A DNA stretch of 64,000 nt from Flavobacterium psychrotrophum (lineage in GTDB: Bacteria; Bacteroidota; Bacteroidia; Flavobacteriales; Flavobacteriaceae). Below are positions 1-64,000 of this stretch, piece by piece. Both the position numbers and the translations under genes were made by a program. The stretch is taken from contig NZ_CP031557.1 of the NCBI RefSeq assembly GCF_003403075.1, positions 2,914,001 to 2,978,000 of the forward strand, given 5' to 3'. The notes beneath the pieces are model-generated. The model was not told the DNA's origin and did no database searches. It saw only the letters and a program-made list of their open reading frames with translations. Every line of letters starts with the position of its first letter. The stretch's first letter is position 1.

Positions 1-493
1 TATCATACAGCTCGCGCGGTACAAATACAAACTGCGCAAACTGGTCTACCGCCGGAAGGTCGAAAATACGGCCTTCAACACCCTCGCCTTCTAACACATC
101 ATCGTTCATAAAATCAACAACCTCAGGATCAAACCATCCAATAAGGTTTTCAAGCTCTAACCAGTAGCTGTCGTTAGCCGTAATAACATCTCCGTTTAAA
201 GTATCAGCTTCTTCTGAAAAACTAAAATCAAGTTCGATTGATGTAAATTTTATACCCGCTAACTTAGCCATATCGTGCAACACCTTCTTGTACTCATCTG
301 CCGATTCAAAACCTTCTGCATCAAAAGAGAGGTGCGACAGTGCCAGTACAAAGTGATTGTTATCTTCAAAACGCAATAACTGCGCGGCTATTTCATCTAT
401 CTTATTTTGTGGCTGCTCAAACCAGCCAATATCCATTAATGTTTTTATATAAGCTTCCGGCCCTTTTGCTACTAACGATTTATAGTCTGTCAT
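1..493 (-). CDS. Unknown acidic protein, N-terminal 164 residues (runs off the left edge)
   Basis: An open frame starts at the ATG complementary to 491-493 (protein begins MTDYKSLVAKGPEAY) and stays open to the window edge, so the C-terminus is missing. The visible part is soluble and acidic, with no signal peptide, membrane segment or recognisable catalytic motif. It lies 41 bp downstream of the MoxR gene on the same strand and is probably co-transcribed with it. I do not recognise the family; a role with the MoxR ATPase is only inferred from position. Confidence 0.75.
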   Translation of the reverse strand, partial: MTDYKSLVAKGPEAYIKTLMDIGWFEQPQNKIDEIAAQLLRFEDNNHFVLALSHLSFDAEGFESADEYKKVLHDMAKLAGIKFTSIELDFSFSEEADTLNGDVITANDSYWLELENLIGWFDPEVVDFMNDDVLEGEGVEGRIFDLPAVDQFAQFVFVPRELYD

Positions 494-534
494 TTTGTTT
501 ATTTTAATTATTCATTGGATAAAAAAAGCTGTTA

Positions 535-1488
535 TTAAAACAGCTTCTTGATTATCATTTCTTCGGTAATACCTTCGGCATCGGCCTTATAGTTCTTTAT
601 AATACGGTGGCGCAATATGCCCGTGGCTACAGCCTGTACATCTTCTATATCCGGGCTAAACTTACCGTTTAGCGCAGCATTGGTCTTAGCTGCCAGTATA
701 AGGTTTTGCGAGGCACGCGGCCCTGCACCCCAGTCTAGGTATGTCTTAATATAATCGTTGCTTAGTGGGTTACCAGGACGGGTTTTATTAACCAGTGTTA
801 CGGCATATTCTATAACATTGTCTGCTACAGGTATACGACGTATCAGGTGTTGGAAATCTACAATTTCCTGCGCGGTAAACAACGGATTAACTTTTACAGA
901 TGTATCTGCCGTGGTACTTTTTACAACCTGAACTTCTTCTGCAAATGAAGGATAATCCAGCTTTATAGCAAACATAAAACGGTCTAACTGCGCTTCTGGC
1001 AGTGGGTAGGTTCCCTCCTGCTCTATCGGGTTTTGCGTAGCCAGTACAAAGTAAGGCAATGCCAGCTTATGGTGCTGCCCGGCTATGGTTACAGCTTTTT
1101 CCTGCATGGCCTCAAGCAATGCCGCCTGCGTTTTTGGTGGGGTACGGTTTATCTCATCGGCAAGGATAATATTACTAAAAATAGGCCCTTTTATAAACTT
1201 AAAGTTTCGGGTTTCATCCAGTATCTCACTACCCAGTATGTCAGATGGCATTAGATCAGGTGTAAACTGTATACGTTTAAAATCCAGTCCCAGTGCCTGG
1301 CTGATTGTATTTACCATAAGGGTTTTTGCAAGCCCTGGTACACCTACTAAAAGTGCGTGGCCTCCGGCAAATATACTCAGCACGATCTGGTCTACAACTT
1401 CTTTCTGGCCTATGATTATTTTTGCGATCTCCTGTTTTAAAGCGGCTTGTTTCTGAACTAAATTTTGTATAGCTGCTACGTCTGACAT
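535..1488 (-). CDS. MoxR-family AAA+ ATPase
   Basis: A 317-residue protein of normal MoxR length. Walker A GVPGLAKT is at about residues 49-56, Walker B ILADEINR at 108-115 and the sensor-1 strand ATQNP at 150-154, followed by the C-terminal lid helices. MoxR ATPases act as cytoplasmic chaperone-like remodelers that often help insert cofactors or assemble partner proteins, frequently next to DUF58/VWA genes. Here the upstream neighbours are instead periplasmic PpiC-type foldases (95 bp away) and the downstream neighbour is an unknown acidic protein. The substrate cannot be read from the sequence. Confidence 0.95.
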   Translation of the reverse strand: MSDVAAIQNLVQKQAALKQEIAKIIIGQKEVVDQIVLSIFAGGHALLVGVPGLAKTLMVNTISQALGLDFKRIQFTPDLMPSDILGSEILDETRNFKFIKGPIFSNIILADEINRTPPKTQAALLEAMQEKAVTIAGQHHKLALPYFVLATQNPIEQEGTYPLPEAQLDRFMFAIKLDYPSFAEEVQVVKSTTADTSVKVNPLFTAQEIVDFQHLIRRIPVADNVIEYAVTLVNKTRPGNPLSNDYIKTYLDWGAGPRASQNLILAAKTNAALNGKFSPDIEDVQAVATGILRHRIIKNYKADAEGITEEMIIKKLF

Positions 1489-1583
1489 GGTATGTTCTGT
1501 TAAAAATTAAAGCTAAGGGTTACCTTAGCTTCAAACTTATAAATAATTTTATTGTCTACCTAATATAAACTGTACCCAACGGC

Positions 1584-2987
1584 TTATTTTTTAAGCCAGT
1601 TGTTTACAAATTTACAGCTTTGGTAATCTTTGCTTATCTTGATATAGGCTGCCTTGATTTTTTCCTCGCTCCACTTAGCAATGGTCCTTATCTGCTTTTC
1701 CTTAAGGGCAAGATCTTTAATTTTAGTATAATCTTTAGCATAGTCTGCCTCGTGCTGATCGTACCTGTTTGTTACCGAAAGTAACTTATATGTTTTAGTA
1801 CCACGACGGTCAGTATCTAAAATAGGATCTGTTACCTGGTTATCTTTAAGATCTGAAACTTCATTATAAACAGATGGGTCAAGTTTTGTAAGTTCAAAAC
1901 GTGTGCCCAGTGTTTGCGGGTTAATAAGAAGACCACCACTATTACGGGTTTCTTTATCATCAGACTCAGAACGTGCAGCATCAGCAAACTTAATTTGCCC
2001 ACTGGTTATCTTCTGTCTTATTTTTTCAATCTTTTCTTTAGCTTTAGCTAAAGATTCAGGCGTTACTTTAGGCACCATAAGAATGTGACGCACATCGCGC
2101 TCCTGCCCCCTTACCTTTTCTACATATATAAGGTGGTAACCAAATTCTGTTTCAACCGGTTCAGATATCTCGCCTTCTTCAAGGCTAAAGGCAACGTCTT
2201 TAAACTCTTTTACAAACTGTGTTTTACGGTTCATCTTGTAATATCCACCACTACTTACAGAACCCGGATCTTCTGAATATAATACGGCCTTACTGTAAAA
2301 GCTGGAGCCCTCCTGTACCTCTTTCTTTATCTGCTTGAGTTTATCTATAACTTTTTGTTTTTCTTCCTGCGGAATATCCGGCTTTACAACAATCTGAGCT
2401 ACTTCCATCTCTGCTCCAAAAACAGGGATATCTTCTTTTGCAAATTTTGCAAAAAACTGTCTTACCTCCTCAGGGGTGATTTCTACACCATCCATCACTT
2501 TTTTCTGCATCTCATCAGTAAGCAACTGTATCTTTACCATTTCAAAAAGTTCTGTCTGAAATGAGTCGTAGTCTTTCTTTTTAAAATACTCTACCATCTT
2601 TTCTTTAGACCCCAGCTGCTCCACAAAATAATCAACACGGCGGCTAACCTGCTCATTAACCTGTGCATCGGTAACAATAACACTATCCTGTATTGCCTGG
2701 TGCGCATATAGCTTATCTTCCATTAGCTTGCCAAGTATCTCACAACGGCTCACACCTTCTATAGACATATTTTGGGCCTGCATTTCTTTAAAAGCAAGGT
2801 CAATATCAGAGTCTAGCACCACATAATCGCCTACAACAGCTACAACACCGTCTACCTTAAGCCTTTTTCCTTTAGGAGTGTGCTTAACGGTATCCTGAAC
2901 AAGAGGTATAATTTGCTGGGCAGCGGCAGAAAAGCCCATAAAGGCAAAAACTAAGAAAACCGCTATCCGGTTATTTATAAACTTCAT
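1584..2987 (-). CDS. SurA-like periplasmic peptidyl-prolyl isomerase/chaperone
   Basis: The protein has a SurA-like N-terminal chaperone region (VVAVVGDYVVLDSDID, about residues 47-62) followed by two PpiC/rotamase-like segments at roughly 195-285 and 300-400; the first keeps the typical EFGYHLIYVEKV end. SurA proteins escort outer-membrane beta-barrel precursors through the periplasm. I chose the ATG at 2987 because it gives a clean signal peptide (MKFINNRIAVF...AAAQQ) and overlaps the upstream gene by only 17 bp; an ATG at 3011 would add eight residues before the signal. The gene is third in a row of PpiC-type genes, which suggests an envelope-biogenesis operon. Confidence 0.88.
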   Translation of the reverse strand: MKFINNRIAVFLVFAFMGFSAAAQQIIPLVQDTVKHTPKGKRLKVDGVVAVVGDYVVLDSDIDLAFKEMQAQNMSIEGVSRCEILGKLMEDKLYAHQAIQDSVIVTDAQVNEQVSRRVDYFVEQLGSKEKMVEYFKKKDYDSFQTELFEMVKIQLLTDEMQKKVMDGVEITPEEVRQFFAKFAKEDIPVFGAEMEVAQIVVKPDIPQEEKQKVIDKLKQIKKEVQEGSSFYSKAVLYSEDPGSVSSGGYYKMNRKTQFVKEFKDVAFSLEEGEISEPVETEFGYHLIYVEKVRGQERDVRHILMVPKVTPESLAKAKEKIEKIRQKITSGQIKFADAARSESDDKETRNSGGLLINPQTLGTRFELTKLDPSVYNEVSDLKDNQVTDPILDTDRRGTKTYKLLSVTNRYDQHEADYAKDYTKIKDLALKEKQIRTIAKWSEEKIKAAYIKISKDYQSCKFVNNWLKK

Positions 2988-3825
2988 ATTTATCATTTTT
3001 AATCGCGTCATCCGTAATATCTTTTTGGATCTTTTTTATTAACTCCAGTTTCCTGTTATTTATTATAACCTCTTTTAGTGTTGGCCTTATATATTCATAT
3101 GGGGCTACCATATTTCTGTCGAGTACCTTATTTACTTTTACCAGGTACACATCCAGTGAGTCAGGGTATTGATACCCTATACCGCTGGCTATATAACGCC
3201 CCCTGTTATCGGGCGTTATAAAAGGTAATTTCTGGTACACCTCTGCCATAGTTGTCCACACGGTATCATTAAACGCATAATTTTTAAAATGCAACGTCAT
3301 TTCATTAAGGGCAATTTTATCTTTTTTGCCCCCGCTGTTAAAACGCTGGCGTGCTAGTCCAAACTTTGGATGGTCTTTTGCCATGCGCAGATAACGTAAT
3401 TTTACTAACATGCCTGTAGTACGAAAATTATCTTTATTCGCATTATAATATGTACCCAGTTGCTCTTCAGTCACTGTAGTATCTACACTCTGCTTTACAA
3501 GCTCTTCCAGGTAAGCCTTAGTATACAAATCTGTTTTATACTGGCGTATCAACCCGTCAAGCTCCTGCTGCTTATCTTCATCAATGTTAACGGTAGCGGC
3601 ATCAAACATAAGTTTTTGAGAAGCCCACCGGTCTATATAGCTTTTTATGATGGCAAGACTGTCTTTTGTAGGCGTACCCGGAGGCACAAGCCCCTGCAAT
3701 TCTTCTTTTTGCAGGTAGGCATCGCCGGCACGGGCAGCTGCATCGGCAGGCTTCCCACCACCTTTATCTCCACAGGATAAAAGCGTAAGCGAAATAAAAA
3801 ATAACAGTAGTTCCTTTTTAGCCAT
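2971..3825 (-). CDS. SurA/PpiC-related lipoprotein without a clear rotamase domain
   Basis: A 284-residue predicted lipoprotein: a short signal ends in the lipobox LLSC (Cys about residue 18). The rest resembles the helical SurA N-domain plus a linker (YLQKEELQGLVP near residues 38-49; the IDRWASQKLMFD helix), but I see no canonical PpiC FGxH-type strand, so it may be a chaperone without isomerase activity. Its start overlaps the stop of the upstream gene by one base (TAATG), indicating translational coupling. It probably works in the periplasm with its two PpiC neighbours. Confidence 0.8.
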   Translation of the reverse strand: MAKKELLLFFISLTLLSCGDKGGGKPADAAARAGDAYLQKEELQGLVPPGTPTKDSLAIIKSYIDRWASQKLMFDAATVNIDEDKQQELDGLIRQYKTDLYTKAYLEELVKQSVDTTVTEEQLGTYYNANKDNFRTTGMLVKLRYLRMAKDHPKFGLARQRFNSGGKKDKIALNEMTLHFKNYAFNDTVWTTMAEVYQKLPFITPDNRGRYIASGIGYQYPDSLDVYLVKVNKVLDRNMVAPYEYIRPTLKEVIINNRKLELIKKIQKDITDDAIKNDKYEVYK

Positions 3826-5834
3826 TAATGCTTAATCTCTTTTTTTACGTTTTCAAAAACGTCATTATTTACCTTAACGGTAAACTCTTTTTTAAGATCA
3901 TCTACCCAGGTGCTTTCCAGGTATTGCTGGTAATCATTAATTACCCTGCCTCTTGCCTCATCCAGCGTTTTAGCGCCCGCCGGAAGTACTTTTACAACCT
4001 TAACCACATAATAGTAGTTAGCCTCCTTTACAATCGTACTTACACCCGGTTTCCAGTCGGTAAGTTTAGGCATTGCATCACTTCCTGTTTCAAAGGTTCC
4101 TGTTTTTTCTATAATGCTAATTTTATCTTTAGTATTAAGCTTCGCTTTAATGGCAACGGCATCTTTATTTTTAAGAAGCAGTTCCCTTGCTTGTTTTGCG
4201 GTAGTTTCTGATAATGAAGAGTATACTTCTACCTCAGCCCTTTGTTTCCATTGGTAATCGGCCAGATGTGCGTTATAAAACTTTTGTATCCCTATAGTGT
4301 CATTCTTGGCTTTATCCCAAATCTCCTTTTCCATAAGATCAAAAAGAAGCAACCCATCGCGATATTCTTCCATTACAAGGCTAAACTCAGGAAATTCTTT
4401 CTCAAGGTTGTCATTATAGTAAACATTTAGCTGCTCATCTACATACTGGTTATAAAGTACATCTACAGCATTTGAAAGTGGCTTTGCAGATATACCCATG
4501 TTTTGTTGTGTAGACACATATGTAAGAAAATCCTTACCCGTAAGCTTCTTGTCATTATTAATGATTACTAATGTTTTATTATAAGGCTCAAGATTTGCCG
4601 GTAGTTTCCATGTCATTTTATAAACACTGTCTGAAATGGCTTTTTGAGTAAGCTTGTAAACCTCTTTATCCTTAGTTACAGCATATTTCTTTTTTAGCTT
4701 ACCGGTAACACTCTCTGCAATAAGGCGCGAACGCTCGTCTCTCTTAGTCCTGCTTTCAAAATCAGCTTTAACCTCTTCATAAGGTTTTGCAGCTTTTCTC
4801 TCGACAAGTTTTACAATATGCCAGCCAAACTGCGACTCAAACGGCTTTGATATCTCTCCCGGTGTTTTAAGCAGGAAAGACTGGTCTTCAAAAACTTGCG
4901 ACGTAAGCTCGCCCGAACTAAACGTATTTAGCAAACCACCATTCTCTGAACTCGATTTATCTTCGCTAAATTGTTTTGCTAGCGCTGTAAAATCTTCGCC
5001 CTGCTGTAGTTTTTTATAAATATCCTCTATTTTAGATTTTGCCTTTGCAGCATCAGCACTATTAGGGTCTTTTGGCTTAAGCGCCATAATATGTGCCACT
5101 GTAATATCGCCACGGTTATCACGTATATCATTAACCTTTATAACGTGGTATCCAAAACGCGTGCGTATGGGTTTGCTTACCTGGCCTACCGGTGTGTTAT
5201 AAGCCCCACTTTCAAACGGGTACACCATACGGAACACAGAGAAATACCCCAGGTCGCCACCATTTTCTTTAGCAGAAGGATCTTCTGAAAGCTCTTTGGC
5301 TACCTTAGCAAAATCTTCTCCGGTTGTTACCCTTTTGCGTGCTTCTACTGCCTTATTATATGCTTTTAGTGTATCGGCAGGGGTAGCATTTTCATCTACC
5401 AGAAAAAGCATGTGTGATGCCCTTACTTCTTTTTGCGAACGTTTGTAAGCTTCTTCTACCAGCTCTGTGGTTACTTTACTATCTGTAAGGTAGTTTTTAG
5501 CCAGCTGGTTGCGGTAGCTACGCAGTTCTCCCTGATATTTTTTATTATCCTGAAGGCCCAGTTTGTACGCTTTGTTAACTTTAAGCTTGTAGCCAACAAA
5601 CAGGTCTAAGTAATTATCAAGATCTTTTTGTGAATCGTCTTTTACAAGGTCGAGGTTTTTATTGTAAACCCTTACAAACTCATCAGTATAATAAGGCTTA
5701 TCGTTTACAGTAAAAAGAACATCTTTTTTTGTGGCCGGGGCGGCGTTTGTAGTAGTTGTTTCTTTAGAAGATTTACAGCCCGTAACTATTAATGCAGTAA
5801 GCAAAAGGCCTGAGAAAACCTGGTTTAATTTCAT
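3825..5834 (-). CDS. Double-PpiC peptidyl-prolyl isomerase lipoprotein
   Basis: The product has about 669 residues. A lipoprotein signal (MKLNQVFSGLL...VTGC) is followed by two successive PpiC domains, the first around residues 130-240 (motifs RASHMLF, NGGDLGYF, FGYHVIKV) and the second around 245-350 (AHIMALKP, ENGGLLNTF, FGWHIVKL), then a long C-terminal region with a degenerate third repeat. The enzyme would speed proline isomerisation of exported proteins in the periplasm. I use the ATG at 5834; a TTG three codons upstream is an unlikely start. First gene of the PpiC operon, translationally coupled to the next. Confidence 0.9.
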   Translation of the reverse strand: MKLNQVFSGLLLTALIVTGCKSSKETTTTNAAPATKKDVLFTVNDKPYYTDEFVRVYNKNLDLVKDDSQKDLDNYLDLFVGYKLKVNKAYKLGLQDNKKYQGELRSYRNQLAKNYLTDSKVTTELVEEAYKRSQKEVRASHMLFLVDENATPADTLKAYNKAVEARKRVTTGEDFAKVAKELSEDPSAKENGGDLGYFSVFRMVYPFESGAYNTPVGQVSKPIRTRFGYHVIKVNDIRDNRGDITVAHIMALKPKDPNSADAAKAKSKIEDIYKKLQQGEDFTALAKQFSEDKSSSENGGLLNTFSSGELTSQVFEDQSFLLKTPGEISKPFESQFGWHIVKLVERKAAKPYEEVKADFESRTKRDERSRLIAESVTGKLKKKYAVTKDKEVYKLTQKAISDSVYKMTWKLPANLEPYNKTLVIINNDKKLTGKDFLTYVSTQQNMGISAKPLSNAVDVLYNQYVDEQLNVYYNDNLEKEFPEFSLVMEEYRDGLLLFDLMEKEIWDKAKNDTIGIQKFYNAHLADYQWKQRAEVEVYSSLSETTAKQARELLLKNKDAVAIKAKLNTKDKISIIEKTGTFETGSDAMPKLTDWKPGVSTIVKEANYYYVVKVVKVLPAGAKTLDEARGRVINDYQQYLESTWVDDLKKEFTVKVNNDVFENVKKEIKH

Positions 5835-6254
5835 TATAAACAAAAATTTATATAACAGTAATTCGGATTAGTAAACGCTGCAAACTTTAAAAAAGTATGC
5901 AGGTGGCATTATGCAACCCACAAAAGTAAACAATCGATACTATTTCGCAAGGGATATGACGGTAAAAAGAGTTTTTAATGCTGCCAGCTTTAAAATGATG
6001 CGTGATGTATGTAAAATACGAGGGACAAAGTGCATATCAGGGCTATTAGTATTTTCATTAGATTTATTTTTTAAAAAAAACATACTATTACCTGATGATT
6101 TAAAATAGCAAAAACTCTTAAATGCTACAATAAAAAAATCCTGTCAAAGATAATTGTTGCTACTGTAATTCAGCATATCAACAAATTTACCTTTGACAGG
6201 AATATCAACTATAAAAGCAATAATTGTTAAAGACGTATAGGAGCTACGCTAAAA
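5835..6254. other. Intergenic region with a spaced 11-bp inverted repeat
   Basis: No convincing gene is seen here; a 65-codon plus-strand frame has no recognisable features. The one structure is an inverted repeat, TCCTGTCAAAG at 6139-6149 and CTTTGACAGGA at 6191-6201, separated by 41 bases. It lies 54 bp beyond the stop of the minus-strand btuG gene and may be a 3' structure of that transcript, although the loop is long for a terminator. The promoter of the PpiC operon should also be in this stretch, but I found no clear -7/-33 pair. Confidence 0.4.
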
Positions 6255-7322
6255 TTAGTCGTTAAAATAAAAGCCCGCAGGTATAAGCCCTACAGTATGG
6301 CTTTTCTCAATTGTACCTGTAAGTGAGTATATATGTACTTTACCGGCAGCGCTATAATCGCCCGAATCTGCAACATAAATATGCCTGTCTTCTACAGCAA
6401 AGGCAGAAACACTTGCAACACCCTGTGCAGCGGCAGAGAACAATGGTGCGGCAGGCAGCGTAGTACTGTTTAGCCCAAGTGTATATACATTACCTCCAAG
6501 AGTGTAGTAAATTACATCATCTTCTATAGTAAGGTTAGAAGGGTGTTGTATGCCACTAAAGGCAAGTGTACGTTCTACAGTATTAGTTCTAAGGTTTATA
6601 ACGCTAAGGCTTCCGGCATTTTCTGAACCTGAGTAAGAATTTTTACCCTCATTCAGTACATAAAGTTTGTCGTCTTCTATCTCAAGCGTGTTAGGTACGT
6701 CACCAACTGCTATCGTAGTACTAACCGTATTTGTAGCGCCGTTAATTACCGTGATGCTATTACCATATCCGTAGCCTCCCATGTGCGACACATATAGTTT
6801 ACCATCTTCTTCAATAATCCTCTCCGGGCCTTCGGTAACCGGAATGGTAGTAGTAACCGCATTAGTAGCAAGGTTTATTACTGCTACATAATCATCTGTA
6901 GTAACTCCACCTGCACCCCAGTTGGTTACATAACCTTTACCTCCGTGAAACGCAATATAACGTGGGTTTACAAGACCTGTGGTTATGGTAGCAACATGAG
7001 TAAAAGTATAACGGTCTACTACTTCTATTTTGTTAGAAACGTTTAGTACAATATATGCATAACGCCCATCAAGGCCTACATCCTGGCCTACATCGCCCAG
7101 TACTGCACCACCATTATTAGCACCGTAAACATTATTTTCAAGCTCGCCTGCATCAGATATAAATGATACCGAAGCATTACCAGCATTAAAGTTACCCTGG
7201 TTTAGTACCAGTAAGCCATTATCATAAGCACCACGAGGTGCACTGTTACTGTCATCATCGCTACAAGATGCAAAAAACAGCGATCCTGCAATAACGGTAA
7301 GCATTAGTTTGTGTAGTTTCAT
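6255..7322 (-). CDS. btuG: BtuG-like surface beta-propeller lipoprotein (cobalamin capture)
   Basis: A predicted lipoprotein of 355 residues: MKLHKLMLTV...FASC ends in a lipobox, followed by DDDSN, the kind of acidic stretch that can direct Bacteroidota lipoproteins to the surface. The body is a YVTN/YncE-like beta-propeller with repeated blades (VINLATNAV, VINGATNTV, VINLRTNTV). In Bacteroides, BtuG is a propeller lipoprotein that caps BtuB and binds cobalamin very tightly; this gene sits 13 bp behind btuB, downstream of the same riboswitch. I start at the ATG at 7322, because the upstream ATG at 7361 overlaps btuB and hides the signal peptide. The btuG name rests on fold and context. Confidence 0.78.
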   Translation of the reverse strand: MKLHKLMLTVIAGSLFFASCSDDDSNSAPRGAYDNGLLVLNQGNFNAGNASVSFISDAGELENNVYGANNGGAVLGDVGQDVGLDGRYAYIVLNVSNKIEVVDRYTFTHVATITTGLVNPRYIAFHGGKGYVTNWGAGGVTTDDYVAVINLATNAVTTTIPVTEGPERIIEEDGKLYVSHMGGYGYGNSITVINGATNTVSTTIAVGDVPNTLEIEDDKLYVLNEGKNSYSGSENAGSLSVINLRTNTVERTLAFSGIQHPSNLTIEDDVIYYTLGGNVYTLGLNSTTLPAAPLFSAAAQGVASVSAFAVEDRHIYVADSGDYSAAGKVHIYSLTGTIEKSHTVGLIPAGFYFND

Positions 7323-7335
7323 TTGTGTTAGTATA

Positions 7336-9162
7336 TTAAAATTTAAAATTAAGATATGCATTGTAATTGCGCCCCGGCATTGGCCTTACGGCAACATTCA
7401 TATATTCGGCATTATAAAGATTGTTTACCTGAAAGCCAAGGCTAAGCCCGCCAGCTACATTAAAGGTATACTCTGCCCCTGCACCAGATACATTGTAGGC
7501 ATCAATACCAGAACTGGTATCTGTGGTATAAAATACCTCTCCGGTAAATAAATGCCTGTAATAAGCCGAAAATCTTTTAACGGCATACGCCAATGTTGCA
7601 GTTGCCCTGTTTTTAGGCACATACATCATTTGGTTTTTGTTACCATCCTTTTGAGAAATGGTATAGGCATAGTTAGCATTCAGGCTAAAGGTGTGTTGCC
7701 CAAATTTTTTATCCCAGCTAAAAACCGCCTCGCCGCCATAGCTTTTAGCTTTATCAACATTTTCCGGCCTCCAGATACCGCCCACTCCCGGAACCCAGCG
7801 CAGCATATCGGTAAGGCGGATGTAATACCCTGTAAGGCTCAGCATGGCTGTACCTTTAGTAAACACATTACCTACCTCTGCCTGGTAAGAACTTTCAGGC
7901 TTTAAGTTCGGGTTGCCCGATCCTTCCCAGTACAGATCGTTAAACGTAGGTGCACGAAAGTTTCGTGAGCCGTTTACCTTTACCGCATAGAAGTCGCTTA
8001 CCTTTACCCTGGCTCCTGCCGAAAAAAGTAACGGACTGCTATAAGCATTACCGCTTTCTTTCCGCAAGCCGGCTTCATACTGTAATACTTCTGTAATGCT
8101 ATGCTTAAGCAATAGTGCACCCGATGCTGTGTTGCGGATGTTTCTTTTAATGTCGCTACCCTCGCCATCATTATGAGTAAGGTCGGCAATGGCATTTAGT
8201 TTAAGGTTTGGGGTAAAATCATAGGTTGCATCATATCGGGCTATCATGCTTTTTACTCGGCCTGTAGTATAATTTTCATTAGTATAATTTTCATAATACT
8301 TGTAATGCTCTTCAAGGTAAGCAGCCTTAAGCCTACCTGTAAATTTGCCGTATAGCGCCGTCCATTCTACCAGGTTTCGGGTATTTGTATCATCATACAT
8401 ACTGCTTGATGGCGCTGCCAGCGTACCACTAAAATGGCGCTGCCCGTCAAACAGGTAGCTATAAAAGCGCAGTATGTGCTTATCTGTTAGTTTATAGCCA
8501 AGAGCCGCATTAAGGCTGGTATTATGGTATTGGCCATTGGTATTATAAACATCGTAACCGGGATATTTATAATCGTTATCGCTCTTATTATGACTTACAG
8601 AGGCATTTACACTAAAGCGTTCGCTGCCTGCCATAACCTTATAATTAGCGCCCATTGTGGCAAAACTGCCATAATCGGTGCGCACTTCATTTACAAAACG
8701 GTTTGTAAAAACCAATGAGTTATCAAGGTGGATGCTGCCCCCTATAGCACTACTGCCATAAATAACGCTACCCCCGCCTGCACGTACAGATACTTCGTTA
8801 AAATCGCGGGCGTTTAATGTATTAAAATCGGTTTGCCCGTTGAGTTGCGAATTGATGTTAATACCATTCCACACCACTGCGGTTTGCTGTGCCGATGTAC
8901 CCCGAAACGACGGCGACGATACCATGCCGGGGCCGTTTTCTTTAAAATATACCAGTGAATTGTTTACCAATAATGAAGTAAGCGAAGCCCCGCTCCTGCC
9001 AATAATGGAGTCGCTGAGCTTTTGTACAGACTGCGTTTTCGAAAAATCGCGCAGCTGCGTATCAGACACTATTACTTCAGTAAGGGTAATGGTGTCCTGC
9101 TGTGCGCTTGCAACAACACACATGAACAGGAATACAAAGACGAAAAGATTTTTATTTGCCAT
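7336..9162 (-). CDS. btuB: TonB-dependent outer-membrane cobalamin receptor
   Basis: The 608-residue protein starts with a signal peptide (MANKNLFVFVF...ASAQQ), then a TonB-box-like stretch (DTITLTEVIV, about residues 23-32), a plug domain to about residue 150 (SFRGTSAQQTAVVWNG; GGGSVIYGSSAIGGSI) and a beta-barrel that ends in an aromatic terminal strand (AYLNFKF). Length matches BtuB rather than the larger SusC receptors. A cobalamin riboswitch immediately upstream on the same strand fixes the likely substrate as vitamin B12 or related corrinoids. The barrel would hand the ligand to the btuFCD importer encoded divergently. Confidence 0.92.
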   Translation of the reverse strand: MANKNLFVFVFLFMCVVASAQQDTITLTEVIVSDTQLRDFSKTQSVQKLSDSIIGRSGASLTSLLVNNSLVYFKENGPGMVSSPSFRGTSAQQTAVVWNGININSQLNGQTDFNTLNARDFNEVSVRAGGGSVIYGSSAIGGSIHLDNSLVFTNRFVNEVRTDYGSFATMGANYKVMAGSERFSVNASVSHNKSDNDYKYPGYDVYNTNGQYHNTSLNAALGYKLTDKHILRFYSYLFDGQRHFSGTLAAPSSSMYDDTNTRNLVEWTALYGKFTGRLKAAYLEEHYKYYENYTNENYTTGRVKSMIARYDATYDFTPNLKLNAIADLTHNDGEGSDIKRNIRNTASGALLLKHSITEVLQYEAGLRKESGNAYSSPLLFSAGARVKVSDFYAVKVNGSRNFRAPTFNDLYWEGSGNPNLKPESSYQAEVGNVFTKGTAMLSLTGYYIRLTDMLRWVPGVGGIWRPENVDKAKSYGGEAVFSWDKKFGQHTFSLNANYAYTISQKDGNKNQMMYVPKNRATATLAYAVKRFSAYYRHLFTGEVFYTTDTSSGIDAYNVSGAGAEYTFNVAGGLSLGFQVNNLYNAEYMNVAVRPMPGRNYNAYLNFKF

Positions 9163-9205
9163 AGCTGGAGCCTTTTTTCCCGAAGGCCGAACAATTTAAT
9201 TTTAC

Positions 9206-9365
9206 TGTAGGCAGGTCTCCTGGCTTGCGTACTGTTGTTTACCTTCCCGCCCTTAAAAGCAGTGGTGTGCAGATAACAACAGCCTTCCGCCCGTGGCGGA
9301 ATAAGCTTACAGTTGCGGGAACAGCCCAGGCATATACCTGATTCCCTTTTAATGCGTTATGCGCT
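9206..9365 (-). promoter_or_regulatory. Cobalamin riboswitch (AdoCbl class)
   Basis: On the minus strand the region reads through the conserved cobalamin-riboswitch blocks: GGGAATCAGGT near 9336-9346, CTGTTCCCGCAACTGTAAGC near 9304-9323, a CCACTG element near 9260-9268, and the B12-box-like GCCAGGAGACCTGCC at 9210-9224. It ends about 45 bp before the btuB start, so ligand binding probably hides the ribosome-entry region or terminates the leader. Edges are approximate. It can control btuB-btuG only; btuFCD is on the other strand. Confidence 0.92.
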
Positions 9366-9393
9366 TTTGCGCAAAGCAACCTAAAGATGGGTG

Positions 9394-9418
9394 CAAAGAT
9401 AAAGGTTTTGTTGCGCAA
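9394..9418 (-). promoter_or_regulatory. Putative promoter of btuB leader
   Basis: The minus strand carries TATCTTTG at 9401-9394, a match to the Bacteroidota -7 consensus TAnnTTTG, with a TTG at 9418-9416. The spacing (14) is shorter than the usual 17-21, so the -33 half is weak. Transcription from here would begin just upstream of the riboswitch. Confidence 0.45.
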
Positions 9419-9435
9419 TTTAATTCATAACTTTG
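9405..9435 (+). promoter_or_regulatory. Putative promoter of btuFCD
   Basis: TTTTG ending at 9410 and TAACTTTG at 9428-9435 are 17 bases apart, a good fit to the Bacteroidota TTG/TAnnTTTG promoter. It lies 20 bp before btuF and overlaps the opposing btuB promoter, so the two transcripts diverge from about 40 bp of DNA. Confidence 0.55.
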
Positions 9436-9454
9436 CGGCAGCTGAATATTTTTT

Positions 9455-10591
9455 ATGAAGAAAATACTTTCCCTGCTTTTTGTTGCACTATTAGCAATAA
9501 CAGCCTGTAAGAACACCACCGATGCCCCTGTAGCTACAGTACAGGCAACAACCAACGCTATTAAGCACGCTAAAGGATTGCAACTTTATAAATATAAAGG
9601 CTTTAGCCTTGTAAAAGTTACACAACCGTGGCCCAATGCTAAAGAAAGTTATACTTATGTAATGCTGCAAAAAGGCGCCACCCTGCCCGATAGCCTTAAG
9701 CAATATACAGTAGTTAACGTACCCATTAAAAGCGCCGTGGTTACCAGTACTACACACATACCGTCGCTGGAGATTTTAGGGGTAGAAAACACGCTGGTGG
9801 GCTTTCCCGGTACGCAGTATATTTCGTCTGAAAAAACGCGTGCACTTATTGATAGCGGTAAGGTGAAGGAAGCCGGTGCCAACGAAAGCCTGAATACCGA
9901 AATTATTATTGACCTTAACCCTGATGCCGTAGTAGCTTTTGGGATAAACAGTACCAACAAAACCCTGAACAGCCTTGAACAGGCGGGGCTTAAAGTACTG
10001 TATAACGGCGACTGGACAGAGCAGACACCACTGGGTAAAGCCGAATGGATAAAGTTTTTTGGCGCCCTTTACGGGATGGATGATAAAGCCGATGAAATTT
10101 TCTCTAAAATTGAAAAAGACTACCACGATGCGCAGAAACTGGCGCAAAACATAAAAGAAAAACCAACCGTTATGGGCGGCGCTATGCTTAACGACCAGTG
10201 GCTGCTACCGGAAGGAAACAGCTGGGCCGCACTGTTCTTAAAAGATGCAGGCGCAAATTACCTTTGGGCAGACAGTAAAGGTACAGGCAGCCTTAGCCTC
10301 TCGTTTGAAACCGTGCTGGAAAAGGCGCAAAACGCTGATTACTGGATAGGCCCAAGCCAGTACACATCGCTTAAACAGATGATGGAAGCGAATCCTCATT
10401 ATGCAGAATTTAAAGCGTTTAAAAACAAAAAAGTATATTCGTTTAGTACCAAAACCGGCAAAACAGGCGGGCTTATATATTATGAGCTTGCCCCAAACCG
10501 CCCTGACCTGGTGCTTAAAGACCTGGTATATATTTTTCACCCTGAATTATTACCGGGCTATAAGCTGCAATTCTTCGAACAATTACAATAA
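9455..10591 (+). CDS. btuF: ABC transporter substrate-binding lipoprotein, BtuF-like
   Basis: A 378-residue lipoprotein (signal MKKILSLLFV...ITAC, Cys 18) of the class III periplasmic binding protein fold used for cobalamin, heme and siderophores: motifs SLEILGVENTLVGF around residues 108-121, DLNPDAVVAFG around 151-161 and a C-terminal lobe with PNRPDLVLKDLVYIFHP. It should deliver ligand to the BtuCD permease next door. Its placement opposite a riboswitch-controlled btuB makes a corrinoid the likely ligand, although binding residues do not prove this. Confidence 0.8.
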   Translation: MKKILSLLFVALLAITACKNTTDAPVATVQATTNAIKHAKGLQLYKYKGFSLVKVTQPWPNAKESYTYVMLQKGATLPDSLKQYTVVNVPIKSAVVTSTTHIPSLEILGVENTLVGFPGTQYISSEKTRALIDSGKVKEAGANESLNTEIIIDLNPDAVVAFGINSTNKTLNSLEQAGLKVLYNGDWTEQTPLGKAEWIKFFGALYGMDDKADEIFSKIEKDYHDAQKLAQNIKEKPTVMGGAMLNDQWLLPEGNSWAALFLKDAGANYLWADSKGTGSLSLSFETVLEKAQNADYWIGPSQYTSLKQMMEANPHYAEFKAFKNKKVYSFSTKTGKTGGLIYYELAPNRPDLVLKDLVYIFHPELLPGYKLQFFEQLQ

Positions 10592-10596
10592 TATAC

Positions 10597-11628
10597 GTGC
10601 CCAACCAACGCCGAAATAGTATTCTTTTTACTTGCCTGGGTATCGCCCTGGTAATGCTGTTTTTGGCAAATATCAGCCTCGGTGCAGTAAAAATTCCGCT
10701 TACAGATGTGGTTAATGCACTAACCGGCAACCATGCTTCAAAACCCGCATGGGACTATATTATTCTATCCTATCGCCTGCCAAAGGCTATTGTAGCCGTG
10801 CTTGCAGGCATGGCATTATCTGTAGGTGGCCTGCTAATGCAAACACTTTTCCGCAACCCTCTTGCCGGACCCGATGTATTGGGTCTTAGCAGTGGTGCCA
10901 GCCTGGGTGTTGCTTTTGTAATACTTGGTGCAGGGCTTTTACCCGGAGCTTTAGGCATCTTTTTAATGTCGGGTTATGGTGTGGTACTGGCATCGGTAGC
11001 CGGTAGCTTTGCCGTGCTGCTATTAGTACTGGCTGTTGCCCAACGCCTGCGCGATACTATGGGAATATTGATTACAGGCATAATGTTTGGCAGCTTTACA
11101 GGAGCAATAGTAAGTGTACTAACTTACTTTAGTACTGCTGAACAGTTACAAAAATATACTTTTTGGGCATTAGGTAGCTTAGGCAACCTGCCACAGCAAT
11201 CTATTATCATATTAACAATAGTTACAATTATTGGGCTGGTTTTAGCCATAAGCTGTATAAAACCGTTAGATGCGCTTTTACTGGGCGAGCGCTATGCAGC
11301 CAGTATGGGCATTAACCTTAAACGCACACGCTTTATTATTATAATAGCCGCCAGCCTGCTTACGGGTTGTGTTACCGCTTTTGCAGGACCTATAGCCTTT
11401 GTAGGTTTGGTAGTGCCACACCTTGCACGCTTGTTACTAAAGGCTGGGAGCCACAGGATATTGTTTTGGGGAACGTTATTTATTGGCGGTATATTGATGT
11501 TGTTTTGCGATATGTGTACGCAGCTACCCGGTACTGCTGCCGTTTTACCTATAAACGGTATCACATCTATAGTGGGTGCGCCTGTGGTAATTAGCTTGTT
11601 ATTAAAAAAACGTAACCGCACGTATTAA
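10597..11628 (+). CDS. btuC: FecCD/BtuC-family ABC transporter permease
   Basis: A 343-residue hydrophobic protein with about ten membrane segments, the length and pattern of BtuC/FecCD permeases. The conserved motifs RLPKAIVAVLAGMALS (about 53-68), QTLFRNPLAGPDVLG (about 82-96) and the late GPIAFVGLVVPHLAR (near 264-278) are all present. The start is a GTG at 10597, five bases after the btuF stop. The stop overlaps the btuD start by one base (TAATG), so the subunits are made together. Confidence 0.9.
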   Translation: MPNQRRNSILFTCLGIALVMLFLANISLGAVKIPLTDVVNALTGNHASKPAWDYIILSYRLPKAIVAVLAGMALSVGGLLMQTLFRNPLAGPDVLGLSSGASLGVAFVILGAGLLPGALGIFLMSGYGVVLASVAGSFAVLLLVLAVAQRLRDTMGILITGIMFGSFTGAIVSVLTYFSTAEQLQKYTFWALGSLGNLPQQSIIILTIVTIIGLVLAISCIKPLDALLLGERYAASMGINLKRTRFIIIIAASLLTGCVTAFAGPIAFVGLVVPHLARLLLKAGSHRILFWGTLFIGGILMLFCDMCTQLPGTAAVLPINGITSIVGAPVVISLLLKKRNRTY

Positions 11629-12416
11629 TGGATACAAGAACCAAAATACTAACAGCAAACAATATAAGCATAGGCTACGGTAGCAAACAGCAAACCGTTG
11701 TTGCCGATAACATTACTATTACGCTTAAAGCAGGTTCACTCGTAGCATTGATTGGTGCCAATGGTATCGGTAAAAGTACACTGTTACGCACCCTGAGCGG
11801 ATTGCAAAAACCGCTTTCAGGCAATGTGTCCCTTAACGAAAAAGACTTATACAGCTATTCCCCACATCAACTCGCTCAACAATTATCGTTAGTGCTTACA
11901 GAGGGGCTTCCGCCGGGCAACCTGAGCGTTTTTGAACTTGTGGCACTGGGCAGGCAGCCCTATACCAACTGGCTTGGCACGTTATCTGACGAAGACATTT
12001 CAAAAACGAATGAAGCCCTTACCCTAACCAACACGCAATATCTTGCCCATAAAAAACATTTTGAAATAAGCGATGGGCAACTTCAAAATGTATTGATAGC
12101 GCGTGCGCTGGCGCAGGACACTCCCCTAATAATTTTAGACGAGCCTACTACCCACTTAGATCTGCCACATAAGGTAAATTTATTGCGCCTGCTCAAAAAA
12201 TTGGCTACAGATGAGGGTAAGTGCATTCTTTTTTCTACCCATGACCTCGAACTTGCATTACAAATGGCAGATGAGCTACTTGTGATGAAAAAGGGTAGTC
12301 TTATACAAGGCAGTCCGTCCACACTTATTGACAACAATCAAATGAATATGGTATTTGATGATCCGTCTATCGTTTTTGACAAAACTACAGGACGTTTTAT
12401 TGCGCAGGACTTTTAG
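11628..12416 (+). CDS. btuD: ABC transporter ATP-binding protein, BtuD-like
   Basis: The 262-residue protein has Walker A GANGIGKST (43-51), a variant signature EISDGQ in place of LSGGQ, Walker B LIILDEPTTHLD and the switch STHD, as in the FecE/BtuD family. It would power import of the ligand brought by BtuF through BtuC. The signature helix keeps S, G and Q but not the double glycine, a modest departure. Its stop (12414-12416) is followed directly by the stop of the convergent LuxR gene, with no space for a terminator. Confidence 0.9.
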   Translation: MDTRTKILTANNISIGYGSKQQTVVADNITITLKAGSLVALIGANGIGKSTLLRTLSGLQKPLSGNVSLNEKDLYSYSPHQLAQQLSLVLTEGLPPGNLSVFELVALGRQPYTNWLGTLSDEDISKTNEALTLTNTQYLAHKKHFEISDGQLQNVLIARALAQDTPLIILDEPTTHLDLPHKVNLLRLLKKLATDEGKCILFSTHDLELALQMADELLVMKKGSLIQGSPSTLIDNNQMNMVFDDPSIVFDKTTGRFIAQDF

Positions 12417-13181
12417 TTAGATCCAACCCTCTTTAAGCGCAGTCATAACCAGTTCGGCAGCGCTACCTGTTGCGGTTTTGCCCAGCATATTTTTGCGGTG
12501 CGTGGTTACCGTTTGTGTACTTATATTAAGCTGGGCACTAATCTCAGGCGATTTGTATCCCTGTGCCATATAAGCCAGTATTTCTTTTTCGCGGCGGGTA
12601 AGTATTTCCCTTGCCGGTGTATATACCTTTTTTGCAGCCACATCATGATATGATGGTTCTCCTTCCAGCCCTATAAACGACAACTGAGGTGCACCATCGG
12701 GCTTAAGGTAAGTAATATCAGTATGCACCCCCATAGTGCGCAGTACGGCTCCATCATCATCACTTTGTATGGTTATTACCTGTTGTAATAATCTTATGTA
12801 ATTACCGTGTTTTGTTTGTATGCGGTAGTCATACCTTACTTTATATTTTAGTACCTGTTCTGCCCTCAGCTTATTAAAAAAATCAGTAACCTCATTTTCA
12901 AAATTAAGAAAGTGTGGCAAATCATCAGGGTGAATCTTAGAGATGAGCAGCTCAACGTTAAATTCATCCGGGGCATAGCCTAAAACATTCCTGATTTTTT
13001 CATCGGCATATTCTATTTCTCCAGATACACAGTTAAATATATAATGGTAGTAATTGCCCACCTGAAAAATGTTCATGAATCTTTTATGCAGTTCGGCCTG
13101 AACCGGTAAATCCAGATCCTCTGTAGTACGGGATATCCGATGCCAAATTTTCCGGGCTTCGTCATACGGTATAATGTCCAT
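12417..13181 (-). CDS. PAS-domain LuxR-type transcriptional regulator
   Basis: In the 254-residue protein, a PAS-like fold occupies about residues 40-165 (VSGEIEYADEKIRNVLGY; RLLQQVITIQSDDDG), and a LuxR/FixJ helix-turn-helix occupies about 190-254 (LTRREKEILAYMAQGYKS, then ISTQTVTTHRKNML). No receiver domain or phospho-acceptor is visible, so the PAS domain is the probable sensor. Proteins of this layout are common single-component regulators in Flavobacteriia. It is convergent with btuD; whether it controls that locus is unknown. Confidence 0.88.
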   Translation of the reverse strand: MDIIPYDEARKIWHRISRTTEDLDLPVQAELHKRFMNIFQVGNYYHYIFNCVSGEIEYADEKIRNVLGYAPDEFNVELLISKIHPDDLPHFLNFENEVTDFFNKLRAEQVLKYKVRYDYRIQTKHGNYIRLLQQVITIQSDDDGAVLRTMGVHTDITYLKPDGAPQLSFIGLEGEPSYHDVAAKKVYTPAREILTRREKEILAYMAQGYKSPEISAQLNISTQTVTTHRKNMLGKTATGSAAELVMTALKEGWI

Positions 13182-13349
13182 AATGTAAGGTGGTTGTTTG
13201 TTGTGTAAAGTTAAATCATAAAATCTTTAGAAGTATCTCAATTAATAGAGATTTTAATTAAATTTTGGCTACCTACTTAACATAAGATAAACACAGTGTG
13301 ATATTTATAATGGTTAACTTTACTAAATAACCTATTAAATACTACTATC

Positions 13350-13610
13350 ATGAGCAATCAGTTTACAGTAAAATATCCCGGAGACAAATCAGAATTACTG
13401 AATAAAATAAGGAGCACCGTGGGCTCTAAAGGCACCCTTAACGGCAACGAACAAAAGGGTAGTTTTGAAGGCAGTACCCCTGTGGGCAGCTTTGAAGGCT
13501 CTTACATAATAGCCGGAGACGACATTACCGTTACCATAGATAAAAAGCCCTTTTTGGTTTCTAATGGCCGCATACAGGAAGAATTTGAAAAAGCGCTTAA
13601 AAAAGCCTAA
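13350..13610 (+). CDS. Small conserved-looking protein, unknown function
   Basis: A soluble 86-residue protein with a likely beta-strand-rich centre (GSFEGSTPVGSFEGSY, two copies of GSFEGS) and a C-terminal helix. No signal peptide. It is followed three bases later by a secreted protein gene and then by a hydrophilic protein gene, and the three look like one transcription unit. The shape recalls small polyhydroxyalkanoate-system-like proteins, but the match is too weak to name. Confidence 0.7.
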   Translation: MSNQFTVKYPGDKSELLNKIRSTVGSKGTLNGNEQKGSFEGSTPVGSFEGSYIIAGDDITVTIDKKPFLVSNGRIQEEFEKALKKA

Positions 13611-13613
13611 ACC

Positions 13614-14123
13614 ATGAAAGCAATCTTACTACTATGCTTTCTAAGCTTCGGCTTAAGCAGGGCACAGCCACCTCAGTTAGAACTTACTTCGAGAGGTTTT
13701 GAACCCGTTACGGTAACCATACCCACTGTTACGGCAGAAAAGTTTGTTGAGCTTAGCAAGGCATGGGTTACAACCCTTAAGCGGCGTAACCTGGAGTATG
13801 ATATCAGTAACGTTAGTAATAACAGCCTTACCATAAGCGGTATGAAAACTAATGCCTTTTTCTATCGTGATCGGGGTGAAACGCACCAGCATAAAGTTAA
13901 GTTGGTCATGAAGATAGATTTTACACAAACATCATACACGCTTACACTTAGCGTGCCCGAAATCTATACCGATAATGATGTGCTGCTTAAATATACGCTG
14001 CCCAATTATTTTGATGAAAATGGCAAACTAAAGGAAGGATATAATGAACTTCAAAAGTCGCTTGAAACCACAGTGAACGACATTGCTCTTAATTACTACA
14101 ATTTTATAATTAACTATAAATAA
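13614..14123 (+). CDS. Secreted protein, DUF4468-like
   Basis: The 169-residue product has a signal peptide (MKAILLLCFLSFGLSRAQ). The mature part alternates strands and helices and resembles periplasmic DUF4468-type domains of Bacteroidota (VELSKAWVTTLKRR; a central KVKLVMKIDF strand; C-terminal helix ending in NYYNFI). No catalytic motif is visible. It begins three bases after the previous stop and 7 bp before the next gene. Confidence 0.72.
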   Translation: MKAILLLCFLSFGLSRAQPPQLELTSRGFEPVTVTIPTVTAEKFVELSKAWVTTLKRRNLEYDISNVSNNSLTISGMKTNAFFYRDRGETHQHKVKLVMKIDFTQTSYTLTLSVPEIYTDNDVLLKYTLPNYFDENGKLKEGYNELQKSLETTVNDIALNYYNFIINYK

Positions 14124-14130
14124 AAAGACT

Positions 14131-14541
14131 ATGACATCAGGAACCGATGATACCAAAGACCTTGGCGATAAAAAGATAAACAATCAGGAAAAGGAAGCCC
14201 ACGTAAACGAGGGCTTTAGCGGAGAAAATCTCCCTAAGAATTACGACCCTTCTAAAGATAAGCTGGATACTGAAATTGAAAAAAAGAAAGACGGCACCAC
14301 CGTTACACAACAACGTGCCAGAGACACTGACGAAAAGAAAGCCCCTGCGGTAAACAGCCTTTCGGGCAAAACGGAAGAAAATGGCGTTGAAGTGAATAAA
14401 AGCCGCGGAACTTCTACAGAAAAAGAAGAAATAGAAACAGTAGAAAACAGGGATTTTAATTCGGATACGGAGAAAGACCGATATGATAAAAACGATACCG
14501 AAAGTAAAACCGTACGTGGCAATACACACTTTGGCGAATAA
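14131..14541 (+). CDS. Hydrophilic, probably disordered protein
   Basis: A 136-residue protein made almost wholly of K, E, D, N, T and S, with no hydrophobic core and no signal peptide; it is probably intrinsically disordered. Its composition is like stress-related hydrophilins, but no defined family motif is present. Last gene of the 13350-14541 unit, followed by a perfect 40-bp palindrome. Confidence 0.65.
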   Translation: MTSGTDDTKDLGDKKINNQEKEAHVNEGFSGENLPKNYDPSKDKLDTEIEKKKDGTTVTQQRARDTDEKKAPAVNSLSGKTEENGVEVNKSRGTSTEKEEIETVENRDFNSDTEKDRYDKNDTESKTVRGNTHFGE

Positions 14542-14557
14542 TAATACAGCTATGTTA

Positions 14558-14597
14558 GAGGTACCATTTTTACGATATATCGTAAAAATGGTACCTC
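14558..14597. terminator. Perfect 40-bp palindrome, likely hairpin terminator or operator
   Basis: Bases 14558-14577 are the exact reverse complement of 14578-14597 (arm GAGGTACCATTTTTACGATA), leaving no unpaired loop. It lies 16 bp after the stop of the hydrophilic protein and 84 bp before the response regulator gene. The run after the right arm is not T-rich, so a simple intrinsic terminator is not certain; a cruciform or protein-binding site is possible. Confidence 0.6.
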
Positions 14598-14650
14598 TTG
14601 CTATTCCTAAATGTTTCCAGATTTAAGGTATAACTTGCTGCGTTAATTGG

Positions 14651-14658
14651 TATATTTG
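14651..14658 (+). promoter_or_regulatory. Putative -7 box of the two-component operon
   Basis: TATATTTG matches the Bacteroidota TAnnTTTG element and lies 22 bp before the response regulator ATG. A TTG at 14635-14637 is only 13 bases upstream, so the -33 element is doubtful. Confidence 0.4.
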
Positions 14659-14680
14659 ATATCCGCTAAGAAATTCCAGT

Positions 14681-15358
14681 ATGAAAATACTTATTGTAGA
14701 AGACGAACCCGGCCTGCGGGAAGTTATAAAAGAATCGCTCGAAAAAGAAAAGTATATTGTAGAAACGGCTCATGACTGTGTTTCCGGTATCGATAAAATA
14801 GGCAGCTATGATTATGATTGTGTGCTTATAGACATTATGTTGCCCGGAGGCAGCGGCCTAGCCCTTGTAAAGGAACTCAAGGAACTGCAAAAGAAAGAAG
14901 CTGTTATCATTATCTCGGCTAAAGACTCTGTAGATGATAAGGTTACCAGCCTTGACCTTGGTGCTGACGATTACCTGGCAAAACCTTTTCACCTTGCAGA
15001 GCTCCATGCCCGTATTAAATCGGCCATACGCAGAAAAAGCCATAATGGCGATACGTTTATAACACTGGGTAACATTCGCCTCTCGCCAGAACAGCGCAGT
15101 GTTGTAATTGATGGATCTGAACTTATACTGAACCGTAAGGAATTTGACCTGCTGTATTACTTTATGATAAACCCTAACCGCCTGGTAAGCAAAACCGCGC
15201 TGGCAGAATCTGTGTGGGGCGATTACATTGACCAGGCAGATAATCTTGACTTTGTGTACTCTCAAATAAAAAACCTTCGCAAAAAACTAAAAGATGCAAG
15301 TGCAGAGGCTGATATACAGGCTGTATATGGCATGGGCTATAAAATGACGGCACTATAA
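14681..15358 (+). CDS. OmpR/PhoB-family response regulator
   Basis: The receiver domain spans residues 1-115 with acidic pocket E7/D8, phospho-acceptor D51 (LIDIML) and K101 (YLAKPF). The OmpR-type winged helix is at about 130-223, ending in AVYGMGYKMTAL. The 225-residue length is typical. The kinase gene begins one base after the stop, so they form a cognate pair. Stimulus and targets cannot be read from the sequence. Confidence 0.95.
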   Translation: MKILIVEDEPGLREVIKESLEKEKYIVETAHDCVSGIDKIGSYDYDCVLIDIMLPGGSGLALVKELKELQKKEAVIIISAKDSVDDKVTSLDLGADDYLAKPFHLAELHARIKSAIRRKSHNGDTFITLGNIRLSPEQRSVVIDGSELILNRKEFDLLYYFMINPNRLVSKTALAESVWGDYIDQADNLDFVYSQIKNLRKKLKDASAEADIQAVYGMGYKMTAL

Positions 15359-15359
15359 T

Positions 15360-16652
15360 ATGAATAAGGAAAAAAAAGGCATATCACTACAAAATTATAC
15401 GCTGCGCTATTTATTAATTGGCCTGCTGGCCATAATAGCTGTATGGGCAGCACTTTTTTATGCTGTTATACTTGATGAAGTATACGATAATATAGACGAT
15501 GGCCTTAAAAACTCTAAAATACTTATTGTGCGCGAAACCTATGCACATCCGGAGTTGCTGGAAACCCCGGATTTTGGTATCAACCAGTATAAGATCGAAC
15601 CATTGGTTAAAGGTACTTATGACTTTTCAGACAAGTTTACCAGCACCTTTGAGTTTATGGAATATGATGATGATGATGAGCCGGTACGCCTTTTAGAAAC
15701 CATATTTAATGATCGTAACGGCAATCCGCATAAACTTACCATCCGGGCCAGTATGGTAGAGGAAGATGAATTGCTTGAAGATTTGCTTACAGCACTTATT
15801 GCCTTATACATTATGCTTGTAGTAAGTATAGCCATAATCAACCGGATTATCCTGAAAAGAGCATGGCAGCCTTTTTACACTACACTGGGCAAGCTTAAAT
15901 TGTATCAGCCCGGTACAGGTAAAACCTTTGAAACGCCCGACTCTAAAGTAACCGAATTTAAAACCCTGAGTCGCGAACTGCAAGAGTTGTTGCAACGTAA
16001 CGAAGCAACTTATGCCAGCCAGAAACAATTTATAGAGAATGCGAGCCACGAACTGCAAACCCCTATTGCTATAAGCCTTAATAAACTGGAACTTTTTGCA
16101 GAAAACAACATCCTCCCTGACGAACAGATGGCCGAACTGGGTAAAATTAGCGATACCCTACAGCGATTAGTAAGGCTAAATAAATCGTTGTTGATGCTTT
16201 CTAAAATTGAAAACAGGCAATACACAGCAACCGAAAATGTAAACTTTAATGACCTGGCCGTGCAGATTGCAGAAGATTTTGAAGACCTGCTGGAATACAG
16301 AAAATTAAGTCTGGAAATACATCAGGACGGGGTACTTAATTTTAGCATGAATAAAGGTTTGGCACTTGCTTTAATTATCAACCTGCTAAAAAATGCCATA
16401 GTACACAACCATACTGCTGGGAGTATTACAATAACACTTACTAATACAGCTCTGTCTATACGAAACACAGGGAGTAGCAAACCCTTAGATACTGACCTGA
16501 TATTTAAACGTTTTTATAGAGATTCATCTAACGAACAGTCTACCGGGCTCGGGCTTTCGCTGGTACAGTCTGTAACACAGCTATATCACATTAAAACAAC
16601 CTATACATTTAGCGGCCAGCATGAGTTTTTACTCATATTCCCTGCGGTATAA
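15360..16652 (+). CDS. Membrane sensor histidine kinase
   Basis: In 430 residues, membrane segments at about 11-33 and 143-165 flank a periplasmic sensor region of some 110 residues rich in acidic residues. The H-box NASHELQTPIA puts the phosphorylated His near residue 229; the N-box LIINLLKNAIVHN is near 340-352 and the G-box STGLGLSLVQSV near 395-406. The D-box is degenerate (SIRNTG), as in many Bacteroidota kinases of this group. Partner of the preceding response regulator. Confidence 0.93.
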   Translation: MNKEKKGISLQNYTLRYLLIGLLAIIAVWAALFYAVILDEVYDNIDDGLKNSKILIVRETYAHPELLETPDFGINQYKIEPLVKGTYDFSDKFTSTFEFMEYDDDDEPVRLLETIFNDRNGNPHKLTIRASMVEEDELLEDLLTALIALYIMLVVSIAIINRIILKRAWQPFYTTLGKLKLYQPGTGKTFETPDSKVTEFKTLSRELQELLQRNEATYASQKQFIENASHELQTPIAISLNKLELFAENNILPDEQMAELGKISDTLQRLVRLNKSLLMLSKIENRQYTATENVNFNDLAVQIAEDFEDLLEYRKLSLEIHQDGVLNFSMNKGLALALIINLLKNAIVHNHTAGSITITLTNTALSIRNTGSSKPLDTDLIFKRFYRDSSNEQSTGLGLSLVQSVTQLYHIKTTYTFSGQHEFLLIFPAV

Positions 16653-16750
16653 ACCATTACTTAATTTTTACCCAATTAATTTATTTTTAAGAAAAATCTG
16701 TTAAATAGCAGCTAACTTTATTGTATTCAATAACCTAAATACAAAAAATC

Positions 16751-16918
16751 ATGCAAAACAGAATACTAAAACTTGGGGCATTTGCCATGCTGCTATCATT
16801 ACTTACAGGCTGCGAGGCAATAGGAGATATATTTAAAGCCGGTATGGGATTCGGTATTTTTTTAGTAATTGCCGTTGTTGTGCTTGTTATATGGCTTATA
16901 AGTAAATTCAGGAAATAA
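16751..16918 (+). CDS. Tiny lipoprotein with a membrane helix
   Basis: This 55-codon frame starts at ATG 16751. A signal with lipobox LLTGC (Cys about residue 20) is followed by a short linker and a C-terminal hydrophobic helix (FGIFLVIAVVVLVIWLI) with a basic end (SKFRK). The layout of a lipid anchor plus a transmembrane helix is coherent and recurs in small Flavobacteriia proteins. A TAACTTTA box lies about 40 bp upstream. Function unknown. Confidence 0.72.
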   Translation: MQNRILKLGAFAMLLSLLTGCEAIGDIFKAGMGFGIFLVIAVVVLVIWLISKFRK

Positions 16919-16960
16919 TTCTTTACAATACTTTTAATTGCACAAATGCTATAAATACAA

Positions 16961-16991
16961 AAAGAGGCTGCCCATTACGGACAGCCTCTTT
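16961..16991. terminator. Bidirectional terminator hairpin
   Basis: AAAGAGGCTGCCC pairs with GGACAGCCTCTTT (one G-U or mismatch) around a 5-base loop, with A and T runs on the two sides. It sits between the convergent tiny lipoprotein gene and the LysM gene and can serve both. Confidence 0.8.
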
Positions 16992-17017
16992 CACCTATAA
17001 TTAAATCGGTTGTTTGA

Positions 17018-17395
17018 TTAATCTTTAGGTACATCTGCCGTTGCGGAACTGCCTGAAACATACAGCGGCCCTTCGGGCTGGCTAATGCTCCTGTCTTTTT
17101 TTTGTTTAGGGCGTCCGTAGGCACGGTGCATTGGTATATTAATATTACTGTTTGCAACTATACCCTCGGTAGCAGTTGGGTTGTATTCATAAATATCCTT
17201 AGGCTTTACCTTATACTTTTTGGCAATCATCATAATCGTTTCGCCCTGTGTTACCTTATGCCCTACAAGTTCTTCATTTTCCTTTGGTGCATCAGTAACG
17301 GCTGTTTCATCTTCACTCGTACTTACTTCCTGTGCCTGTACTGTACCTATGTACAGAAATGCGCACATTACTAAAAAGAGATATTCCTTCTTCAT
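17018..17395 (-). CDS. Secreted LysM-domain protein
   Basis: A 125-residue protein with a signal peptide (MKKEYLFLVMCAFLYIGTVQAQ) and a single LysM domain at about residues 44-90 (HKVTQGETIMMIAKKYKV, then DIYEYNPTA). LysM binds N-acetylglucosamine in peptidoglycan, so the protein is probably cell-wall associated. The C-terminal 30 residues are basic and low in complexity. No hydrolase domain is attached. Confidence 0.88.
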   Translation of the reverse strand: MKKEYLFLVMCAFLYIGTVQAQEVSTSEDETAVTDAPKENEELVGHKVTQGETIMMIAKKYKVKPKDIYEYNPTATEGIVANSNINIPMHRAYGRPKQKKDRSISQPEGPLYVSGSSATADVPKD

Positions 17396-17644
17396 ATTAC
17401 AGCGGTTTTGATTTATGTTTAGGTTTTGTTAAAAATAAGAACTAATTAAATGTAAATCAAGCGCATGGGTAAATTAATAACAGTTTTATAAAATAGACGG
17501 CATGAGATGCAAATCATTGATAAAATCGCCGATAATCGCATTATCGCACCTCAAAAGCTGCATATTTTTTATATTTTTTAACTAACCATTAAATTTAGTT
17601 TATGAATTATAACTTTTTAAAAACAAATATTTTCTTACGCACAT

Positions 17645-17676
17645 AAAAAAACCACGCCTTGTAGCGTGGTTTTTTT
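17645..17676 (-). terminator. guaA terminator
   Basis: A hairpin with arms AAAAAACCACGC and GCGTGGTTTTTT and loop CTTGTA ends 7 bp after the guaA stop, with T runs in the direction of guaA transcription. The 17396-17644 stretch upstream holds only an imperfect short palindrome (17530-17546) and no gene. Confidence 0.88.
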
Positions 17677-17683
17677 CATTTTG

Positions 17684-19213
17684 TTATTCCCATTCTATGG
17701 TTGCAGGCGGTTTAGAGCTGATGTCATACACCACGCGGTTTACGCCTTTTACTTTATTTATAATCTCATTACTTACCTTCATTAGGAATTCATAAGGCAG
17801 GTGTACCCAGTCTGCAGTCATACCATCGGTACTTTCTACAGCACGCAGGGCAACAACTTTTTCATACGTGCGCTCATCGCCCATAACGCCCACACTGTTT
17901 ACAGGTAGCAATATGGCGCCGGCCTGCCAAACTTTGTCATACAGGCCATGATCTTTAAGCCCTTGTATAAATACATGGTCTACTTCTTGTAGCAAACGCA
18001 CTTTCTCTGGCGTAATGTCGCCAAGTATACGGATTGATAATCCCGGACCCGGGAATGGGTGACGGCCTAACAGCTCCGGATCTATACCAAGCGTTGCCCC
18101 TACACGGCGCACCTCATCTTTAAATAACATACGAAGCGGCTCTACAACCTGAAGTTTCATAAAATCAGGAAGCCCGCCCACGTTGTGGTGCGACTTTATA
18201 GTAGCAGACGGCCCTTTTACAGAAACCGACTCTATAACGTCAGGATATATAGTACCTTGAGCCAGCCACTTAACATCGGTAAGCAGGTGTGCCTCGTCAT
18301 CAAATACTTCAATAAATACGCGGCCTATGGTTTTACGTTTTGTTTCAGGATCATCAATACCGGCAAGCTGAGAAAGGAACCTGTCTGAAGCGTCAACGCC
18401 TTTTACATTAAGTCCCATATCTTTATACTGATCCAGTACGCTTTCAAATTCATTTTTGCGAAGCAAACCATTATTTACAAAAATGCAGTACAGGTTATCC
18501 CCTATGGCTTTGTTTAGCAATACTGCCGCAACAGTAGAGTCTACCCCGCCGCTAAGGCCAAGCACTACTTTATCATTGCCTATCTTAGTTTTTAACTCTT
18601 CAACTATTTCCTCTACAAAACTATTTGGTGTAAAGTTTTGAGGTACCTCAGCTATCTTTACCAAAAAGTTTTCCAGCATTAGTTTTCCTTCCGTACTGTG
18701 GTATACTTCAGGATGGTACTGTATGGCATAAGTAGTTTCTCCCTCTATGCGGTAAGCCGCATTTTCTACATCTTTAGTGCTTGCAAGCACCACTCCGCCC
18801 TCAGGCAGTTTTTTAATGGTATCGCTATGGCTCATCCATACCTGGCTGTGTGCAGAAACACCTTCCAGGAATGCCTCACCTTCTTTAATATAAGAAAGGT
18901 TAGCACGGCCATACTCGCGAATGTTACTTGGCGCTACCTCTCCTCCATTAAAATGGGCAAGGTATTGTGCACCGTAGCATACTGCAAGTAACGGTAGTTT
19001 ACCACGAATGTTAGAAAGATCAGGATGCGGGGCATCTTCGGCACGAACCGAAAACGGACTGCCTGAAAGTATAACCGCCTTGTAAGACGACAAATCTGAC
19101 GGTGGATTATTATAAGGGAAAATTTCGCAGAAGATATTTAACTCGCGAACCCTGCGCGCAATAAGCTGTGTGTATTGCGAGCCGAAATCTAAAATAAGTA
19201 CGTTGTGTTGCAT
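17684..19213 (-). CDS. guaA: GMP synthase (glutamine-hydrolysing)
   Basis: The enzyme converts XMP, glutamine and ATP into GMP in purine synthesis. It has an N-terminal class I glutamine amidotransferase domain with catalytic Cys79 (LLAVCYGAQ) and a YHPEVYHS His/Glu pair near 171-178, an ATP-pyrophosphatase PP-loop GLSGGVDST near 219-227, and the C-terminal dimerisation domain ending KPPATIEWE. At 509 residues the length is normal. I start at ATG 19213; two codons upstream there is only a TTG. A single-gene unit closed by its own terminator. Confidence 0.98.
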
Positions 19214-19288
19214 GGGCAAAAATAACCCAAATAATTTAAACTTTGAAAAGAGATTTTTAGATTTTTGAACTCTAAATCAAAATATAAA

Positions 19289-19316
19289 AACCCCCGGCAC
19301 CTTAGCACCGGGGGTT
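19289..19316 (-). terminator. Terminator of the 19351-23703 gene
   Basis: AACCCCCGG and CCGGGGGTT form a 9-bp stem around a 10-base loop, followed in the minus direction by TTTTTATA. It ends the large surface protein transcript before guaA. Confidence 0.85.
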
Positions 19317-19350
19317 CTATATTTTGGGATAACTTTAAGGCTTGCAGCCG

Positions 19351-22300
19351 TTAGTAAACAATACGCTTAGAAACTTTACCTTTTACGGTATCAATTTCTA
19401 TTATAAGTACCTGTTTAGCTACGTTAAGGCTGTTTATAACCGTTTCGGTTGCGCTAACGCCTGCTTTGCTGTAAAGCTGCCTTCCGTTTATGTCAAATAC
19501 ATTTACACCATTAATAAGCGTGTTTCCTGTGTTAACACTAATGTTATTGCCTTGTTTATAAACAATTACTGTGTTAGGATCAAGCGTAGGGTTATCTGTA
19601 CCTAATACTGAGTTTGTATATAGTACTTCAAAGCGGTTCTCAAAAGTACCGGCCTCTGTAGTAAAGGTATAATCGCGGTCGCTTATGTTACGGATGATAC
19701 CTTCGGCATTATCTTTTAGGTAAATAACCTGGCCTTGTGTAAATACTCCTTCTGCATGGTCAAGGCTTATTGTAAACTGCCCAGCAGTTGCAGCTGTAAA
19801 GCCCATAAGCACCACATCTGAGGCATTAAACTCCGGCCTTGCCTGTATGGCCAGTTGTTTATTTTCTGCTATCGAGTATAAAGATAATGTATTACTATCT
19901 GTAAGCTTAAGCCCGTCATAACCATAGTCAAGACCTGTAGTACCCTGGTGCATATAAGCAACCATTGCCTGGCTGGCAGTACCGCTTTGTGATTTTATGT
20001 TTAACCATAGTTTAGAAGCTACAGTACCCTGAGCTGTTCTAAAGAAGCCTTGTGAAGCTCCCGGCGAAGCACTACGCATACTGTTTGTAAATTTAAGCTG
20101 TGGCGCTGTAAGGCCTTCGGCTGTTTTTACAATAAAGCCTTGTCCCTGACTTATTAGCCAGTTACCTGCCTCGGCATCATTACCCTGGTAAAAGTTACCA
20201 AGCGTTACAGTACTTGCATCGTCAGGATTAACAGTGTATCCTGCTTTTGTTAAAGTAGCGTAAGATGAAGACTGGTCTCCGTTACGCTTTCTCCATAAAT
20301 ATAAACCTGTACCTAACTGAAGCTTGTCTTCATTTTCAGCAAAGAATTTAGCTACGCTTACAGGCGATGGATATGGGTTACCTACTGCCGTAAAACGATT
20401 ATTTTGTGTAGAAAGTGCTATTGTTACATCGCCATTGTTTGGCACACCTGCAAAAGTACCATCAAATGCAAATGAAGTATCTCCGCCATTATAACCACCG
20501 CGACCATCAGCATTTGGCATACGGATAAGGTAACCTTTAGCAGCATCAAAAGTATTATCGCCAGGTGTTACTGACCAGTAGCCTTCTATAAACTCTGTAC
20601 CGTTGCTTGCATATCCGTACTCATAAAAACGGTTAGCCGCTGTATTTGGAGAAAAACTAAGAAGGTTTTGTCCTTTTACAGGAGATGACCACAATGTGTA
20701 ATCAAGCCTGAATAGCGGATTGCTCTTTTTGTGTACCGTTATGTTACTTGTATTCTGAACATTTGCCGATTGAAGTAATGCACCATTATCTTCTACAACA
20801 AACTTATCTGCACCTGCTTCGTTTACAATTGTATTAAGCGTAAGTGTTGTACCTGTTGCTACAGTAATTGTTTTACCATTCTTAAGAGTAAGTTTACCCG
20901 CAGTAAAAGTACCGTTAACAGCAGTGTTATAATCTGCATTAATTGTTACATCTGTAGCAGCGTTTACAACTGTAGCTGTACCGTTAGGATAAGCAGCCGG
21001 TGTCCATTGAGCTGTTGTTTGTCCAGATGGTATTACCCATGTAAGCGAGCCTACTTTTGTAGTTACACTTGTTACGTTAGAATTTGCAGTAGCATTGCTG
21101 CCACTATATGCCCTTACACGATAATAATAAGTTGTAAAAGGTGTAAGATTAGTTACGTCATAACTGATTACATTACTAACATCAAGATTGTTGTAGCCTG
21201 TTACAAATGACGGTATAAAAGTCGTATTCATAGTATGGCTGCCCAAATAAGTATATGTATTATTAGCATATGATGTCCATTGAGAAGCATAATAACTTGT
21301 TGATGGTGCAAGCACATCTGCTTTTCTAACAAGCGTTACATCTTCGCCTCCTTCAATAAGATCAATTTGTACATTGTTTTTGTATAGTGCAATAGGGTCG
21401 TTACCATTATAATGAATTACGCGTCCGCCCGGTAATGTATTATAATTAAGTATCAGATTTTTTGTAGACGATATTCCTGATGCGCCATCAGAAGCTATTA
21501 CATAGGTCTGTCCATGCTGAAGGTTAAAGTTAGGAAGCGGTAAAGTATATTCATTACCATCTCCAAAATCGCCGCTACCATTTAATTGCTGTTTTATAGA
21601 ATAAGCAGAAAGGTTTACGGTAGCACCGGTTCCATTATATATTTCAAGGGCCTTGTTATTACTTGTACCTTCTACATATTCTGAAAAAATAAGATCTGTT
21701 GCGAATGTAGCAGTACCAAAATCAGGATTAGTACTTACGTCAAGCCTGTAGCCGGCCGCAGCCTCAACGGTATTCCAGTTAGCCTGAAAACTCGTCTGCT
21801 CTACATTTGTAGCGGCTATAGTAACCGGAGTAGCTATTGCTGATGTTGTAAATGAACGTATAGCTGTACCCGTGGCATAAACTGTACCTGTACCATCTAT
21901 AGCATAAGCCCTGTAGTAGTAAACTGTAGAAGGTAAAAGACCTGTAAGTTGCTTTGTAAATGTAGTACCAGATACATCTGTTGTTTGCACACGCGTAGCT
22001 GTACCACCGGTAATAGCAGCAGATGTAGTAGCATAATCAAAACCATATTCTGAAAAAACAGAACAACCACCGGTTGTAGCAGTAGCCGAAAGTATACCGC
22101 TTACAGATGTGATTGTTGATGCTGTTACCGCAACGGTTGTTACCGTACCAGGATTGTTTTCTCCACTACCCAAAACAGGCACGCTAAGCTCTGCTATTTC
22201 AGCATCAGCATTAAGTGCTTCCATTACTATAGTACCATTATAGCTTTGTACTGCTGTTGGGGCAAATTTTACATATACAGTAGTTATACTACCATCATAA

Positions 22301-23703
22301 TCTTCTATATCAAGAGTTGGTGTAAACACACCCGCTTCTGTAAGTGAGTAGCTATAACCGTTAACTGCTTTAATTTCTATTATACCGCCTTGTAGATTTG
22401 TACTACTAAATGTAAAATTGCTTACAGTAGTAGTATTAATACAAAAACTGTCGAAATTTAGCGATGCATTTTCCAGAACAAGCGAAGGTGCATTAGCATT
22501 TAATGTAGTACCTGTAGCGCTGCTGCTAAAAGCGGTTTCAACATTGGCCCCGTTGCGTGCCTTAACAGCAAAAGAATAAGTAGTACCGGCAGTAAGCCCA
22601 GTTACTGTTTCTGTACCCCAGGCAGCAAGGGTTTGCCAAACTTCAGTATCTCCTAAAGATCCGTCAGCCTGTACATACTTACCTCCGGCTTCCTGTATTG
22701 CATATGTTGTAGCGGTATTGTTGCCTCCGGAAACTACCTTTACATCAAGCGTAGTTGTTGTAGCATTGTTAACCGTAGGTATAGCCGGAGTAAGGGCAAG
22801 GGTATAAAAACTAAGTTTGCTGGTACTGTAACCGGTACCTGCAGAGTTTGTAGCATAAGCCCTATAAAAATATTGTGTATTAGAAAGAAGGTTTGTTGTC
22901 GTAACGTTTACATAACTAAAATTAGCTGCAAAAGTACTTACATCTGTTCCGCCTGTAATTTTGCTAAAGTTATTTGTACTAAGCACAGGAGTAGTTGTCG
23001 AAGAAGTAGTCCATACAAGGCCTTTAGCACTTAGAGCCGCACCGCCTGTAGCACTTACAGTACCTGTTGCAGAAGCATTGTTAGTTGTAATATCGGTAAC
23101 ATCTGTAACATCGCTTACTGTAGGTGCAGTTGATGAACTTGCTACAGTAAGATTAAAAGTAGAACCGTTTCTAAACCTTACTGTACCGGTAGCTGCATTA
23201 GCACCTGAAGGTATTAAATAAAGTTTTAGCGTTGTGCCTGCCGCAATAACTACACTACCTGTAAATGTATTTGTAGTAGTATTTGATTGTGAAGCAGTAC
23301 CAAAATTAGTTAGTGTACCATTATTATTGATATACTTGATGGTAAACTTTGTTCCGCTGGCAGTACCACTTAATGTAGTTAACCAGGTAAAGCTTGTTAG
23401 TGTAACATTATAACCTGCATCTGCACTAATGTTAAATGTATAGAACTTGTTACCTGTGTAAGATGCCTCAGGAGAAGCAGTGTTAAAGCTGTTGCCGCTC
23501 ATAGATCCACTTGCTGAGGCCGATCCTACTCCACTACCTCTAGATGCACTTGTAAAAGTGACACCTGCCGGGTCTGGTGTGTAAGTAGTAGGACTACTAT
23601 CTAAGTCTCCTAAAGTAATTGTCTGGGCCCACGACCCCATAACTGTAAAAAACAAGACACAAAGAAATAAGTCTCGTCGCATTCGCTGTAAAATTGTCTT
23701 CAT
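19351..23703 (-). CDS. Large T9SS-exported surface protein with Fn3-like and lamin-tail domains (type A sorting domain)
   Basis: A 1450-residue protein. The signal peptide (to about residue 26, ending SWAQ) is followed by several fibronectin III-like repeats (motif YYRAYAT/YYYRVRAYS), a choice-of-anchor-like domain, a lamin-tail domain near residues 670-790 (FSEYVEGTSNNKALEIYNG) and a T9SS type A sorting domain over the last 75 residues (NGVNVFDINGRQLYSK). It should cross the outer membrane by type IX secretion and be anchored or released outside. Its three right-hand neighbours share domains with it. The ligand is unknown; an adhesin or matrix role is inference. Confidence 0.88.
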   Translation of the reverse strand: MKTILQRMRRDLFLCVLFFTVMGSWAQTITLGDLDSSPTTYTPDPAGVTFTSASRGSGVGSASASGSMSGNSFNTASPEASYTGNKFYTFNISADAGYNVTLTSFTWLTTLSGTASGTKFTIKYINNNGTLTNFGTASQSNTTTNTFTGSVVIAAGTTLKLYLIPSGANAATGTVRFRNGSTFNLTVASSSTAPTVSDVTDVTDITTNNASATGTVSATGGAALSAKGLVWTTSSTTTPVLSTNNFSKITGGTDVSTFAANFSYVNVTTTNLLSNTQYFYRAYATNSAGTGYSTSKLSFYTLALTPAIPTVNNATTTTLDVKVVSGGNNTATTYAIQEAGGKYVQADGSLGDTEVWQTLAAWGTETVTGLTAGTTYSFAVKARNGANVETAFSSSATGTTLNANAPSLVLENASLNFDSFCINTTTVSNFTFSSTNLQGGIIEIKAVNGYSYSLTEAGVFTPTLDIEDYDGSITTVYVKFAPTAVQSYNGTIVMEALNADAEIAELSVPVLGSGENNPGTVTTVAVTASTITSVSGILSATATTGGCSVFSEYGFDYATTSAAITGGTATRVQTTDVSGTTFTKQLTGLLPSTVYYYRAYAIDGTGTVYATGTAIRSFTTSAIATPVTIAATNVEQTSFQANWNTVEAAAGYRLDVSTNPDFGTATFATDLIFSEYVEGTSNNKALEIYNGTGATVNLSAYSIKQQLNGSGDFGDGNEYTLPLPNFNLQHGQTYVIASDGASGISSTKNLILNYNTLPGGRVIHYNGNDPIALYKNNVQIDLIEGGEDVTLVRKADVLAPSTSYYASQWTSYANNTYTYLGSHTMNTTFIPSFVTGYNNLDVSNVISYDVTNLTPFTTYYYRVRAYSGSNATANSNVTSVTTKVGSLTWVIPSGQTTAQWTPAAYPNGTATVVNAATDVTINADYNTAVNGTFTAGKLTLKNGKTITVATGTTLTLNTIVNEAGADKFVVEDNGALLQSANVQNTSNITVHKKSNPLFRLDYTLWSSPVKGQNLLSFSPNTAANRFYEYGYASNGTEFIEGYWSVTPGDNTFDAAKGYLIRMPNADGRGGYNGGDTSFAFDGTFAGVPNNGDVTIALSTQNNRFTAVGNPYPSPVSVAKFFAENEDKLQLGTGLYLWRKRNGDQSSSYATLTKAGYTVNPDDASTVTLGNFYQGNDAEAGNWLISQGQGFIVKTAEGLTAPQLKFTNSMRSASPGASQGFFRTAQGTVASKLWLNIKSQSGTASQAMVAYMHQGTTGLDYGYDGLKLTDSNTLSLYSIAENKQLAIQARPEFNASDVVLMGFTAATAGQFTISLDHAEGVFTQGQVIYLKDNAEGIIRNISDRDYTFTTEAGTFENRFEVLYTNSVLGTDNPTLDPNTVIVYKQGNNISVNTGNTLINGVNVFDINGRQLYSKAGVSATETVINSLNVAKQVLIIEIDTVKGKVSKRIVY

Positions 23704-23860
23704 AAATAGTTTTGATTTAATTTGATTGGAACCTCACAAAGGTCAATTTTAAATACCACCAACTGAAGGAATACATGTTTTGTTTTAGTAATCAATAAGT
23801 TACAAATAAATTATCTAAAAGTTAACTGCCTGAATTTTATGTTATGTATTATAAACAAAA

Positions 23861-23884
23861 TACCCCTCCTAATTAGGAGGGGTA
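23861..23884 (-). terminator. Palindromic terminator of the 23923-27096 gene
   Basis: TACCCCTCCTAA and its exact reverse complement form a 24-bp palindrome, 38 bp beyond the stop of the minus-strand surface protein gene. A-rich sequence on the left gives U-rich RNA in the minus direction. Confidence 0.78.
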
Positions 23885-23922
23885 CCTTTATTAATGCGGC
23901 TTAACAGCATTGTAAACAATTG

Positions 23923-26900
23923 TTAATGCACAATTTTGTTTGTTACCGTTTTGTTATCTGCTGTTACCGTTTTTATGACAAGAACCTGATTAACGGCATT
24001 AATATCCGATAAAATAACATCATTAGCATTAAAAGCACCTGAATTAAACAATAGTCTGCCATTAACGTCAAATACAGTTACCGATTTTACAGCAACATTT
24101 GCAGATGATATAGCTATCGCTCCGTTTTGCTTATATACCATTACTTTATTATCTGTTAGTACAGCATTAGCTTTTCTTTGTGCGCTTATCTCTGTACTGG
24201 TTGTAGTTTCAACAATAACAACATTAGAGTTTACGCTTGCATTGCCGGCTACCGCCCTAACCCTATAGTAATACGTTACGCCAGGGTTTAAGTCTGTAAC
24301 TATTTGTGTCGTATCAGTTACAGTAAGGTTTTCATAACCCGGTACAAAAGATGATGATACTCCAGAGAATGTATGGCTACCAAGGCCAGATACTGTATCT
24401 ATAGGTAATACTTCCCACTCACTGTCTAATGTAGGGAAACCCGATGCAGGATTTACTGTAACACCACCCGCCACTGTTGATTTACGAACAAGGGTTTTGT
24501 CAAGAGTACTGTTTGCTGTACTTGTCCATGCGCTACCCGGATCTTCGCCTATACGGCCAAAGATGTCTACATTGGCAGTAGTAGATATTTTATATAGTGC
24601 AATGGCATCGTCTCCATTAAAGTTTATAGATGCTATAGCAGTAGCAGTACCTGTATAAAGTGTAGCAGCGCTGTTTTTTAGCACAAGAGTTGCACCGTTT
24701 GCAAGGCTTCCTGTAAGCTGTACATCATTTGTAGCGGTAGTAGCGCCATTAGCATACAGCCTTACTCTGTAATCTGTAAGGTCTACGGCAGCACCAGTAC
24801 CATTGTATATCTCTATATATTTGTTAGAGGCAGAACCTTCAACATACTCAGAGAAGAAAAGGTCTGTAGCAAGAGTGGCAGTACCAAAAGTAGCCGATTC
24901 GCTAACATCAAGCCTGTAGCTTACTGCACCTTCTACTTCGTTCCAGTTAGCAGTAAAAGTGTCAGATCCTACAGCTGTAGCAGCAACAGCTACAGGAGCA
25001 ACTAAACTTACAGTTGTAATAGCTACATCTGCGCTATATGAAATATCACCATTGTTTATGGCATATGCCCTTATATGGTAAGTAGTACCGGCTACAAGTT
25101 CAGTAAGGTTTACTGTAAAAGCACCTGTACCACTACCTGAATCAACCTGCGTTGTATTAGGAGCAAGAAGCTCTGGAGAAGCTGTTAGGGCATAAACAAT
25201 ACCTCTTTCTAAAACTTCTGAGCAACCTTGTGCGGTTACTTCTGAAAGTATTGTTGAAGTTGAAGATGTAGGAGATGTTACTGATGAAATTACTACTGTA
25301 GGAGATGAATTAACACCTGTACCTGTTACAGCAGCAGCAAAACTTGTAGCACCACCGCCGCTTACGGTAATGTTGCCGTTATAAGGGCCAGCCACTACCG
25401 GAGCAAACTGCACATATAAATCATGTGTAAAAGTACCACCTGTTTGTGCTACAGTAAGAGAATCTGTAAACGTACCTGTTGCAGTTTCAGAGAATGTGTA
25501 ACCATCAAGAGGGCCAACAGTAATATCGCCTGCTACAAGATTGCTTCCTGAAATGGTAAACAATACCGGTGTACCAACAGTTTCTATACATACGCTACCA
25601 AAATCGGCTAACGCTGTGGCTGTTAAAACAGGCGATGTATTTACTGTAGTGTTTACTGTAATTACATTAGAATTAGTACTTGTAACCGCAGCTGCTACTG
25701 CCCTAACCCTGTAATAATATTGTGTACTGGCGGCAAGGCCACTTACAACCTGAGAGGTGCTGCTTACAGCAAGATCCTGATAACCGGGAACAAAAGCATT
25801 TGTGCCACCTACAAAGGTATGCATGCCAAGGTTGGCAACGTCATCCAGGTTGGCAACCGTCCACTCAGTTTCCAGTGTAGGGAAACCAGATGCAGGGTTT
25901 ACTGTAACGCCTCCTGTTACAGATGGTTTTCTAATAAGGGTTTTATCAAGTGTGCTGTTAGAAGGGCTTGTCCAGGCTACACCCGGATCTTCTCCTATTC
26001 TGCCAAAGATATCAACATTAGATGAAGTAGATATTTTATACAGAGCTATAGCATCATCTCCATTAAAGTTAACAGACGCTACTATAGTGGCCGCACCCGT
26101 ATATAATGTTGCTGTAGTATTTTTTAGTACAACAGTAGCACCATTTGCTAATGTACCAGAAAGCTGCACATCATTTGCAGATCCTGTTGCTGCGGTGCTG
26201 CCATTAGAATATAGCCTTACCCTGTAATCTCCAAGATTTACAGCTGCACCTGTACCGTTATATATTTCAAGATATTTATTAGTACCAGATCCTTCTACAT
26301 ACTCAGAGAAGAAAAGGTCTGATACTGGTGAAGCACTACTAAAAGATGGTGATGTACTTACATCTAGCCTGTAGCCACTTGCACCTGTTACAGGCTGCCA
26401 GTTAGCTTCAAAGCTATTTGCAGTAACAGCTGAAGCAGCAGTAGCTACCGGAGCCGCCAGTACCGGAGCCGAGCTCCATGAAAGCACTACATTATCAAGC
26501 GCAATACCGTCTCTGCTGCCAGAACCACTAACTTCAGCATAACTCCAACGGATCCAGATGTTACCTGAGGTATTGTCAAGAGCAGAAAGACTTACATTTG
26601 TATAAGGAGTTACAGTACCCTCTGCAATAGTTCCTGAAGCATAAGCACCACCGGTTACTGCTGTAAATCCTGTTGTGGCAGATGTAGTACTAATTTCAAG
26701 GTTAAAAGAGTTGCTGCGCGCCTGTTCTCTTATTTTAATTACATCATAAGAAATTACCAGGTTTGTTTTTCCTGTGGTGCCTGCAATGTTAAGCACTACT
26801 GATGATGGTGAAAAAGCACTTCCTGATCCCAGGATACCTATCCTTGAACCATAATTGTAATTAGCTCCTGACGTAGATGCAGCAGTACCCACTACCATAG

Positions 26901-27096
26901 CATTATCTGCTGTAGTGCCGTTGTAAGATGTCCAGCCCGATGGATAGGCCGTACCAGCCGCTCCCGGCGTGGTATTAAAATTTTCTGAATAAGGAGAACT
27001 TGCAGGTAAGGTAACCTGTCCCCATGTTGCTGCCGCTGCCATTAGCGCCGACATTGAAAAGACATTGCGTAATGTCTTGCGTAAGATTGTTTTCAT
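23923..27096 (-). CDS. T9SS-exported surface protein with duplicated lamin-tail domains (type A sorting domain)
   Basis: The 1057-residue protein opens with the signal MKTILRKTLRN...ATWGQ and a choice-of-anchor-like domain (to about residue 235). A Fn3 plus lamin-tail unit then appears twice, near residues 240-430 and 725-915 (FSEYVEGS; NFNGDDAIALYKIS; DIFGRIGEDPG), with an Ig-like middle. It ends in a type A T9SS domain (VKSVTVFDVNGRLLFN). I start at ATG 27096 because the ORF's 22 extra upstream residues would precede the signal. The two lamin-tail copies are very similar, pointing to internal duplication. Confidence 0.88.
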   Translation of the reverse strand: MKTILRKTLRNVFSMSALMAAAATWGQVTLPASSPYSENFNTTPGAAGTAYPSGWTSYNGTTADNAMVVGTAASTSGANYNYGSRIGILGSGSAFSPSSVVLNIAGTTGKTNLVISYDVIKIREQARSNSFNLEISTTSATTGFTAVTGGAYASGTIAEGTVTPYTNVSLSALDNTSGNIWIRWSYAEVSGSGSRDGIALDNVVLSWSSAPVLAAPVATAASAVTANSFEANWQPVTGASGYRLDVSTSPSFSSASPVSDLFFSEYVEGSGTNKYLEIYNGTGAAVNLGDYRVRLYSNGSTAATGSANDVQLSGTLANGATVVLKNTTATLYTGAATIVASVNFNGDDAIALYKISTSSNVDIFGRIGEDPGVAWTSPSNSTLDKTLIRKPSVTGGVTVNPASGFPTLETEWTVANLDDVANLGMHTFVGGTNAFVPGYQDLAVSSTSQVVSGLAASTQYYYRVRAVAAAVTSTNSNVITVNTTVNTSPVLTATALADFGSVCIETVGTPVLFTISGSNLVAGDITVGPLDGYTFSETATGTFTDSLTVAQTGGTFTHDLYVQFAPVVAGPYNGNITVSGGGATSFAAAVTGTGVNSSPTVVISSVTSPTSSTSTILSEVTAQGCSEVLERGIVYALTASPELLAPNTTQVDSGSGTGAFTVNLTELVAGTTYHIRAYAINNGDISYSADVAITTVSLVAPVAVAATAVGSDTFTANWNEVEGAVSYRLDVSESATFGTATLATDLFFSEYVEGSASNKYIEIYNGTGAAVDLTDYRVRLYANGATTATNDVQLTGSLANGATLVLKNSAATLYTGTATAIASINFNGDDAIALYKISTTANVDIFGRIGEDPGSAWTSTANSTLDKTLVRKSTVAGGVTVNPASGFPTLDSEWEVLPIDTVSGLGSHTFSGVSSSFVPGYENLTVTDTTQIVTDLNPGVTYYYRVRAVAGNASVNSNVVIVETTTSTEISAQRKANAVLTDNKVMVYKQNGAIAISSANVAVKSVTVFDVNGRLLFNSGAFNANDVILSDINAVNQVLVIKTVTADNKTVTNKIVH

Positions 27097-27341
27097 AAGG
27101 TAATAATTTGATTGGAAACTATTGTTTATCAATAGTATATCAAATTTAGAAAATGAAAACACCCGAGGGTAATTCTTAAGGTTGTGTTACCGTAAGAGGA
27201 TTATTATTGTTTCTTAACCAGAAGGTTAGGATTATAAAATTTTCGTTAAAACAATAGTATATTGCTGTAAATTAACCATATAGTAATTTTTTTTATTCAT
27301 TTTTTACAGATTTTATACTTTTTTGAAAGCACATAAAAATG

Positions 27342-27367
27342 AAGCCCCCGCTGCGATACGGAGGCTT
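27342..27367 (-). terminator. Likely terminator of the 27405-32537 gene
   Basis: AAGCCCCCG and CGGAGGCTT pair with one mismatch around an 8-base loop, and minus-strand RNA would continue into CATTTTTATG. It lies 38 bp after the stop codon. Confidence 0.7.
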
Positions 27368-27404
27368 AAAAATCAGAAAACAGAACTATATAAAATTGTG
27401 GATG

Positions 27405-30400
27405 CTAGCGTAATAAAGAGAAATGTGCCTTAAACTCTTTTCTGGTACCGGTAGATGAATCATACAGTACACTAAACCAGTAATCTGTAGCCGGTAGCGG
27501 GTAGCCGTTTAATGTGCCATCCCACCCCTGTCCGGCAGGTCTTATAGATGTAATTAATTTACCATACCTGTCATATATAAATATCAGGGCGTTGTACTGA
27601 CTTTCAAGTCCTTTAATGTTCCAGGTATCGCGGTGTCCATCGCTATTGGCACTAAAAAAACGCGGATAGTTAAGTGCAAAAACAGTAAGCTCTATATAGC
27701 CACAGCCGTTTACATCATTTACCCTTATAGTATGCTCACCATCATAAATACCTGTAAAGTAAGCATCATCCTGATATGCTCCGCCGTCCAGGCTATATTC
27801 ATAGCTTCCTGAACCTCCGGTTACATTTATTTTTATAACCTGGTTGCGGCTAAAGTCGACTCCTACCTCGGCAGTTGCCAGAGCTATTGAAGACAGTCCT
27901 ACACGCCCGGTAGCCGTTGTTTCACAACCTGATATTTTGTGTGTTGCCGTAACCAAGTATTCCCCCTCTTCCATAACCAGTATTGAAGCCGTGGTGTGAG
28001 GCAGTGCATTACCATCTTTCTCCCATACAAAAGTATAGTCAGTATTATTAAGGTTGCTTTGTAAAACTTTAGGGATTGGCACTCCGGTTACATTATCAAC
28101 ACATAAATATATATCTTTTATTACCGGCCTTGGCAGCGCATAAATGGTTATTGTTGTACGCACATCGGCAGTACAAACCGTACCTACAGTATAAACCACT
28201 GTTACAGTTCCGGCACGTTTTGGTGTAAGAAGCCCGTTTGCGTCAATGGTTGCATTTGCGGTACTTACAACCGACCAAACCCCTCCTGCAACCGAAGGTG
28301 TAAGCTGTAGTGTATCGTCAATACATACGGTAGTATTTCCGGTAATTGTACCCGGGGACGGTGCCGGAGCTGGTGCCGGGTCAATAACCACAGGTCCTGC
28401 AGATGCTTTACAGCCCGCAGCATTTTTAACGTATACAGTATAAGTACCTGCTCCAAGCCCTGTAAATGTGATACCTGTCTGGTAAGTAATATCGTCAAGG
28501 CTATAGGTATAACCCGCCCCATATGGACTCGTAATTGTTATTTTACCCACAGGGTCTGCACACGTAGGTTGTGTAACCGTATAACGTGGTGCAACAGGCG
28601 TAGCCGGCTGCGCGTTTATGCGTTGGGTAATTGAAGATATACATCCTCCCGCATTTTTTATCCTTATGGTATAATTGCCCGGTGGCAGGTTACTATATGT
28701 TGTTGTAGCATCATAGATGATGCCGTCAATGCTATACGTTATGCCAGCCCCCACAGGAGCTGTAATTACTATTGTACCAAGCGTGGTACAATCTGGCTGT
28801 GTAGTTACTATCGAAGGAGTAGCCGGAGCCGTTGGCGCAGCATCAATTATCTGGACAGTAACAGGAGAAATACATCCACCGGCCGATTTAGCTGTTATAT
28901 TATAAGTACCCGGTACAACATTAAAAGTTGTAGTGCTAAGATAATTTGTACCGTCTATACTATATGTGTAGCCTGCACCTAACGGAGCTGTAATTACTAT
29001 TTTTCCGGTTGCTTCTCCACATGCAGGGTTTGTAGGCATTACTGTAGGTGCAACGGGTGTTACAGGCTGCGCATTAATTACCTCAACCTTTACAGGAGAG
29101 ATACAGCCCGCAGCATTTTTAACCGTAATAGTATAGCGCCCGGCACTAAGTGGCCCGTATGACATAGCAGAACTGTAGTTGATACCGTCAATGCTGTAAG
29201 TAAAACCGGTTCCTGAAGGTCCTGTAATTACTAAACTTCCGGTTGCAACCACACACGTAGGCTGTGTAACGGTTACTAACGGCGCGGCAGGTCCTGCCGG
29301 TGCAGTGTTTATTACCTGAACTGTAGCCGGAGATATACAACCTGCGGCGTTTTTAACGGTTACATTATACGTGCCAGAACCTACATTAAAGGTTGTGGCA
29401 GTAACATAATTAATACCATCTATACTATAAGTTAAGCCTGTACCTGTCGGGGCTGTAATCACAATGGTGCCCTGAGTTGTACAGGTAGGATCTGTAGGTA
29501 TAAGTGTAGGTGCAACGGGAGCTGTTGGTGCGGCATTTATAACCTGAATTGTAGCAGCAGATATACAACCCGCTGCGTTTTTAACGGTTACATTATAACT
29601 TCCCGTCCCTACGCTAAACGTAGTAGTAGCTACATAGTTAGTACCGTCTATACTATAGGTTAAGCCCGCCCCTGTTGGAGCTGTAATTACGATACTGCCT
29701 TGCGTATTAGTACACGTTGGCTGTGTTGGGGTTACTGTTGGCGCGGCAGGTGCAGATGGTACTGCATTTATTACCTGAACCGTAGCAGCAGAAATACAAC
29801 CCGCTGCATTTTTAACCGTCACACTATAACTTCCCGGCCCTACGCTAAACGTAGTGGTGGCTACATAGTTAGTACCGTCTAGACTATAGGTTAAGCCCGC
29901 CCCTGTTGGGGCGGTTATTACAATACTGCCCTGTGCGTTTGTACACGTAGGCTGTGTTGGGGTTACTGTTGGCGCAACAGGCCCTGGCGGTGCTGCATTT
30001 ATAACCTGAACCGTAGCAGGAGAAATACAACCCGCTGCATTTTTTACCGTTACGTTATAGCTTCCCGGTATCCCTACGTTGAACGTAGTAGTTGCAACAT
30101 AGTTAGTCCCATCTATACTATAGGTTAAACCCGTGCCTGTTGGAGCGGTTATCACGATGCTGCCCTGTGCGTTTGTACACGTAGGCTGTGTTGGGGTTAC
30201 TGTTGGCGCAGCAGGTGCAGATGGTACTGCATTTATTACCTGAACCGTTGCCGGAGATATACAACCTGCGGTATTTTTTACCGTTACGTTATAGCTTCCC
30301 GGTATCCCTACGTTGAACGTAGTAGTTGCAACATAGTTAGTCCCGTCTATACTATAGGTTAAACCCGTGCCTGTTGGTGCGGTTATCACGATGCTGCCTT

Positions 30401-32537
30401 GTGCGTTTGTACAGGTAGGCTGTGTTGGAGTTACTGTTGGCGCAACAGGTGCAGATGGCGCTGCATTTATTACCTGAACCGTTGCCGGGGAAATACAACC
30501 CGAAGCATTTTTTACCGTTACATTGTAACTACCAGGCCCTACGCTGAACGTAGTGGTTGCAACATAGTTTGTACCGTCTATACTATAGGTTAGACCTGTG
30601 CCTGTTGGTGCGGTAATTACAATGCTGCCCTGTGCATTTGTACAGGTAGGCTGTGTAGGGGTTACTGTTGGAGCGACAGGTGCAGCTGCGGCTGGATTTA
30701 TTAATTGTGTAGTAACCGGAGAAATACAACCCGCGGCATTTTTTGCTGTTATACTATATGTACCTGCCCCTACTGTAAATGTAGTTGTAGAAACATAATT
30801 AGTACCATCTATACTATAGGTTAAGCCTGCGCCTGTTGGAGCAGTAATTACAATACTACCCAGTGTTGTACAGGTAGGATCTGTAGGGGTTACTACGGGA
30901 GCGGTTAAAGTTGCACCTGTTGTAAGCAATGCAGCATCAGAATACAAAGTACAGGTTGTTGACGTAATTTCGCAATAATACTGGTTCTGGTCAAATGATG
31001 CCGGTATATTACTAACCGTAAATGTTGCTGTTGTAGCACCTGCATAATTAGTACCATTTGTAACATTTACCCAGTTACCACTACTATTTAATACTTTCCA
31101 TTGATAGGTATATCCAGTACCTGTAGCTACCGATGTACTAAAGGTTGCTGTACCGCCCTGGCAAACCGACTGGTTAGAGGGTGACGTAATTGCAGGTACA
31201 TTACCCGGAGTAGGATTTGCAGTATGCATACCAAGGTTTGAACAATATTCGGTAGGACTTGAAATCCAGTCACTCGCAGAAAAGTTTATATTAGGTGCAA
31301 CTGCATTTGGCCTTCGAATCATTGTATACCCTCTGTCTGCTTCAGAATTACCTATTGGTGCTGTAGTCACATGGTCTATTAGCACACCATTTTTTCTAAG
31401 CCTGAAAGCATCTTTACCATTAAAACCACCCATGTAAGTATCATAAGTAAGTGTTCTGGCATAAAGACAATCAAAAGCATCACCCCCTGCCCTCACCAAA
31501 TGGGTTTGGCCAGGACCAACAGAGCCTAAAAGTGTAATATTATATCCCGGAGTGGAAAGATTATCAAAATCGCCAAAGCGCTCTAATGTATATTCACCAT
31601 TAAATGTAACTGTATTGGCTCCCGGGTTGTATATTTCTACAACTCCCGGATCGCCAGCATATTCATCATACAGTTCTGAAATATAAATTTCTGCGCTGGC
31701 ACATTGGGGTGTTAATACTGTAAAAGTTGCAGGAGACTCACTTAAACAACCATCTGAAGCCCTTACAGATATCGGTCCTGTTGCAGCACCCTGAGGCACA
31801 ACAGCCCTTATTTGTGTATTTGAGATTACCGTATATGTTGCTGCCGTAGTTCCAAACAGTACCGCCTGTGCACCGGTAAAACCATTTCCGGTTATGATAA
31901 CAACAGTATTATCCGGCCCCGTTGCAGGTGTAAACGATGTTACGGTAGCAGTATTACAATTAGAATAAACCCTGCCATTCAGGGTAAAATCGTCAAGGCG
32001 TATATTACCGCCTGTGCCGCCGGTTAAGGTTAGCACTACTGATACTGTACCCGTTAGACCCGTTACTGGGTTACTTACCGGTAGCGATGTAGCTCCTGCA
32101 TTAGCGCCTGATCCTGAAGTTAGTCCACTACCTACGGTAATGCTATTTATAGCCATCGACCAGTTTGCTGGCCCTGAGTTGCTTTTTCTTGTCCAGAAAT
32201 TAAAAGATGTAACATCCACAGCAAAACCAGGAGCAACATTAAAAGTTAGCGTAATAGTAACTGCTCCTGTTGGCGTAACAGCCTGTATGGCCGATGCTGT
32301 GCCGCCACTACCATTACCGCTGGACCAGGAACCAGGAACAAGATTATTTGTCCATGTAGATCCTGACAAATGTGATTCTATAGTTACAGGTGCTACCCTA
32401 TACGGATACGTATTTATGGTAGTCGTACCAAATTCATGTCTATAAATTTGTGCCTTTAAATTACTTACAGTAAAAACAAGGCACACTACTGCCAGCAGAA
32501 ATTTCGAGTAAAAATACTTCGGGTATTTTTGGGTCAT
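27405..32537 (-). CDS. Giant SprB-repeat adhesin with T9SS type B sorting domain
   Basis: The protein has 1710 residues: signal peptide (about 1-30), a jelly-roll-like region, an IPT/TIG domain (about 195-275; NTVVIITGNGFTGAQAVLFG), a lamin-tail domain (about 282-430; IYISELYDEYAGDPGVVEIY), an Ig-like domain, then 11 SprB-type repeats of about 77 residues (544-1389), and a C-terminal gliding-motility-type (type B) domain over the last 95 residues (FFSANSDGHRDTWNIKGL). SprB is the mobile gliding adhesin of Flavobacterium; proteins with this layout are T9SS cargo displayed on the surface. Repeat number may vary by recombination. Confidence 0.9.
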   Translation of the reverse strand: MTQKYPKYFYSKFLLAVVCLVFTVSNLKAQIYRHEFGTTTINTYPYRVAPVTIESHLSGSTWTNNLVPGSWSSGNGSGGTASAIQAVTPTGAVTITLTFNVAPGFAVDVTSFNFWTRKSNSGPANWSMAINSITVGSGLTSGSGANAGATSLPVSNPVTGLTGTVSVVLTLTGGTGGNIRLDDFTLNGRVYSNCNTATVTSFTPATGPDNTVVIITGNGFTGAQAVLFGTTAATYTVISNTQIRAVVPQGAATGPISVRASDGCLSESPATFTVLTPQCASAEIYISELYDEYAGDPGVVEIYNPGANTVTFNGEYTLERFGDFDNLSTPGYNITLLGSVGPGQTHLVRAGGDAFDCLYARTLTYDTYMGGFNGKDAFRLRKNGVLIDHVTTAPIGNSEADRGYTMIRRPNAVAPNINFSASDWISSPTEYCSNLGMHTANPTPGNVPAITSPSNQSVCQGGTATFSTSVATGTGYTYQWKVLNSSGNWVNVTNGTNYAGATTATFTVSNIPASFDQNQYYCEITSTTCTLYSDAALLTTGATLTAPVVTPTDPTCTTLGSIVITAPTGAGLTYSIDGTNYVSTTTFTVGAGTYSITAKNAAGCISPVTTQLINPAAAAPVAPTVTPTQPTCTNAQGSIVITAPTGTGLTYSIDGTNYVATTTFSVGPGSYNVTVKNASGCISPATVQVINAAPSAPVAPTVTPTQPTCTNAQGSIVITAPTGTGLTYSIDGTNYVATTTFNVGIPGSYNVTVKNTAGCISPATVQVINAVPSAPAAPTVTPTQPTCTNAQGSIVITAPTGTGLTYSIDGTNYVATTTFNVGIPGSYNVTVKNAAGCISPATVQVINAAPPGPVAPTVTPTQPTCTNAQGSIVITAPTGAGLTYSLDGTNYVATTTFSVGPGSYSVTVKNAAGCISAATVQVINAVPSAPAAPTVTPTQPTCTNTQGSIVITAPTGAGLTYSIDGTNYVATTTFSVGTGSYNVTVKNAAGCISAATIQVINAAPTAPVAPTLIPTDPTCTTQGTIVITAPTGTGLTYSIDGINYVTATTFNVGSGTYNVTVKNAAGCISPATVQVINTAPAGPAAPLVTVTQPTCVVATGSLVITGPSGTGFTYSIDGINYSSAMSYGPLSAGRYTITVKNAAGCISPVKVEVINAQPVTPVAPTVMPTNPACGEATGKIVITAPLGAGYTYSIDGTNYLSTTTFNVVPGTYNITAKSAGGCISPVTVQIIDAAPTAPATPSIVTTQPDCTTLGTIVITAPVGAGITYSIDGIIYDATTTYSNLPPGNYTIRIKNAGGCISSITQRINAQPATPVAPRYTVTQPTCADPVGKITITSPYGAGYTYSLDDITYQTGITFTGLGAGTYTVYVKNAAGCKASAGPVVIDPAPAPAPSPGTITGNTTVCIDDTLQLTPSVAGGVWSVVSTANATIDANGLLTPKRAGTVTVVYTVGTVCTADVRTTITIYALPRPVIKDIYLCVDNVTGVPIPKVLQSNLNNTDYTFVWEKDGNALPHTTASILVMEEGEYLVTATHKISGCETTATGRVGLSSIALATAEVGVDFSRNQVIKINVTGGSGSYEYSLDGGAYQDDAYFTGIYDGEHTIRVNDVNGCGYIELTVFALNYPRFFSANSDGHRDTWNIKGLESQYNALIFIYDRYGKLITSIRPAGQGWDGTLNGYPLPATDYWFSVLYDSSTGTRKEFKAHFSLLR
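28370..30905 (-). repeat. Array of 11 SprB-like repeats within the gene
   Basis: About 11 units of 225-240 bp encode the pattern TQPTCTN...GSIVITAPTG...LTYSIDGTNY...VTVKNAAGCISPATVQVINA. Units 2-6 (about 29,500-30,680) are nearly identical in DNA sequence; the outer units have diverged. Boundaries are approximate. Confidence 0.85.
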
Positions 32538-32566
32538 CAGTTATAAATGTAACAGGTTTAACAAGG

Positions 32567-32574
32567 CAAAGTTA
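32567..32574 (-). promoter_or_regulatory. Putative -7 box for the 27405-32537 gene
   Basis: TAACTTTG on the minus strand matches TAnnTTTG and lies 29 bp upstream of the ATG. No well-spaced TTG is seen upstream, so the -33 element is uncertain. Confidence 0.38.
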
Positions 32575-32658
32575 TAATCTTATACAATTTAACCTAATTT
32601 TAAGAAGTTAAATTATAATCTTTTGTATGTAAAATAATTGTAAAGTGCTATAAAACAG

Positions 32659-32685
32659 AAAATGGCTACAATTTGCAGCCATTTT
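32659..32685 (-). terminator. Terminator of the 32702-36487 gene
   Basis: AAAATGGCT and AGCCATTTT form a 9-bp stem around a 9-base loop, 17 bp past the stop codon, with the U run inside the 3' arm. Confidence 0.78.
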
Positions 32686-32701
32686 CCTTATCATTTCTTT
32701 C

Positions 32702-35700
32702 TTAATTACTTCTGTTTACATAAACCCATCCGGTTTTCGTTTCATTGTCCATGTTTATTACATAATAATAAGTACCTGTTGGCAATTCATCTCCCCCGTT
32801 AGTTTGTCCAAACCATTCATTAGAGTAGTCTGATCTTTTATAAACTTCAAGTCCGTAACGGTTAAATATCTCAATCTTTCTAACGTTAAGTCCTGTAAGA
32901 TCAAAACGGTCGTTCATATTATCATTATTTGGCGAAATACCTCTCGGAATATCACAGAAAACACCATCTACAGTAAAGCGATACGCATCAGTACATCCGC
33001 CTGAAGTACTTACTGTAAGTTCAAACACTAACGGATAATCTTCAGTCCTTATGTTATTACTCACACCATATTCTGTTACATTAAAAGTAGTATCACTTCC
33101 TAAAACGGTAGCCTGACCGGCAATTCTCCACTCAAATTGCACATTTGCCACATCAAAGCTATTATTTAAAGACATTCCTTCTAAAATATAGTTATTACCA
33201 TTAATTGTTGGCCTGCAACCCTGTGCACCTGTTAGCTGTGGCGCACCTGCTTGCGAGGTATTAATAATAACCGGTGGGCTTACTGATGTACAACCCTGAG
33301 TATTTTGTACTGTAATGGTGTAGCTACCTGCCGGAAGTGTAAAACTGGTTCCTGCCTGGAATGCACCTCCGTTTACACTATACTGGTATTCTGATCCTAA
33401 CGGAGCAGTAATGGTTAGTAATCCTGACAAAGAAGCACATGTAGCGTCAATAGTTGTTGCTGTTGCCGCTACTGGCGCTGGCACAGCCGGATTAACTACA
33501 TAAGGTAAACTTACAGAAGTACAGCCTTGGGCATTCTGTACCGTAACAATATGAGTTCCCGGATTAACAGAAAATATTGTACCCGACTGGAAGGCTCCAC
33601 CGTCTACACTATATTGATATTCTGCCCCTAATGGTGCCGTGATTATTAATGTACCAGATGTAGTGCCACATACAGGATCTACAGGGGTTGCAGTTGGAGA
33701 TAACGGTCCGGCCGGAGCAGGATTAATCACGTAAACAGGGCTAACCGAAGTACATCCCTGAGTATTCCTTACCGTAACAGTATAACTTCCCGAAGGAAGT
33801 GTAAATAATGTGCCTGACTGGAATGTAACGCCATCTACACTATACTCATATTGGGCACCCAGCGGGGCAGTTACTGTAAGTGTTCCCGTTGTTGACGCAC
33901 AGGTTAGAGGATTGGCAGGTACTGCCGTTGCAGCTATTGGCGCGGCCGGAGCAGGATTAATAACATATGGTGCACTAACTGATATACAGCCCTGTGTATT
34001 CCTTACCGTAATAGTATAACTTCCTGATGGCAGTGTAAACAATGTACCCGATTGGAATGCAACACCATCTATACTATATTCATATTGGGCACCCAGCGGG
34101 GCGGTTACCGTAAGTGTTCCCGTTGTTGATGCACAGGTTAGAGGGTCGGCAGGTACTGCTGTCGCAGCTATTGGCGCCGCCGGAGCAGGATTAATAACAT
34201 ATGGTGCACTAACTGATATACAGCCCTGAGTATTTCTTACCGTAACGGTATAACTTCCTGAAGGGAGTGTAAACAATGTACCCGATTGGAATGTAACGCC
34301 ATCTACACTATATTCATATTGGGCACCCAGCGGGGCGGTTACTGTAAGCGTTCCCGTTGTTGATGCACAGGTTAGAGGATCGGCAGGTACTGCTGTCGCA
34401 GCTATTGGCGCCGCCGGAGCATTGCCAATTGTATAAACCGGACTAACCGAAGTACAGCCCTGGGTATTCCTCACCGTAATGGTATAACTTCCTGATGGCA
34501 GTGTAAATAATATTCCTGGTTGGAATGTAACACCATCTATACTATATTCATATTGTGTACCAAGCGGGGCAGTTACTGTAAGTGTTCCCGTTGTTGATGC
34601 ACAGGTTAGAGGATCTGTAGGTAAAGCCGTTGCAGCTATTGGCGCAGCAGGAGCATTGCCAATTGTATAAACTTGGCTAACCGAAGTACAGCCCTGTGTA
34701 TTCCTTACCGTAATGGTATAACTTCCTGATGGCAGTGTAAACAATATTCCTGGTTGGAATGCAACGCCATCTACACTATATTCATATTGGGCACCCAGCG
34801 GGGCGGTTACTGTAAGTGTTCCTGTTGTTGACGCACAGGTTAGAGGATCTGTAGGTAAAGCCGTTGCAGCTATTGGCGTGGCCGGAGCAGGATTAATAAC
34901 ATATGGCGCACTAACTGATGTACAGCCCTGGGTATTCCTTACCGTAACGGTATAACTTCCTGATGGCAGTGTAAACAATGTACCCGATTGGAATGTAACA
35001 CCATCTATACTATATTCATATTGGGCACCCAGCGGGGCGGTTACTGTAAGTGTTCCCGTTGTTGATGCACAGGCTAGAGGATCTGTAGGCAAAGCCGTTG
35101 CAGCTACTGGCGCGGCTGGGGCATTGCCAATTGTATAAACCGGGCTAATCGAAGTACAGCCCTGTGTATTCCTTACCGTAACGGTATAACTTCCTGATGG
35201 CAGTGTAAACAATATTCCTGGTTGGAATGTAACACCATCTATACTATATTCATATTGGGCACCCAGCGGGGCAGTTACTGTAAGTGTTCCCGTTGTTGAC
35301 GTACAGGTTAGAGGATTTGCAGGTAGAGCTGTAACATTTACAGCCGGAGTCACCTCAAGCTGAGCAGCATTAGTAATTAAAGTACAACCGGGAGTGGTTA
35401 TAACACAATAGTATTGAGTGTCATCAAGATTAGACGTTACACTATTTACAGTAAGTATAGCAGTAGTAGCCCCGGAAAAATTGGCTCCTGTTACATTTAC
35501 CCACGCTCCGGAAACAAGCATTTTCCACTGATATGTAGCACCCTGAGCCGGTGCCACAACTGTAGAAAATGTAGCCTGCCCTCCGGCACATACTATATAA
35601 TCCTGAGGCTGTGTTATTACATCTACCACAGGACCTCCCGTAGCAGGTGGGCCGTTGGGCTCACCAAGGTCACTACAATTCATCCCAACAATATCCCAGT

Positions 35701-36487
35701 CAGCAGCCCTATAAGCTGTTGTAGGCGCCACAATACCTGTATTAGACTTACGCTTTACAGTATAACCTGCATTACTGGGTGCTTTAGAAATATCTATAAC
35801 CACACCATTCTTTTTTAGCCTGAATACATCATTACCATTTATACCAGACCCCATTGTTGCGTCGACACGTGCAGTACAACCCGGGTCGCCGCCATTATTA
35901 CGTGAAACTACATTATAAGTAGACTCTGGATCTATAGATCCCTGTAAAATAAGAGTATAATCCGGCACTAAAGCAGGATTAGTAAGATCTGTAAAATTAT
36001 CTCCAAAACGCTCTAGAACATACTCTCCATTGAAATCTATTGTAGTTGTAGAGGATGGATTAGTAAGCTCTATCATTCCATAACTTAGTGGTACATGGTC
36101 ATATAACTCTGATATATAAATCTCAGGGGTTATACAGGCAGAAGTCAGTACTGTAAATACACCTCCTGTTGCCACGCACCCATTTGTGGTAACCCTTATT
36201 GTACCGGTTGAAGCCCCGGCAGGAACCGCTGCCAAAATCTCTGAATCGGATACTACTGTATATCCGGGTGATTGTATTCCGTTAAAACGCACAGACGATG
36301 TGCCTATACCAAGATTGAAGCCTGAACCATTTATTGAAATGATTGTACCTACCGGTCCGCTAGAGGGAGTATAGGTGTTTACAAAAGTATTTGTACAGGG
36401 TTGTTGGGCTGTTGCAGTAATTGCAAAAAGCAAAAAAAAGACACACCACAGCTTTGAGAACGGCTGAAATAGTTTTTTACTTGTCAT
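32702..36487 (-). CDS. SprB-repeat surface protein with T9SS type B sorting domain
   Basis: This 1261-residue protein has the same plan as its left neighbour: signal peptide (to about residue 27), IPT/TIG domain (about 31-115; PVGTIISINGSGF), lamin-tail domain (about 119-270; IYISELYDHVPLSYGMIEL), Ig-like domain (about 290-380), nine SprB-type repeats (382-1079) and a type B T9SS C-terminus (GISPNNDNMNDRFDL). It is probably an outer-membrane-anchored adhesin. The two proteins are paralogues in tandem, but their repeat units differ in sequence, so each array was amplified separately. Confidence 0.9.
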   Translation of the reverse strand: MTSKKLFQPFSKLWCVFFLLFAITATAQQPCTNTFVNTYTPSSGPVGTIISINGSGFNLGIGTSSVRFNGIQSPGYTVVSDSEILAAVPAGASTGTIRVTTNGCVATGGVFTVLTSACITPEIYISELYDHVPLSYGMIELTNPSSTTTIDFNGEYVLERFGDNFTDLTNPALVPDYTLILQGSIDPESTYNVVSRNNGGDPGCTARVDATMGSGINGNDVFRLKKNGVVIDISKAPSNAGYTVKRKSNTGIVAPTTAYRAADWDIVGMNCSDLGEPNGPPATGGPVVDVITQPQDYIVCAGGQATFSTVVAPAQGATYQWKMLVSGAWVNVTGANFSGATTAILTVNSVTSNLDDTQYYCVITTPGCTLITNAAQLEVTPAVNVTALPANPLTCTSTTGTLTVTAPLGAQYEYSIDGVTFQPGILFTLPSGSYTVTVRNTQGCTSISPVYTIGNAPAAPVAATALPTDPLACASTTGTLTVTAPLGAQYEYSIDGVTFQSGTLFTLPSGSYTVTVRNTQGCTSVSAPYVINPAPATPIAATALPTDPLTCASTTGTLTVTAPLGAQYEYSVDGVAFQPGILFTLPSGSYTITVRNTQGCTSVSQVYTIGNAPAAPIAATALPTDPLTCASTTGTLTVTAPLGTQYEYSIDGVTFQPGILFTLPSGSYTITVRNTQGCTSVSPVYTIGNAPAAPIAATAVPADPLTCASTTGTLTVTAPLGAQYEYSVDGVTFQSGTLFTLPSGSYTVTVRNTQGCISVSAPYVINPAPAAPIAATAVPADPLTCASTTGTLTVTAPLGAQYEYSIDGVAFQSGTLFTLPSGSYTITVRNTQGCISVSAPYVINPAPAAPIAATAVPANPLTCASTTGTLTVTAPLGAQYEYSVDGVTFQSGTLFTLPSGSYTVTVRNTQGCTSVSPVYVINPAPAGPLSPTATPVDPVCGTTSGTLIITAPLGAEYQYSVDGGAFQSGTIFSVNPGTHIVTVQNAQGCTSVSLPYVVNPAVPAPVAATATTIDATCASLSGLLTITAPLGSEYQYSVNGGAFQAGTSFTLPAGSYTITVQNTQGCTSVSPPVIINTSQAGAPQLTGAQGCRPTINGNNYILEGMSLNNSFDVANVQFEWRIAGQATVLGSDTTFNVTEYGVSNNIRTEDYPLVFELTVSTSGGCTDAYRFTVDGVFCDIPRGISPNNDNMNDRFDLTGLNVRKIEIFNRYGLEVYKRSDYSNEWFGQTNGGDELPTGTYYYVINMDNETKTGWVYVNRSN
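33250..35345 (-). repeat. Array of nine SprB-like repeats within the gene
   Basis: Nine units of about 230 bp encode DPLTCASTTGTLTVTAPLG...YEYSIDGVTFQ...SYTVTVRNTQGC. Units 2-7 are nearly identical at DNA level, differing mainly at a few codons and in the ends TIGNAPA or VINPAPA; the last two units are more diverged. Confidence 0.85.
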
Positions 36488-36754
36488 AATGTCATATTGG
36501 TTTACGCACGTAAAATGCCACGCAATATATCATACAATAAATGAAAAAGAGTTAATGTTACTTTACCAAATAGTTAGTTGATTGCTCATAACTAAAACAC
36601 AAATATTTAAAAAACAGGCATTTAACTCACAAAAAACTCATGGAGGTGATACTCTTGCTTTTTAAGCCAACTAATTGCATGCTTAAAGTATAAATCCTGT
36701 AAATTTTTGTAGTGATTCGCTATCCCTTTGGAGATTATAAGGTGGAATAAATAG
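36488..36754. other. Intergenic stretch with a possible minus-strand gene remnant
   Basis: Upstream DNA of the 36487 gene. On the minus strand an open frame of about 54 codons runs from 36784 to a TAA at 36622-36624 with a protein-like sequence (IANHYKNLQDLYFKHAISW) but no start codon. It could be the tail of a gene displaced long ago or chance. No promoter is clear. Confidence 0.3.
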
Positions 36755-36788
36755 AAAACCCCTTAAATCATACGATTTAAGGGGTTTT
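36755..36788 (-). terminator. Hairpin terminator, probably the original tRNA-Pro terminator
   Basis: AAAACCCCTTAAAT pairs perfectly with ATTTAAGGGGTTTT around a 6-base loop. It directly abuts the left 16-bp attachment repeat (36790-36805). In the uninterrupted chromosome this would lie just beyond the tRNA-Pro 3' end on the minus strand, so it is probably the terminator the element separated from the tRNA. Confidence 0.75.
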
Positions 36789-36789
36789 T

Positions 36790-36805
36790 AGTCGGGGTGG
36801 CAGGA
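36790..36805. repeat. Left attachment-site direct repeat
   Basis: AGTCGGGGTGGCAGGA is identical to 58760-58775, where it forms the 3' end of tRNA-Pro. The bases after it (CGATGCC) do not continue the tRNA, so this is the displaced copy created by integration, not a tRNA gene. Confidence 0.85.
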
Positions 36806-36864
36806 CGATGCCTACTCTCCGCAAATATCTTTATATCAATCCCTTGATAATCCCTTTTGCAATC

Positions 36865-36886
36865 CGCTCACCGTTTTGCTCACATT
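36865..36886 (+). repeat. Left arm-type direct repeat, candidate integrase site
   Basis: CGCTCAC, five variable bases, then TGCTCACATT. The same arrangement in the same orientation occurs at 58639-58660 near the other end. Each holds two CTCAC blocks 12 bp apart, as expected for arm-binding sites of tyrosine recombinases or their accessory factors. Confidence 0.5.
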
Positions 36887-37007
36887 TAAGCTATTCGGTA
36901 ACGGGTGCAAATATAGGCTTTTTTACAATAAAATAAAGTATTGTATGGAAATTTTGCCTTGATTCGTGATAGTCCTTAATTTTGATTTTTTTTCTATTTC
37001 TTTATAC

Positions 37008-37220
37008 TCATAGAGCAATCACCTTACCGTCCTCATATTCTGCTACCATAACGCCAGCCTTGCTGTAAACTAATGGTTGCCCTTTCGCAAACAAGATTCG
37101 CCTTGTGTTTTCGCTAATATCCTGTCGCCAAACTTCCTTTTCTTCGTCAGTCATATCGAAGAAATTCTTTTTCATTCTACCTTTCCCTATAAAATCTTCT
37201 TCTTTGATTATTAATTCCAT
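37008..37220 (-). CDS. Small hypothetical protein at the element's left end
   Basis: A soluble 70-residue protein with an acidic/basic helical middle (MTDEEKEVWRQDISENTRR) and a strand-rich end (QPLVYSKAGVMVAEYEDG). No signal peptide. It is the most distal gene of the element. I do not recognise the family; the C-terminal half could be a small beta-barrel or antitoxin-like fold, but nothing proves it. Confidence 0.6.
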   Translation of the reverse strand: MELIIKEEDFIGKGRMKKNFFDMTDEEKEVWRQDISENTRRILFAKGQPLVYSKAGVMVAEYEDGKVIAL

Positions 37221-37288
37221 AAAAGTTTTAATGGTAATTAACTAATTGTCCTAAAAATAATGATTTTTTAGGATTAAATACTGCATAC

Positions 37289-37627
37289 TTATTCTTCTTG
37301 TTTGAGTTTCTGATGCAGCGCATAACACTCGTCCAGAATGATTGACTCCTCCATTGGGATTAGTTGATACGCGAGTCCTAGCACGCATGAGATATTAGTA
37401 TGCGATACCGACATTGATGAGGGCAAAATATCCTCTTCGGCTTCAAGGGCTGCCATACAGACCTTCATGATATCCATAATAGTCAAGATTAGGTCATTGT
37501 ATCCTGAGAAACTCAATTCCACACCAAAACCTTCCCTGCGGAAGCGTTCATTACAAACATTGAATTGGCTGGCATTTTTAATTCTTTCTGCGAAGTCTAA
37601 TGCTTCTTTGATTTTATCATTTTCCAT
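37289..37627 (-). CDS. Hypothetical helical protein
   Basis: A 112-residue, mostly helical, acidic protein (LDFAERIKNASQFNV; MKVCMAALEAEEDIL; ILDECYALHQKLKQEE). No signal or membrane segment. It begins 3 bp beyond the stop of the HEPN-domain gene and is presumably co-expressed with it. Pairing of a HEPN RNase with a small adjacent partner is common in toxin-antitoxin modules, so an inhibitor role is possible but unproven. Confidence 0.6.
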   Translation of the reverse strand: MENDKIKEALDFAERIKNASQFNVCNERFRREGFGVELSFSGYNDLILTIMDIMKVCMAALEAEEDILPSSMSVSHTNISCVLGLAYQLIPMEESIILDECYALHQKLKQEE

Positions 37628-37630
37628 AGC

Positions 37631-39313
37631 TTATAAAATTAGATGTGATTTATAGAGTGCATCGAGTTTGGCAAAAGCCAGTTGTTTTATTTCCCAAAAA
37701 CAATCCGTGCAGCGCAATTCCAGTTCGTTGCTGTCTTCAATAGCGTATTGGTTTACTACTTTATAGCGTATCATATCAGGATTAGCCGATAGCAACAGGT
37801 ACATTGAGTTATCATCTTCCCGACGGAAATACAATGAGAAATCTTTATCGGTAATAAATTGCAGCAGCGCAAACAGATGCCCAATATTTACGCGGTTTGG
37901 CCTGTAGCCAAGAAATAGTTCTATGAAACCAAGGCAACTGTTTACGATAGCCTGGTGCAGCATTGTGTTTTTCAATAGTGCGTCATCGGGATTGGTAAGT
38001 GACTTAGCCGTATTAAAATGGCTTTCTGCCAACAGCGCACGGTTGCGCCAGTAGTTTACCGAATACTCTAAATCCTTTTCAAACGGTTGGTCGGTAATAT
38101 TTAAATCACTGCCCACTTGAAAACCATTAGCCGTAAGTTTGTTGAAAAACCATCGGTCGTTATCACGCTTTTTAGGCATTGACTGTTTACGGTGTAGCAG
38201 CACTGTAACCTTGTGCTTTTTACCAAAAGCATCCCTTACCTTGGCTTCAATCATAGCAGCGGGGTTGTCTTTCGGTTCGAGAGTATAAACTAACAGGTAA
38301 AAGTGATAACCGGGGTTGAAGTAATTAGACTTCGTTTTTTTAATTTCAGTATTAAATAGTTTGTAGCCAAAGCAGAAGACCGCCCTTGTCTTGATATAAT
38401 CTTTGATAATGCCGTTTATCTGTTGCAGTACCTGACTCGCAAAATAATCTTCAGGCAACTTCTGTTCGAGGATGCCAAGTCCAACCGTTGCAGGTTGGTG
38501 TAAGGTTTTGAGTTTTGCCTTGTAATCCACATACAGTTTGTTGTACAGGCTCCGCGCTTCTCCATAAAACTGACGCACCTTTTTGTTCGCTTCTTTAAGC
38601 GTATCAATATCTACTTCAAATTCTGTTTTGTACATGATAGCGTTTCGTGAGGCATTTAGGAACTCAAATAAACTTTTTTCCTCATCGGCATTTGGATTGA
38701 TAATATCATCAAGGGACGGCGCAAAATCTGCAACCCATCTGTACTGACCAAATAAGTCCTGCCCGCCTTTTAGCCCTTCCCCATGTAATTCAGAGATCAT
38801 CATGTATATAAAGCGCAAGCCCTGATGCAGCGCATAGACGGCTTCAAGGTAGCTTTCGTTTTGCATATAATCGCTGTACAAACGCAGGTACGCATCAATG
38901 GCGTAAATCATTTCGCCCGTGCGTTTTCGGAGGCGGTATGTGTGATACTTGGTTTTAAGTTTCACAGGGTAAAAAACCTTTGCTTCAGGCAGGCAGTACA
39001 CAAGGTTCTCTGCATTGCAATGCATTATAAAATAAGGGAATCCTTTTTTATAAGCATGTTCTACCCAATGACCGCTAAAATACTTAAACACGATATCAGG
39101 GTGGTCATCCGCCAGTTTACTATCATGCAGCGCATCGTCGTCCTGGGCATTATTATCGCTCATGATAACTGACACCAGCGTTTTGTGTTCCAAGGGTGAA
39201 ACATACACTGCATCGATGTGCAGAAAACTGACCAAATGATTAACGGCCTCTGTCAGTTCTTCGTGATTGGGAAAGGCCTTCGGGATTTTAATTTCATACT
39301 TCATAAACTCCAT
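37631..39313 (-). CDS. HEPN-domain protein, probable RNase-related defence or element protein
   Basis: The 560-residue protein has an N-terminal alpha/beta region (about 1-130), a helical HEPN-like bundle (about 135-270), a middle alpha/beta region that resembles a nucleotidyltransferase-like fold (about 300-390; FCFGYKLFN, YHFYLLVYTLE), and a C-terminal HEPN-like bundle (about 425-500). The last contains R-VNIG-H near residues 473-478, fitting the HEPN RNase motif Rx4-6H. The first bundle has no such His (RNAIMY). Such proteins occur on Bacteroidota mobile elements. RNase activity is inference; an ATG at 39304 is an alternative start. Confidence 0.6.
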   Translation of the reverse strand: MEFMKYEIKIPKAFPNHEELTEAVNHLVSFLHIDAVYVSPLEHKTLVSVIMSDNNAQDDDALHDSKLADDHPDIVFKYFSGHWVEHAYKKGFPYFIMHCNAENLVYCLPEAKVFYPVKLKTKYHTYRLRKRTGEMIYAIDAYLRLYSDYMQNESYLEAVYALHQGLRFIYMMISELHGEGLKGGQDLFGQYRWVADFAPSLDDIINPNADEEKSLFEFLNASRNAIMYKTEFEVDIDTLKEANKKVRQFYGEARSLYNKLYVDYKAKLKTLHQPATVGLGILEQKLPEDYFASQVLQQINGIIKDYIKTRAVFCFGYKLFNTEIKKTKSNYFNPGYHFYLLVYTLEPKDNPAAMIEAKVRDAFGKKHKVTVLLHRKQSMPKKRDNDRWFFNKLTANGFQVGSDLNITDQPFEKDLEYSVNYWRNRALLAESHFNTAKSLTNPDDALLKNTMLHQAIVNSCLGFIELFLGYRPNRVNIGHLFALLQFITDKDFSLYFRREDDNSMYLLLSANPDMIRYKVVNQYAIEDSNELELRCTDCFWEIKQLAFAKLDALYKSHLIL

Positions 39314-39474
39314 TTTTGCTGTGTAACATCAGTGAAAAAGCTTATTTTTGCTTATACACAGCAAGTAACAACCTCATAGTAGCGTACCGAACCACAGCGG
39401 GTTGTATGTTACCAGTTACAGTTAGTGTTTTACCAACTAAATATTTCTTACAGAATTTTGAATACCTTTGAGTT

Positions 39475-39852
39475 ATGAGCACAGCAACTAAAAATCACAT
39501 AGGAAGAAAGATTAGCCGCATACGTGAACTGCGTGGCATGAAGCAAGAAGCACTAGCCCAAGCTTTGGGAATAAGCCAGCAGGCGGTTTCTAATATAGAG
39601 AATAGCGATACTATTGAGGAAGCAAAATTGCAAGACGTAGCGAAAGCACTTGGTGTCACCGCTGAGGCAATAAAGAACTTTTCTGAAGAGGCTGCAATAA
39701 ACTATTTTAATAATTTCAACGATAGTAGCGAAGGAACCTTTAATAATCACTGTACCTTTAATCCAATAGATAAAGTTGTTGAGTTATATGAAAGATTAGT
39801 TCAGGCTGAAAAAGATAAAGTAGCTTACTTGGAAAAATTGTTGAATAAATAA
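39475..39852 (+). CDS. Xre-family helix-turn-helix regulator
   Basis: A 125-residue protein with an HTH_3 domain at about 10-66 (ISRIRELRGMKQEALAQALG; SQQAVSNIENSD) and a C-terminal coiled segment (VVELYERLVQAEKDKVAYLEKLL) likely used for dimerisation. It is the only plus-strand gene of the element and diverges from the HEPN gene. A TACCTTTG box at 39463-39470 ends only 4 bp before the ATG, so the message may be leaderless. It probably represses its own or neighbouring cargo promoters. Confidence 0.88.
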   Translation: MSTATKNHIGRKISRIRELRGMKQEALAQALGISQQAVSNIENSDTIEEAKLQDVAKALGVTAEAIKNFSEEAAINYFNNFNDSSEGTFNNHCTFNPIDKVVELYERLVQAEKDKVAYLEKLLNK

Positions 39853-39868
39853 TAAATGTTATTAAAAT

Positions 39869-39895
39869 AGAAAGGCTGCCCTCGGCAGCCTTTCT
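39869..39895. terminator. Bidirectional terminator between Xre gene and GIY-YIG gene
   Basis: AGAAAGGCTGCC and GGCAGCCTTTCT pair perfectly around a 3-base loop, with T/A runs on both sides. It lies between two convergent genes and overlaps the last codon of the minus-strand gene. Confidence 0.85.
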
Positions 39896-41087
39896 ATTTT
39901 GATTTTAAGCAAAACATTTGTTCGTCATATTCGTAATTAACTATATCACCAGATAAAATAAGTTGGATTACCTTCTCTATTATTTCAATAGGAGCCACAA
40001 ACCATTCCCTTGGTGTATATCTTTTACCTTTGTCATCAAATAAATCCACGCTTAAACATACCTTACCAAAAAAGCGGTGTAATAGATTTTCAAATTTCTG
40101 AGGATTAAGATTATAACACTTGAAGGAACTTACCAAAACAACATCAGCCATTAAATAAGTCGGTTCTTTTGCCGCGTTCTTAATTCTTTCCTTTACATCA
40201 ATAGTTGAATAACCTATTTTATATAAATCTTGTAAAGGTGCAATTTGTGAATGGGTAGATTTTGATTTTAATATGTATATCCAGCCTGTTTGTAAATCTT
40301 CTTCATTTACCATATTGGCATTATTAAATAATGCATTTTCATCAGTATCACTGCTATGTGTCACTACTTTGCCATTATTATAAAGTTGCTTAGCTAAAGA
40401 CCTGTAAAGCATATTGCTTTCTGTGCCATTCTCAAATACACATCTGGTTCTTCCATCTTTTCTGATACGCTTACCTGTAGGCAACGTTTTATCTTCAGTT
40501 TCAATATCTACTTTTTCAAGTAAAAGCATTATCCCATCCATTACGTAAAAAGCTCCTTCTTGTAGATTATCTTCTTTAAATGCAACCAATTTTCGCTTAC
40601 CTTCTCTAAGGTCTTTATGTATGAGCTTGAACATCGGTTCATAAGGTTCAAATTCTTTCAAAGGTTTTCTGCGGGCCACATAGTCTGGGTCTTCTCTGTC
40701 TCTTAAGGTAACATTCGTGAGCTTAAAAATAGATAATGTTTCATCTGTATCTAAAATACCCAAATCATCATCCTGTAAAATATCTTCCACTGATTTAATC
40801 TCTTCTTTTACTATACCCAGCAAATTAAATTTATCATAAGGCTTTAAGAGACCCTTCTTTTTTTCATCATTTCTAAATGTTTTTAATCTTGAAAGAAGCT
40901 TAAATTCAGTGACATTTGTTGCCTGAGGTTCACGTCTGTTCTTATCGAAAAATGTATTAATTTCCTCAAAAGACTCTATTAGTCTTTCATCTTCAGTTTT
41001 CACATTAGATTGCTTAGGGGTACTATTTAATATCCCTAATTCATCATCGTCAAATATATCCTGTAATGTCTTTTTCTTATTATCCAT
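39894..41087 (-). CDS. GIY-YIG (T5orf172-like) nuclease-domain protein
   Basis: A 397-residue protein. The C-terminal 130 residues carry the GIY-YIG-superfamily pattern of T5orf172 proteins: GWIYILKS, then LYKIGYSTIDVKERI about 25 residues later, and a downstream NPQKFENLLHRFF helix supplying a Glu. The N-terminal part has two similar short motifs (DDDELGILNS and DDDLGILDTD), a small internal repeat, and a charged linker region. It overlaps the helicase end by 8 bp, so it is the last gene of the defence operon. It may be the cutting subunit for the methylase-helicase pair. Confidence 0.78.
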   Translation of the reverse strand: MDNKKKTLQDIFDDDELGILNSTPKQSNVKTEDERLIESFEEINTFFDKNRREPQATNVTEFKLLSRLKTFRNDEKKKGLLKPYDKFNLLGIVKEEIKSVEDILQDDDLGILDTDETLSIFKLTNVTLRDREDPDYVARRKPLKEFEPYEPMFKLIHKDLREGKRKLVAFKEDNLQEGAFYVMDGIMLLLEKVDIETEDKTLPTGKRIRKDGRTRCVFENGTESNMLYRSLAKQLYNNGKVVTHSSDTDENALFNNANMVNEEDLQTGWIYILKSKSTHSQIAPLQDLYKIGYSTIDVKERIKNAAKEPTYLMADVVLVSSFKCYNLNPQKFENLLHRFFGKVCLSVDLFDDKGKRYTPREWFVAPIEIIEKVIQLILSGDIVNYEYDEQMFCLKSK

Positions 41088-43016
41088 TTGCCATAGCTTT
41101 ACGCTTCTGCTCTTTTAAGAATATTATTGCTTCAGCTAATCTCCGTTCTTGAGGGTCAAAAGCCTGTATACTTGGCTGCTCACCTGTGCGTGAAATCCAG
41201 TTTTTTATTTTAGGCCACAAAATTATAGCTTCTTCTTCTGTCATTTGTATTCGCGTGGCATCTATTGTTTCTTGAATAGCCTTAAATATAGATGCTGTAA
41301 CAGATTTAGAAAGTATCTCAAATGCTTTTTGGAAAGGATTTATTTTATCTATGAGGTCAATATGTATATCATCAATATTTACAAAACTATCTGCCATCCT
41401 AATAAACCTCTTGTCTCCCTGCATTTCAATATGCCCATTTTTTATTACAGAGTCAATTACTACATGCTGACGTACTTCTTCAATTTCTTCATCAGTTAAG
41501 TCGGGATACGTCTCCTTTATTATTTTAGGTATAAGAACTTTATTTATCACTTCCGGATCGACATTCCCAGGCATAGCTTTAAGCATAGTGTCATCCTGCA
41601 ATATGGTAGCTTTTAAATCATTTATATCAGATTCAATAATTTCTTTAACCCTTGTTGAAGAAGGTTGTTTAAAACCATTTATCCTGATAGTATTTTCATC
41701 ATCTTCAGAAGTATCTTCTTCTTCATCAGGATATTTAGGTTTGAATTTAAAATTAGGGGCTAATACTTGTTCCATTAAAAGGGAAGCTGTAATGGCCTTC
41801 AGCATATTATTTACAGACAGTTTCACTTCGTCATTTTCAGCATCAGGCTGTGCAATGAGGTTAGTAAATTGAGCGTGGGACTTATTACTGCTGTCCCTCG
41901 TAGCCCTGCCAATAATCTGGATAATTTCAGTCAGTGATCCCCTATAACCTATAGTTAAAGCATGTTCGCAGAAAGGCCAGTCAAAGCCTTCTTTTGCCAT
42001 TCCTAAGGCAATTATGATATCAATGTCTTCGGGGCTATTTACATTTCTTAGATAAGCTTGAATTTTATCCCTTTCTTTTTGATTGTCGTTTACTAAATCA
42101 GCAACTTTTAATATTTTTCCTGTTGTTTTGCTTATAACGTGCATAACTCCAGTTTCAGGGTCTTGATAATCTAATTCCCCTAAACTGTCAATAATTCGGT
42201 TAACCTCTTCATATTTGTCCTTAGTAGATTCTCCCGCGTTTACATTAGGAATGTGAATAATAGTTTTCTTATTTTCATCCAAAATTTCATCAATGGCGGA
42301 AGTATATCTGCCTTGATAAAAGTGGTAGCCTATACCTAAAGATTTAAGATATTCGTAGCCATTAAGCTGCTCATAGTAGTTATAAGTAACTTTAGTAAAT
42401 TTTGCTTCATCTTCAGGTAGCAATACTGGTACACTATCACCCCTGAAGTACGAACCTGTCATAGCCACTACGTGGGCTGTAGAGTTTGACATTACTGACC
42501 TTAAAACTTCACCTAACCTGTTATCGCCATCTGCGGATATATGGTGAAACTCATCTATTGCCAGTACTACCTCATTAAAGGCTTTTTCGTCAACTGCCTC
42601 AAAGGCAAACCTTAATGTGGCGTGAGTGCAAATAAGTATTTGTTCATCACTATTCAAAAAGTTCAAAAAAGAAGTAACCTTACTTTTATCGCCTCCGGGG
42701 TGCAAAGATTATATTTTGGATTAGGATTCCAGTTTGCAAAGAATCCATATTTAGATAATTCGGTTTTGCCAAAAGAAGCACCTATAGACCTTTCAGGTAC
42801 AGCAACAATGACTTTTTTAAGCCCTTGATGTACCAATTTATCTAAACCAATGAACATCAATGCTCTCGATTTACCTGAGGCTGGTGGAGCTTTAATTAGC
42901 AGATATTGAGCGGTACGGGCTTCGAATGCACGAGCCTGCATCTCTCTCATTCCAAATTCATTTGTGCTTTTACTTTTACCTGTTTGGTTATATTGAACAT
43001 GAACTATATTTGGCAT
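41080..43016 (-). pseudogene. SF2 DEAD/DEAH-like helicase, split by a one-base frameshift
   Basis: Two overlapping frames make one helicase. The first (43016 to 42663) carries Walker A PPASGKS near residues 45-51 and ends out of frame; the second (TTG 42705 to 41080) continues with the DEFHH Walker B box, TGSYF motif III region and QIIGRATRDS motif VI. The text reads smoothly if one base is added in the CCCC run near 42697-42700 (CTP joining GGDKSKV). It may be a true mutation, a reversible slip or a sequence error. Intact, the about 645-residue protein would be the motor between the methylase and the GIY-YIG nuclease. Confidence 0.82.
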
Positions 43017-43022
43017 CGTATT

Positions 43023-45731
43023 TTATTTTTTAGTCTTTTTTTTCTTTGTAGAAACAACATTTTCATTTGTCATTTCCTCATACAATTTAAACAAATATTC
43101 TAAACGTTCATTATCACTTACAAAAGGCTTTAACCTATAACATCTTTCTATAGCAAGATCCATCTCATGATGTGCGTCCTTTAATGATTTAGGCATTTTA
43201 ATAGGGTCATACAATTGAGATAAATTCTTTTCAGGATATTTTTCTCTTTCTTCTAGTACACTAAATAAATGTAAATTGATGTTTTCAATCTCCTTTGCGG
43301 AAATTTTTGGTAACGGAAATGTATTGTAACAAATGGAAGAAGAATATCTTATGTCTTCTCTTAATCTTCCGGCTACTGCCTTTACCCACGCCATATGCAT
43401 TCTTGACGTAATTACACCAAAAACCCAAGTTTCGCAATCATAAATTATTTGAGCAGAATTTGGAACAATCTCATGAGGATTTATAAAACCACATGGAATA
43501 TATTTCCTCCGTTGAGAAGAAACTACTGGCACAATAACTGATTGATTGGATGTCTCATAAAACTCTCTGAATTGATGAGATTTATTTGCAATTTTATTTT
43601 GTCCAGCATCGGTACTTTTTAAACGCTCTTCTCTTACCTGTGCAACTCTATCTTCTATAACTTTATATTGCTTCGCTTCATACAATTCGCTATCAGTTAT
43701 CCAAAAACAATACCTTTTTTCATTCTTAATAAATTCGGAAGAGCCAATCAAAGGTCTAATAAATTTTTCTATGCCTGTATTTTCTGAAACTATTTTATCT
43801 TTTTCAATGGAGTTAAGAATTAATGCAGAGCAGCAGCCTGTATAATTTCCTCTCATCATTTCAGGTAATCCACTAATTGATGAACTTAAACCATTTATGT
43901 ATATAGTTTTTGCAGGAGCTAAATATGGATTAATTTCTTTTACTTCAGATACTATATTTGATTCGGAAAAAAGAAGTTTTCCCGAGTTTGACTTATTTGC
44001 TACTCCTATTATTACACAAGTTACACCCGCGCTGCCTTTAGCATTATTTCCCCATTTGAATGATTCATAAGCAAAATTAATTTCTAATTTATCATTTAGA
44101 ACTAAAGGCCACAAAATTGGAACCTGTTCTCCTTGACAGATAGAATTAGTTGTAACGAAAGCATATTTCGATTTTGTTTCTATTATATACTGTGAGGCGA
44201 GCAAAAACCAACACGAAATATAATCTAATTTTCCATATTTTCGAATCATTGAAAACACCGCTTTCATCTCCTTTTTCTGCTGGGCATCTTGGTTGCGAGT
44301 TCCTAAATAGGGTGGATTACCTAAAATATATACTTCATCATTATCATTTTTGGGACATATAGTTTGCCAGTCAATTCTTGTAGCATTCCCGCACGTAATA
44401 TGTCCCGCTTCTTTAAGAGGTAAAATAGGTTTAGCTCTACCGTAATCAAATAATTCATTTATGAAAACTTTGTTCATTTGGTGTTCAGCGAGCCATAATG
44501 ATAGTAATGCCATTTCATGGGCAAAGTCATCTAATTCAATCCCATAAAACTGGGATAGTTTAATATCAGTATATACAGTTTCCGTTTGATAAGATTTACC
44601 TTGTTTTTTTAGAAAGTCAATCTGTTTCCAAATTTCGATTTCTAAGTTCCGTAGTTCTTTGTATGCTATAATTAAGAAATTTCCACTACCACAAGCTGGG
44701 TCAAATATTTTTACCTTTCCTATCCTGTTTATAAGCCTTCTTAAAGCCCTTTCATTATCTCTGTTTTTTTCCAGTTCCTCTTTTAAGTCATTTAAAAACA
44801 ATGGCTCAATTACTTTCATTATATTAGGAACAGAAGTATAGTGCATACCTAAACCACTACGATACTCAGGATTAACTACTGCCTGTATCATTGAGCCAAA
44901 AATGTCAGGATTAATTTCACTCCAATTAAGTTCCCCACACTCAATAATAATTTTTCGGGCTTTCTTAGAAAACTTCGGTGCGTAAATGGTATCACGAAAT
45001 AACCCTCCATTCACATAAGGGAATTTTTGAAGGTAAGCTGCTTCTTTACTATTGTCTTCAGTATTTAAAACATGAAAGAGTTTGTTTAAAAACTCATGTA
45101 CATCACTTCCATCATCTTTGGTGTGCTGTACGAGTGTAGATGTAAATATGCCCTCCTCAGGGAATATATCTGTATCTTCAGCAAAAAAACAGAATAACAG
45201 TCTCGAAAGGAAAATATTTAAATTATGGCCTCCATCGTCATAAATACCTGAGTTTTCATGCACGAGAATATCGTATAGTTTAGCCATCTCATAGGAGGCT
45301 TTTCTGTCAGCGTAATTTTCATTCGTATGCTGATATTTTTCCTGTCCTGCCCAAGGTAAGAAGAAATCGAAATGCCTTGATACCTCTAAGATAGGAGTAT
45401 CTAAGGTAAGCCCTTTTCTAGTATCTTTAGCTAATAAAGTCTTGTAATCGGTTACAATTACAAATCTCGGGTTATGCTTTAATGCACCTTCATCTTTAGT
45501 AATCTCGTCAATAGTTATTAACAACTTGTCCGAATCAACCTCTTTAAATAGTACTTTCTTTTTATATAAAACCTCGCCCGGAATTTTAGACATATTAAAA
45601 TCACCAGTACGTAATCTGGTTATCGATGTCTTAGAAATACCATAGGCCAATAATAAATCGTATATGAAATTATCCTTGTTAAAATTCGTAACAAGTGATT
45701 TTACATTTTTTTCAATTTGGGTTGAGTTCAT
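43023..45731 (-). CDS. MmeI-like class I DNA adenine methyltransferase
   Basis: The 902-residue protein has an N-terminal region (1-150), a helical spacer like MmeI_hel (about 150-300; FLSRLLFCFFAEDTDIF), SAM-binding motif I DPACGSGNFL near 345-354, catalytic NPPY (ILGNPPYLG) near 473, and a C-terminal target-recognition and helical tail (about 620-870). This is the layout of type IIL enzymes such as MmeI, which methylate adenine, but I see no clear PD-(D/E)xK site at the N-terminus. It starts 43 bp after the DUF262 gene and ends 6 bp before the helicase. Confidence 0.85.
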   Translation of the reverse strand: MNSTQIEKNVKSLVTNFNKDNFIYDLLLAYGISKTSITRLRTGDFNMSKIPGEVLYKKKVLFKEVDSDKLLITIDEITKDEGALKHNPRFVIVTDYKTLLAKDTRKGLTLDTPILEVSRHFDFFLPWAGQEKYQHTNENYADRKASYEMAKLYDILVHENSGIYDDGGHNLNIFLSRLLFCFFAEDTDIFPEEGIFTSTLVQHTKDDGSDVHEFLNKLFHVLNTEDNSKEAAYLQKFPYVNGGLFRDTIYAPKFSKKARKIIIECGELNWSEINPDIFGSMIQAVVNPEYRSGLGMHYTSVPNIMKVIEPLFLNDLKEELEKNRDNERALRRLINRIGKVKIFDPACGSGNFLIIAYKELRNLEIEIWKQIDFLKKQGKSYQTETVYTDIKLSQFYGIELDDFAHEMALLSLWLAEHQMNKVFINELFDYGRAKPILPLKEAGHITCGNATRIDWQTICPKNDNDEVYILGNPPYLGTRNQDAQQKKEMKAVFSMIRKYGKLDYISCWFLLASQYIIETKSKYAFVTTNSICQGEQVPILWPLVLNDKLEINFAYESFKWGNNAKGSAGVTCVIIGVANKSNSGKLLFSESNIVSEVKEINPYLAPAKTIYINGLSSSISGLPEMMRGNYTGCCSALILNSIEKDKIVSENTGIEKFIRPLIGSSEFIKNEKRYCFWITDSELYEAKQYKVIEDRVAQVREERLKSTDAGQNKIANKSHQFREFYETSNQSVIVPVVSSQRRKYIPCGFINPHEIVPNSAQIIYDCETWVFGVITSRMHMAWVKAVAGRLREDIRYSSSICYNTFPLPKISAKEIENINLHLFSVLEEREKYPEKNLSQLYDPIKMPKSLKDAHHEMDLAIERCYRLKPFVSDNERLEYLFKLYEEMTNENVVSTKKKKTKK

Positions 45732-45774
45732 GTGTAAGAGAAAATATTTATAAAGTGCTTAAGACCAGATTTAA

Positions 45775-47511
45775 TTAGCTGTTTAAATATTCTTCTAAAG
45801 TTGGTATTAAATAACTTTTATCAATGTTGTCAAAACTCCATTTTCGCATAGCAAAATTAGATAAATGTTTGTGTCGCTTTTCAATTGATGTTATTTTCCA
45901 AGTATAATTAACTTCGGTTGATTCCGCAAATTCTCTTATTTCAGCTTGTTGATTCAATAATGGGTTTGAATTATATGATGCAATCTTTTCACTAAAAGGC
46001 CTATTACCAATAGATGAATTATGTGAACCCGAGATTAACATTAGATTCCCTAAAGAATTTAAATGTAGATTGACGAATTCTTCAGAATATGAAGAGTTTT
46101 CATCTACCTCATATCCGCTCTTTATATGGTCTCCATTAGTAGGGGTTTGTGGGGAAATATGCTCTATTTGCTCATTTTCTAATGAAAACTTTCTGATATT
46201 ATAACCTTTATTTTGAATTGAAGATTCGTATTCCCATAATAAGTAATGCAATATGCTATTTCCATAAATAGCTCCATTTAAATAATGTTTTGTTTGTATA
46301 TCTCCCCAATACCAAGATTCATTCAATTTATTCTTGATATCGTTTATTAAATCTAATAGGTTACCATCAAATTTAAGCAATATACTATTTAACCTTTCTT
46401 GAATATTCGCTCGACTGTTAATTAATTTCGTTCTAAAGGTTACTATTTCAAGGACGTTAAATAAAGTATTCATTCTTCTATCATCTGAGCCAAAAGATTT
46501 GTATCCTTTAATGATAAATGGATATATAAATGCTGGAATTTTTAAGGACTTAAGTTTCTCAGCATATAATATTTGGGTTCTTTCAAACTTTTTAAGATTA
46601 GAAAAGGTTGTATGAAGTTCGTTAATGTAAGTTTTAATCCACTCAACCTTATTATTAGATTGCTTGAACAAATGCTTTACATCATTTAAACTTCTATAAT
46701 TGTAACCATTCACATAGGCGTTATTGTGATAAAGCAATACGCTGTCTTCATTTAATTTAAGGTCATTTATTAAAAGATATATTGACTTGAAAATATTAGA
46801 AATATTTTCAATATTAGATTCAATTTCCTCTGGCTCACTGTAAACATACATTTGATACATAAAATAAGATTTTATCTTTTCCATGTTTGTCAAATCTTTG
46901 CCTCTATTATTTTCCAATTCAAACATTAATGCTGAATCCTTCTTGCCATCAAGTTCAATAACTGTTAATTCAGTCCCCTGTATTTTCTCAAGGATTTTTA
47001 AAATTATATCTGTAGATAATTTGTCAAGTTCTTCACTAAAGAAATCTTTAGCAGATTTAATTCTTATTTGTGATTGTGAATGCATTTCAAAATTATCATT
47101 GTTATCTATAATGATTGCATCATAACAAGCTCTGTCATATTCAACTGGGCGTAATTTTATATTGCCTTCATTTTTCAAATAAATATGCTTTAATAAGACT
47201 GGGTCAAATTCTTGAATTAAGTCCACACTACGCTTTCCAAGTACATTTATAATTGAACGTATAAATATTGTAAGAGTAGTGATTCTCTGTTGTCCATCTA
47301 TTATTTCGTATTTTACATCCTTTTTTATGGTTTCTAAGAGGATATTACCATAGAAATAATTGTTTTGTCCTTCAATTTGTTCTAAAAGGTCATTCAAAAA
47401 AGTTCTCCATTCAGATTTATCCCAAGAGTATGCCCTTTGATAAACAGGTATTACAAAATGCTTTTGAGAACTGTCAAATAGGCCTAATGTTGTTTTATTG
47501 TAAAAATGCAT
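45775..47511 (-). CDS. GmrSD-like DUF262/DUF1524 protein (type IV restriction-like)
   Basis: A 578-residue protein with DUF262 (ParB-like fold) motifs IPVYQRAYSW (21-30) and DGQQRITT (72-79), and a C-terminal DUF1524 region with an HNH-like EHISPQ near residue 449 and a GNLMLISGSHNSSIGN near 490. GmrSD fusions cut DNA with modified cytosines in an NTP-dependent way. It lies upstream of the methylase gene in the same direction, and could be an independent type IV enzyme or a part of the same defence operon. Confidence 0.85.
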   Translation of the reverse strand: MHFYNKTTLGLFDSSQKHFVIPVYQRAYSWDKSEWRTFLNDLLEQIEGQNNYFYGNILLETIKKDVKYEIIDGQQRITTLTIFIRSIINVLGKRSVDLIQEFDPVLLKHIYLKNEGNIKLRPVEYDRACYDAIIIDNNDNFEMHSQSQIRIKSAKDFFSEELDKLSTDIILKILEKIQGTELTVIELDGKKDSALMFELENNRGKDLTNMEKIKSYFMYQMYVYSEPEEIESNIENISNIFKSIYLLINDLKLNEDSVLLYHNNAYVNGYNYRSLNDVKHLFKQSNNKVEWIKTYINELHTTFSNLKKFERTQILYAEKLKSLKIPAFIYPFIIKGYKSFGSDDRRMNTLFNVLEIVTFRTKLINSRANIQERLNSILLKFDGNLLDLINDIKNKLNESWYWGDIQTKHYLNGAIYGNSILHYLLWEYESSIQNKGYNIRKFSLENEQIEHISPQTPTNGDHIKSGYEVDENSSYSEEFVNLHLNSLGNLMLISGSHNSSIGNRPFSEKIASYNSNPLLNQQAEIREFAESTEVNYTWKITSIEKRHKHLSNFAMRKWSFDNIDKSYLIPTLEEYLNS

Positions 47512-47579
47512 TTAGTGATTGATTTGTAAGGTTATTGAGGAAGGAAATTAAGAAAAAACAATTCACTTATGTGATTTTT

Positions 47580-48575
47580 TTAGCCTCTTTTTTCTATTTC
47601 TTTTTTAAGTTCCTCAATTAGTTGTTGTTCAGTTGGTAGGTAAAGTTTATACTCGCTTGCAATGATGGTTTTATTATCTTCCGGTAAAGAAATTTTTACT
47701 ACTGCATTGTTTTTTTCGGCACACAGTAGAATCCCTATTGTAGATTTCTCAAAATCCTGTTTTTCATATCGGTCATAGTAATTGACATACATTTGTAATT
47801 GCCCGACATCTTGGTGGGTAAGCTTGTGTGTTTTTATCTCGATGATTACAAAACATTGCAATAGGCGGTTATAGAAAACAAGGTCTATGAAAAACTCATC
47901 TCCTTCGATGTGAAGCCTCTTCTGCCGAGCAACAAATGCAAAGCCATTTCCAAGTTCAAGTAGAAAATCGTGTAGATGAGTTATAATAGCCTGCTCTAAA
48001 TCTTTCTCGTAATACGATGCTTCCCTGTGCAATCCTAAAAATTCAAGATACATTGGGTCTTTTATTATTTCCTTCGCATCTGAAGGATGTTTTTCGTTAC
48101 GCGCTACTGCTAATACACTTTCCTTATCGTTGCTTAAAAGTAAACGCTCCCAAAGACTGCTATGTATCTGCCTTTCTAACTGGCGTGTGGTCCAATTGTT
48201 TTTAATTGCTTCTGCTATATAAAATTCTCTTTTATCTTCGTTATCAAGACGTAAAAGCATTTTATAATGTGTCCAGCCCAATTGCGAACGCACTGCGTTC
48301 GCAATTGGAAAAGTTCTGTAAAATTGTCGAAAGAGTTCTATCTGCCTTTTAGAAAAACCACTCCCAAATTCCGGTTCTAATTCCTCTGATATTAATTTCG
48401 TGAGATAATTACCATAATCTGCACGGTCTTTTCCCTGTTGTTCTTCTTCAAAAATACGTCTGCCAATCTGCCAATACATTAGTGTGCGCTCGTGGTCTAC
48501 CGCACGTATGGCCTTTTCCTTAGAGGAAACGATGATAGCTTTAATATCTTGTATTAAGGATTGGTCTAAAATCAT
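47580..48575 (-). CDS. DUF1016/YhcG-family PD-(D/E)xK nuclease
   Basis: A 331-residue protein with an N-terminal DUF1016_N helical domain (about 1-170; YGNYLTKLISEELEPEFG; SQLGWTHYKMLLRL) and a C-terminal nuclease core with FFIDLVFYN followed by VIIEIKTHKL (the D and ExK of the fold, about residues 225-250). The family is widespread near restriction systems and on mobile elements; its exact substrate is not settled. I start at ATG 48575; the frame extends 25 residues upstream, but the longer start has a poorer N-terminus. Confidence 0.85.
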   Translation of the reverse strand: MILDQSLIQDIKAIIVSSKEKAIRAVDHERTLMYWQIGRRIFEEEQQGKDRADYGNYLTKLISEELEPEFGSGFSKRQIELFRQFYRTFPIANAVRSQLGWTHYKMLLRLDNEDKREFYIAEAIKNNWTTRQLERQIHSSLWERLLLSNDKESVLAVARNEKHPSDAKEIIKDPMYLEFLGLHREASYYEKDLEQAIITHLHDFLLELGNGFAFVARQKRLHIEGDEFFIDLVFYNRLLQCFVIIEIKTHKLTHQDVGQLQMYVNYYDRYEKQDFEKSTIGILLCAEKNNAVVKISLPEDNKTIIASEYKLYLPTEQQLIEELKKEIEKRG

Positions 48576-48653
48576 GTGATAATTATAAGAGTGTAAATTT
48601 ACAAAAGTATTAGATGATGATTGCTGACAAGGGTTAAAAGCTCTATTCAATTC

Positions 48654-49214
48654 TTATTTATCTTTTTCTGAATCTGAAAAATTATAGGCTTTGTCCATCA
48701 TAGTCTTTGTGGCTTTTCCATTATGTTTATACATGTAGCTCCAGGCTTGCTTGATTTTCTCATTCTCCAAGTGCTGTTTTTGAACTTCTTTCATACTTTG
48801 TGTGTAATCTAATCCCCAACTGTATGCAAATTTTAAAGCAAATAGCGCTACTGCCAATAAAAACCAACGTCCAAAAACTATTTTATAGAAAAGCTTAGCA
48901 TCCTGTTCCGGGAAAAGCAATATCTGAAGTTTCCTGGTAACGCTCTTAGGCTCCCTGCCAATCATGTATTTAATATCCAAAAATCCTTTTTCCAATGCAC
49001 TTTTTACTGGGGCGGTATCTATACTTATTGGAACATCACTTTTAGCTAATTGCTGCTCATTAAATACATCAAGTTTTTTTCCAAGATTATCTATAGCGAT
49101 AATCAGTTCGCCGATATTTTGATTCGTCGTTTTTTGTTCAACCGTAAATTCTTCAAGTACTAATTGTAGTGTATCTTTATCAAGTCTATTTTTTCCATTC
49201 GTTTCCATAGTCAT
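48654..49214 (-). CDS. Mobilization-cassette membrane protein, unknown
   Basis: A 186-residue protein with a soluble N-terminal half (helical, LQLVLEEFTVEQKTTNQNIG), one membrane segment near residues 117-134 (WFLLAVALFALKFAYSW) and a charged C-terminal helix. It lies 10 bp after the relaxase gene. Similar small single-span proteins follow relaxase genes on Bacteroidota elements; a link between relaxosome and membrane is inferred from position only. Confidence 0.65.
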   Translation of the reverse strand: MTMETNGKNRLDKDTLQLVLEEFTVEQKTTNQNIGELIIAIDNLGKKLDVFNEQQLAKSDVPISIDTAPVKSALEKGFLDIKYMIGREPKSVTRKLQILLFPEQDAKLFYKIVFGRWFLLAVALFALKFAYSWGLDYTQSMKEVQKQHLENEKIKQAWSYMYKHNGKATKTMMDKAYNFSDSEKDK

Positions 49215-49224
49215 TCATCATTTG

Positions 49225-50229
49225 TTAGTGTCTCATACCTGGCTTCCTTTTCTTTTTAGGTTGTCGGATTAGTTCAGGATCTCTATAATCTGAAGTATAT
49301 TCAGGAGTCAATAGTTGCCCTAAAAGCCCTGTGATTTGTTTTTCAACCGATTCAAAAGAAGTTTCGTGGTTAAACTGCTGACTTTTCGCTGATTTAAAGT
49401 TATTGGTACGGGTGGCGCTATCATCTAAACGTTCATTCTTTTGGCTCGCCCGTTTCGCGTCAAGCTGCTGCTGTAAGCTTAATATCCTTTCAATCTTGGT
49501 CAGAGAAAAACCAACCTCACTACCTTTAAACTTTACTTTTTTATCATCCACAAAGGATATACCTCTTCCTTTTAAAATTTTATATCCTAAACCTTTCATC
49601 TGCTTTTCAAAGGCCGGGTAGCTACTGGTTTGTTTTAAAGTTTGCTGTATATCCGCTTTCAGTTTTTCTTTCCGGCTGTCGTGTCTGGGCAGTTGCCTGT
49701 CCGTTGCTGATAGGAATTTCCTAGGGCTTAATACTTGCTGCAAGCCGCATTGCTTTTCAAGCTTCCGGCAGAGTTCTGCCATCCGCTTATAACTGTTGCT
49801 GTCTGTAGCTACCTTTCCATCAAAGCCTACCCGGTTGGCAGCAACATGGATATGCTGCTCTTTGGTATCCTTGTGTAGTACGCAGATGTATTGATGGTCG
49901 GCTACGCCAAACGCTTTAGCACAAGCCCTGCCCATGTCGGTTAGTTGCGCCTTGGTCAATTGTTCTCCCGGTGCCAACCGTAAAGACAAATGCAGCATTG
50001 TTTTTTCAATACGGCTACTTAGCTTGCTTACATCTTTGAACTGCTCGGTGAGTTCATATTTGTTGCCAAAGCATTTGTTGTATTCCAGTACCTCCGCACG
50101 CTCGCTGTGCTGCAAATGGTCGCTTGCAGCAAGCGCTAATTTCTTTTCTTCAGATAGTTCTTTTTTATCTTCCAGTACATAACTGAGCAGGTGATAAATT
50201 GAAGCCCCTATGGACACATGCCCAATCAT
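49225..50229 (-). CDS. Relaxase (MobA/MobP-type mobilization nuclease)
   Basis: A 334-residue relaxase: HLSLRLAPGEQL near residues 80-91 and the metal-binding three-His region HIHVAANRVGF (H126, H128, N132). It nicks the origin of transfer and stays linked to the strand during conjugation driven by a helper plasmid or element. Its start overlaps the mobC stop by 4 bp (ATGA). The length is typical of the short relaxases on Bacteroidota mobilizable elements. Confidence 0.92.
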   Translation of the reverse strand: MIGHVSIGASIYHLLSYVLEDKKELSEEKKLALAASDHLQHSERAEVLEYNKCFGNKYELTEQFKDVSKLSSRIEKTMLHLSLRLAPGEQLTKAQLTDMGRACAKAFGVADHQYICVLHKDTKEQHIHVAANRVGFDGKVATDSNSYKRMAELCRKLEKQCGLQQVLSPRKFLSATDRQLPRHDSRKEKLKADIQQTLKQTSSYPAFEKQMKGLGYKILKGRGISFVDDKKVKFKGSEVGFSLTKIERILSLQQQLDAKRASQKNERLDDSATRTNNFKSAKSQQFNHETSFESVEKQITGLLGQLLTPEYTSDYRDPELIRQPKKKRKPGMRH

Positions 50230-50609
50230 AAGAGGTAGTTTTTTATTTGCTGGGCAAGCTCTTTCACTTGGCCGGACTGTACTTTGAGTTCTGCCCGTTC
50301 CAACGGGTTAAGCTCGTCATTGCTGTTGCGTTTTTTTGCAATCTGGTTCAGGTTTGCAGCCATGTGGTTTAGCGTTGCGGTAAAGCTTAAAACTTCTTTT
50401 GGCAAGGCTTTATTCCTGAAATTAATTTTTGAAGTCAGCCCAAGTTCACGCAGGTATTCTGATATGGTAAGTTTTGCTTTTCTTGCTTTGGCTTCAATAG
50501 CCTTACGCTCAAAGAGTGTACACTTGATTGCCATTACCTGGTTCCTTTTAATCTCTTTGGGAGGCCTGCCGCCTTTATTCTTATTGTTGTCATTCACTCC
50601 TTCCATCAT
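50226..50609 (-). CDS. MobC-like relaxosome accessory protein
   Basis: A 127-residue basic protein: a lysine/arginine-rich tail (NKGGRPPKEIKRNQ), a ribbon-helix-helix-like segment (MAIKCTLFERKAIEAKA) and a MobC helix (LNHMAANLNQIAKKRN). It would bind near the origin of transfer and assist the relaxase encoded directly downstream. Confidence 0.9.
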   Translation of the reverse strand: MMEGVNDNNKNKGGRPPKEIKRNQVMAIKCTLFERKAIEAKARKAKLTISEYLRELGLTSKINFRNKALPKEVLSFTATLNHMAANLNQIAKKRNSNDELNPLERAELKVQSGQVKELAQQIKNYLL

Positions 50610-50630
50610 CTTTAACCATTACAATTTTTT

Positions 50631-50717
50631 GAATGCGGTAGCATGAAAAAAATCCCTCAACGAATGCGATAGCATGAGTTGAGCCAGCGTTTTGGTTTTA
50701 CCAAAACATAGCTGGCT
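50631..50717. other. Candidate origin of transfer (oriT)
   Basis: Between primase and mobC genes lies a cluster of repeats: two direct copies of GAATGCG..AGCATGA (50631-50647 and 50663-50678), an inverted CTCAAC/GTTGAG pair (50657-50662, 50679-50684) and a strong hairpin GCCAGCGTTTTGGT / ACCAAAACATAGCTGGC (50684-50717). Position upstream of mobC-relaxase and this structure fit an oriT; no nic site is identified. Confidence 0.5.
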
Positions 50718-50729
50718 ACCACTCAGACG

Positions 50730-51665
50730 TCATATAGACCTTCCATGCTTTTTAACTGGTTTAATTGTTTCAGGCTGCTTTAGCCAGTCGTTCAAATCCT
50801 TATGATTTTTGTATAGTATACTTTGGTCTGTAAACTTTTCAGGGTTCCTTTCCAAAGCTTCTTTAGTGAGTTTCATACCTGCCTCATCCCTGTCAAGGTA
50901 GAGGTTAACACGTTCATGCTTCTCCATAAGCTCCCAGGACTTTTGAAAAAAGGCAAGGGAGTTTAATACTATAAAATTTGGTGGCGGTTCAGCTGCTTTT
51001 TGGGTTATCGCTTTATATGACAGAAAGTCGAAAAAGCCTTCAAAGACATTTAGGGATTTTGACCCGACATCTATGAAGCTTACGGCCTTTGGCGAACTGC
51101 TACCTTTAAAATATTCGCTCCTTAGTTCATACCCTCCTGTATCATTTTTAAATCCGATAGCAGTCTGCTTTTTACCGTACAACGTAAAGTCAACTTCATG
51201 GCAATATTGCCTGGCAACCTCCAATGGGATATTCCGTTTTTCCAAATAGTTCATCAAGCGACTATCCGAAATAACCCTGCTATCTGTAACCAATATTTTG
51301 GCCTCACTATCCTTCTTTTTTTCACCGGCAGAAATGCTATTGGAACTATTCGATAGCTTCGGTTTCTCCTGCTGTTGAAAAAGAAAGGTTTCGGCATTAC
51401 CAGTCGATAACTTTTGCAGTAGTTCACTTGTGGTACAACGGAAGTATTCCTTTCCAAAATCGATCAGGTCACCGCCCTTGCCCATCCCGTGGTCGTACCA
51501 AACATTTAGCTTCCGGTTGACTTTAAAAGAAGCGGTCTGTTCGTTTCGTAAAGGGGATTGATACCAATAATCTGCGTTTCTGATTTTTGACGGTTCATAT
51601 CCGAGCGAAGCGAGGAAATCCACAAGGTCAATCTGTTTTGCTGTGGCACAGGTTAGCTTATCCAT
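50730..51665 (-). CDS. Toprim-domain primase-like protein
   Basis: A 311-residue protein of the mobile-element primase type. The N-terminal part resembles the CHC2 fold (WYQSPLRNEQTASFKVN; GMGKGGDLIDFG) but lacks the zinc cysteines. The C-terminal Toprim core has VFEGFFDFLSY with its Glu near residue 210 and the DxD-like LYLDRDEAG near 256. It probably helps element DNA replication after transfer. Confidence 0.85.
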   Translation of the reverse strand: MDKLTCATAKQIDLVDFLASLGYEPSKIRNADYWYQSPLRNEQTASFKVNRKLNVWYDHGMGKGGDLIDFGKEYFRCTTSELLQKLSTGNAETFLFQQQEKPKLSNSSNSISAGEKKKDSEAKILVTDSRVISDSRLMNYLEKRNIPLEVARQYCHEVDFTLYGKKQTAIGFKNDTGGYELRSEYFKGSSSPKAVSFIDVGSKSLNVFEGFFDFLSYKAITQKAAEPPPNFIVLNSLAFFQKSWELMEKHERVNLYLDRDEAGMKLTKEALERNPEKFTDQSILYKNHKDLNDWLKQPETIKPVKKHGRSI

Positions 51666-51687
51666 AGCTTATAAGATTAACTTTAAC

Positions 51688-51960
51688 TTATTCGCCAGTG
51701 CCGTCCATTAGCTTCAGTATATCCTCATAACGGTAGTACAGTAAGCCACCAATTTTGCTAAACGGCAATGTGCCATTGATACGTAAATTTTGCAATGTAC
51801 CTGCTGAGATGCCTAACAGCTTTCGTACTTCAAAGCTTTTAAGCCAGTTGCGTTGTTCTTCGCCACGCTTGCGTGGGAATGCCTGAAATTTGCGGATTTC
51901 TTCCAATAAATCTTTTTTGAATCGTTCAAGGTCGTCCCTTGTAATTAGCTCTACATTCAT
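51688..51960 (-). CDS. Excisionase-like helix-turn-helix protein
   Basis: A 90-residue protein with a MerR-like winged HTH at about 40-85 (WLKSFEVRKLLGISAGTLQN; IGGLLYYRYEDI). Such proteins serve as excision or replication factors on Bacteroidota elements and often sit upstream of the primase gene, as here (22 bp gap). Confidence 0.85.
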   Translation of the reverse strand: MNVELITRDDLERFKKDLLEEIRKFQAFPRKRGEEQRNWLKSFEVRKLLGISAGTLQNLRINGTLPFSKIGGLLYYRYEDILKLMDGTGE

Positions 51961-52375
51961 CTTCCTTCATTTTTACATTAAACAAAACCTTTTGCAGGCC
52001 GTAAAACAAATGATAAGTTTACAGCCGTTTTGATTACAAAGTAAAGGAGGGAACACTATAAAAAGATGACCATTGTGAGAGTTTGGTCAGGTTTCAATTG
52101 GTTTTGGAGCGATTTGAAGTCTTGCCTTTTTTCCGGCCGTACCAAGATTTGCTATAAAATAGTTTAGCAAAATGATATTTGATAACTAAATTGTGCTCAT
52201 TCTTGATCTTATCTATAATCAAGGAAACCACTAATTTGTAACAGAAGTTGAAAAGAAGAGGGGACAGAGGAATCGAATGTCTTCCTTAAAGGGCGTAAGT
52301 TGAAAGTCCTGTAACTAAAAAAATATTGATTATATGGATTCTCCGACCACTCCCCACAAGAAGTATCAACATCAA
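51961..52375. other. Non-coding stretch between mobilization genes and the second restriction system
   Basis: About 415 bp with no supported gene. It should contain the promoter of the HTH-primase genes. Sequence is AT-rich with scattered short purine tracts (for example near 52252-52270), but I see no clear hairpin, repeat array or RNA gene. It may hold the replication origin or a cargo insertion junction. Confidence 0.3.
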
Positions 52376-53101
52376 CTATTTTTGAAAAGTAAAATCAAAA
52401 AGCATATGGTGTATTTTAAATTCTGTGCTTAGACGTAAGTGTAGGCTGTCAAAAGTAAATGGATTTTCTTCTATTGAATTATCCTTCGTACTAATTAAAT
52501 CGCCCTCGGGAGAAATCAAAAATTTATCACTTAACTTTTTCAGAATTGCAGTTTTTATGTTATAGCCGTCGCCATCTATAATAAAGCCAATCATTCCGCC
52601 AAAGGTTAGATTTTGAGCATACTTCCCATTGAAATAGCGTAAAACTCCACCATCAAAGATATTTTCATCATTAGCGTCTTTCTTATAGGTATTGTAATAA
52701 ACATACTTATCTACCAAATCTTTACTACCATCTAAATTTTTGCATTCAAAATAGAAATCTTGATTTTTCCAATATGTATTATGAATGGTAATATCATAAT
52801 TACCTTCTACATCCTCATCATTTGTTTCTTCTCCCTTTACAGAAAAATTAAAACCAAACTCTCTGTTTGCTTTCAATTTCAGGCGTACAAATTTTGCTAT
52901 TTCCCTTTCAGTTCTTGGATATTGCTTTTTCTTTTCTTCTTCTATTTTAGACTTTAATTCAACACTATCATAGTTGTTATAGAAATCAAGCAAATAATAA
53001 AACACCCATTTTTTCCAAAACTCATCATCTAAGGTCTTTAGTTGGCGAGTATCGAATGGTAATGGTGCTGGCTTCTTAATCCTAATGTATTCCCTCTCCA
53101 T
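52376..53101 (-). CDS. Probable PD-(D/E)xK endonuclease partner of the adjacent methylase
   Basis: A 241-residue soluble protein. A helical N-terminus (to about 95) precedes a core with NYDITIHN (D103) and, 15 residues on, DFYFECKNL (E119-C-K121), which fits a PD-(D/E)xK nuclease active site. Its start overlaps the end of the large methylase gene by 20 bp, so the two are co-translated. It is probably the cutting subunit of a two-gene restriction system. The assignment rests on the motif and the context; I do not recognise the family. Confidence 0.68.
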   Translation of the reverse strand: MEREYIRIKKPAPLPFDTRQLKTLDDEFWKKWVFYYLLDFYNNYDSVELKSKIEEEKKKQYPRTEREIAKFVRLKLKANREFGFNFSVKGEETNDEDVEGNYDITIHNTYWKNQDFYFECKNLDGSKDLVDKYVYYNTYKKDANDENIFDGGVLRYFNGKYAQNLTFGGMIGFIIDGDGYNIKTAILKKLSDKFLISPEGDLISTKDNSIEENPFTFDSLHLRLSTEFKIHHMLFDFTFQK

Positions 53102-56100
53102 TCACATTAGGTATTAATCGTTTTAAAATATCCTGCCCATCTTCAAAGGCTTTCGTTTCTGTCCAGTTTTTGTTTATATCTTCTTTAATAATGAAGACAC
53201 AATCTTTCCCGAAAATCTTTTCCTGACTTGCTAAAAAGTTTGCATTTGGGTTTTCCTCAAAAATTTCATTAAGCAAATATTTCTTTGCTTTAGTAGCAAT
53301 AGGACTGTTGGGGTTATTATTAAAGGATATTTTTACAACTATTAAATTGAAATCTGTAGTGGTTTCTTCGATGGTTATTAAACTTTCAAAATAAAATCCT
53401 ACTAATTCTTTTAAAGTATTCTTATATCCATCTAAAGCATTTCTCTTTCTTCCAATTCTTGATTTTGGAAGAAAATAATCGTTAACTCTCTGCTTGTCCC
53501 AATAAGATAATTCATACAAACCGTATATCAGCTCATTTAATTCTTGTTCTTTTTCAGCATAATGATAAGTGCCATTTAACAACTCTTGACTTATAGCTGA
53601 TATTCGAGAAACTTTTTCTTCGTTTAATAACCTTGGAATAGGTATGTTACAAAAATCAGATTTATCAATTTTTGAATGAAAGTCAAATATCCTCTTTCTT
53701 AGAACAAGATTTATATAATAGTTTACAACTCGTGAGTTTAATATTGCCGTAAATAAATAATAAAGGTCTGGGTTAGTTAACTTAATAACGTGAACATCAA
53801 AGTTGAAATATATTTTTTCATTTGTATATACTGCCTTCAAATTCTGACCAATTCTGCCCCATAAAATTCGGTCTCCCTGATAAATATCTTCGTTATATCC
53901 TTTACGTCTAAAATTTGAAATATCATTAGCGTAAGAATTAATCCCTTCTATAACAAAATTATCAATATTTTTTGAAGTTATGAGGGGTGTCGGAAAATCT
54001 TCGCTTTTTAAAGGTTGACTATACTTGTTACAATAATTTTCAAGATATTGCTTTTTATTAGAATTGTAAGTTTCTCTTGTTATCCCAAATTCTTTAATAA
54101 TTACATCTACACCAGCTAACTGCAAACCAGTATGAATGAATAGTGTATTGTTTTCACGCTTTTTTATGAAATTAACAATAGCGGTACTGCTTTCATCGAC
54201 TGAGTTTATTAGTTCCAAATCAAATTGATTTCCCACTAAGTAATCTCTTAATCGAACTTTATTGTCAACTAATTCTTTTTGGTTTATTTCAATTATTTTA
54301 TCCTCTTGGATTATTAGTAATTCAAAAGGTTTTTCAGAGAACAGACCTAAATCTACAGGATGGTAATCGATGTTTTCATCTTGATTACTATTTGTAAAAA
54401 TCACTGCTATGACGCTTTCTTTTGCTTTTTCAAATAAAATCTTTTTAACTCTTGAGAGTTCATAAACTTTTTCAATCCCGTAATTAGCATAAAAATAATT
54501 TTGGAAAGGTTCAGAATAATAAAAATTAGAACTGTTTGAAACAAAACCAAACCTAGTATTTTGATTGCTCCAGTCTTTAATTTTTAAAAAGAAACATTGT
54601 GAAATTTGTGCATCACTTACAATATTCTTCGCAAGAGTTTTGTTGCCATCTGACAATGAAACTTGGTAAGAATTTAAAAATGATATTTCATTTTTAAACT
54701 CAGAAGTATTCGGGATTTCAAAGAATGGCGGATTTCCGACTATGTACGAGAATACCTTTTCTTCAAAAGGTATTTCTGAAGAATTAAGGGTGTTAGCGTG
54801 TTTAATATTCTGAAAAAAGGAATACTCTGAAAATAGGTTAATCTTCTTATTGTCCTTTAATTCTTTAGCAATAAACTCTTTTATTTCTTCCGGATTAATC
54901 CCAATAAAAATCTGTAAGGAAAGAGAAAATAACGTAAATCGTTGTGCCGTTAATTCTTTTTCTATTCCAAATATATTTTCAGACAAAAGCTGTGTCCGGT
55001 ATTTTATCTTTTCAATACTGTCTTGTGGTTCTAATTTTAGCTTTTGTGCAATTTCTAAAAGTCTTTGATACCCTGTAATCAAAAACATTCCTGACCCACT
55101 TGAAGGGTCTAAAATTGAACCTATTTTATCATCGTTTATTACATCATCTACAATTAGCTGAGCTAGTTTTTTTGGAGTATAATAAATGCCATTTTCTTTC
55201 TGCTTTTCAGACAAAAAGACCTCATAGATATAACTTATAAATTCAACCGGTAAAACGTCAAATCTGAAATCAAATAGTCTTAACTGCCCCGTGCTTACAT
55301 TGTGGTTAAAAGACTTGGCGATAATGTTACAGACTTCACTTGTTAGATACTTTTCGTCAATTTTTGGAGTATCAAAAAGTGAATTGTTGAATATTTCGTG
55401 TATAATACTATACAAATCATTGATGTCTTTTTTAGCGTTATTTTCTAATAATTTCTCATAGTTAAGAGTAGTATCATTAAAATAGTGACTAAAAAAATAT
55501 GAGTTGATAATATGGTTATCCTCTAAATACTTTATATATAACGTTCTGTCAATCAGAGCTTGAACTACTTCATTCCTAATATTTTCATCAGATATGGATT
55601 GTAATAATAACTGATTTAATTGCTCCTTTAAAGCTTTTAATGTAGAAACTAATTCTTTATCAATTCCTTTATATTTCGCCTTATTGATAAAAGAACGATA
55701 ATTTAACCAAAACACTCCGCTATCAAACTGCCAGTGTTTTATTTTATCTATGGTGTCTAAATCCTTTTTTGTAGTTGAAAAAACCTCTAAAACACTTTCT
55801 TTATTTGAAAATTTAGGCGAGTATTTTGCGTAGAACATTACTACCTCCGCAGCTTCATTAGGAAAATAGAAAATTATATCTGCATCGTTCTTATTCCAAA
55901 CATATTTTCTAAACTGTTCAAGTTCTGTTGTTTCTAACCAAGAAGTAACAATATAAAAAGAGGTATTGGTATTATTCGGACTTTTATAAAAAAAAACCGA
56001 ATTTTCAAGTTTTTGAGATAAAGTAGCTTCTTTCTCAATATCAATAGATTTTGGCTTCAAATCAACGTTGAAGTCAAAACCTAAATTAGAAAAAAACTCT

Positions 56101-56111
56101 ACATAAGTCAT
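53082..56111 (-). CDS. Eco57I-like DNA adenine methylase/specificity protein
   Basis: A 1009-residue protein. An N-terminal 310-residue helical region leads to the methylase core with GIYYTPKKLAQLI, SAM motif I LDPSSGSGMF near residue 335 and catalytic NPPF (IVGNPPFFEI) near 458. The second half (about 620-900) looks like a target-recognition region with the conserved DKSDFCNIPIPRL end. Eco57I-type enzymes normally carry a nuclease in the same chain; no ExK site is obvious here, and a separate nuclease-like gene follows. It methylates adenine, by analogy. Confidence 0.85.
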   Translation of the reverse strand: MTYVEFFSNLGFDFNVDLKPKSIDIEKEATLSQKLENSVFFYKSPNNTNTSFYIVTSWLETTELEQFRKYVWNKNDADIIFYFPNEAAEVVMFYAKYSPKFSNKESVLEVFSTTKKDLDTIDKIKHWQFDSGVFWLNYRSFINKAKYKGIDKELVSTLKALKEQLNQLLLQSISDENIRNEVVQALIDRTLYIKYLEDNHIINSYFFSHYFNDTTLNYEKLLENNAKKDINDLYSIIHEIFNNSLFDTPKIDEKYLTSEVCNIIAKSFNHNVSTGQLRLFDFRFDVLPVEFISYIYEVFLSEKQKENGIYYTPKKLAQLIVDDVINDDKIGSILDPSSGSGMFLITGYQRLLEIAQKLKLEPQDSIEKIKYRTQLLSENIFGIEKELTAQRFTLFSLSLQIFIGINPEEIKEFIAKELKDNKKINLFSEYSFFQNIKHANTLNSSEIPFEEKVFSYIVGNPPFFEIPNTSEFKNEISFLNSYQVSLSDGNKTLAKNIVSDAQISQCFFLKIKDWSNQNTRFGFVSNSSNFYYSEPFQNYFYANYGIEKVYELSRVKKILFEKAKESVIAVIFTNSNQDENIDYHPVDLGLFSEKPFELLIIQEDKIIEINQKELVDNKVRLRDYLVGNQFDLELINSVDESSTAIVNFIKKRENNTLFIHTGLQLAGVDVIIKEFGITRETYNSNKKQYLENYCNKYSQPLKSEDFPTPLITSKNIDNFVIEGINSYANDISNFRRKGYNEDIYQGDRILWGRIGQNLKAVYTNEKIYFNFDVHVIKLTNPDLYYLFTAILNSRVVNYYINLVLRKRIFDFHSKIDKSDFCNIPIPRLLNEEKVSRISAISQELLNGTYHYAEKEQELNELIYGLYELSYWDKQRVNDYFLPKSRIGRKRNALDGYKNTLKELVGFYFESLITIEETTTDFNLIVVKISFNNNPNSPIATKAKKYLLNEIFEENPNANFLASQEKIFGKDCVFIIKEDINKNWTETKAFEDGQDILKRLIPNVNGEGIH

Positions 56112-56313
56112 TGATTATATTATTGTTAGGCTTTTTATTAAAAGCAAATACACCGAGGGTAAAGTTAGAGAAAACTTTTCAAAAAGTTGTTATGCAATAA
56201 GGTTTAAATGGTGTTTAAATACTATTTAAAAATATAATAAAGTAAACTATGAGAAACCTAACCTGCGCTGGAGATATCAGCAAAATAACTGAGGTGTCCG
56301 ATAATTCCTAAGA

Positions 56314-57069
56314 CTATTGTTTGGCAACAATGTGGTAAATTTTATGCTTGTCCTGAACCGGACGGTACTTTGTCCCCGGATTTTTCTTATCTGCCGGAAA
56401 GTAGCTTCGCAGGGTTTGCTGGCTGATGTCCTCGTCCCCGTGCTGGAAATAACGGCTTATCATCTTCACCCATACCATTTCATTGGACGAGCGCACTAGG
56501 CGCATATCCTTTCCATCCGGGATACGCAGGTCGGGCAACTGCTGAATGAGGTCTACAACGGTATAGAGGTAGCCTTTTGTAATACGGATTTTTTGGTCAG
56601 TCTCAAAGGCCTTCATTTCTTTCAGAAGCTGCTCCTTTTGAGCAACCTGCTTTTTAAGTTCATTAATTTCGGAATTGTATCGGGTAATGGTAATGTCTAT
56701 CGGGTCAAGGTATCTATAGGTATTTATGGATATAAGATAATCCCGGAATATACGCAGCATTTTGAGGTTAGCCCGGTTCCGTCCATGATTCTTTGAAAAC
56801 GGGGATTCTTTTCTGAGGGCTTCAATATGGTCAGCAACAATTTCACGTACATGGGCGTAAAATTCTGATTCGGTGCATTTACCGTTGCCTGTAGCATATT
56901 GTAGATGGTATTCATAAAACGCTTCCTGTTCATCATTGCCTATCTGATACAACCTTGCTAAAAAATGGTTGTCATCATATAAATTCCAAAAGCCTACGGG
57001 GCTGCCAATATCGTATCGGTGTTGTCTTCTTGTAAATGGACGGCGTATTTTAAAATAGGTATCTTTCAT
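56314..57069 (-). CDS. Unknown element protein with a coiled coil
   Basis: A basic protein of 251 residues: an N-terminal region with KIRRPFTRRQHRY, a helical middle with a coiled coil at about 128-155 (ITRYNSEINELKKQVAQKEQ), and a C-terminal part with SRYFQHGDEDISQQTLRSYF, which resembles a DNA-binding winged-helix end. It lies between the integrase gene and the second restriction system. RteC-like regulators occupy such positions on Bacteroidota elements, but the similarity is not enough to name it. Confidence 0.6.
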   Translation of the reverse strand: MKDTYFKIRRPFTRRQHRYDIGSPVGFWNLYDDNHFLARLYQIGNDEQEAFYEYHLQYATGNGKCTESEFYAHVREIVADHIEALRKESPFSKNHGRNRANLKMLRIFRDYLISINTYRYLDPIDITITRYNSEINELKKQVAQKEQLLKEMKAFETDQKIRITKGYLYTVVDLIQQLPDLRIPDGKDMRLVRSSNEMVWVKMISRYFQHGDEDISQQTLRSYFPADKKNPGTKYRPVQDKHKIYHIVAKQ

Positions 57070-57225
57070 AGCAGTATTTTTTACAAATTACACTAATGCA
57101 AAGAGGCAGCCATAAAAGACTGCCTCTAACAAAGATACGAAATTATTTTCCTATGAATTGGGCAGACGGTGTCTGACCTTTTGAAAAGCGCAGACAGTGT
57201 CTGCGCTTTTCAATTATGTGGTTTC

Positions 57226-58521
57226 CTATCCTAAAGCGACGTTCAGCCGTTCCTGTAGCCTTCCCATATCTTCACTCAATTTACTTTCAACAACCTTGGC
57301 ATAAATCTGGGTAGTTCGGATACTGGTATGGCCAAGCATCTTGGAAACACTTTCAATCGGAACACCATTACTCAGGGTAACGGTTGTTGCAAATGTATGG
57401 CGGGCGATATGGAACGTTAGCGTTTTAGTTATACCACATACATCTGCAATCTCTTTTAGGTAACCATTCATACGCTGGTTAGAAATAACAGGGAATACAG
57501 TACTGCTGTATTGTGCCCGTGGGTCATCTTTGTATTTGTCGACTAATACTTTTGCCTGTGGTAACAGCGGTACACGGACACTTGTGTCTGTTTTAACCCT
57601 GCTGGTTGACAACCAAAGCCCGCCATCAATGCCTTTGATGATATTTTCTTTGGTGAGTTGTGTCATGTCGATGTACGCAAGTCCGGTATAGCAACTAAAC
57701 AGAAACATATCACGAACGTGCTCCAAACGGTCAATTTTAAATTCCTTGTTCGCAAGGCTTGCGAGTTCTTCCGTATTCAGGCACTGGCGTTCCACTTTAT
57801 CAAAGTGCTTTTTAAAACTGGCAAAAGGGTCTTTAGGAAGCCAGTCTAAAGTGATGGCAAGGTTTACCATTTTGCGCAGCCTTTCAATATGCTTCATAAT
57901 ACCATTGTTGTTAAGGGGCTTTTGGTGGTCTTGGGGTACATAGTTAGCAAGATAGCTCTCAAAGTCCATTACAAAGCGGTAATTGAGTTCTGCAAGGGCA
58001 ATATCATTCCTCTTGTACTTATCCTTCAGGAACTTTTCAATATACCTTTGGGTAGTAATATAATTCTTCATCGTGCCGGACGCAAGTTTATGGGCTGCCT
58101 CCTGATTGTGGTAGGCTATGAGTTTACCAAGTGTCATGGCTTCTTCATCACCACCGACAAACAAAGATTTTACTGCATCTACAGTTACAGTTTTGCGTTG
58201 TTGTACCAAATCGTTATAGCCATCGGCTATTATGGTGCGCACGCGCTCAATATGGCTATTAAGTTTTACAATTTCCTCACGCTTGCCCTTTGCACGCCCC
58301 TTTACATCATCCCAGTCTTTAGGCTGAATCTTTTGTTTAAGGGAGATTTCAGACCTTCTTCCATTTACCGTTATGCGGGCATACACGGTCGCTTTTTCAT
58401 TCTTTTGCTGCTTGGGCATCCTGATAACAAACTGGATACCAAATGTGTTTTTGCTTTTCATACCAAATACATTTTGGGTTAAACTGATACATTTTGCCCG
58501 AACCTGCTCAAAAGTGCTCAC
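57226..58521 (-). CDS. Tyrosine recombinase (integrase) of the IntDOT-like group
   Basis: A 431-residue integrase: arm-type domain (about 1-130), SAM-like core-binding domain (about 135-235) and catalytic domain with HIARHTFATT near 372, LGHTSIRTTQIY with the nucleophilic Tyr near 405. The first catalytic box reads CYTGLAYIDM where most relatives have TGLRxxE, so the box I Arg is missing, as in the Bacteroides integrase IntDOT. It is 240 bp from tRNA-Pro and faces away from it, and would catalyse insertion and excision between the two 16-bp repeats. Confidence 0.95.
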   Translation of the reverse strand: MSTFEQVRAKCISLTQNVFGMKSKNTFGIQFVIRMPKQQKNEKATVYARITVNGRRSEISLKQKIQPKDWDDVKGRAKGKREEIVKLNSHIERVRTIIADGYNDLVQQRKTVTVDAVKSLFVGGDEEAMTLGKLIAYHNQEAAHKLASGTMKNYITTQRYIEKFLKDKYKRNDIALAELNYRFVMDFESYLANYVPQDHQKPLNNNGIMKHIERLRKMVNLAITLDWLPKDPFASFKKHFDKVERQCLNTEELASLANKEFKIDRLEHVRDMFLFSCYTGLAYIDMTQLTKENIIKGIDGGLWLSTSRVKTDTSVRVPLLPQAKVLVDKYKDDPRAQYSSTVFPVISNQRMNGYLKEIADVCGITKTLTFHIARHTFATTVTLSNGVPIESVSKMLGHTSIRTTQIYAKVVESKLSEDMGRLQERLNVALG

Positions 58522-58638
58522 AGAAAGCGGATAAAAAAGGTATCAAACCGTAACAAAAAGCATTAAAATGACTGGTACAATCAATTGTATTACACTTATT
58601 TGCCTGCTATTAGGTGAGTAAATTTATAACTTCAAATT

Positions 58639-58660
58639 CGCTCACGCAATTGCTCACATT
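58639..58660 (+). repeat. Right arm-type direct repeat, candidate integrase site
   Basis: CGCTCAC, five variable bases, then TGCTCACATT, matching 36865-36886 in sequence and orientation. It lies 100 bp inside the right attachment repeat. Confidence 0.5.
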
Positions 58661-58703
58661 CAGATTGATATTCTTTGGTATTTACTGGTATGAAATAAAA
58701 ACG

Positions 58704-58738
58704 AAAAACCCGCAAATACTGATAATTTGCGGGTTTTT
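58704..58738 (-). terminator. Element-borne terminator behind tRNA-Pro
   Basis: AAAAACCCGCAAAT pairs with ATTTGCGGGTTTTT around a 7-base loop, 22 bp downstream of the tRNA-Pro 3' end on the minus strand. It lies inside the element and appears to replace the chromosomal terminator now at 36755-36788. Confidence 0.78.
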
Positions 58739-58759
58739 GACTGCCATTGAAGGCTTTTC

Positions 58760-58775
58760 AGTCGGGGTGGCAGGA
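58760..58775. repeat. Right attachment-site direct repeat (tRNA-Pro 3' end)
   Basis: AGTCGGGGTGGCAGGA is identical to 36790-36805. Here it forms the 3' acceptor end of the working tRNA-Pro gene, so integration kept the tRNA intact. Confidence 0.85.
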
Positions 58776-58836
58776 TTCGAACCTGCGACCTCCTCGTCCC
58801 AAACGAGGCGCGATGACCGGGCTACGCTACACCCCG
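58762..58836 (-). tRNA. tRNA-Pro (anticodon TGG)
   Basis: The 75-nt minus-strand sequence folds as a tRNA: acceptor CGGGGTG / CACCCCG, discriminator A, T-loop GGTTCGAATCC, and anticodon stem-loop CTCGTTTGGGACGAG with anticodon TGG. No CCA is encoded. It lies 8 bp downstream of tRNA-Ser and is the integration target of the element. Confidence 0.95.
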
Positions 58837-58844
58837 AAAATAAG

Positions 58845-58928
58845 CGGAGAGACAGGGATTCGAACCCTGGCATCGATTACTCGATGACAGATTAGCAATC
58901 TGCTCCGTTACCACTCCGGCACCTCTCC
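58845..58928 (-). tRNA. tRNA-Ser (anticodon GCT)
   Basis: An 84-nt minus-strand tRNA with acceptor GGAGAGG / CTCTCC, long variable arm (TCGAGTAATCGA), T-loop GGTTCGAATCC and anticodon stem-loop CAGATTGCTAATCTG giving GCT. Start of a Ser-Pro tRNA pair. Confidence 0.95.
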
Positions 58929-58969
58929 TGCTTTTGCAAAAGCGGATAGTTATATCCTCATTGCGGTTG

Positions 58970-59001
58970 CAAATGTAGCGTATTTATTCACTTATTTGCA
59001 A
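58970..59001 (-). promoter_or_regulatory. Putative promoter of the tRNA-Ser/tRNA-Pro pair
   Basis: On the minus strand TTG (59001-58999) and TACATTTG (58977-58970) are 21 bases apart, a good fit to the Bacteroidota promoter consensus, about 42 bp upstream of tRNA-Ser. Confidence 0.6.
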
Positions 59002-59085
59002 GTATTTTTAAAGGTTTTTTTACTTTTTTTTTACTTAAATCGCAAAACCTTTCACTATCAGGCTGCTGCATTTACAAGCACTCTA

Positions 59086-59667
59086 TTATTTTACACATTT
59101 TAAATAGTTAATGAAATAATTTTCCGGGTTATATGGCTTCCCCATCGTTTCACTCTTTAGTAATCTACCTACAGGATAATCTACCGTTTCGGTAGCATAC
59201 TTTACCCTAATAAAACTTATCGGCGATTTTTCAAGCTCCTCAAATGAACCTTTTGTAAATAAAAACGTACCGGTAAGTACACTTATATTGGTCTTTTGGT
59301 TATCATCATACAACAGGTTGCTACATTGGTCTTCTGAAGCACTAAGTAGGGTAATGATTTTTCCATTTATAAGCTGAATGTAAATCTTAGAGGCCTTTTC
59401 AAAACATGAGACTTTTAAAAAATCATTACCCTTACCCAGTAACTGAAAATTTAACACAGGTAAACCCTGACTATTAGATAATGAAAAGAATAAAAACTGA
59501 GAGTTACCACCAAACACCTTTTCATACATAAGGTAATCATTAGTGGTGCTTAACTCCTGCCCTGCTGTGGTATCCTCAATTACATAGGTACAATCTGTTT
59601 GCGCCAGACTGACAGCAGGCACCGCAAACGTAGCGGCAAATAATAGTTTAATAAAAAATTTCTTCAA
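59086..59667 (-). CDS. Secreted protein of unknown function
   Basis: A 193-residue protein with a signal peptide (MKKFFIKLLF...VSLAQ) and a strand-rich mature part (QFLFFSLSNSQG; KIYIQLINGKIITLL). It contains four Cys that could form disulfides in the periplasm. It diverges from the PQQ dehydrogenase gene. No family recognised. Confidence 0.7.
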   Translation of the reverse strand: MKKFFIKLLFAATFAVPAVSLAQTDCTYVIEDTTAGQELSTTNDYLMYEKVFGGNSQFLFFSLSNSQGLPVLNFQLLGKGNDFLKVSCFEKASKIYIQLINGKIITLLSASEDQCSNLLYDDNQKTNISVLTGTFLFTKGSFEELEKSPISFIRVKYATETVDYPVGRLLKSETMGKPYNPENYFINYLKCVK

Positions 59668-59741
59668 GGTATATGGTTATTAGTGCGCCAAATATAACTA
59701 AAAATACATGGTAATCGTATGGTAAAATAAATCGTTATCGC

Positions 59742-59771
59742 TTTGCAATTGGTTAAATTTTAATAGCTTTG
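59742..59771 (+). promoter_or_regulatory. Putative promoter of the PQQ dehydrogenase gene
   Basis: TTTG (59742-59745) and TAGCTTTG (59764-59771) are 18 bases apart, close to the ideal Bacteroidota promoter. The ATG follows 32 bp downstream. Confidence 0.6.
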
Positions 59772-59803
59772 GTCACACACCAAAAACATTACGACACACA
59801 ACC

Positions 59804-61234
59804 ATGAAAAAACTTTTCTTACTACCTCTGTTTGCATCGGTAGCTATTGCTATAAGTTACGGATTTAAACCCTCTCCCATTTACACCGTCTCAACTCCAT
59901 TAGTACTGCACACCATTGCCGGCCCGGCCGAAAACTATGCCAAATACTGTTCTGGCTGCCATGGCGAAAAAATGGACGCTTTTACAGACAGGGACTGGAA
60001 ACACGGCAACAACTTAAACGACCTTATGGTAAGTATCAAAAAGGGCTGGGCAGATGAAGGCATGCCTGCTTTTGAAAAAACATTTAAAGACGACGAGATA
60101 AAAGACCTGGCGCAATATATACTTACGGGTATTAAAAAAACGCAAGCCTATAACTTTGACAGCGAACCGGTAAGCAGCACGTTTACAAGTGAGAAACTTA
60201 CTGTAAAACTCGACACTATTGCCACAGGTTTTGACATTGTATGGGGTATGGGATTTTTACCGGAGGGCGACCTGCTTGCAACCGAACGCGGAGGAAAACT
60301 ATATCGCATAAAAAATAAAAAGAAACAGGAAATAACCGGAGTTCCTGAGGTACTGGCCGAAGGACAGGGTGGCCTGCTTGATGTTGCGATAAGCCCGAGT
60401 TTTAAGACCAATAAACTGGTTTATTTCTCTTACTCAAAACCTAAAAAAGAGGGCAGCAAAACACTGGCTACCACAGCCGTTATGTGCGCCACACTTGAAG
60501 GCAATGCACTTAAGAACCAAAAGATTATTTTTGAAGCCCTGCCCTACGCCCCTACCCGCCACCATTATGGCAGCAGGTTAGTTTTTGATGGCAAAGGGCA
60601 TTTGTACATTTCTGTAGGAGAGCGCGGTAACGAAAATCAAAATCCCCAAACTATAGAAAATAACCAGCTTGGCAAAATACACCGTATAAATGAGGATGGC
60701 TCTATACCTGTAGATAACCCGTTTAAGGACAAAGCGGGAAAACCAACGACACTGTACTGCTATGGTAACCGTAATCCGCAAAGCCTTGCATTTAACCCCT
60801 GGACGAATGAGCTGTGGGAAACCGAACACGGGCCACGAGGTGGCGATGAGATAAATATCATAAAACCGGCTAACAATTATGGCTGGCCACTTACCTCTTA
60901 CGGTATTAACTATAACGGAGAAACCATTACAGATAAGACACAGGCTCCGGGCATTACAGATCCGTTATTGTACTGGATACCGTCTATAGCCCCATCGGGT
61001 ATGGCATTTGTAACCAGCGATATTTATAAACCGTGGAAAGGCGCACTCCTGGTAGGCTCGCTACGTTTTAAGTATCTAAACCTGTGCTACCTTGACGGTA
61101 ATAAAGTGGTTAAAGAAGAAAAACTGCTTAAAAACATAGGCCGTGTGCGCGATGTGCGCCAAGGGCCGGACGGTTATATTTATGTATCTGTAGAAAAACC
61201 TGCGGGTGCTATTTACAGGCTACTTCCAATATAG
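59804..61234 (+). CDS. Cytochrome c-PQQ-dependent aldose (sorbosone-type) dehydrogenase fusion
   Basis: A 476-residue protein with a signal peptide, an N-terminal cytochrome c domain (CSGCH at 49-53, likely axial Met87 in GMPAF, about residues 40-115) and a Glucose/Sorbosone dehydrogenase beta-propeller (about 130-476; GRGGKL-like TERGGKLYRI, RHHYGSRLVFDGKGHLY, ETEHGPRGGDEIN). PQQ in the propeller would oxidise a sugar and pass electrons straight to the attached heme in the periplasm. Substrate cannot be read from the sequence. No PQQ biosynthesis genes are seen nearby, so the cofactor may be scavenged. Confidence 0.88.
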   Translation: MKKLFLLPLFASVAIAISYGFKPSPIYTVSTPLVLHTIAGPAENYAKYCSGCHGEKMDAFTDRDWKHGNNLNDLMVSIKKGWADEGMPAFEKTFKDDEIKDLAQYILTGIKKTQAYNFDSEPVSSTFTSEKLTVKLDTIATGFDIVWGMGFLPEGDLLATERGGKLYRIKNKKKQEITGVPEVLAEGQGGLLDVAISPSFKTNKLVYFSYSKPKKEGSKTLATTAVMCATLEGNALKNQKIIFEALPYAPTRHHYGSRLVFDGKGHLYISVGERGNENQNPQTIENNQLGKIHRINEDGSIPVDNPFKDKAGKPTTLYCYGNRNPQSLAFNPWTNELWETEHGPRGGDEINIIKPANNYGWPLTSYGINYNGETITDKTQAPGITDPLLYWIPSIAPSGMAFVTSDIYKPWKGALLVGSLRFKYLNLCYLDGNKVVKEEKLLKNIGRVRDVRQGPDGYIYVSVEKPAGAIYRLLPI

Positions 61235-61258
61235 CAATGGTTTAATTAACAATGAGTC

Positions 61259-61332
61259 AATGTAACAATTGATTAATTTTTTAGCGTACCAACTTAATTG
61301 ATACATTAAATAAATTAATCAATTGTTACATT
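61259..61332. terminator. Long inverted repeat, 21-bp perfect arms
   Basis: Bases 61259-61279 and 61312-61332 are exact reverse complements (arm begins AATGTAACAATTGATTAATT) with a 32-base AT-rich spacer. It lies 24 bp after the dehydrogenase stop and is followed by TTTTTATTTTC. It may act as a terminator or protect the mRNA end; the long loop is unusual. Confidence 0.5.
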
Positions 61333-61389
61333 TTTTATTTTCAATAAAAAATTCCTCACCTCGCATTGTCATTTGAAAAATATTATTTT

Positions 61390-61406
61390 ACTTTGCAATT
61401 CAAAGT
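61390..61406. promoter_or_regulatory. Palindromic operator, copy 1
   Basis: ACTTTGCAATTCAAAGT, one base off a perfect palindrome, ends 9 bp before the membrane protein ATG and overlaps a possible -7 box (TTACTTTG). The same 17-bp element recurs at 62338 and 63195. Confidence 0.6.
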
Positions 61407-61415
61407 ACTTTAAAT

Positions 61416-62018
61416 ATGGAAAATTACTTAAAGGATATCCAGGACATAAAAAAAATGATGGACCGCTCATCGCAGTTTATTTCGCTTAGCGGGCTGTCGG
61501 GTATTTTGGCAGGCATCTATGCCCTTGCGGGAGCTTTTGTCATGAAAATGATAACCCGCGAAAATTACAGGAGCGTAACACTGGAAAGCAGGGAATTTAA
61601 ATTAAGCTTTGTTATCCTGCTATCTGTATTGCTACTTTCGGTAGGTACTGCCTTCATCATGTCGGCAACCAAAGCAAAAAAATATGGCGAATCACTATGG
61701 AACAGTACCAGCCGCAGACTTGCTGCAAATTTCCTCATACCCTTAGTAACCGGCGGTATTTTTGCCTTACTTTTGATACAGGCACACCACTACGGGCTTA
61801 TAGCCCCCGTAACCCTGATATTCTATGGCTTAGCCTGTGTTAACGCCAGTAAGTACACACTACGCGATGTGCGCTACCTTGGCATCACGGTAATAATAAT
61901 AGGCCTTATAGCAACGGCAGCCATGGGCTACGGACTGGAGTTCTGGGCACTGGGCTTTGGCGTATGCCACATTTTATACGGAACCATAATGTATTTTAAG
62001 TACGACCGTAAGCAATAG
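61416..62018 (+). CDS. Multi-pass membrane protein, unknown
   Basis: A 200-residue protein with a short cytoplasmic start (MENYLKDIQDIKKMMDRSS), then six likely membrane segments in three pairs (around residues 22-42, 67-85, 102-122, 125-143, 153-172 and 175-193). A winged-helix regulator gene follows 2 bp later, so they form one operon. This pair is seen in Flavobacteriia, where the membrane protein may be part of a sensing unit; that is inference. Confidence 0.8.
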   Translation: MENYLKDIQDIKKMMDRSSQFISLSGLSGILAGIYALAGAFVMKMITRENYRSVTLESREFKLSFVILLSVLLLSVGTAFIMSATKAKKYGESLWNSTSRRLAANFLIPLVTGGIFALLLIQAHHYGLIAPVTLIFYGLACVNASKYTLRDVRYLGITVIIIGLIATAAMGYGLEFWALGFGVCHILYGTIMYFKYDRKQ

Positions 62019-62020
62019 TT

Positions 62021-62317
62021 TTGAAAAACATATTACAGCATATAAATAAAGCGTTTGACCATCGCATACGGTTAGGTATAATGAGTATCCTGATGGTTAA
62101 TGAGTATGCCGATTTTACAACCCTTAAAGAGTTGCTTGGCGTAACAGATGGTAACCTGGCCAGCCATGCAAAGGCCCTTGAAGCAGAGCAATATATAATG
62201 GTAGAGAAACAATTTATAGGTAAAAAACCAAATACGCGCTATATGGCAACTAAAGAAGGCCGCAAGGCGTTTAAAGACCATATTGATGCCCTTGAAAAAT
62301 TGATCTCTAAAAGTTAG
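62021..62317 (+). CDS. Winged-helix transcriptional regulator
   Basis: A 98-residue protein with a single winged-helix domain filling it: RLGIMSILMVNEYADFTTLK (helices 1-2), GVTDGNLASHAKALE (recognition helix) and a wing with YIMVEKQFIGKKPNTRYMAT, ending in a GRKAFKDHIDALEK helix. It is close to the ArsR/MarR-like HTH_27 regulators. It starts at a TTG at 62021. It is the natural candidate for binding the 17-bp palindrome found three times in this region. Confidence 0.85.
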   Translation: MKNILQHINKAFDHRIRLGIMSILMVNEYADFTTLKELLGVTDGNLASHAKALEAEQYIMVEKQFIGKKPNTRYMATKEGRKAFKDHIDALEKLISKS

Positions 62318-62337
62318 GACTATTTTTTTACACTTAC

Positions 62338-62354
62338 ACTTTGAAATTCAAAGT
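62338..62354. promoter_or_regulatory. Palindromic operator, copy 2
   Basis: ACTTTGAAATTCAAAGT, a perfect 17-bp palindrome with an A centre, ends 19 bp before the DUF1361 protein start. Both this copy and copy 1 are followed by ACTTTAAA. Confidence 0.6.
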
Positions 62355-62373
62355 ACTTTAAAAACATAATTTC

Positions 62374-63036
62374 ATGAACACTATTTTAAAAACCAACCTG
62401 TCCCGCGAAATAAGGCAGCACTTTCAGTTGTTTGCCCTAGCTGCCTTTAGCGTGGGATTGTTACTGATACGTGCAAAAATGACCCAGAGCATCTACTTCT
62501 TTTTCCTGATCTGGAATTTGTTTCTTGCTTATACGCCATTGGCGGTAAGTTCAGTAATTATCAGGTACAAAATACTTCGCTATAACTGGTATTACTCCTA
62601 CCCTATCCTGTTTTGCTGGCTGTTGTTACTGCCCAACGCTCCCTACCTGATTACAGATTTTATACATCTTAGAGCCGCCACACCTGTACCCGTATGGTTT
62701 GATGTATTAATACTTGCATCGTTTACACTAACAGGGTTGCTCTTTGGGCTGGCTTCTATGCAAAATATCTACCGGTTATTGGCTATAAAATTCGGGAGTG
62801 GGTATGCAAACCTCACACTGCTTATAGTCAGCATTCTCAGTGCTTTTGGTATCTATTTAGGTAGGTTTATGCGCTACAACAGTTGGGATATACTCCATAA
62901 GCCAATATCCCTCATTACTGATATTATACAGAGCCTATTTAGTGAAGATACCTGGAAACCGGCATGGGGCATAACCATAGGATTTGGTTTATTACAGTAC
63001 CTGCTATTTGATTTATATAGTTCGATGAAAAGATGA
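62374..63036 (+). CDS. DUF1361-family membrane protein
   Basis: The 220-residue protein has about six membrane segments and typical DUF1361 sequence: LLPNAPYLITDFIHLR near residues 86-101 and GRFMRYNSWDILHKP near 163-177. The family's function is unknown. It is headed by operator copy 2, which places it in the same putative regulon. Confidence 0.85.
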   Translation: MNTILKTNLSREIRQHFQLFALAAFSVGLLLIRAKMTQSIYFFFLIWNLFLAYTPLAVSSVIIRYKILRYNWYYSYPILFCWLLLLPNAPYLITDFIHLRAATPVPVWFDVLILASFTLTGLLFGLASMQNIYRLLAIKFGSGYANLTLLIVSILSAFGIYLGRFMRYNSWDILHKPISLITDIIQSLFSEDTWKPAWGITIGFGLLQYLLFDLYSSMKR

Positions 63037-63048
63037 TCTTGAATTTCT

Positions 63049-63164
63049 TACGCAAAGTTTCGCAGAGAAGACACCAAGGAACACAAAGCTTAAAATACTA
63101 TCGCACACTAAAAAATTTCGCGAAACCTTGTGCCTTCTTTGTATGTCTTTGTGTGTCTTTGTGA
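63049..63164. repeat. Intergenic dispersed-repeat-like sequence
   Basis: Two related segments of CGCAAAG / GCGAAAC, CTTTGTG and CCTTG words lie in opposite orientation (about 63049-63089 and 63116-63164). The vocabulary matches the dispersed intergenic repeats found in many Bacteroidota genomes, usually with no coding role. Confidence 0.45.
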
Positions 63165-63194
63165 CAGTCACTCAATAAAAAAATTTACCAATCT

Positions 63195-63211
63195 ACTTTG
63201 AAATTCAAAGT
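63195..63211. promoter_or_regulatory. Palindromic operator, copy 3
   Basis: ACTTTGAAATTCAAAGT, identical to copy 2, ends 18 bp before the Coq4-like gene start. Confidence 0.6.
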
Positions 63212-63229
63212 GAAATACACACAACTGTT

Positions 63230-63664
63230 ATGAGCACCATGAAAGAAAAAATTGAGGCCGTGCGCCGCGAATTCGACAAAAAAACACAACAGCTTACAGC
63301 CCTTCAGCTTATAAAATATCCCGAAGGATCATTAGGGCAGCAACTGGGCAGGTTCCTGCTAAAAAATAATTATGGTCAAAATGTATATGCCAGCCATGAT
63401 GATGTACTGCAACTGCTTATATCCGGCAGTAACACCTTTACCGATGATATCGCCGTACAGTTCTATCTTTTAGGCAACGGCAGCTTTGGTTTACGCAGGC
63501 TAAGCGCCATGGCTGCTGGGCTGGTACTGTTTCCGCACAAGGCATCACATTTTTATGACATGTACAAAAAAGGGAAAGCTGCCCTGCGCTTTTATGATAT
63601 AGACCACATGGGGCTGCTACACCTTCCTGTGACACGCGTTAAAGAGACTTTTTTAATACGCTAA
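63230..63664 (+). CDS. Coq4-like small protein
   Basis: A 144-residue protein with the core layout of Coq4 family proteins: PEGSLGQQLGRFLLKN near residues 30-45, an HD-containing helix (ASHDDVLQLL) near 54-63 and an AVQFYLLGNG helix near 76-85. Coq4 helps ubiquinone synthesis in other organisms, where HDxxH and a Glu bind a metal; here the second His is absent. Flavobacteriia use menaquinone, so the role must differ. It is preceded by operator copy 3. Confidence 0.5.
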   Translation: MSTMKEKIEAVRREFDKKTQQLTALQLIKYPEGSLGQQLGRFLLKNNYGQNVYASHDDVLQLLISGSNTFTDDIAVQFYLLGNGSFGLRRLSAMAAGLVLFPHKASHFYDMYKKGKAALRFYDIDHMGLLHLPVTRVKETFLIR

Positions 63665-63700
63665 AATGAAAACACTTAAAACTGATTACTAATAATAAAC

Positions 63701-64000
63701 ATGAAAGATTTATTCTCCCTAAAACCCGGCAGCCGCCGGCATCCTGACAATTACCCTGACAGTATAAAACAACACGTGCTTTGGCCTGTAAAACTTTTCC
63801 TCATTTCATTTATCAGTGGCTCTGCAATTTTGCTGCTCTACCTCCTAACAAACAGCGACTTTTTGGTAATCGCCGGTATATGGTATGTTATAGCAGCGGT
63901 TACGGTAAATGCTTTAGCATTTTTGATACTTATGATAATGGCAGCGGTAAACTACCCGCAGGCAGGAGCTCTTTTGGGCAGAGCCTTACTCTTAACAATC
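63701..64000 (+). CDS. Membrane protein, partial (runs off the right edge)
   Basis: An open frame from ATG 63701 continues to the window end. The visible 100 residues have a polar start (MKDLFSLKPGSRRHP) and two or more membrane helices (KLFLISFISGSAILLLYLL; NALAFLILMIMAAV). It follows the Coq4-like gene by 36 bp and may be in the same unit. Family not recognised. Confidence 0.72.
   Translation, partial: MKDLFSLKPGSRRHPDNYPDSIKQHVLWPVKLFLISFISGSAILLLYLLTNSDFLVIAGIWYVIAAVTVNALAFLILMIMAAVNYPQAGALLGRALLLTI

Follow-up and report, generated by a model that had tools for sequence, protein, structure and literature searches.

A probable DnmA-YeeB-YeeC-type methylase, helicase and GIY-YIG nuclease set with an interrupted helicase gene on a mobilizable element of Flavobacterium psychrotrophum

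Background

A run of closely spaced genes in a 64,000-nucleotide stretch of the Flavobacterium psychrotrophum genome (the window) encodes a DUF262 protein, an MmeI-like methylase, an SF2 helicase and a GIY-YIG protein, and raises the question of whether these are parts of a single split restriction machine, as originally predicted. We consider it quite likely that the locus is instead a known three-gene set, DnmA-YeeB-YeeC, with its motor gene broken, residing on a mobilizable element and adjoined by an unrelated GmrSD-type type IV enzyme and a DUF1016 protein. According to the available portions of PMC7261158 and PMC9973331, the Bacillus subtilis DnmA-YeeB-YeeC cluster has the same three parts in the same order, and DnmA makes m6A at GACGAG. 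To call the combination under-described was fair, although the cluster itself had already been published.

Results and discussion

Gene content and layout of the locus

The genes of the locus, with their predicted functions, are:

45775..47511, minus strand: GmrSD-type gene (DUF262 + DUF1524); Pfam GmrSD_N and GmrSD_C above cut-off
43023..45731, minus strand: MmeI-like N6-adenine DNA methyltransferase, DnmA type, 902 aa; all five MmeI Pfam domains
42663..43016, minus strand: SF2 helicase (YeeB type), N-terminal piece, 117 aa; Walker A PPASGKSRAL; frame stops at 42663
41080..42705, minus strand: SF2 helicase, C-terminal piece, 541 aa from TTG; DEFHH, motifs V and VI, Helicase_C
39894..41087, minus strand: GIY-YIG (T5orf172/MUG113) nuclease, YeeC type, 397 aa; MUG113 and T5orf172 above Pfam cut-offs
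47580..48650, minus strand: DUF1016/YhcG PD-(D/E)xK protein, a neighbour rather than a core gene; ORF list and Pfam

The predicted single direction and tight spacing of the genes were borne out by the ORF list and Pfam matches: the GmrSD-type and methylase genes are 43 bp apart, the methylase gene is separated by 6 bp from the helicase region (43016-41080 as a whole, minus strand), and the latter overlaps the GIY-YIG gene by 8 bp. The minus-strand run extends upstream of the DUF262 gene, which starts 68 bp downstream of the DUF1016/YhcG gene, to a small gene, a relaxase gene and a NikA-like mobilization gene. The locus lies on a 22-kb mobilizable element with the following features:

36790..36805: putative attachment repeat on the left; its 16 bp match the 3' end of tRNA-Pro exactly
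49225..50229, minus strand: MobA/VirD2-type relaxase (PF03432, E=9.4e-32)
50226..50609, minus strand: NikA-like mobilization protein (PF21983)
50730..51665, minus strand: CHC2/Toprim primase-like protein
57226..58521, minus strand: tyrosine integrase (Phage_integrase, Phage_int_SAM_5, Arm-DNA-bind_5)
58760..58775: putative attachment repeat on the right, where tRNA-Pro (58761-58836) has its 3' end

The methylase displays the MmeI_N, MmeI_hel, MmeI_Mtase, MmeI_TRD and MmeI_C domains, and hence carries its own target recognition domain; it is matched by the PADLOC model REase_MTase_IIG (E=4.3e-294), with the PglX, DrmMI (best 5.5e-38) and mad2 models far below. Its methylase and TRD architecture resembles that of type IIL MmeI (5hr4), but the alignment to that structure starts only at chain residue 105. 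Taking the MmeI nuclease motif for comparison, we found no ExK in the columns that show at least 97% conservation over 79 methylase relatives, the N-terminal domain being without a conserved nuclease motif. Thus, unlike type IIL enzymes, which carry a nuclease on the methylase chain, and type ISP enzymes, which add the motor to it, this MmeI homologue shows no nuclease motif, and motor and nuclease are encoded by additional genes.

The third gene product bears a C-terminal T5orf172/GIY-YIG domain with all the conserved residues present (G268, Y271, K290, G292, R301, E333 and H337). Sequence searches recovered no solved structure for it at E<=1, and a Foldseek search with its model gave nothing at E<=0.001. 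The PglZ, BrxC and DrmA/DrmB partners of BREX and DISARM were missing among the matches listed for 10 proteins of the area (PADLOC, up to 25 families for each), and we set these systems aside.

The interrupted helicase

The original prediction overlooked that the helicase consists of two ORFs in different frames, which overlap by 43 nt, the second opening at TTG. Both lie directly downstream of the methylase gene, the position seen in relatives, whose helicases have about 645 aa in one frame. The C-terminal piece shares as much as 97% identity with relatives, among them one called YeeB in a source, and Helicase_C scores above its cut-off, whereas DEAD on the N-terminal piece (E=0.0012) falls under the Pfam cut-off, with 19 of 26 bits. 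Weak matches to PbeA (1.6e-9), HamB (0.0083) and dnd_restrict_1 (4.4e-5, far under its cut-off) were taken as general SF2 similarity rather than as identities. By sequence, the best match to a solved structure reached only E=0.028, while a fold model (mean pLDDT 72) made for the intact protein of a relative matched SF2 helicases including HsdR of EcoR124I, the fold search giving no assignment closer than SF2 helicases.

As the change of frame separates the Walker A region from that of Walker B, the motor is not expected to function; barring a sequencing error, the three-gene set here probably still marks DNA without cutting it. Across both pieces no substitution is seen at any of 210 highly conserved helicase columns, so the shift either arose recently or is an error of sequencing or assembly; if the latter, the system may be whole and active. 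Lesions do occur occasionally in the assemblies of relatives: among 107 distinct loci the helicase opens in one frame in 100, runs off contigs in 4 and is broken in 3, and an automatic list, which includes doubtful entries such as L151 and L022, gives 6 for the GIY-YIG gene and 5 for the methylase. Against an error speaks the genome itself, a single contig scored 99.97% complete, as do the other long ORFs of the window, which look unbroken when judged by eye. We regard an error as a real possibility, though less likely than not. Programmed frameshifting, by which a full helicase would still be made and the motor dose set, might account for the 43-nt overlap and the TTG start. However, the 100 relatives with one open frame rule it out as a general feature, and no standard slippery heptamer was recognised by eye at the junction, which makes it exceedingly improbable even for this copy.

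Conservation and spread of the three-gene set

The prediction of a split restriction set, with GIY-YIG in place of PD-(D/E)xK, held for three of the genes, whose synteny is strongly conserved. In the 107 distinct loci, reached after dropping six duplicate stretches, the GIY-YIG gene always follows the helicase gene (within 150 bp in 105). A methylase gene was found in 92 loci, and 91 of these carry it upstream in the same orientation; the one with the methylase on the other side (L052) was excluded from the slot counts given below. At E<=1e-60 helicase relatives occur in 27 of 398 genomes of the genus and 9 of 395 of the phylum, source genome included. Three helicase-bearing genomes outside the 107 loci offer only short stretches: in G387 the GIY-YIG gene is present, in G048 a contig end leaves only part of it, and G712 ends inside the helicase. 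A scan with one genome per species recovered at least 584 relatives, the best 80 of which come from many phyla. Beyond the core no conserved partner was seen: in L001-L080 any one Pfam family at E<=1e-4 matched at most 3 of the 127 ORFs scanned upstream (51 loci; those within 3 kb, out of 149) and at most 4 of the 133 scanned downstream (60 loci; out of 176, 134 lay within 2.5 kb, one very long L048 ORF being omitted).

The methylase-helicase junction is filled in 52 of the 91 relatives' loci with both genes in order, by genes for RhuM, Schlafen/AlbA_2, Fic and AAA_13-type ATPases; this cargo slot is a new observation. The slot set comprises 81 ORFs from 49 loci (84 found, four short ones removed and one L043 RhuM ORF added). 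The available text of PMC3710099 describes RhuM, Fic/Doc and PrrC/RloC beside R-M genes. For comparison we used 40 hsdR-like stretches of the same genus, namely the top 45 PF18766 places minus five (G044, G016, G508, G014 and G494), which are taken to be HsdR on the strength of their domain and the length of the ORF. Of these 40, 10 held a relative of at least one slot ORF and 2 held RhuM, a modest overlap in cargo with type I loci.

The GmrSD-type protein as an independent neighbour

The fourth gene encodes DUF262 and DUF1524 on a single chain, as in the GmrSD, BrxU and HEC-06 type IV enzymes, and is matched by PADLOC Orf5/HEC-06. Its translation contains VYQRAY, IIDGQQR and FELEN, corresponding to the QR, DGQQR and FxxxN motifs as defined in the available part of PMC11411939; its best relative in the genus is 60% identical. 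The same gene strand and 43-bp gap to the methylase might be taken to join it to the other three in one machine, as would a locus of F. xueshanense (L060) with a GmrSD gene just after the GIY-YIG gene. However, this is the only one of the 107 loci with DUF262, as against 8 of the 40 hsdR-like loci (Fisher p=1.2e-4), and its match arises by construction, L060 being among the four proteins behind the DUF262 profile, together with those of the window, L120 and L124. In 7 of the 8 hsdR-like loci the DUF262 gene lies upstream of hsdR on its strand, that of L166 lying outside. DUF262 relatives at E<=1e-60 occur in 6 of the 398 genus genomes; besides the source genome just one also has the helicase, on a different contig, and co-occurrence in the 397 other genomes is not beyond chance (hypergeometric p=0.29). 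Further, GmrSD enzymes like BrxU/HEC-06 act on their own, as described in the consulted portion of PMC11411939. Because co-occurrence with the cluster is so rare, we reject a four-gene machine as very improbable: the original claim finds no support for DUF262, which belongs to an already named, separate system. The GmrSD-type protein is best read as a putative type IV restriction enzyme and an independent neighbour of the three-gene set. A DUF1016/YhcG relative was likewise seen in only 3 of the 107 loci (4 of 80 by tblastn).

Functional implications

By its published description, of which part was available, DnmA-YeeB-YeeC agrees with the present set in parts, order, domain content, a methylase without the nuclease motif and location among mobility genes where GC content is low; the set here differs in its broken helicase frame, the upstream GmrSD and DUF1016 genes and the Bacteroidota host. 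As in type I (HsdRMS) systems, methylase and motor are on separate chains, N6-adenine chemistry is expected, and the slot of relatives holds RhuM, Fic and RloC-type ATPases. Unlike in type I, specificity resides within the methylase, no HsdS is present and the GIY-YIG nuclease is separate from the motor; neither Methylase_S nor HSDR_N is among the Pfam matches of the five ORFs. The separation of helicase-like ATPase and nuclease is also seen in CglI, where, as reported in the available part of PMC5737866, the R.CglI + H.CglI complex is a site-specific endonuclease; here, in contrast, the recognition domain is expected in the MmeI-like adenine methylase.

Although the three-gene set occurs widely, the member that has been studied best looks inactive. 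The accessible sections of PMC7261158 and PMC9973331 report that in B. subtilis dnmA deletion left unmethylated plasmid uptake unchanged, that dnmA, yeeB or yeeC deletions left sensitivity to three phages unchanged, and that phages do not avoid the DnmA motif, all of which speaks against active restriction in this member. PMC7261158, in the part available, suggests that the type I-like system there is inactive, inefficient or noncanonical, and PMC9973331, likewise seen in part, argues for a regulatory methylase. On a similar but less likely reading, the window might hold an orphan methylase that is retained to regulate genes as its motor and nuclease degenerate, and the broken motor beside an unbroken methylase would fit. 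On the other hand, with the motor intact in 100 and the nuclease in 99 of the 107 relatives' loci, selection seems to keep all three genes, and a general relic is unlikely. In addition, Piel et al., as cited in the available part of PMC9973331, found that Vibrio crassostreae became more sensitive to some phages when its homologues of dnmA or yeeB were deleted.

The portions of the literature searched yielded no biochemical mechanism for DnmA-YeeB-YeeC. On the reading favoured here, intact relatives would divide the labour much as type I systems do: the MmeI-like subunit would recognise an asymmetric site and methylate a single adenine there, calling in the SF2 motor where methylation is absent, and cleavage would fall to the GIY-YIG subunit. 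In the present copy the methylase should still mark the chromosome with restriction off, while the GmrSD enzyme would act alone against phage DNA with modified bases. We further propose, tentatively and as a possibility that we rate below an even one, that DnmA-YeeB-YeeC is a full type I counterpart built on an MmeI-type methylase, with a guard-gene slot and docking motifs, and that the frame-broken copy is a natural methylation-only variant. One chain would then recognise and methylate, one would be the motor and one the GIY-YIG cutter. A twin acidic LG(I/L)L motif, newly noted here, occurs in the nuclease family and perhaps serves docking; under this proposal the two copies would dock the cutter to two motors or methylases. 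The slot, with its RhuM, Fic, Schlafen/AlbA_2 or RloC-like cargo, would resemble that of type I operons, and a blocked enzyme would trigger this cargo. The guard-type slot thereby turns type I-like working into a testable claim, and the loci that bear it supply intact members for testing.

Identity and conservation of the three-gene cluster

ORF analysis combined with Pfam searches resolved the following array in the window, with junctions (gaps of 43 bp and 6 bp and an overlap of 8 bp) the same as those of the original prediction.

Genes of the array, in order
48650-47580, minus strand, DUF1016/YhcG protein
47511-45775, minus strand, GmrSD-type protein
45731-43023, minus strand, MmeI-like methylase
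43016-41080, minus strand, helicase region
41087-39894, minus strand, GIY-YIG protein

The last three genes constitute a DnmA-YeeB-YeeC cluster, as judged from published descriptions of that of B. subtilis. In these descriptions DnmA is homologous to MmeI but lacks the nuclease motif, and after it come a helicase and then a T5orf172/GIY-YIG protein, an order kept in other species (PMC7261158, PMC9973331). The same papers report that DnmA forms m6A at GACGAG, that its deletion leaves plasmid uptake unchanged, that deletions in the cluster leave sensitivity to three phages unchanged, and, citing Piel et al., that Vibrio crassostreae homologues have a defense effect (PMC7261158, PMC9973331). One of the helicase matches listed, from F. 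psychrophilum, is annotated at its source as 'putative ATP-dependent helicase YeeB'. The three-gene set, rightly noticed as unusual, is a known one, and the fourth gene is separate.

With the 541-aa piece of the helicase as query, at least 8000 relatives were recovered among proteins, mostly of 641-651 aa among the 120 matches listed, and at least 590 stretches of genome contigs were matched, 584 of which encode a relative. We combined the best 80 of the at least 584 contig relatives with 33 same-genus or same-phylum stretches and removed 6 duplicates, leaving 107 distinct loci. In all 107 the helicase gene is followed by the GIY-YIG gene, with the two at most 150 bp apart in 105, and the methylase gene was found in 92 loci, in 91 of which it lies upstream of the helicase gene and shares its strand. 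Of the 107 helicase genes, 100 are intact, 3 are broken and 4 lie at a contig edge. The nuclease gene is intact in 99 loci, at an edge in 2 and listed as broken in 6; the methylase gene is intact in 79, at an edge in 8, listed as broken in 5 and not found in 15. The lists of broken genes were compiled automatically and include doubtful cases with long frames, such as L151 and L022. Eight of the 15 methylase-less loci have less than 0.4 kb of upstream sequence; another six (L029, L041, L047, L050, L056, L075) show no methylase in 1.2-2.4 kb, too short a stretch to distinguish true absence from a filled space between the two genes. At the remaining locus, L150 of genome G331 (6001-13162), no methylase was found despite 9.7 kb of upstream sequence; there the helicase and nuclease genes come after one gene of AlbA_2 type and one for a HerA/DUF87 ATPase, a possible partner swap in place of the MmeI-like methylase. 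Genome G558 has two copies of the cluster (C1, L127; C2, L146): all three genes are broken in the copy on a 32-kb contig, and the nuclease match is in two pieces in the other.

A GmrSD-type gene as an independent neighbor

The GmrSD-type protein of the window combines both domains on one chain (Pfam), and its translation contains the QR, DGQQR and FxxxN motifs listed for the family in PMC11411939. Profile searches detected a DUF262 protein at only one of the 107 relatives' loci (L060, after the nuclease gene), as against 8 of 40 same-genus type I comparison loci, termed hsdR-like from domain and ORF length (Fisher p=1.2e-4); in 7 of these 8 it lies upstream of hsdR on its strand. Across 398 genomes of the genus (E<=1e-60), relatives of the helicase occur in 27 and of the DUF262 protein in 6, and the two coincide only in the window's genome and in G047, where they are on different contigs; the best relative of the DUF262 protein in the genus (60%) is from G057, a genome without a helicase match. 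Two papers state that genes of the GmrSD family, RloF among them, often lie within or close to type I loci, and that the characterized members are type IV enzymes (PMC4619093, PMC11411939). This rarity among relatives, higher frequency at hsdR-like loci, scant co-occurrence and type IV character argue that the GmrSD gene is an independent neighbor, rarely found beside DnmA-YeeB-YeeC clusters, and not part of a four-gene machine as had been proposed. The gene at L060 (12857-15361), directly 3' of the nuclease gene, is fused to DUF4268.

Genes between the methylase and the helicase

The slot between the methylase and helicase genes is closed (<=100 bp) in 39 of 91 loci, and likewise in the window (6 bp), and filled (>300 bp) in the other 52. 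Pfam searches on 81 ORFs from the filled slots of relatives recovered HATPase_c_4 (18 ORFs), RhuM (12), SLFN_AlbA_2 (10, too low a count because the ORF caller trimmed some starts), Fic (5), AAA_21 (5), Bro-N (4), AAA_13 (3; the ATPase type of RloC) and DUF1016 (1). RhuM, Fic/Doc and PrrC/RloC are noted beside restriction-modification genes in PMC3710099. As a control, we found relatives of slot ORFs (blastp E<=1e-10) in 10 of the 40 hsdR-like loci, so the slot and type I pools overlap modestly: RhuM relatives at L186 (72% identity) and L189 (76%), an AlbA_2-type relative at L169 (46%), relatives of one short ORF of L149 at L171 and L178 and of the DUF1016 ORF of L040 at L165 and L173, and weaker ones at L162, L185 and L191. 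A literature search for papers that name at least two of RhuM, T5orf172, MmeI, DnmA and YeeC brought up only the two DnmA papers (PMC7261158, PMC9973331), and RhuM occurs in neither.

A twin acidic motif in the nuclease

The GIY-YIG residues are kept in the nuclease family of the window. Its member there additionally shows DDELGIL near residue 15 and DDDLGIL near residue 107 (residues ~11-20 and ~103-112), both in low-confidence stretches of the predicted model (pLDDT about 41-61) that flank a confident helical part. Across the YeeC family the motif ends in LG(I/L)L. Its loose form is present in two or more copies within the N-terminal 150 residues in 43 of 55 members, versus 0.02% of shuffles, and 41 members have one copy among residues 1-40 and another among residues 92-150. 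The loose form additionally matches at 60-91 in 14 of the 55 and, as a third match, close to residue 85 of the window's own protein; the strict pattern gives two copies in only 3 of the 55. The twin motif may serve as a bivalent docking motif.

State of the helicase gene and the surrounding element

The helicase region of the window comprises two ORFs of 117 and 541 aa, in different frames and overlapping by 43 nt, the former with Walker A and the latter with DEFHH and motifs III, V and VI. The gene for the motor is either broken or misread in the assembly. None of 210 conserved columns (kept in >=97% of the 100 intact relatives) is substituted in either piece, and substitutions affect none of 34 such columns in the nuclease and 2 of 160 in the methylase. 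The net effect in the window is most likely methylation without restriction, alongside an independent GmrSD enzyme.

A 16-bp direct repeat of the 3' end of tRNA-Pro occurs at 36790-36805 and 58760-58775. Between the repeats lie genes for an integrase, a relaxase, a helix-turn-helix protein and proteins of primase-like and NikA-like type, which mark the region as a mobilizable element of 22 kb; among the ORFs scanned, none was recognized as part of a conjugation apparatus. The element also carries a second methylase of 1009 aa (53082-56111; N6_Mtase and TaqI_C, type IIG-like), overlapped by a gene for a 241-aa protein with no family match (52376-53101), perhaps its nuclease. Just outside the element, a 1261-aa protein (32702-36487) contains numerous near-identical modules (TVTAPLGAQYEYSIDGV...) and has the look of a repetitive surface protein.
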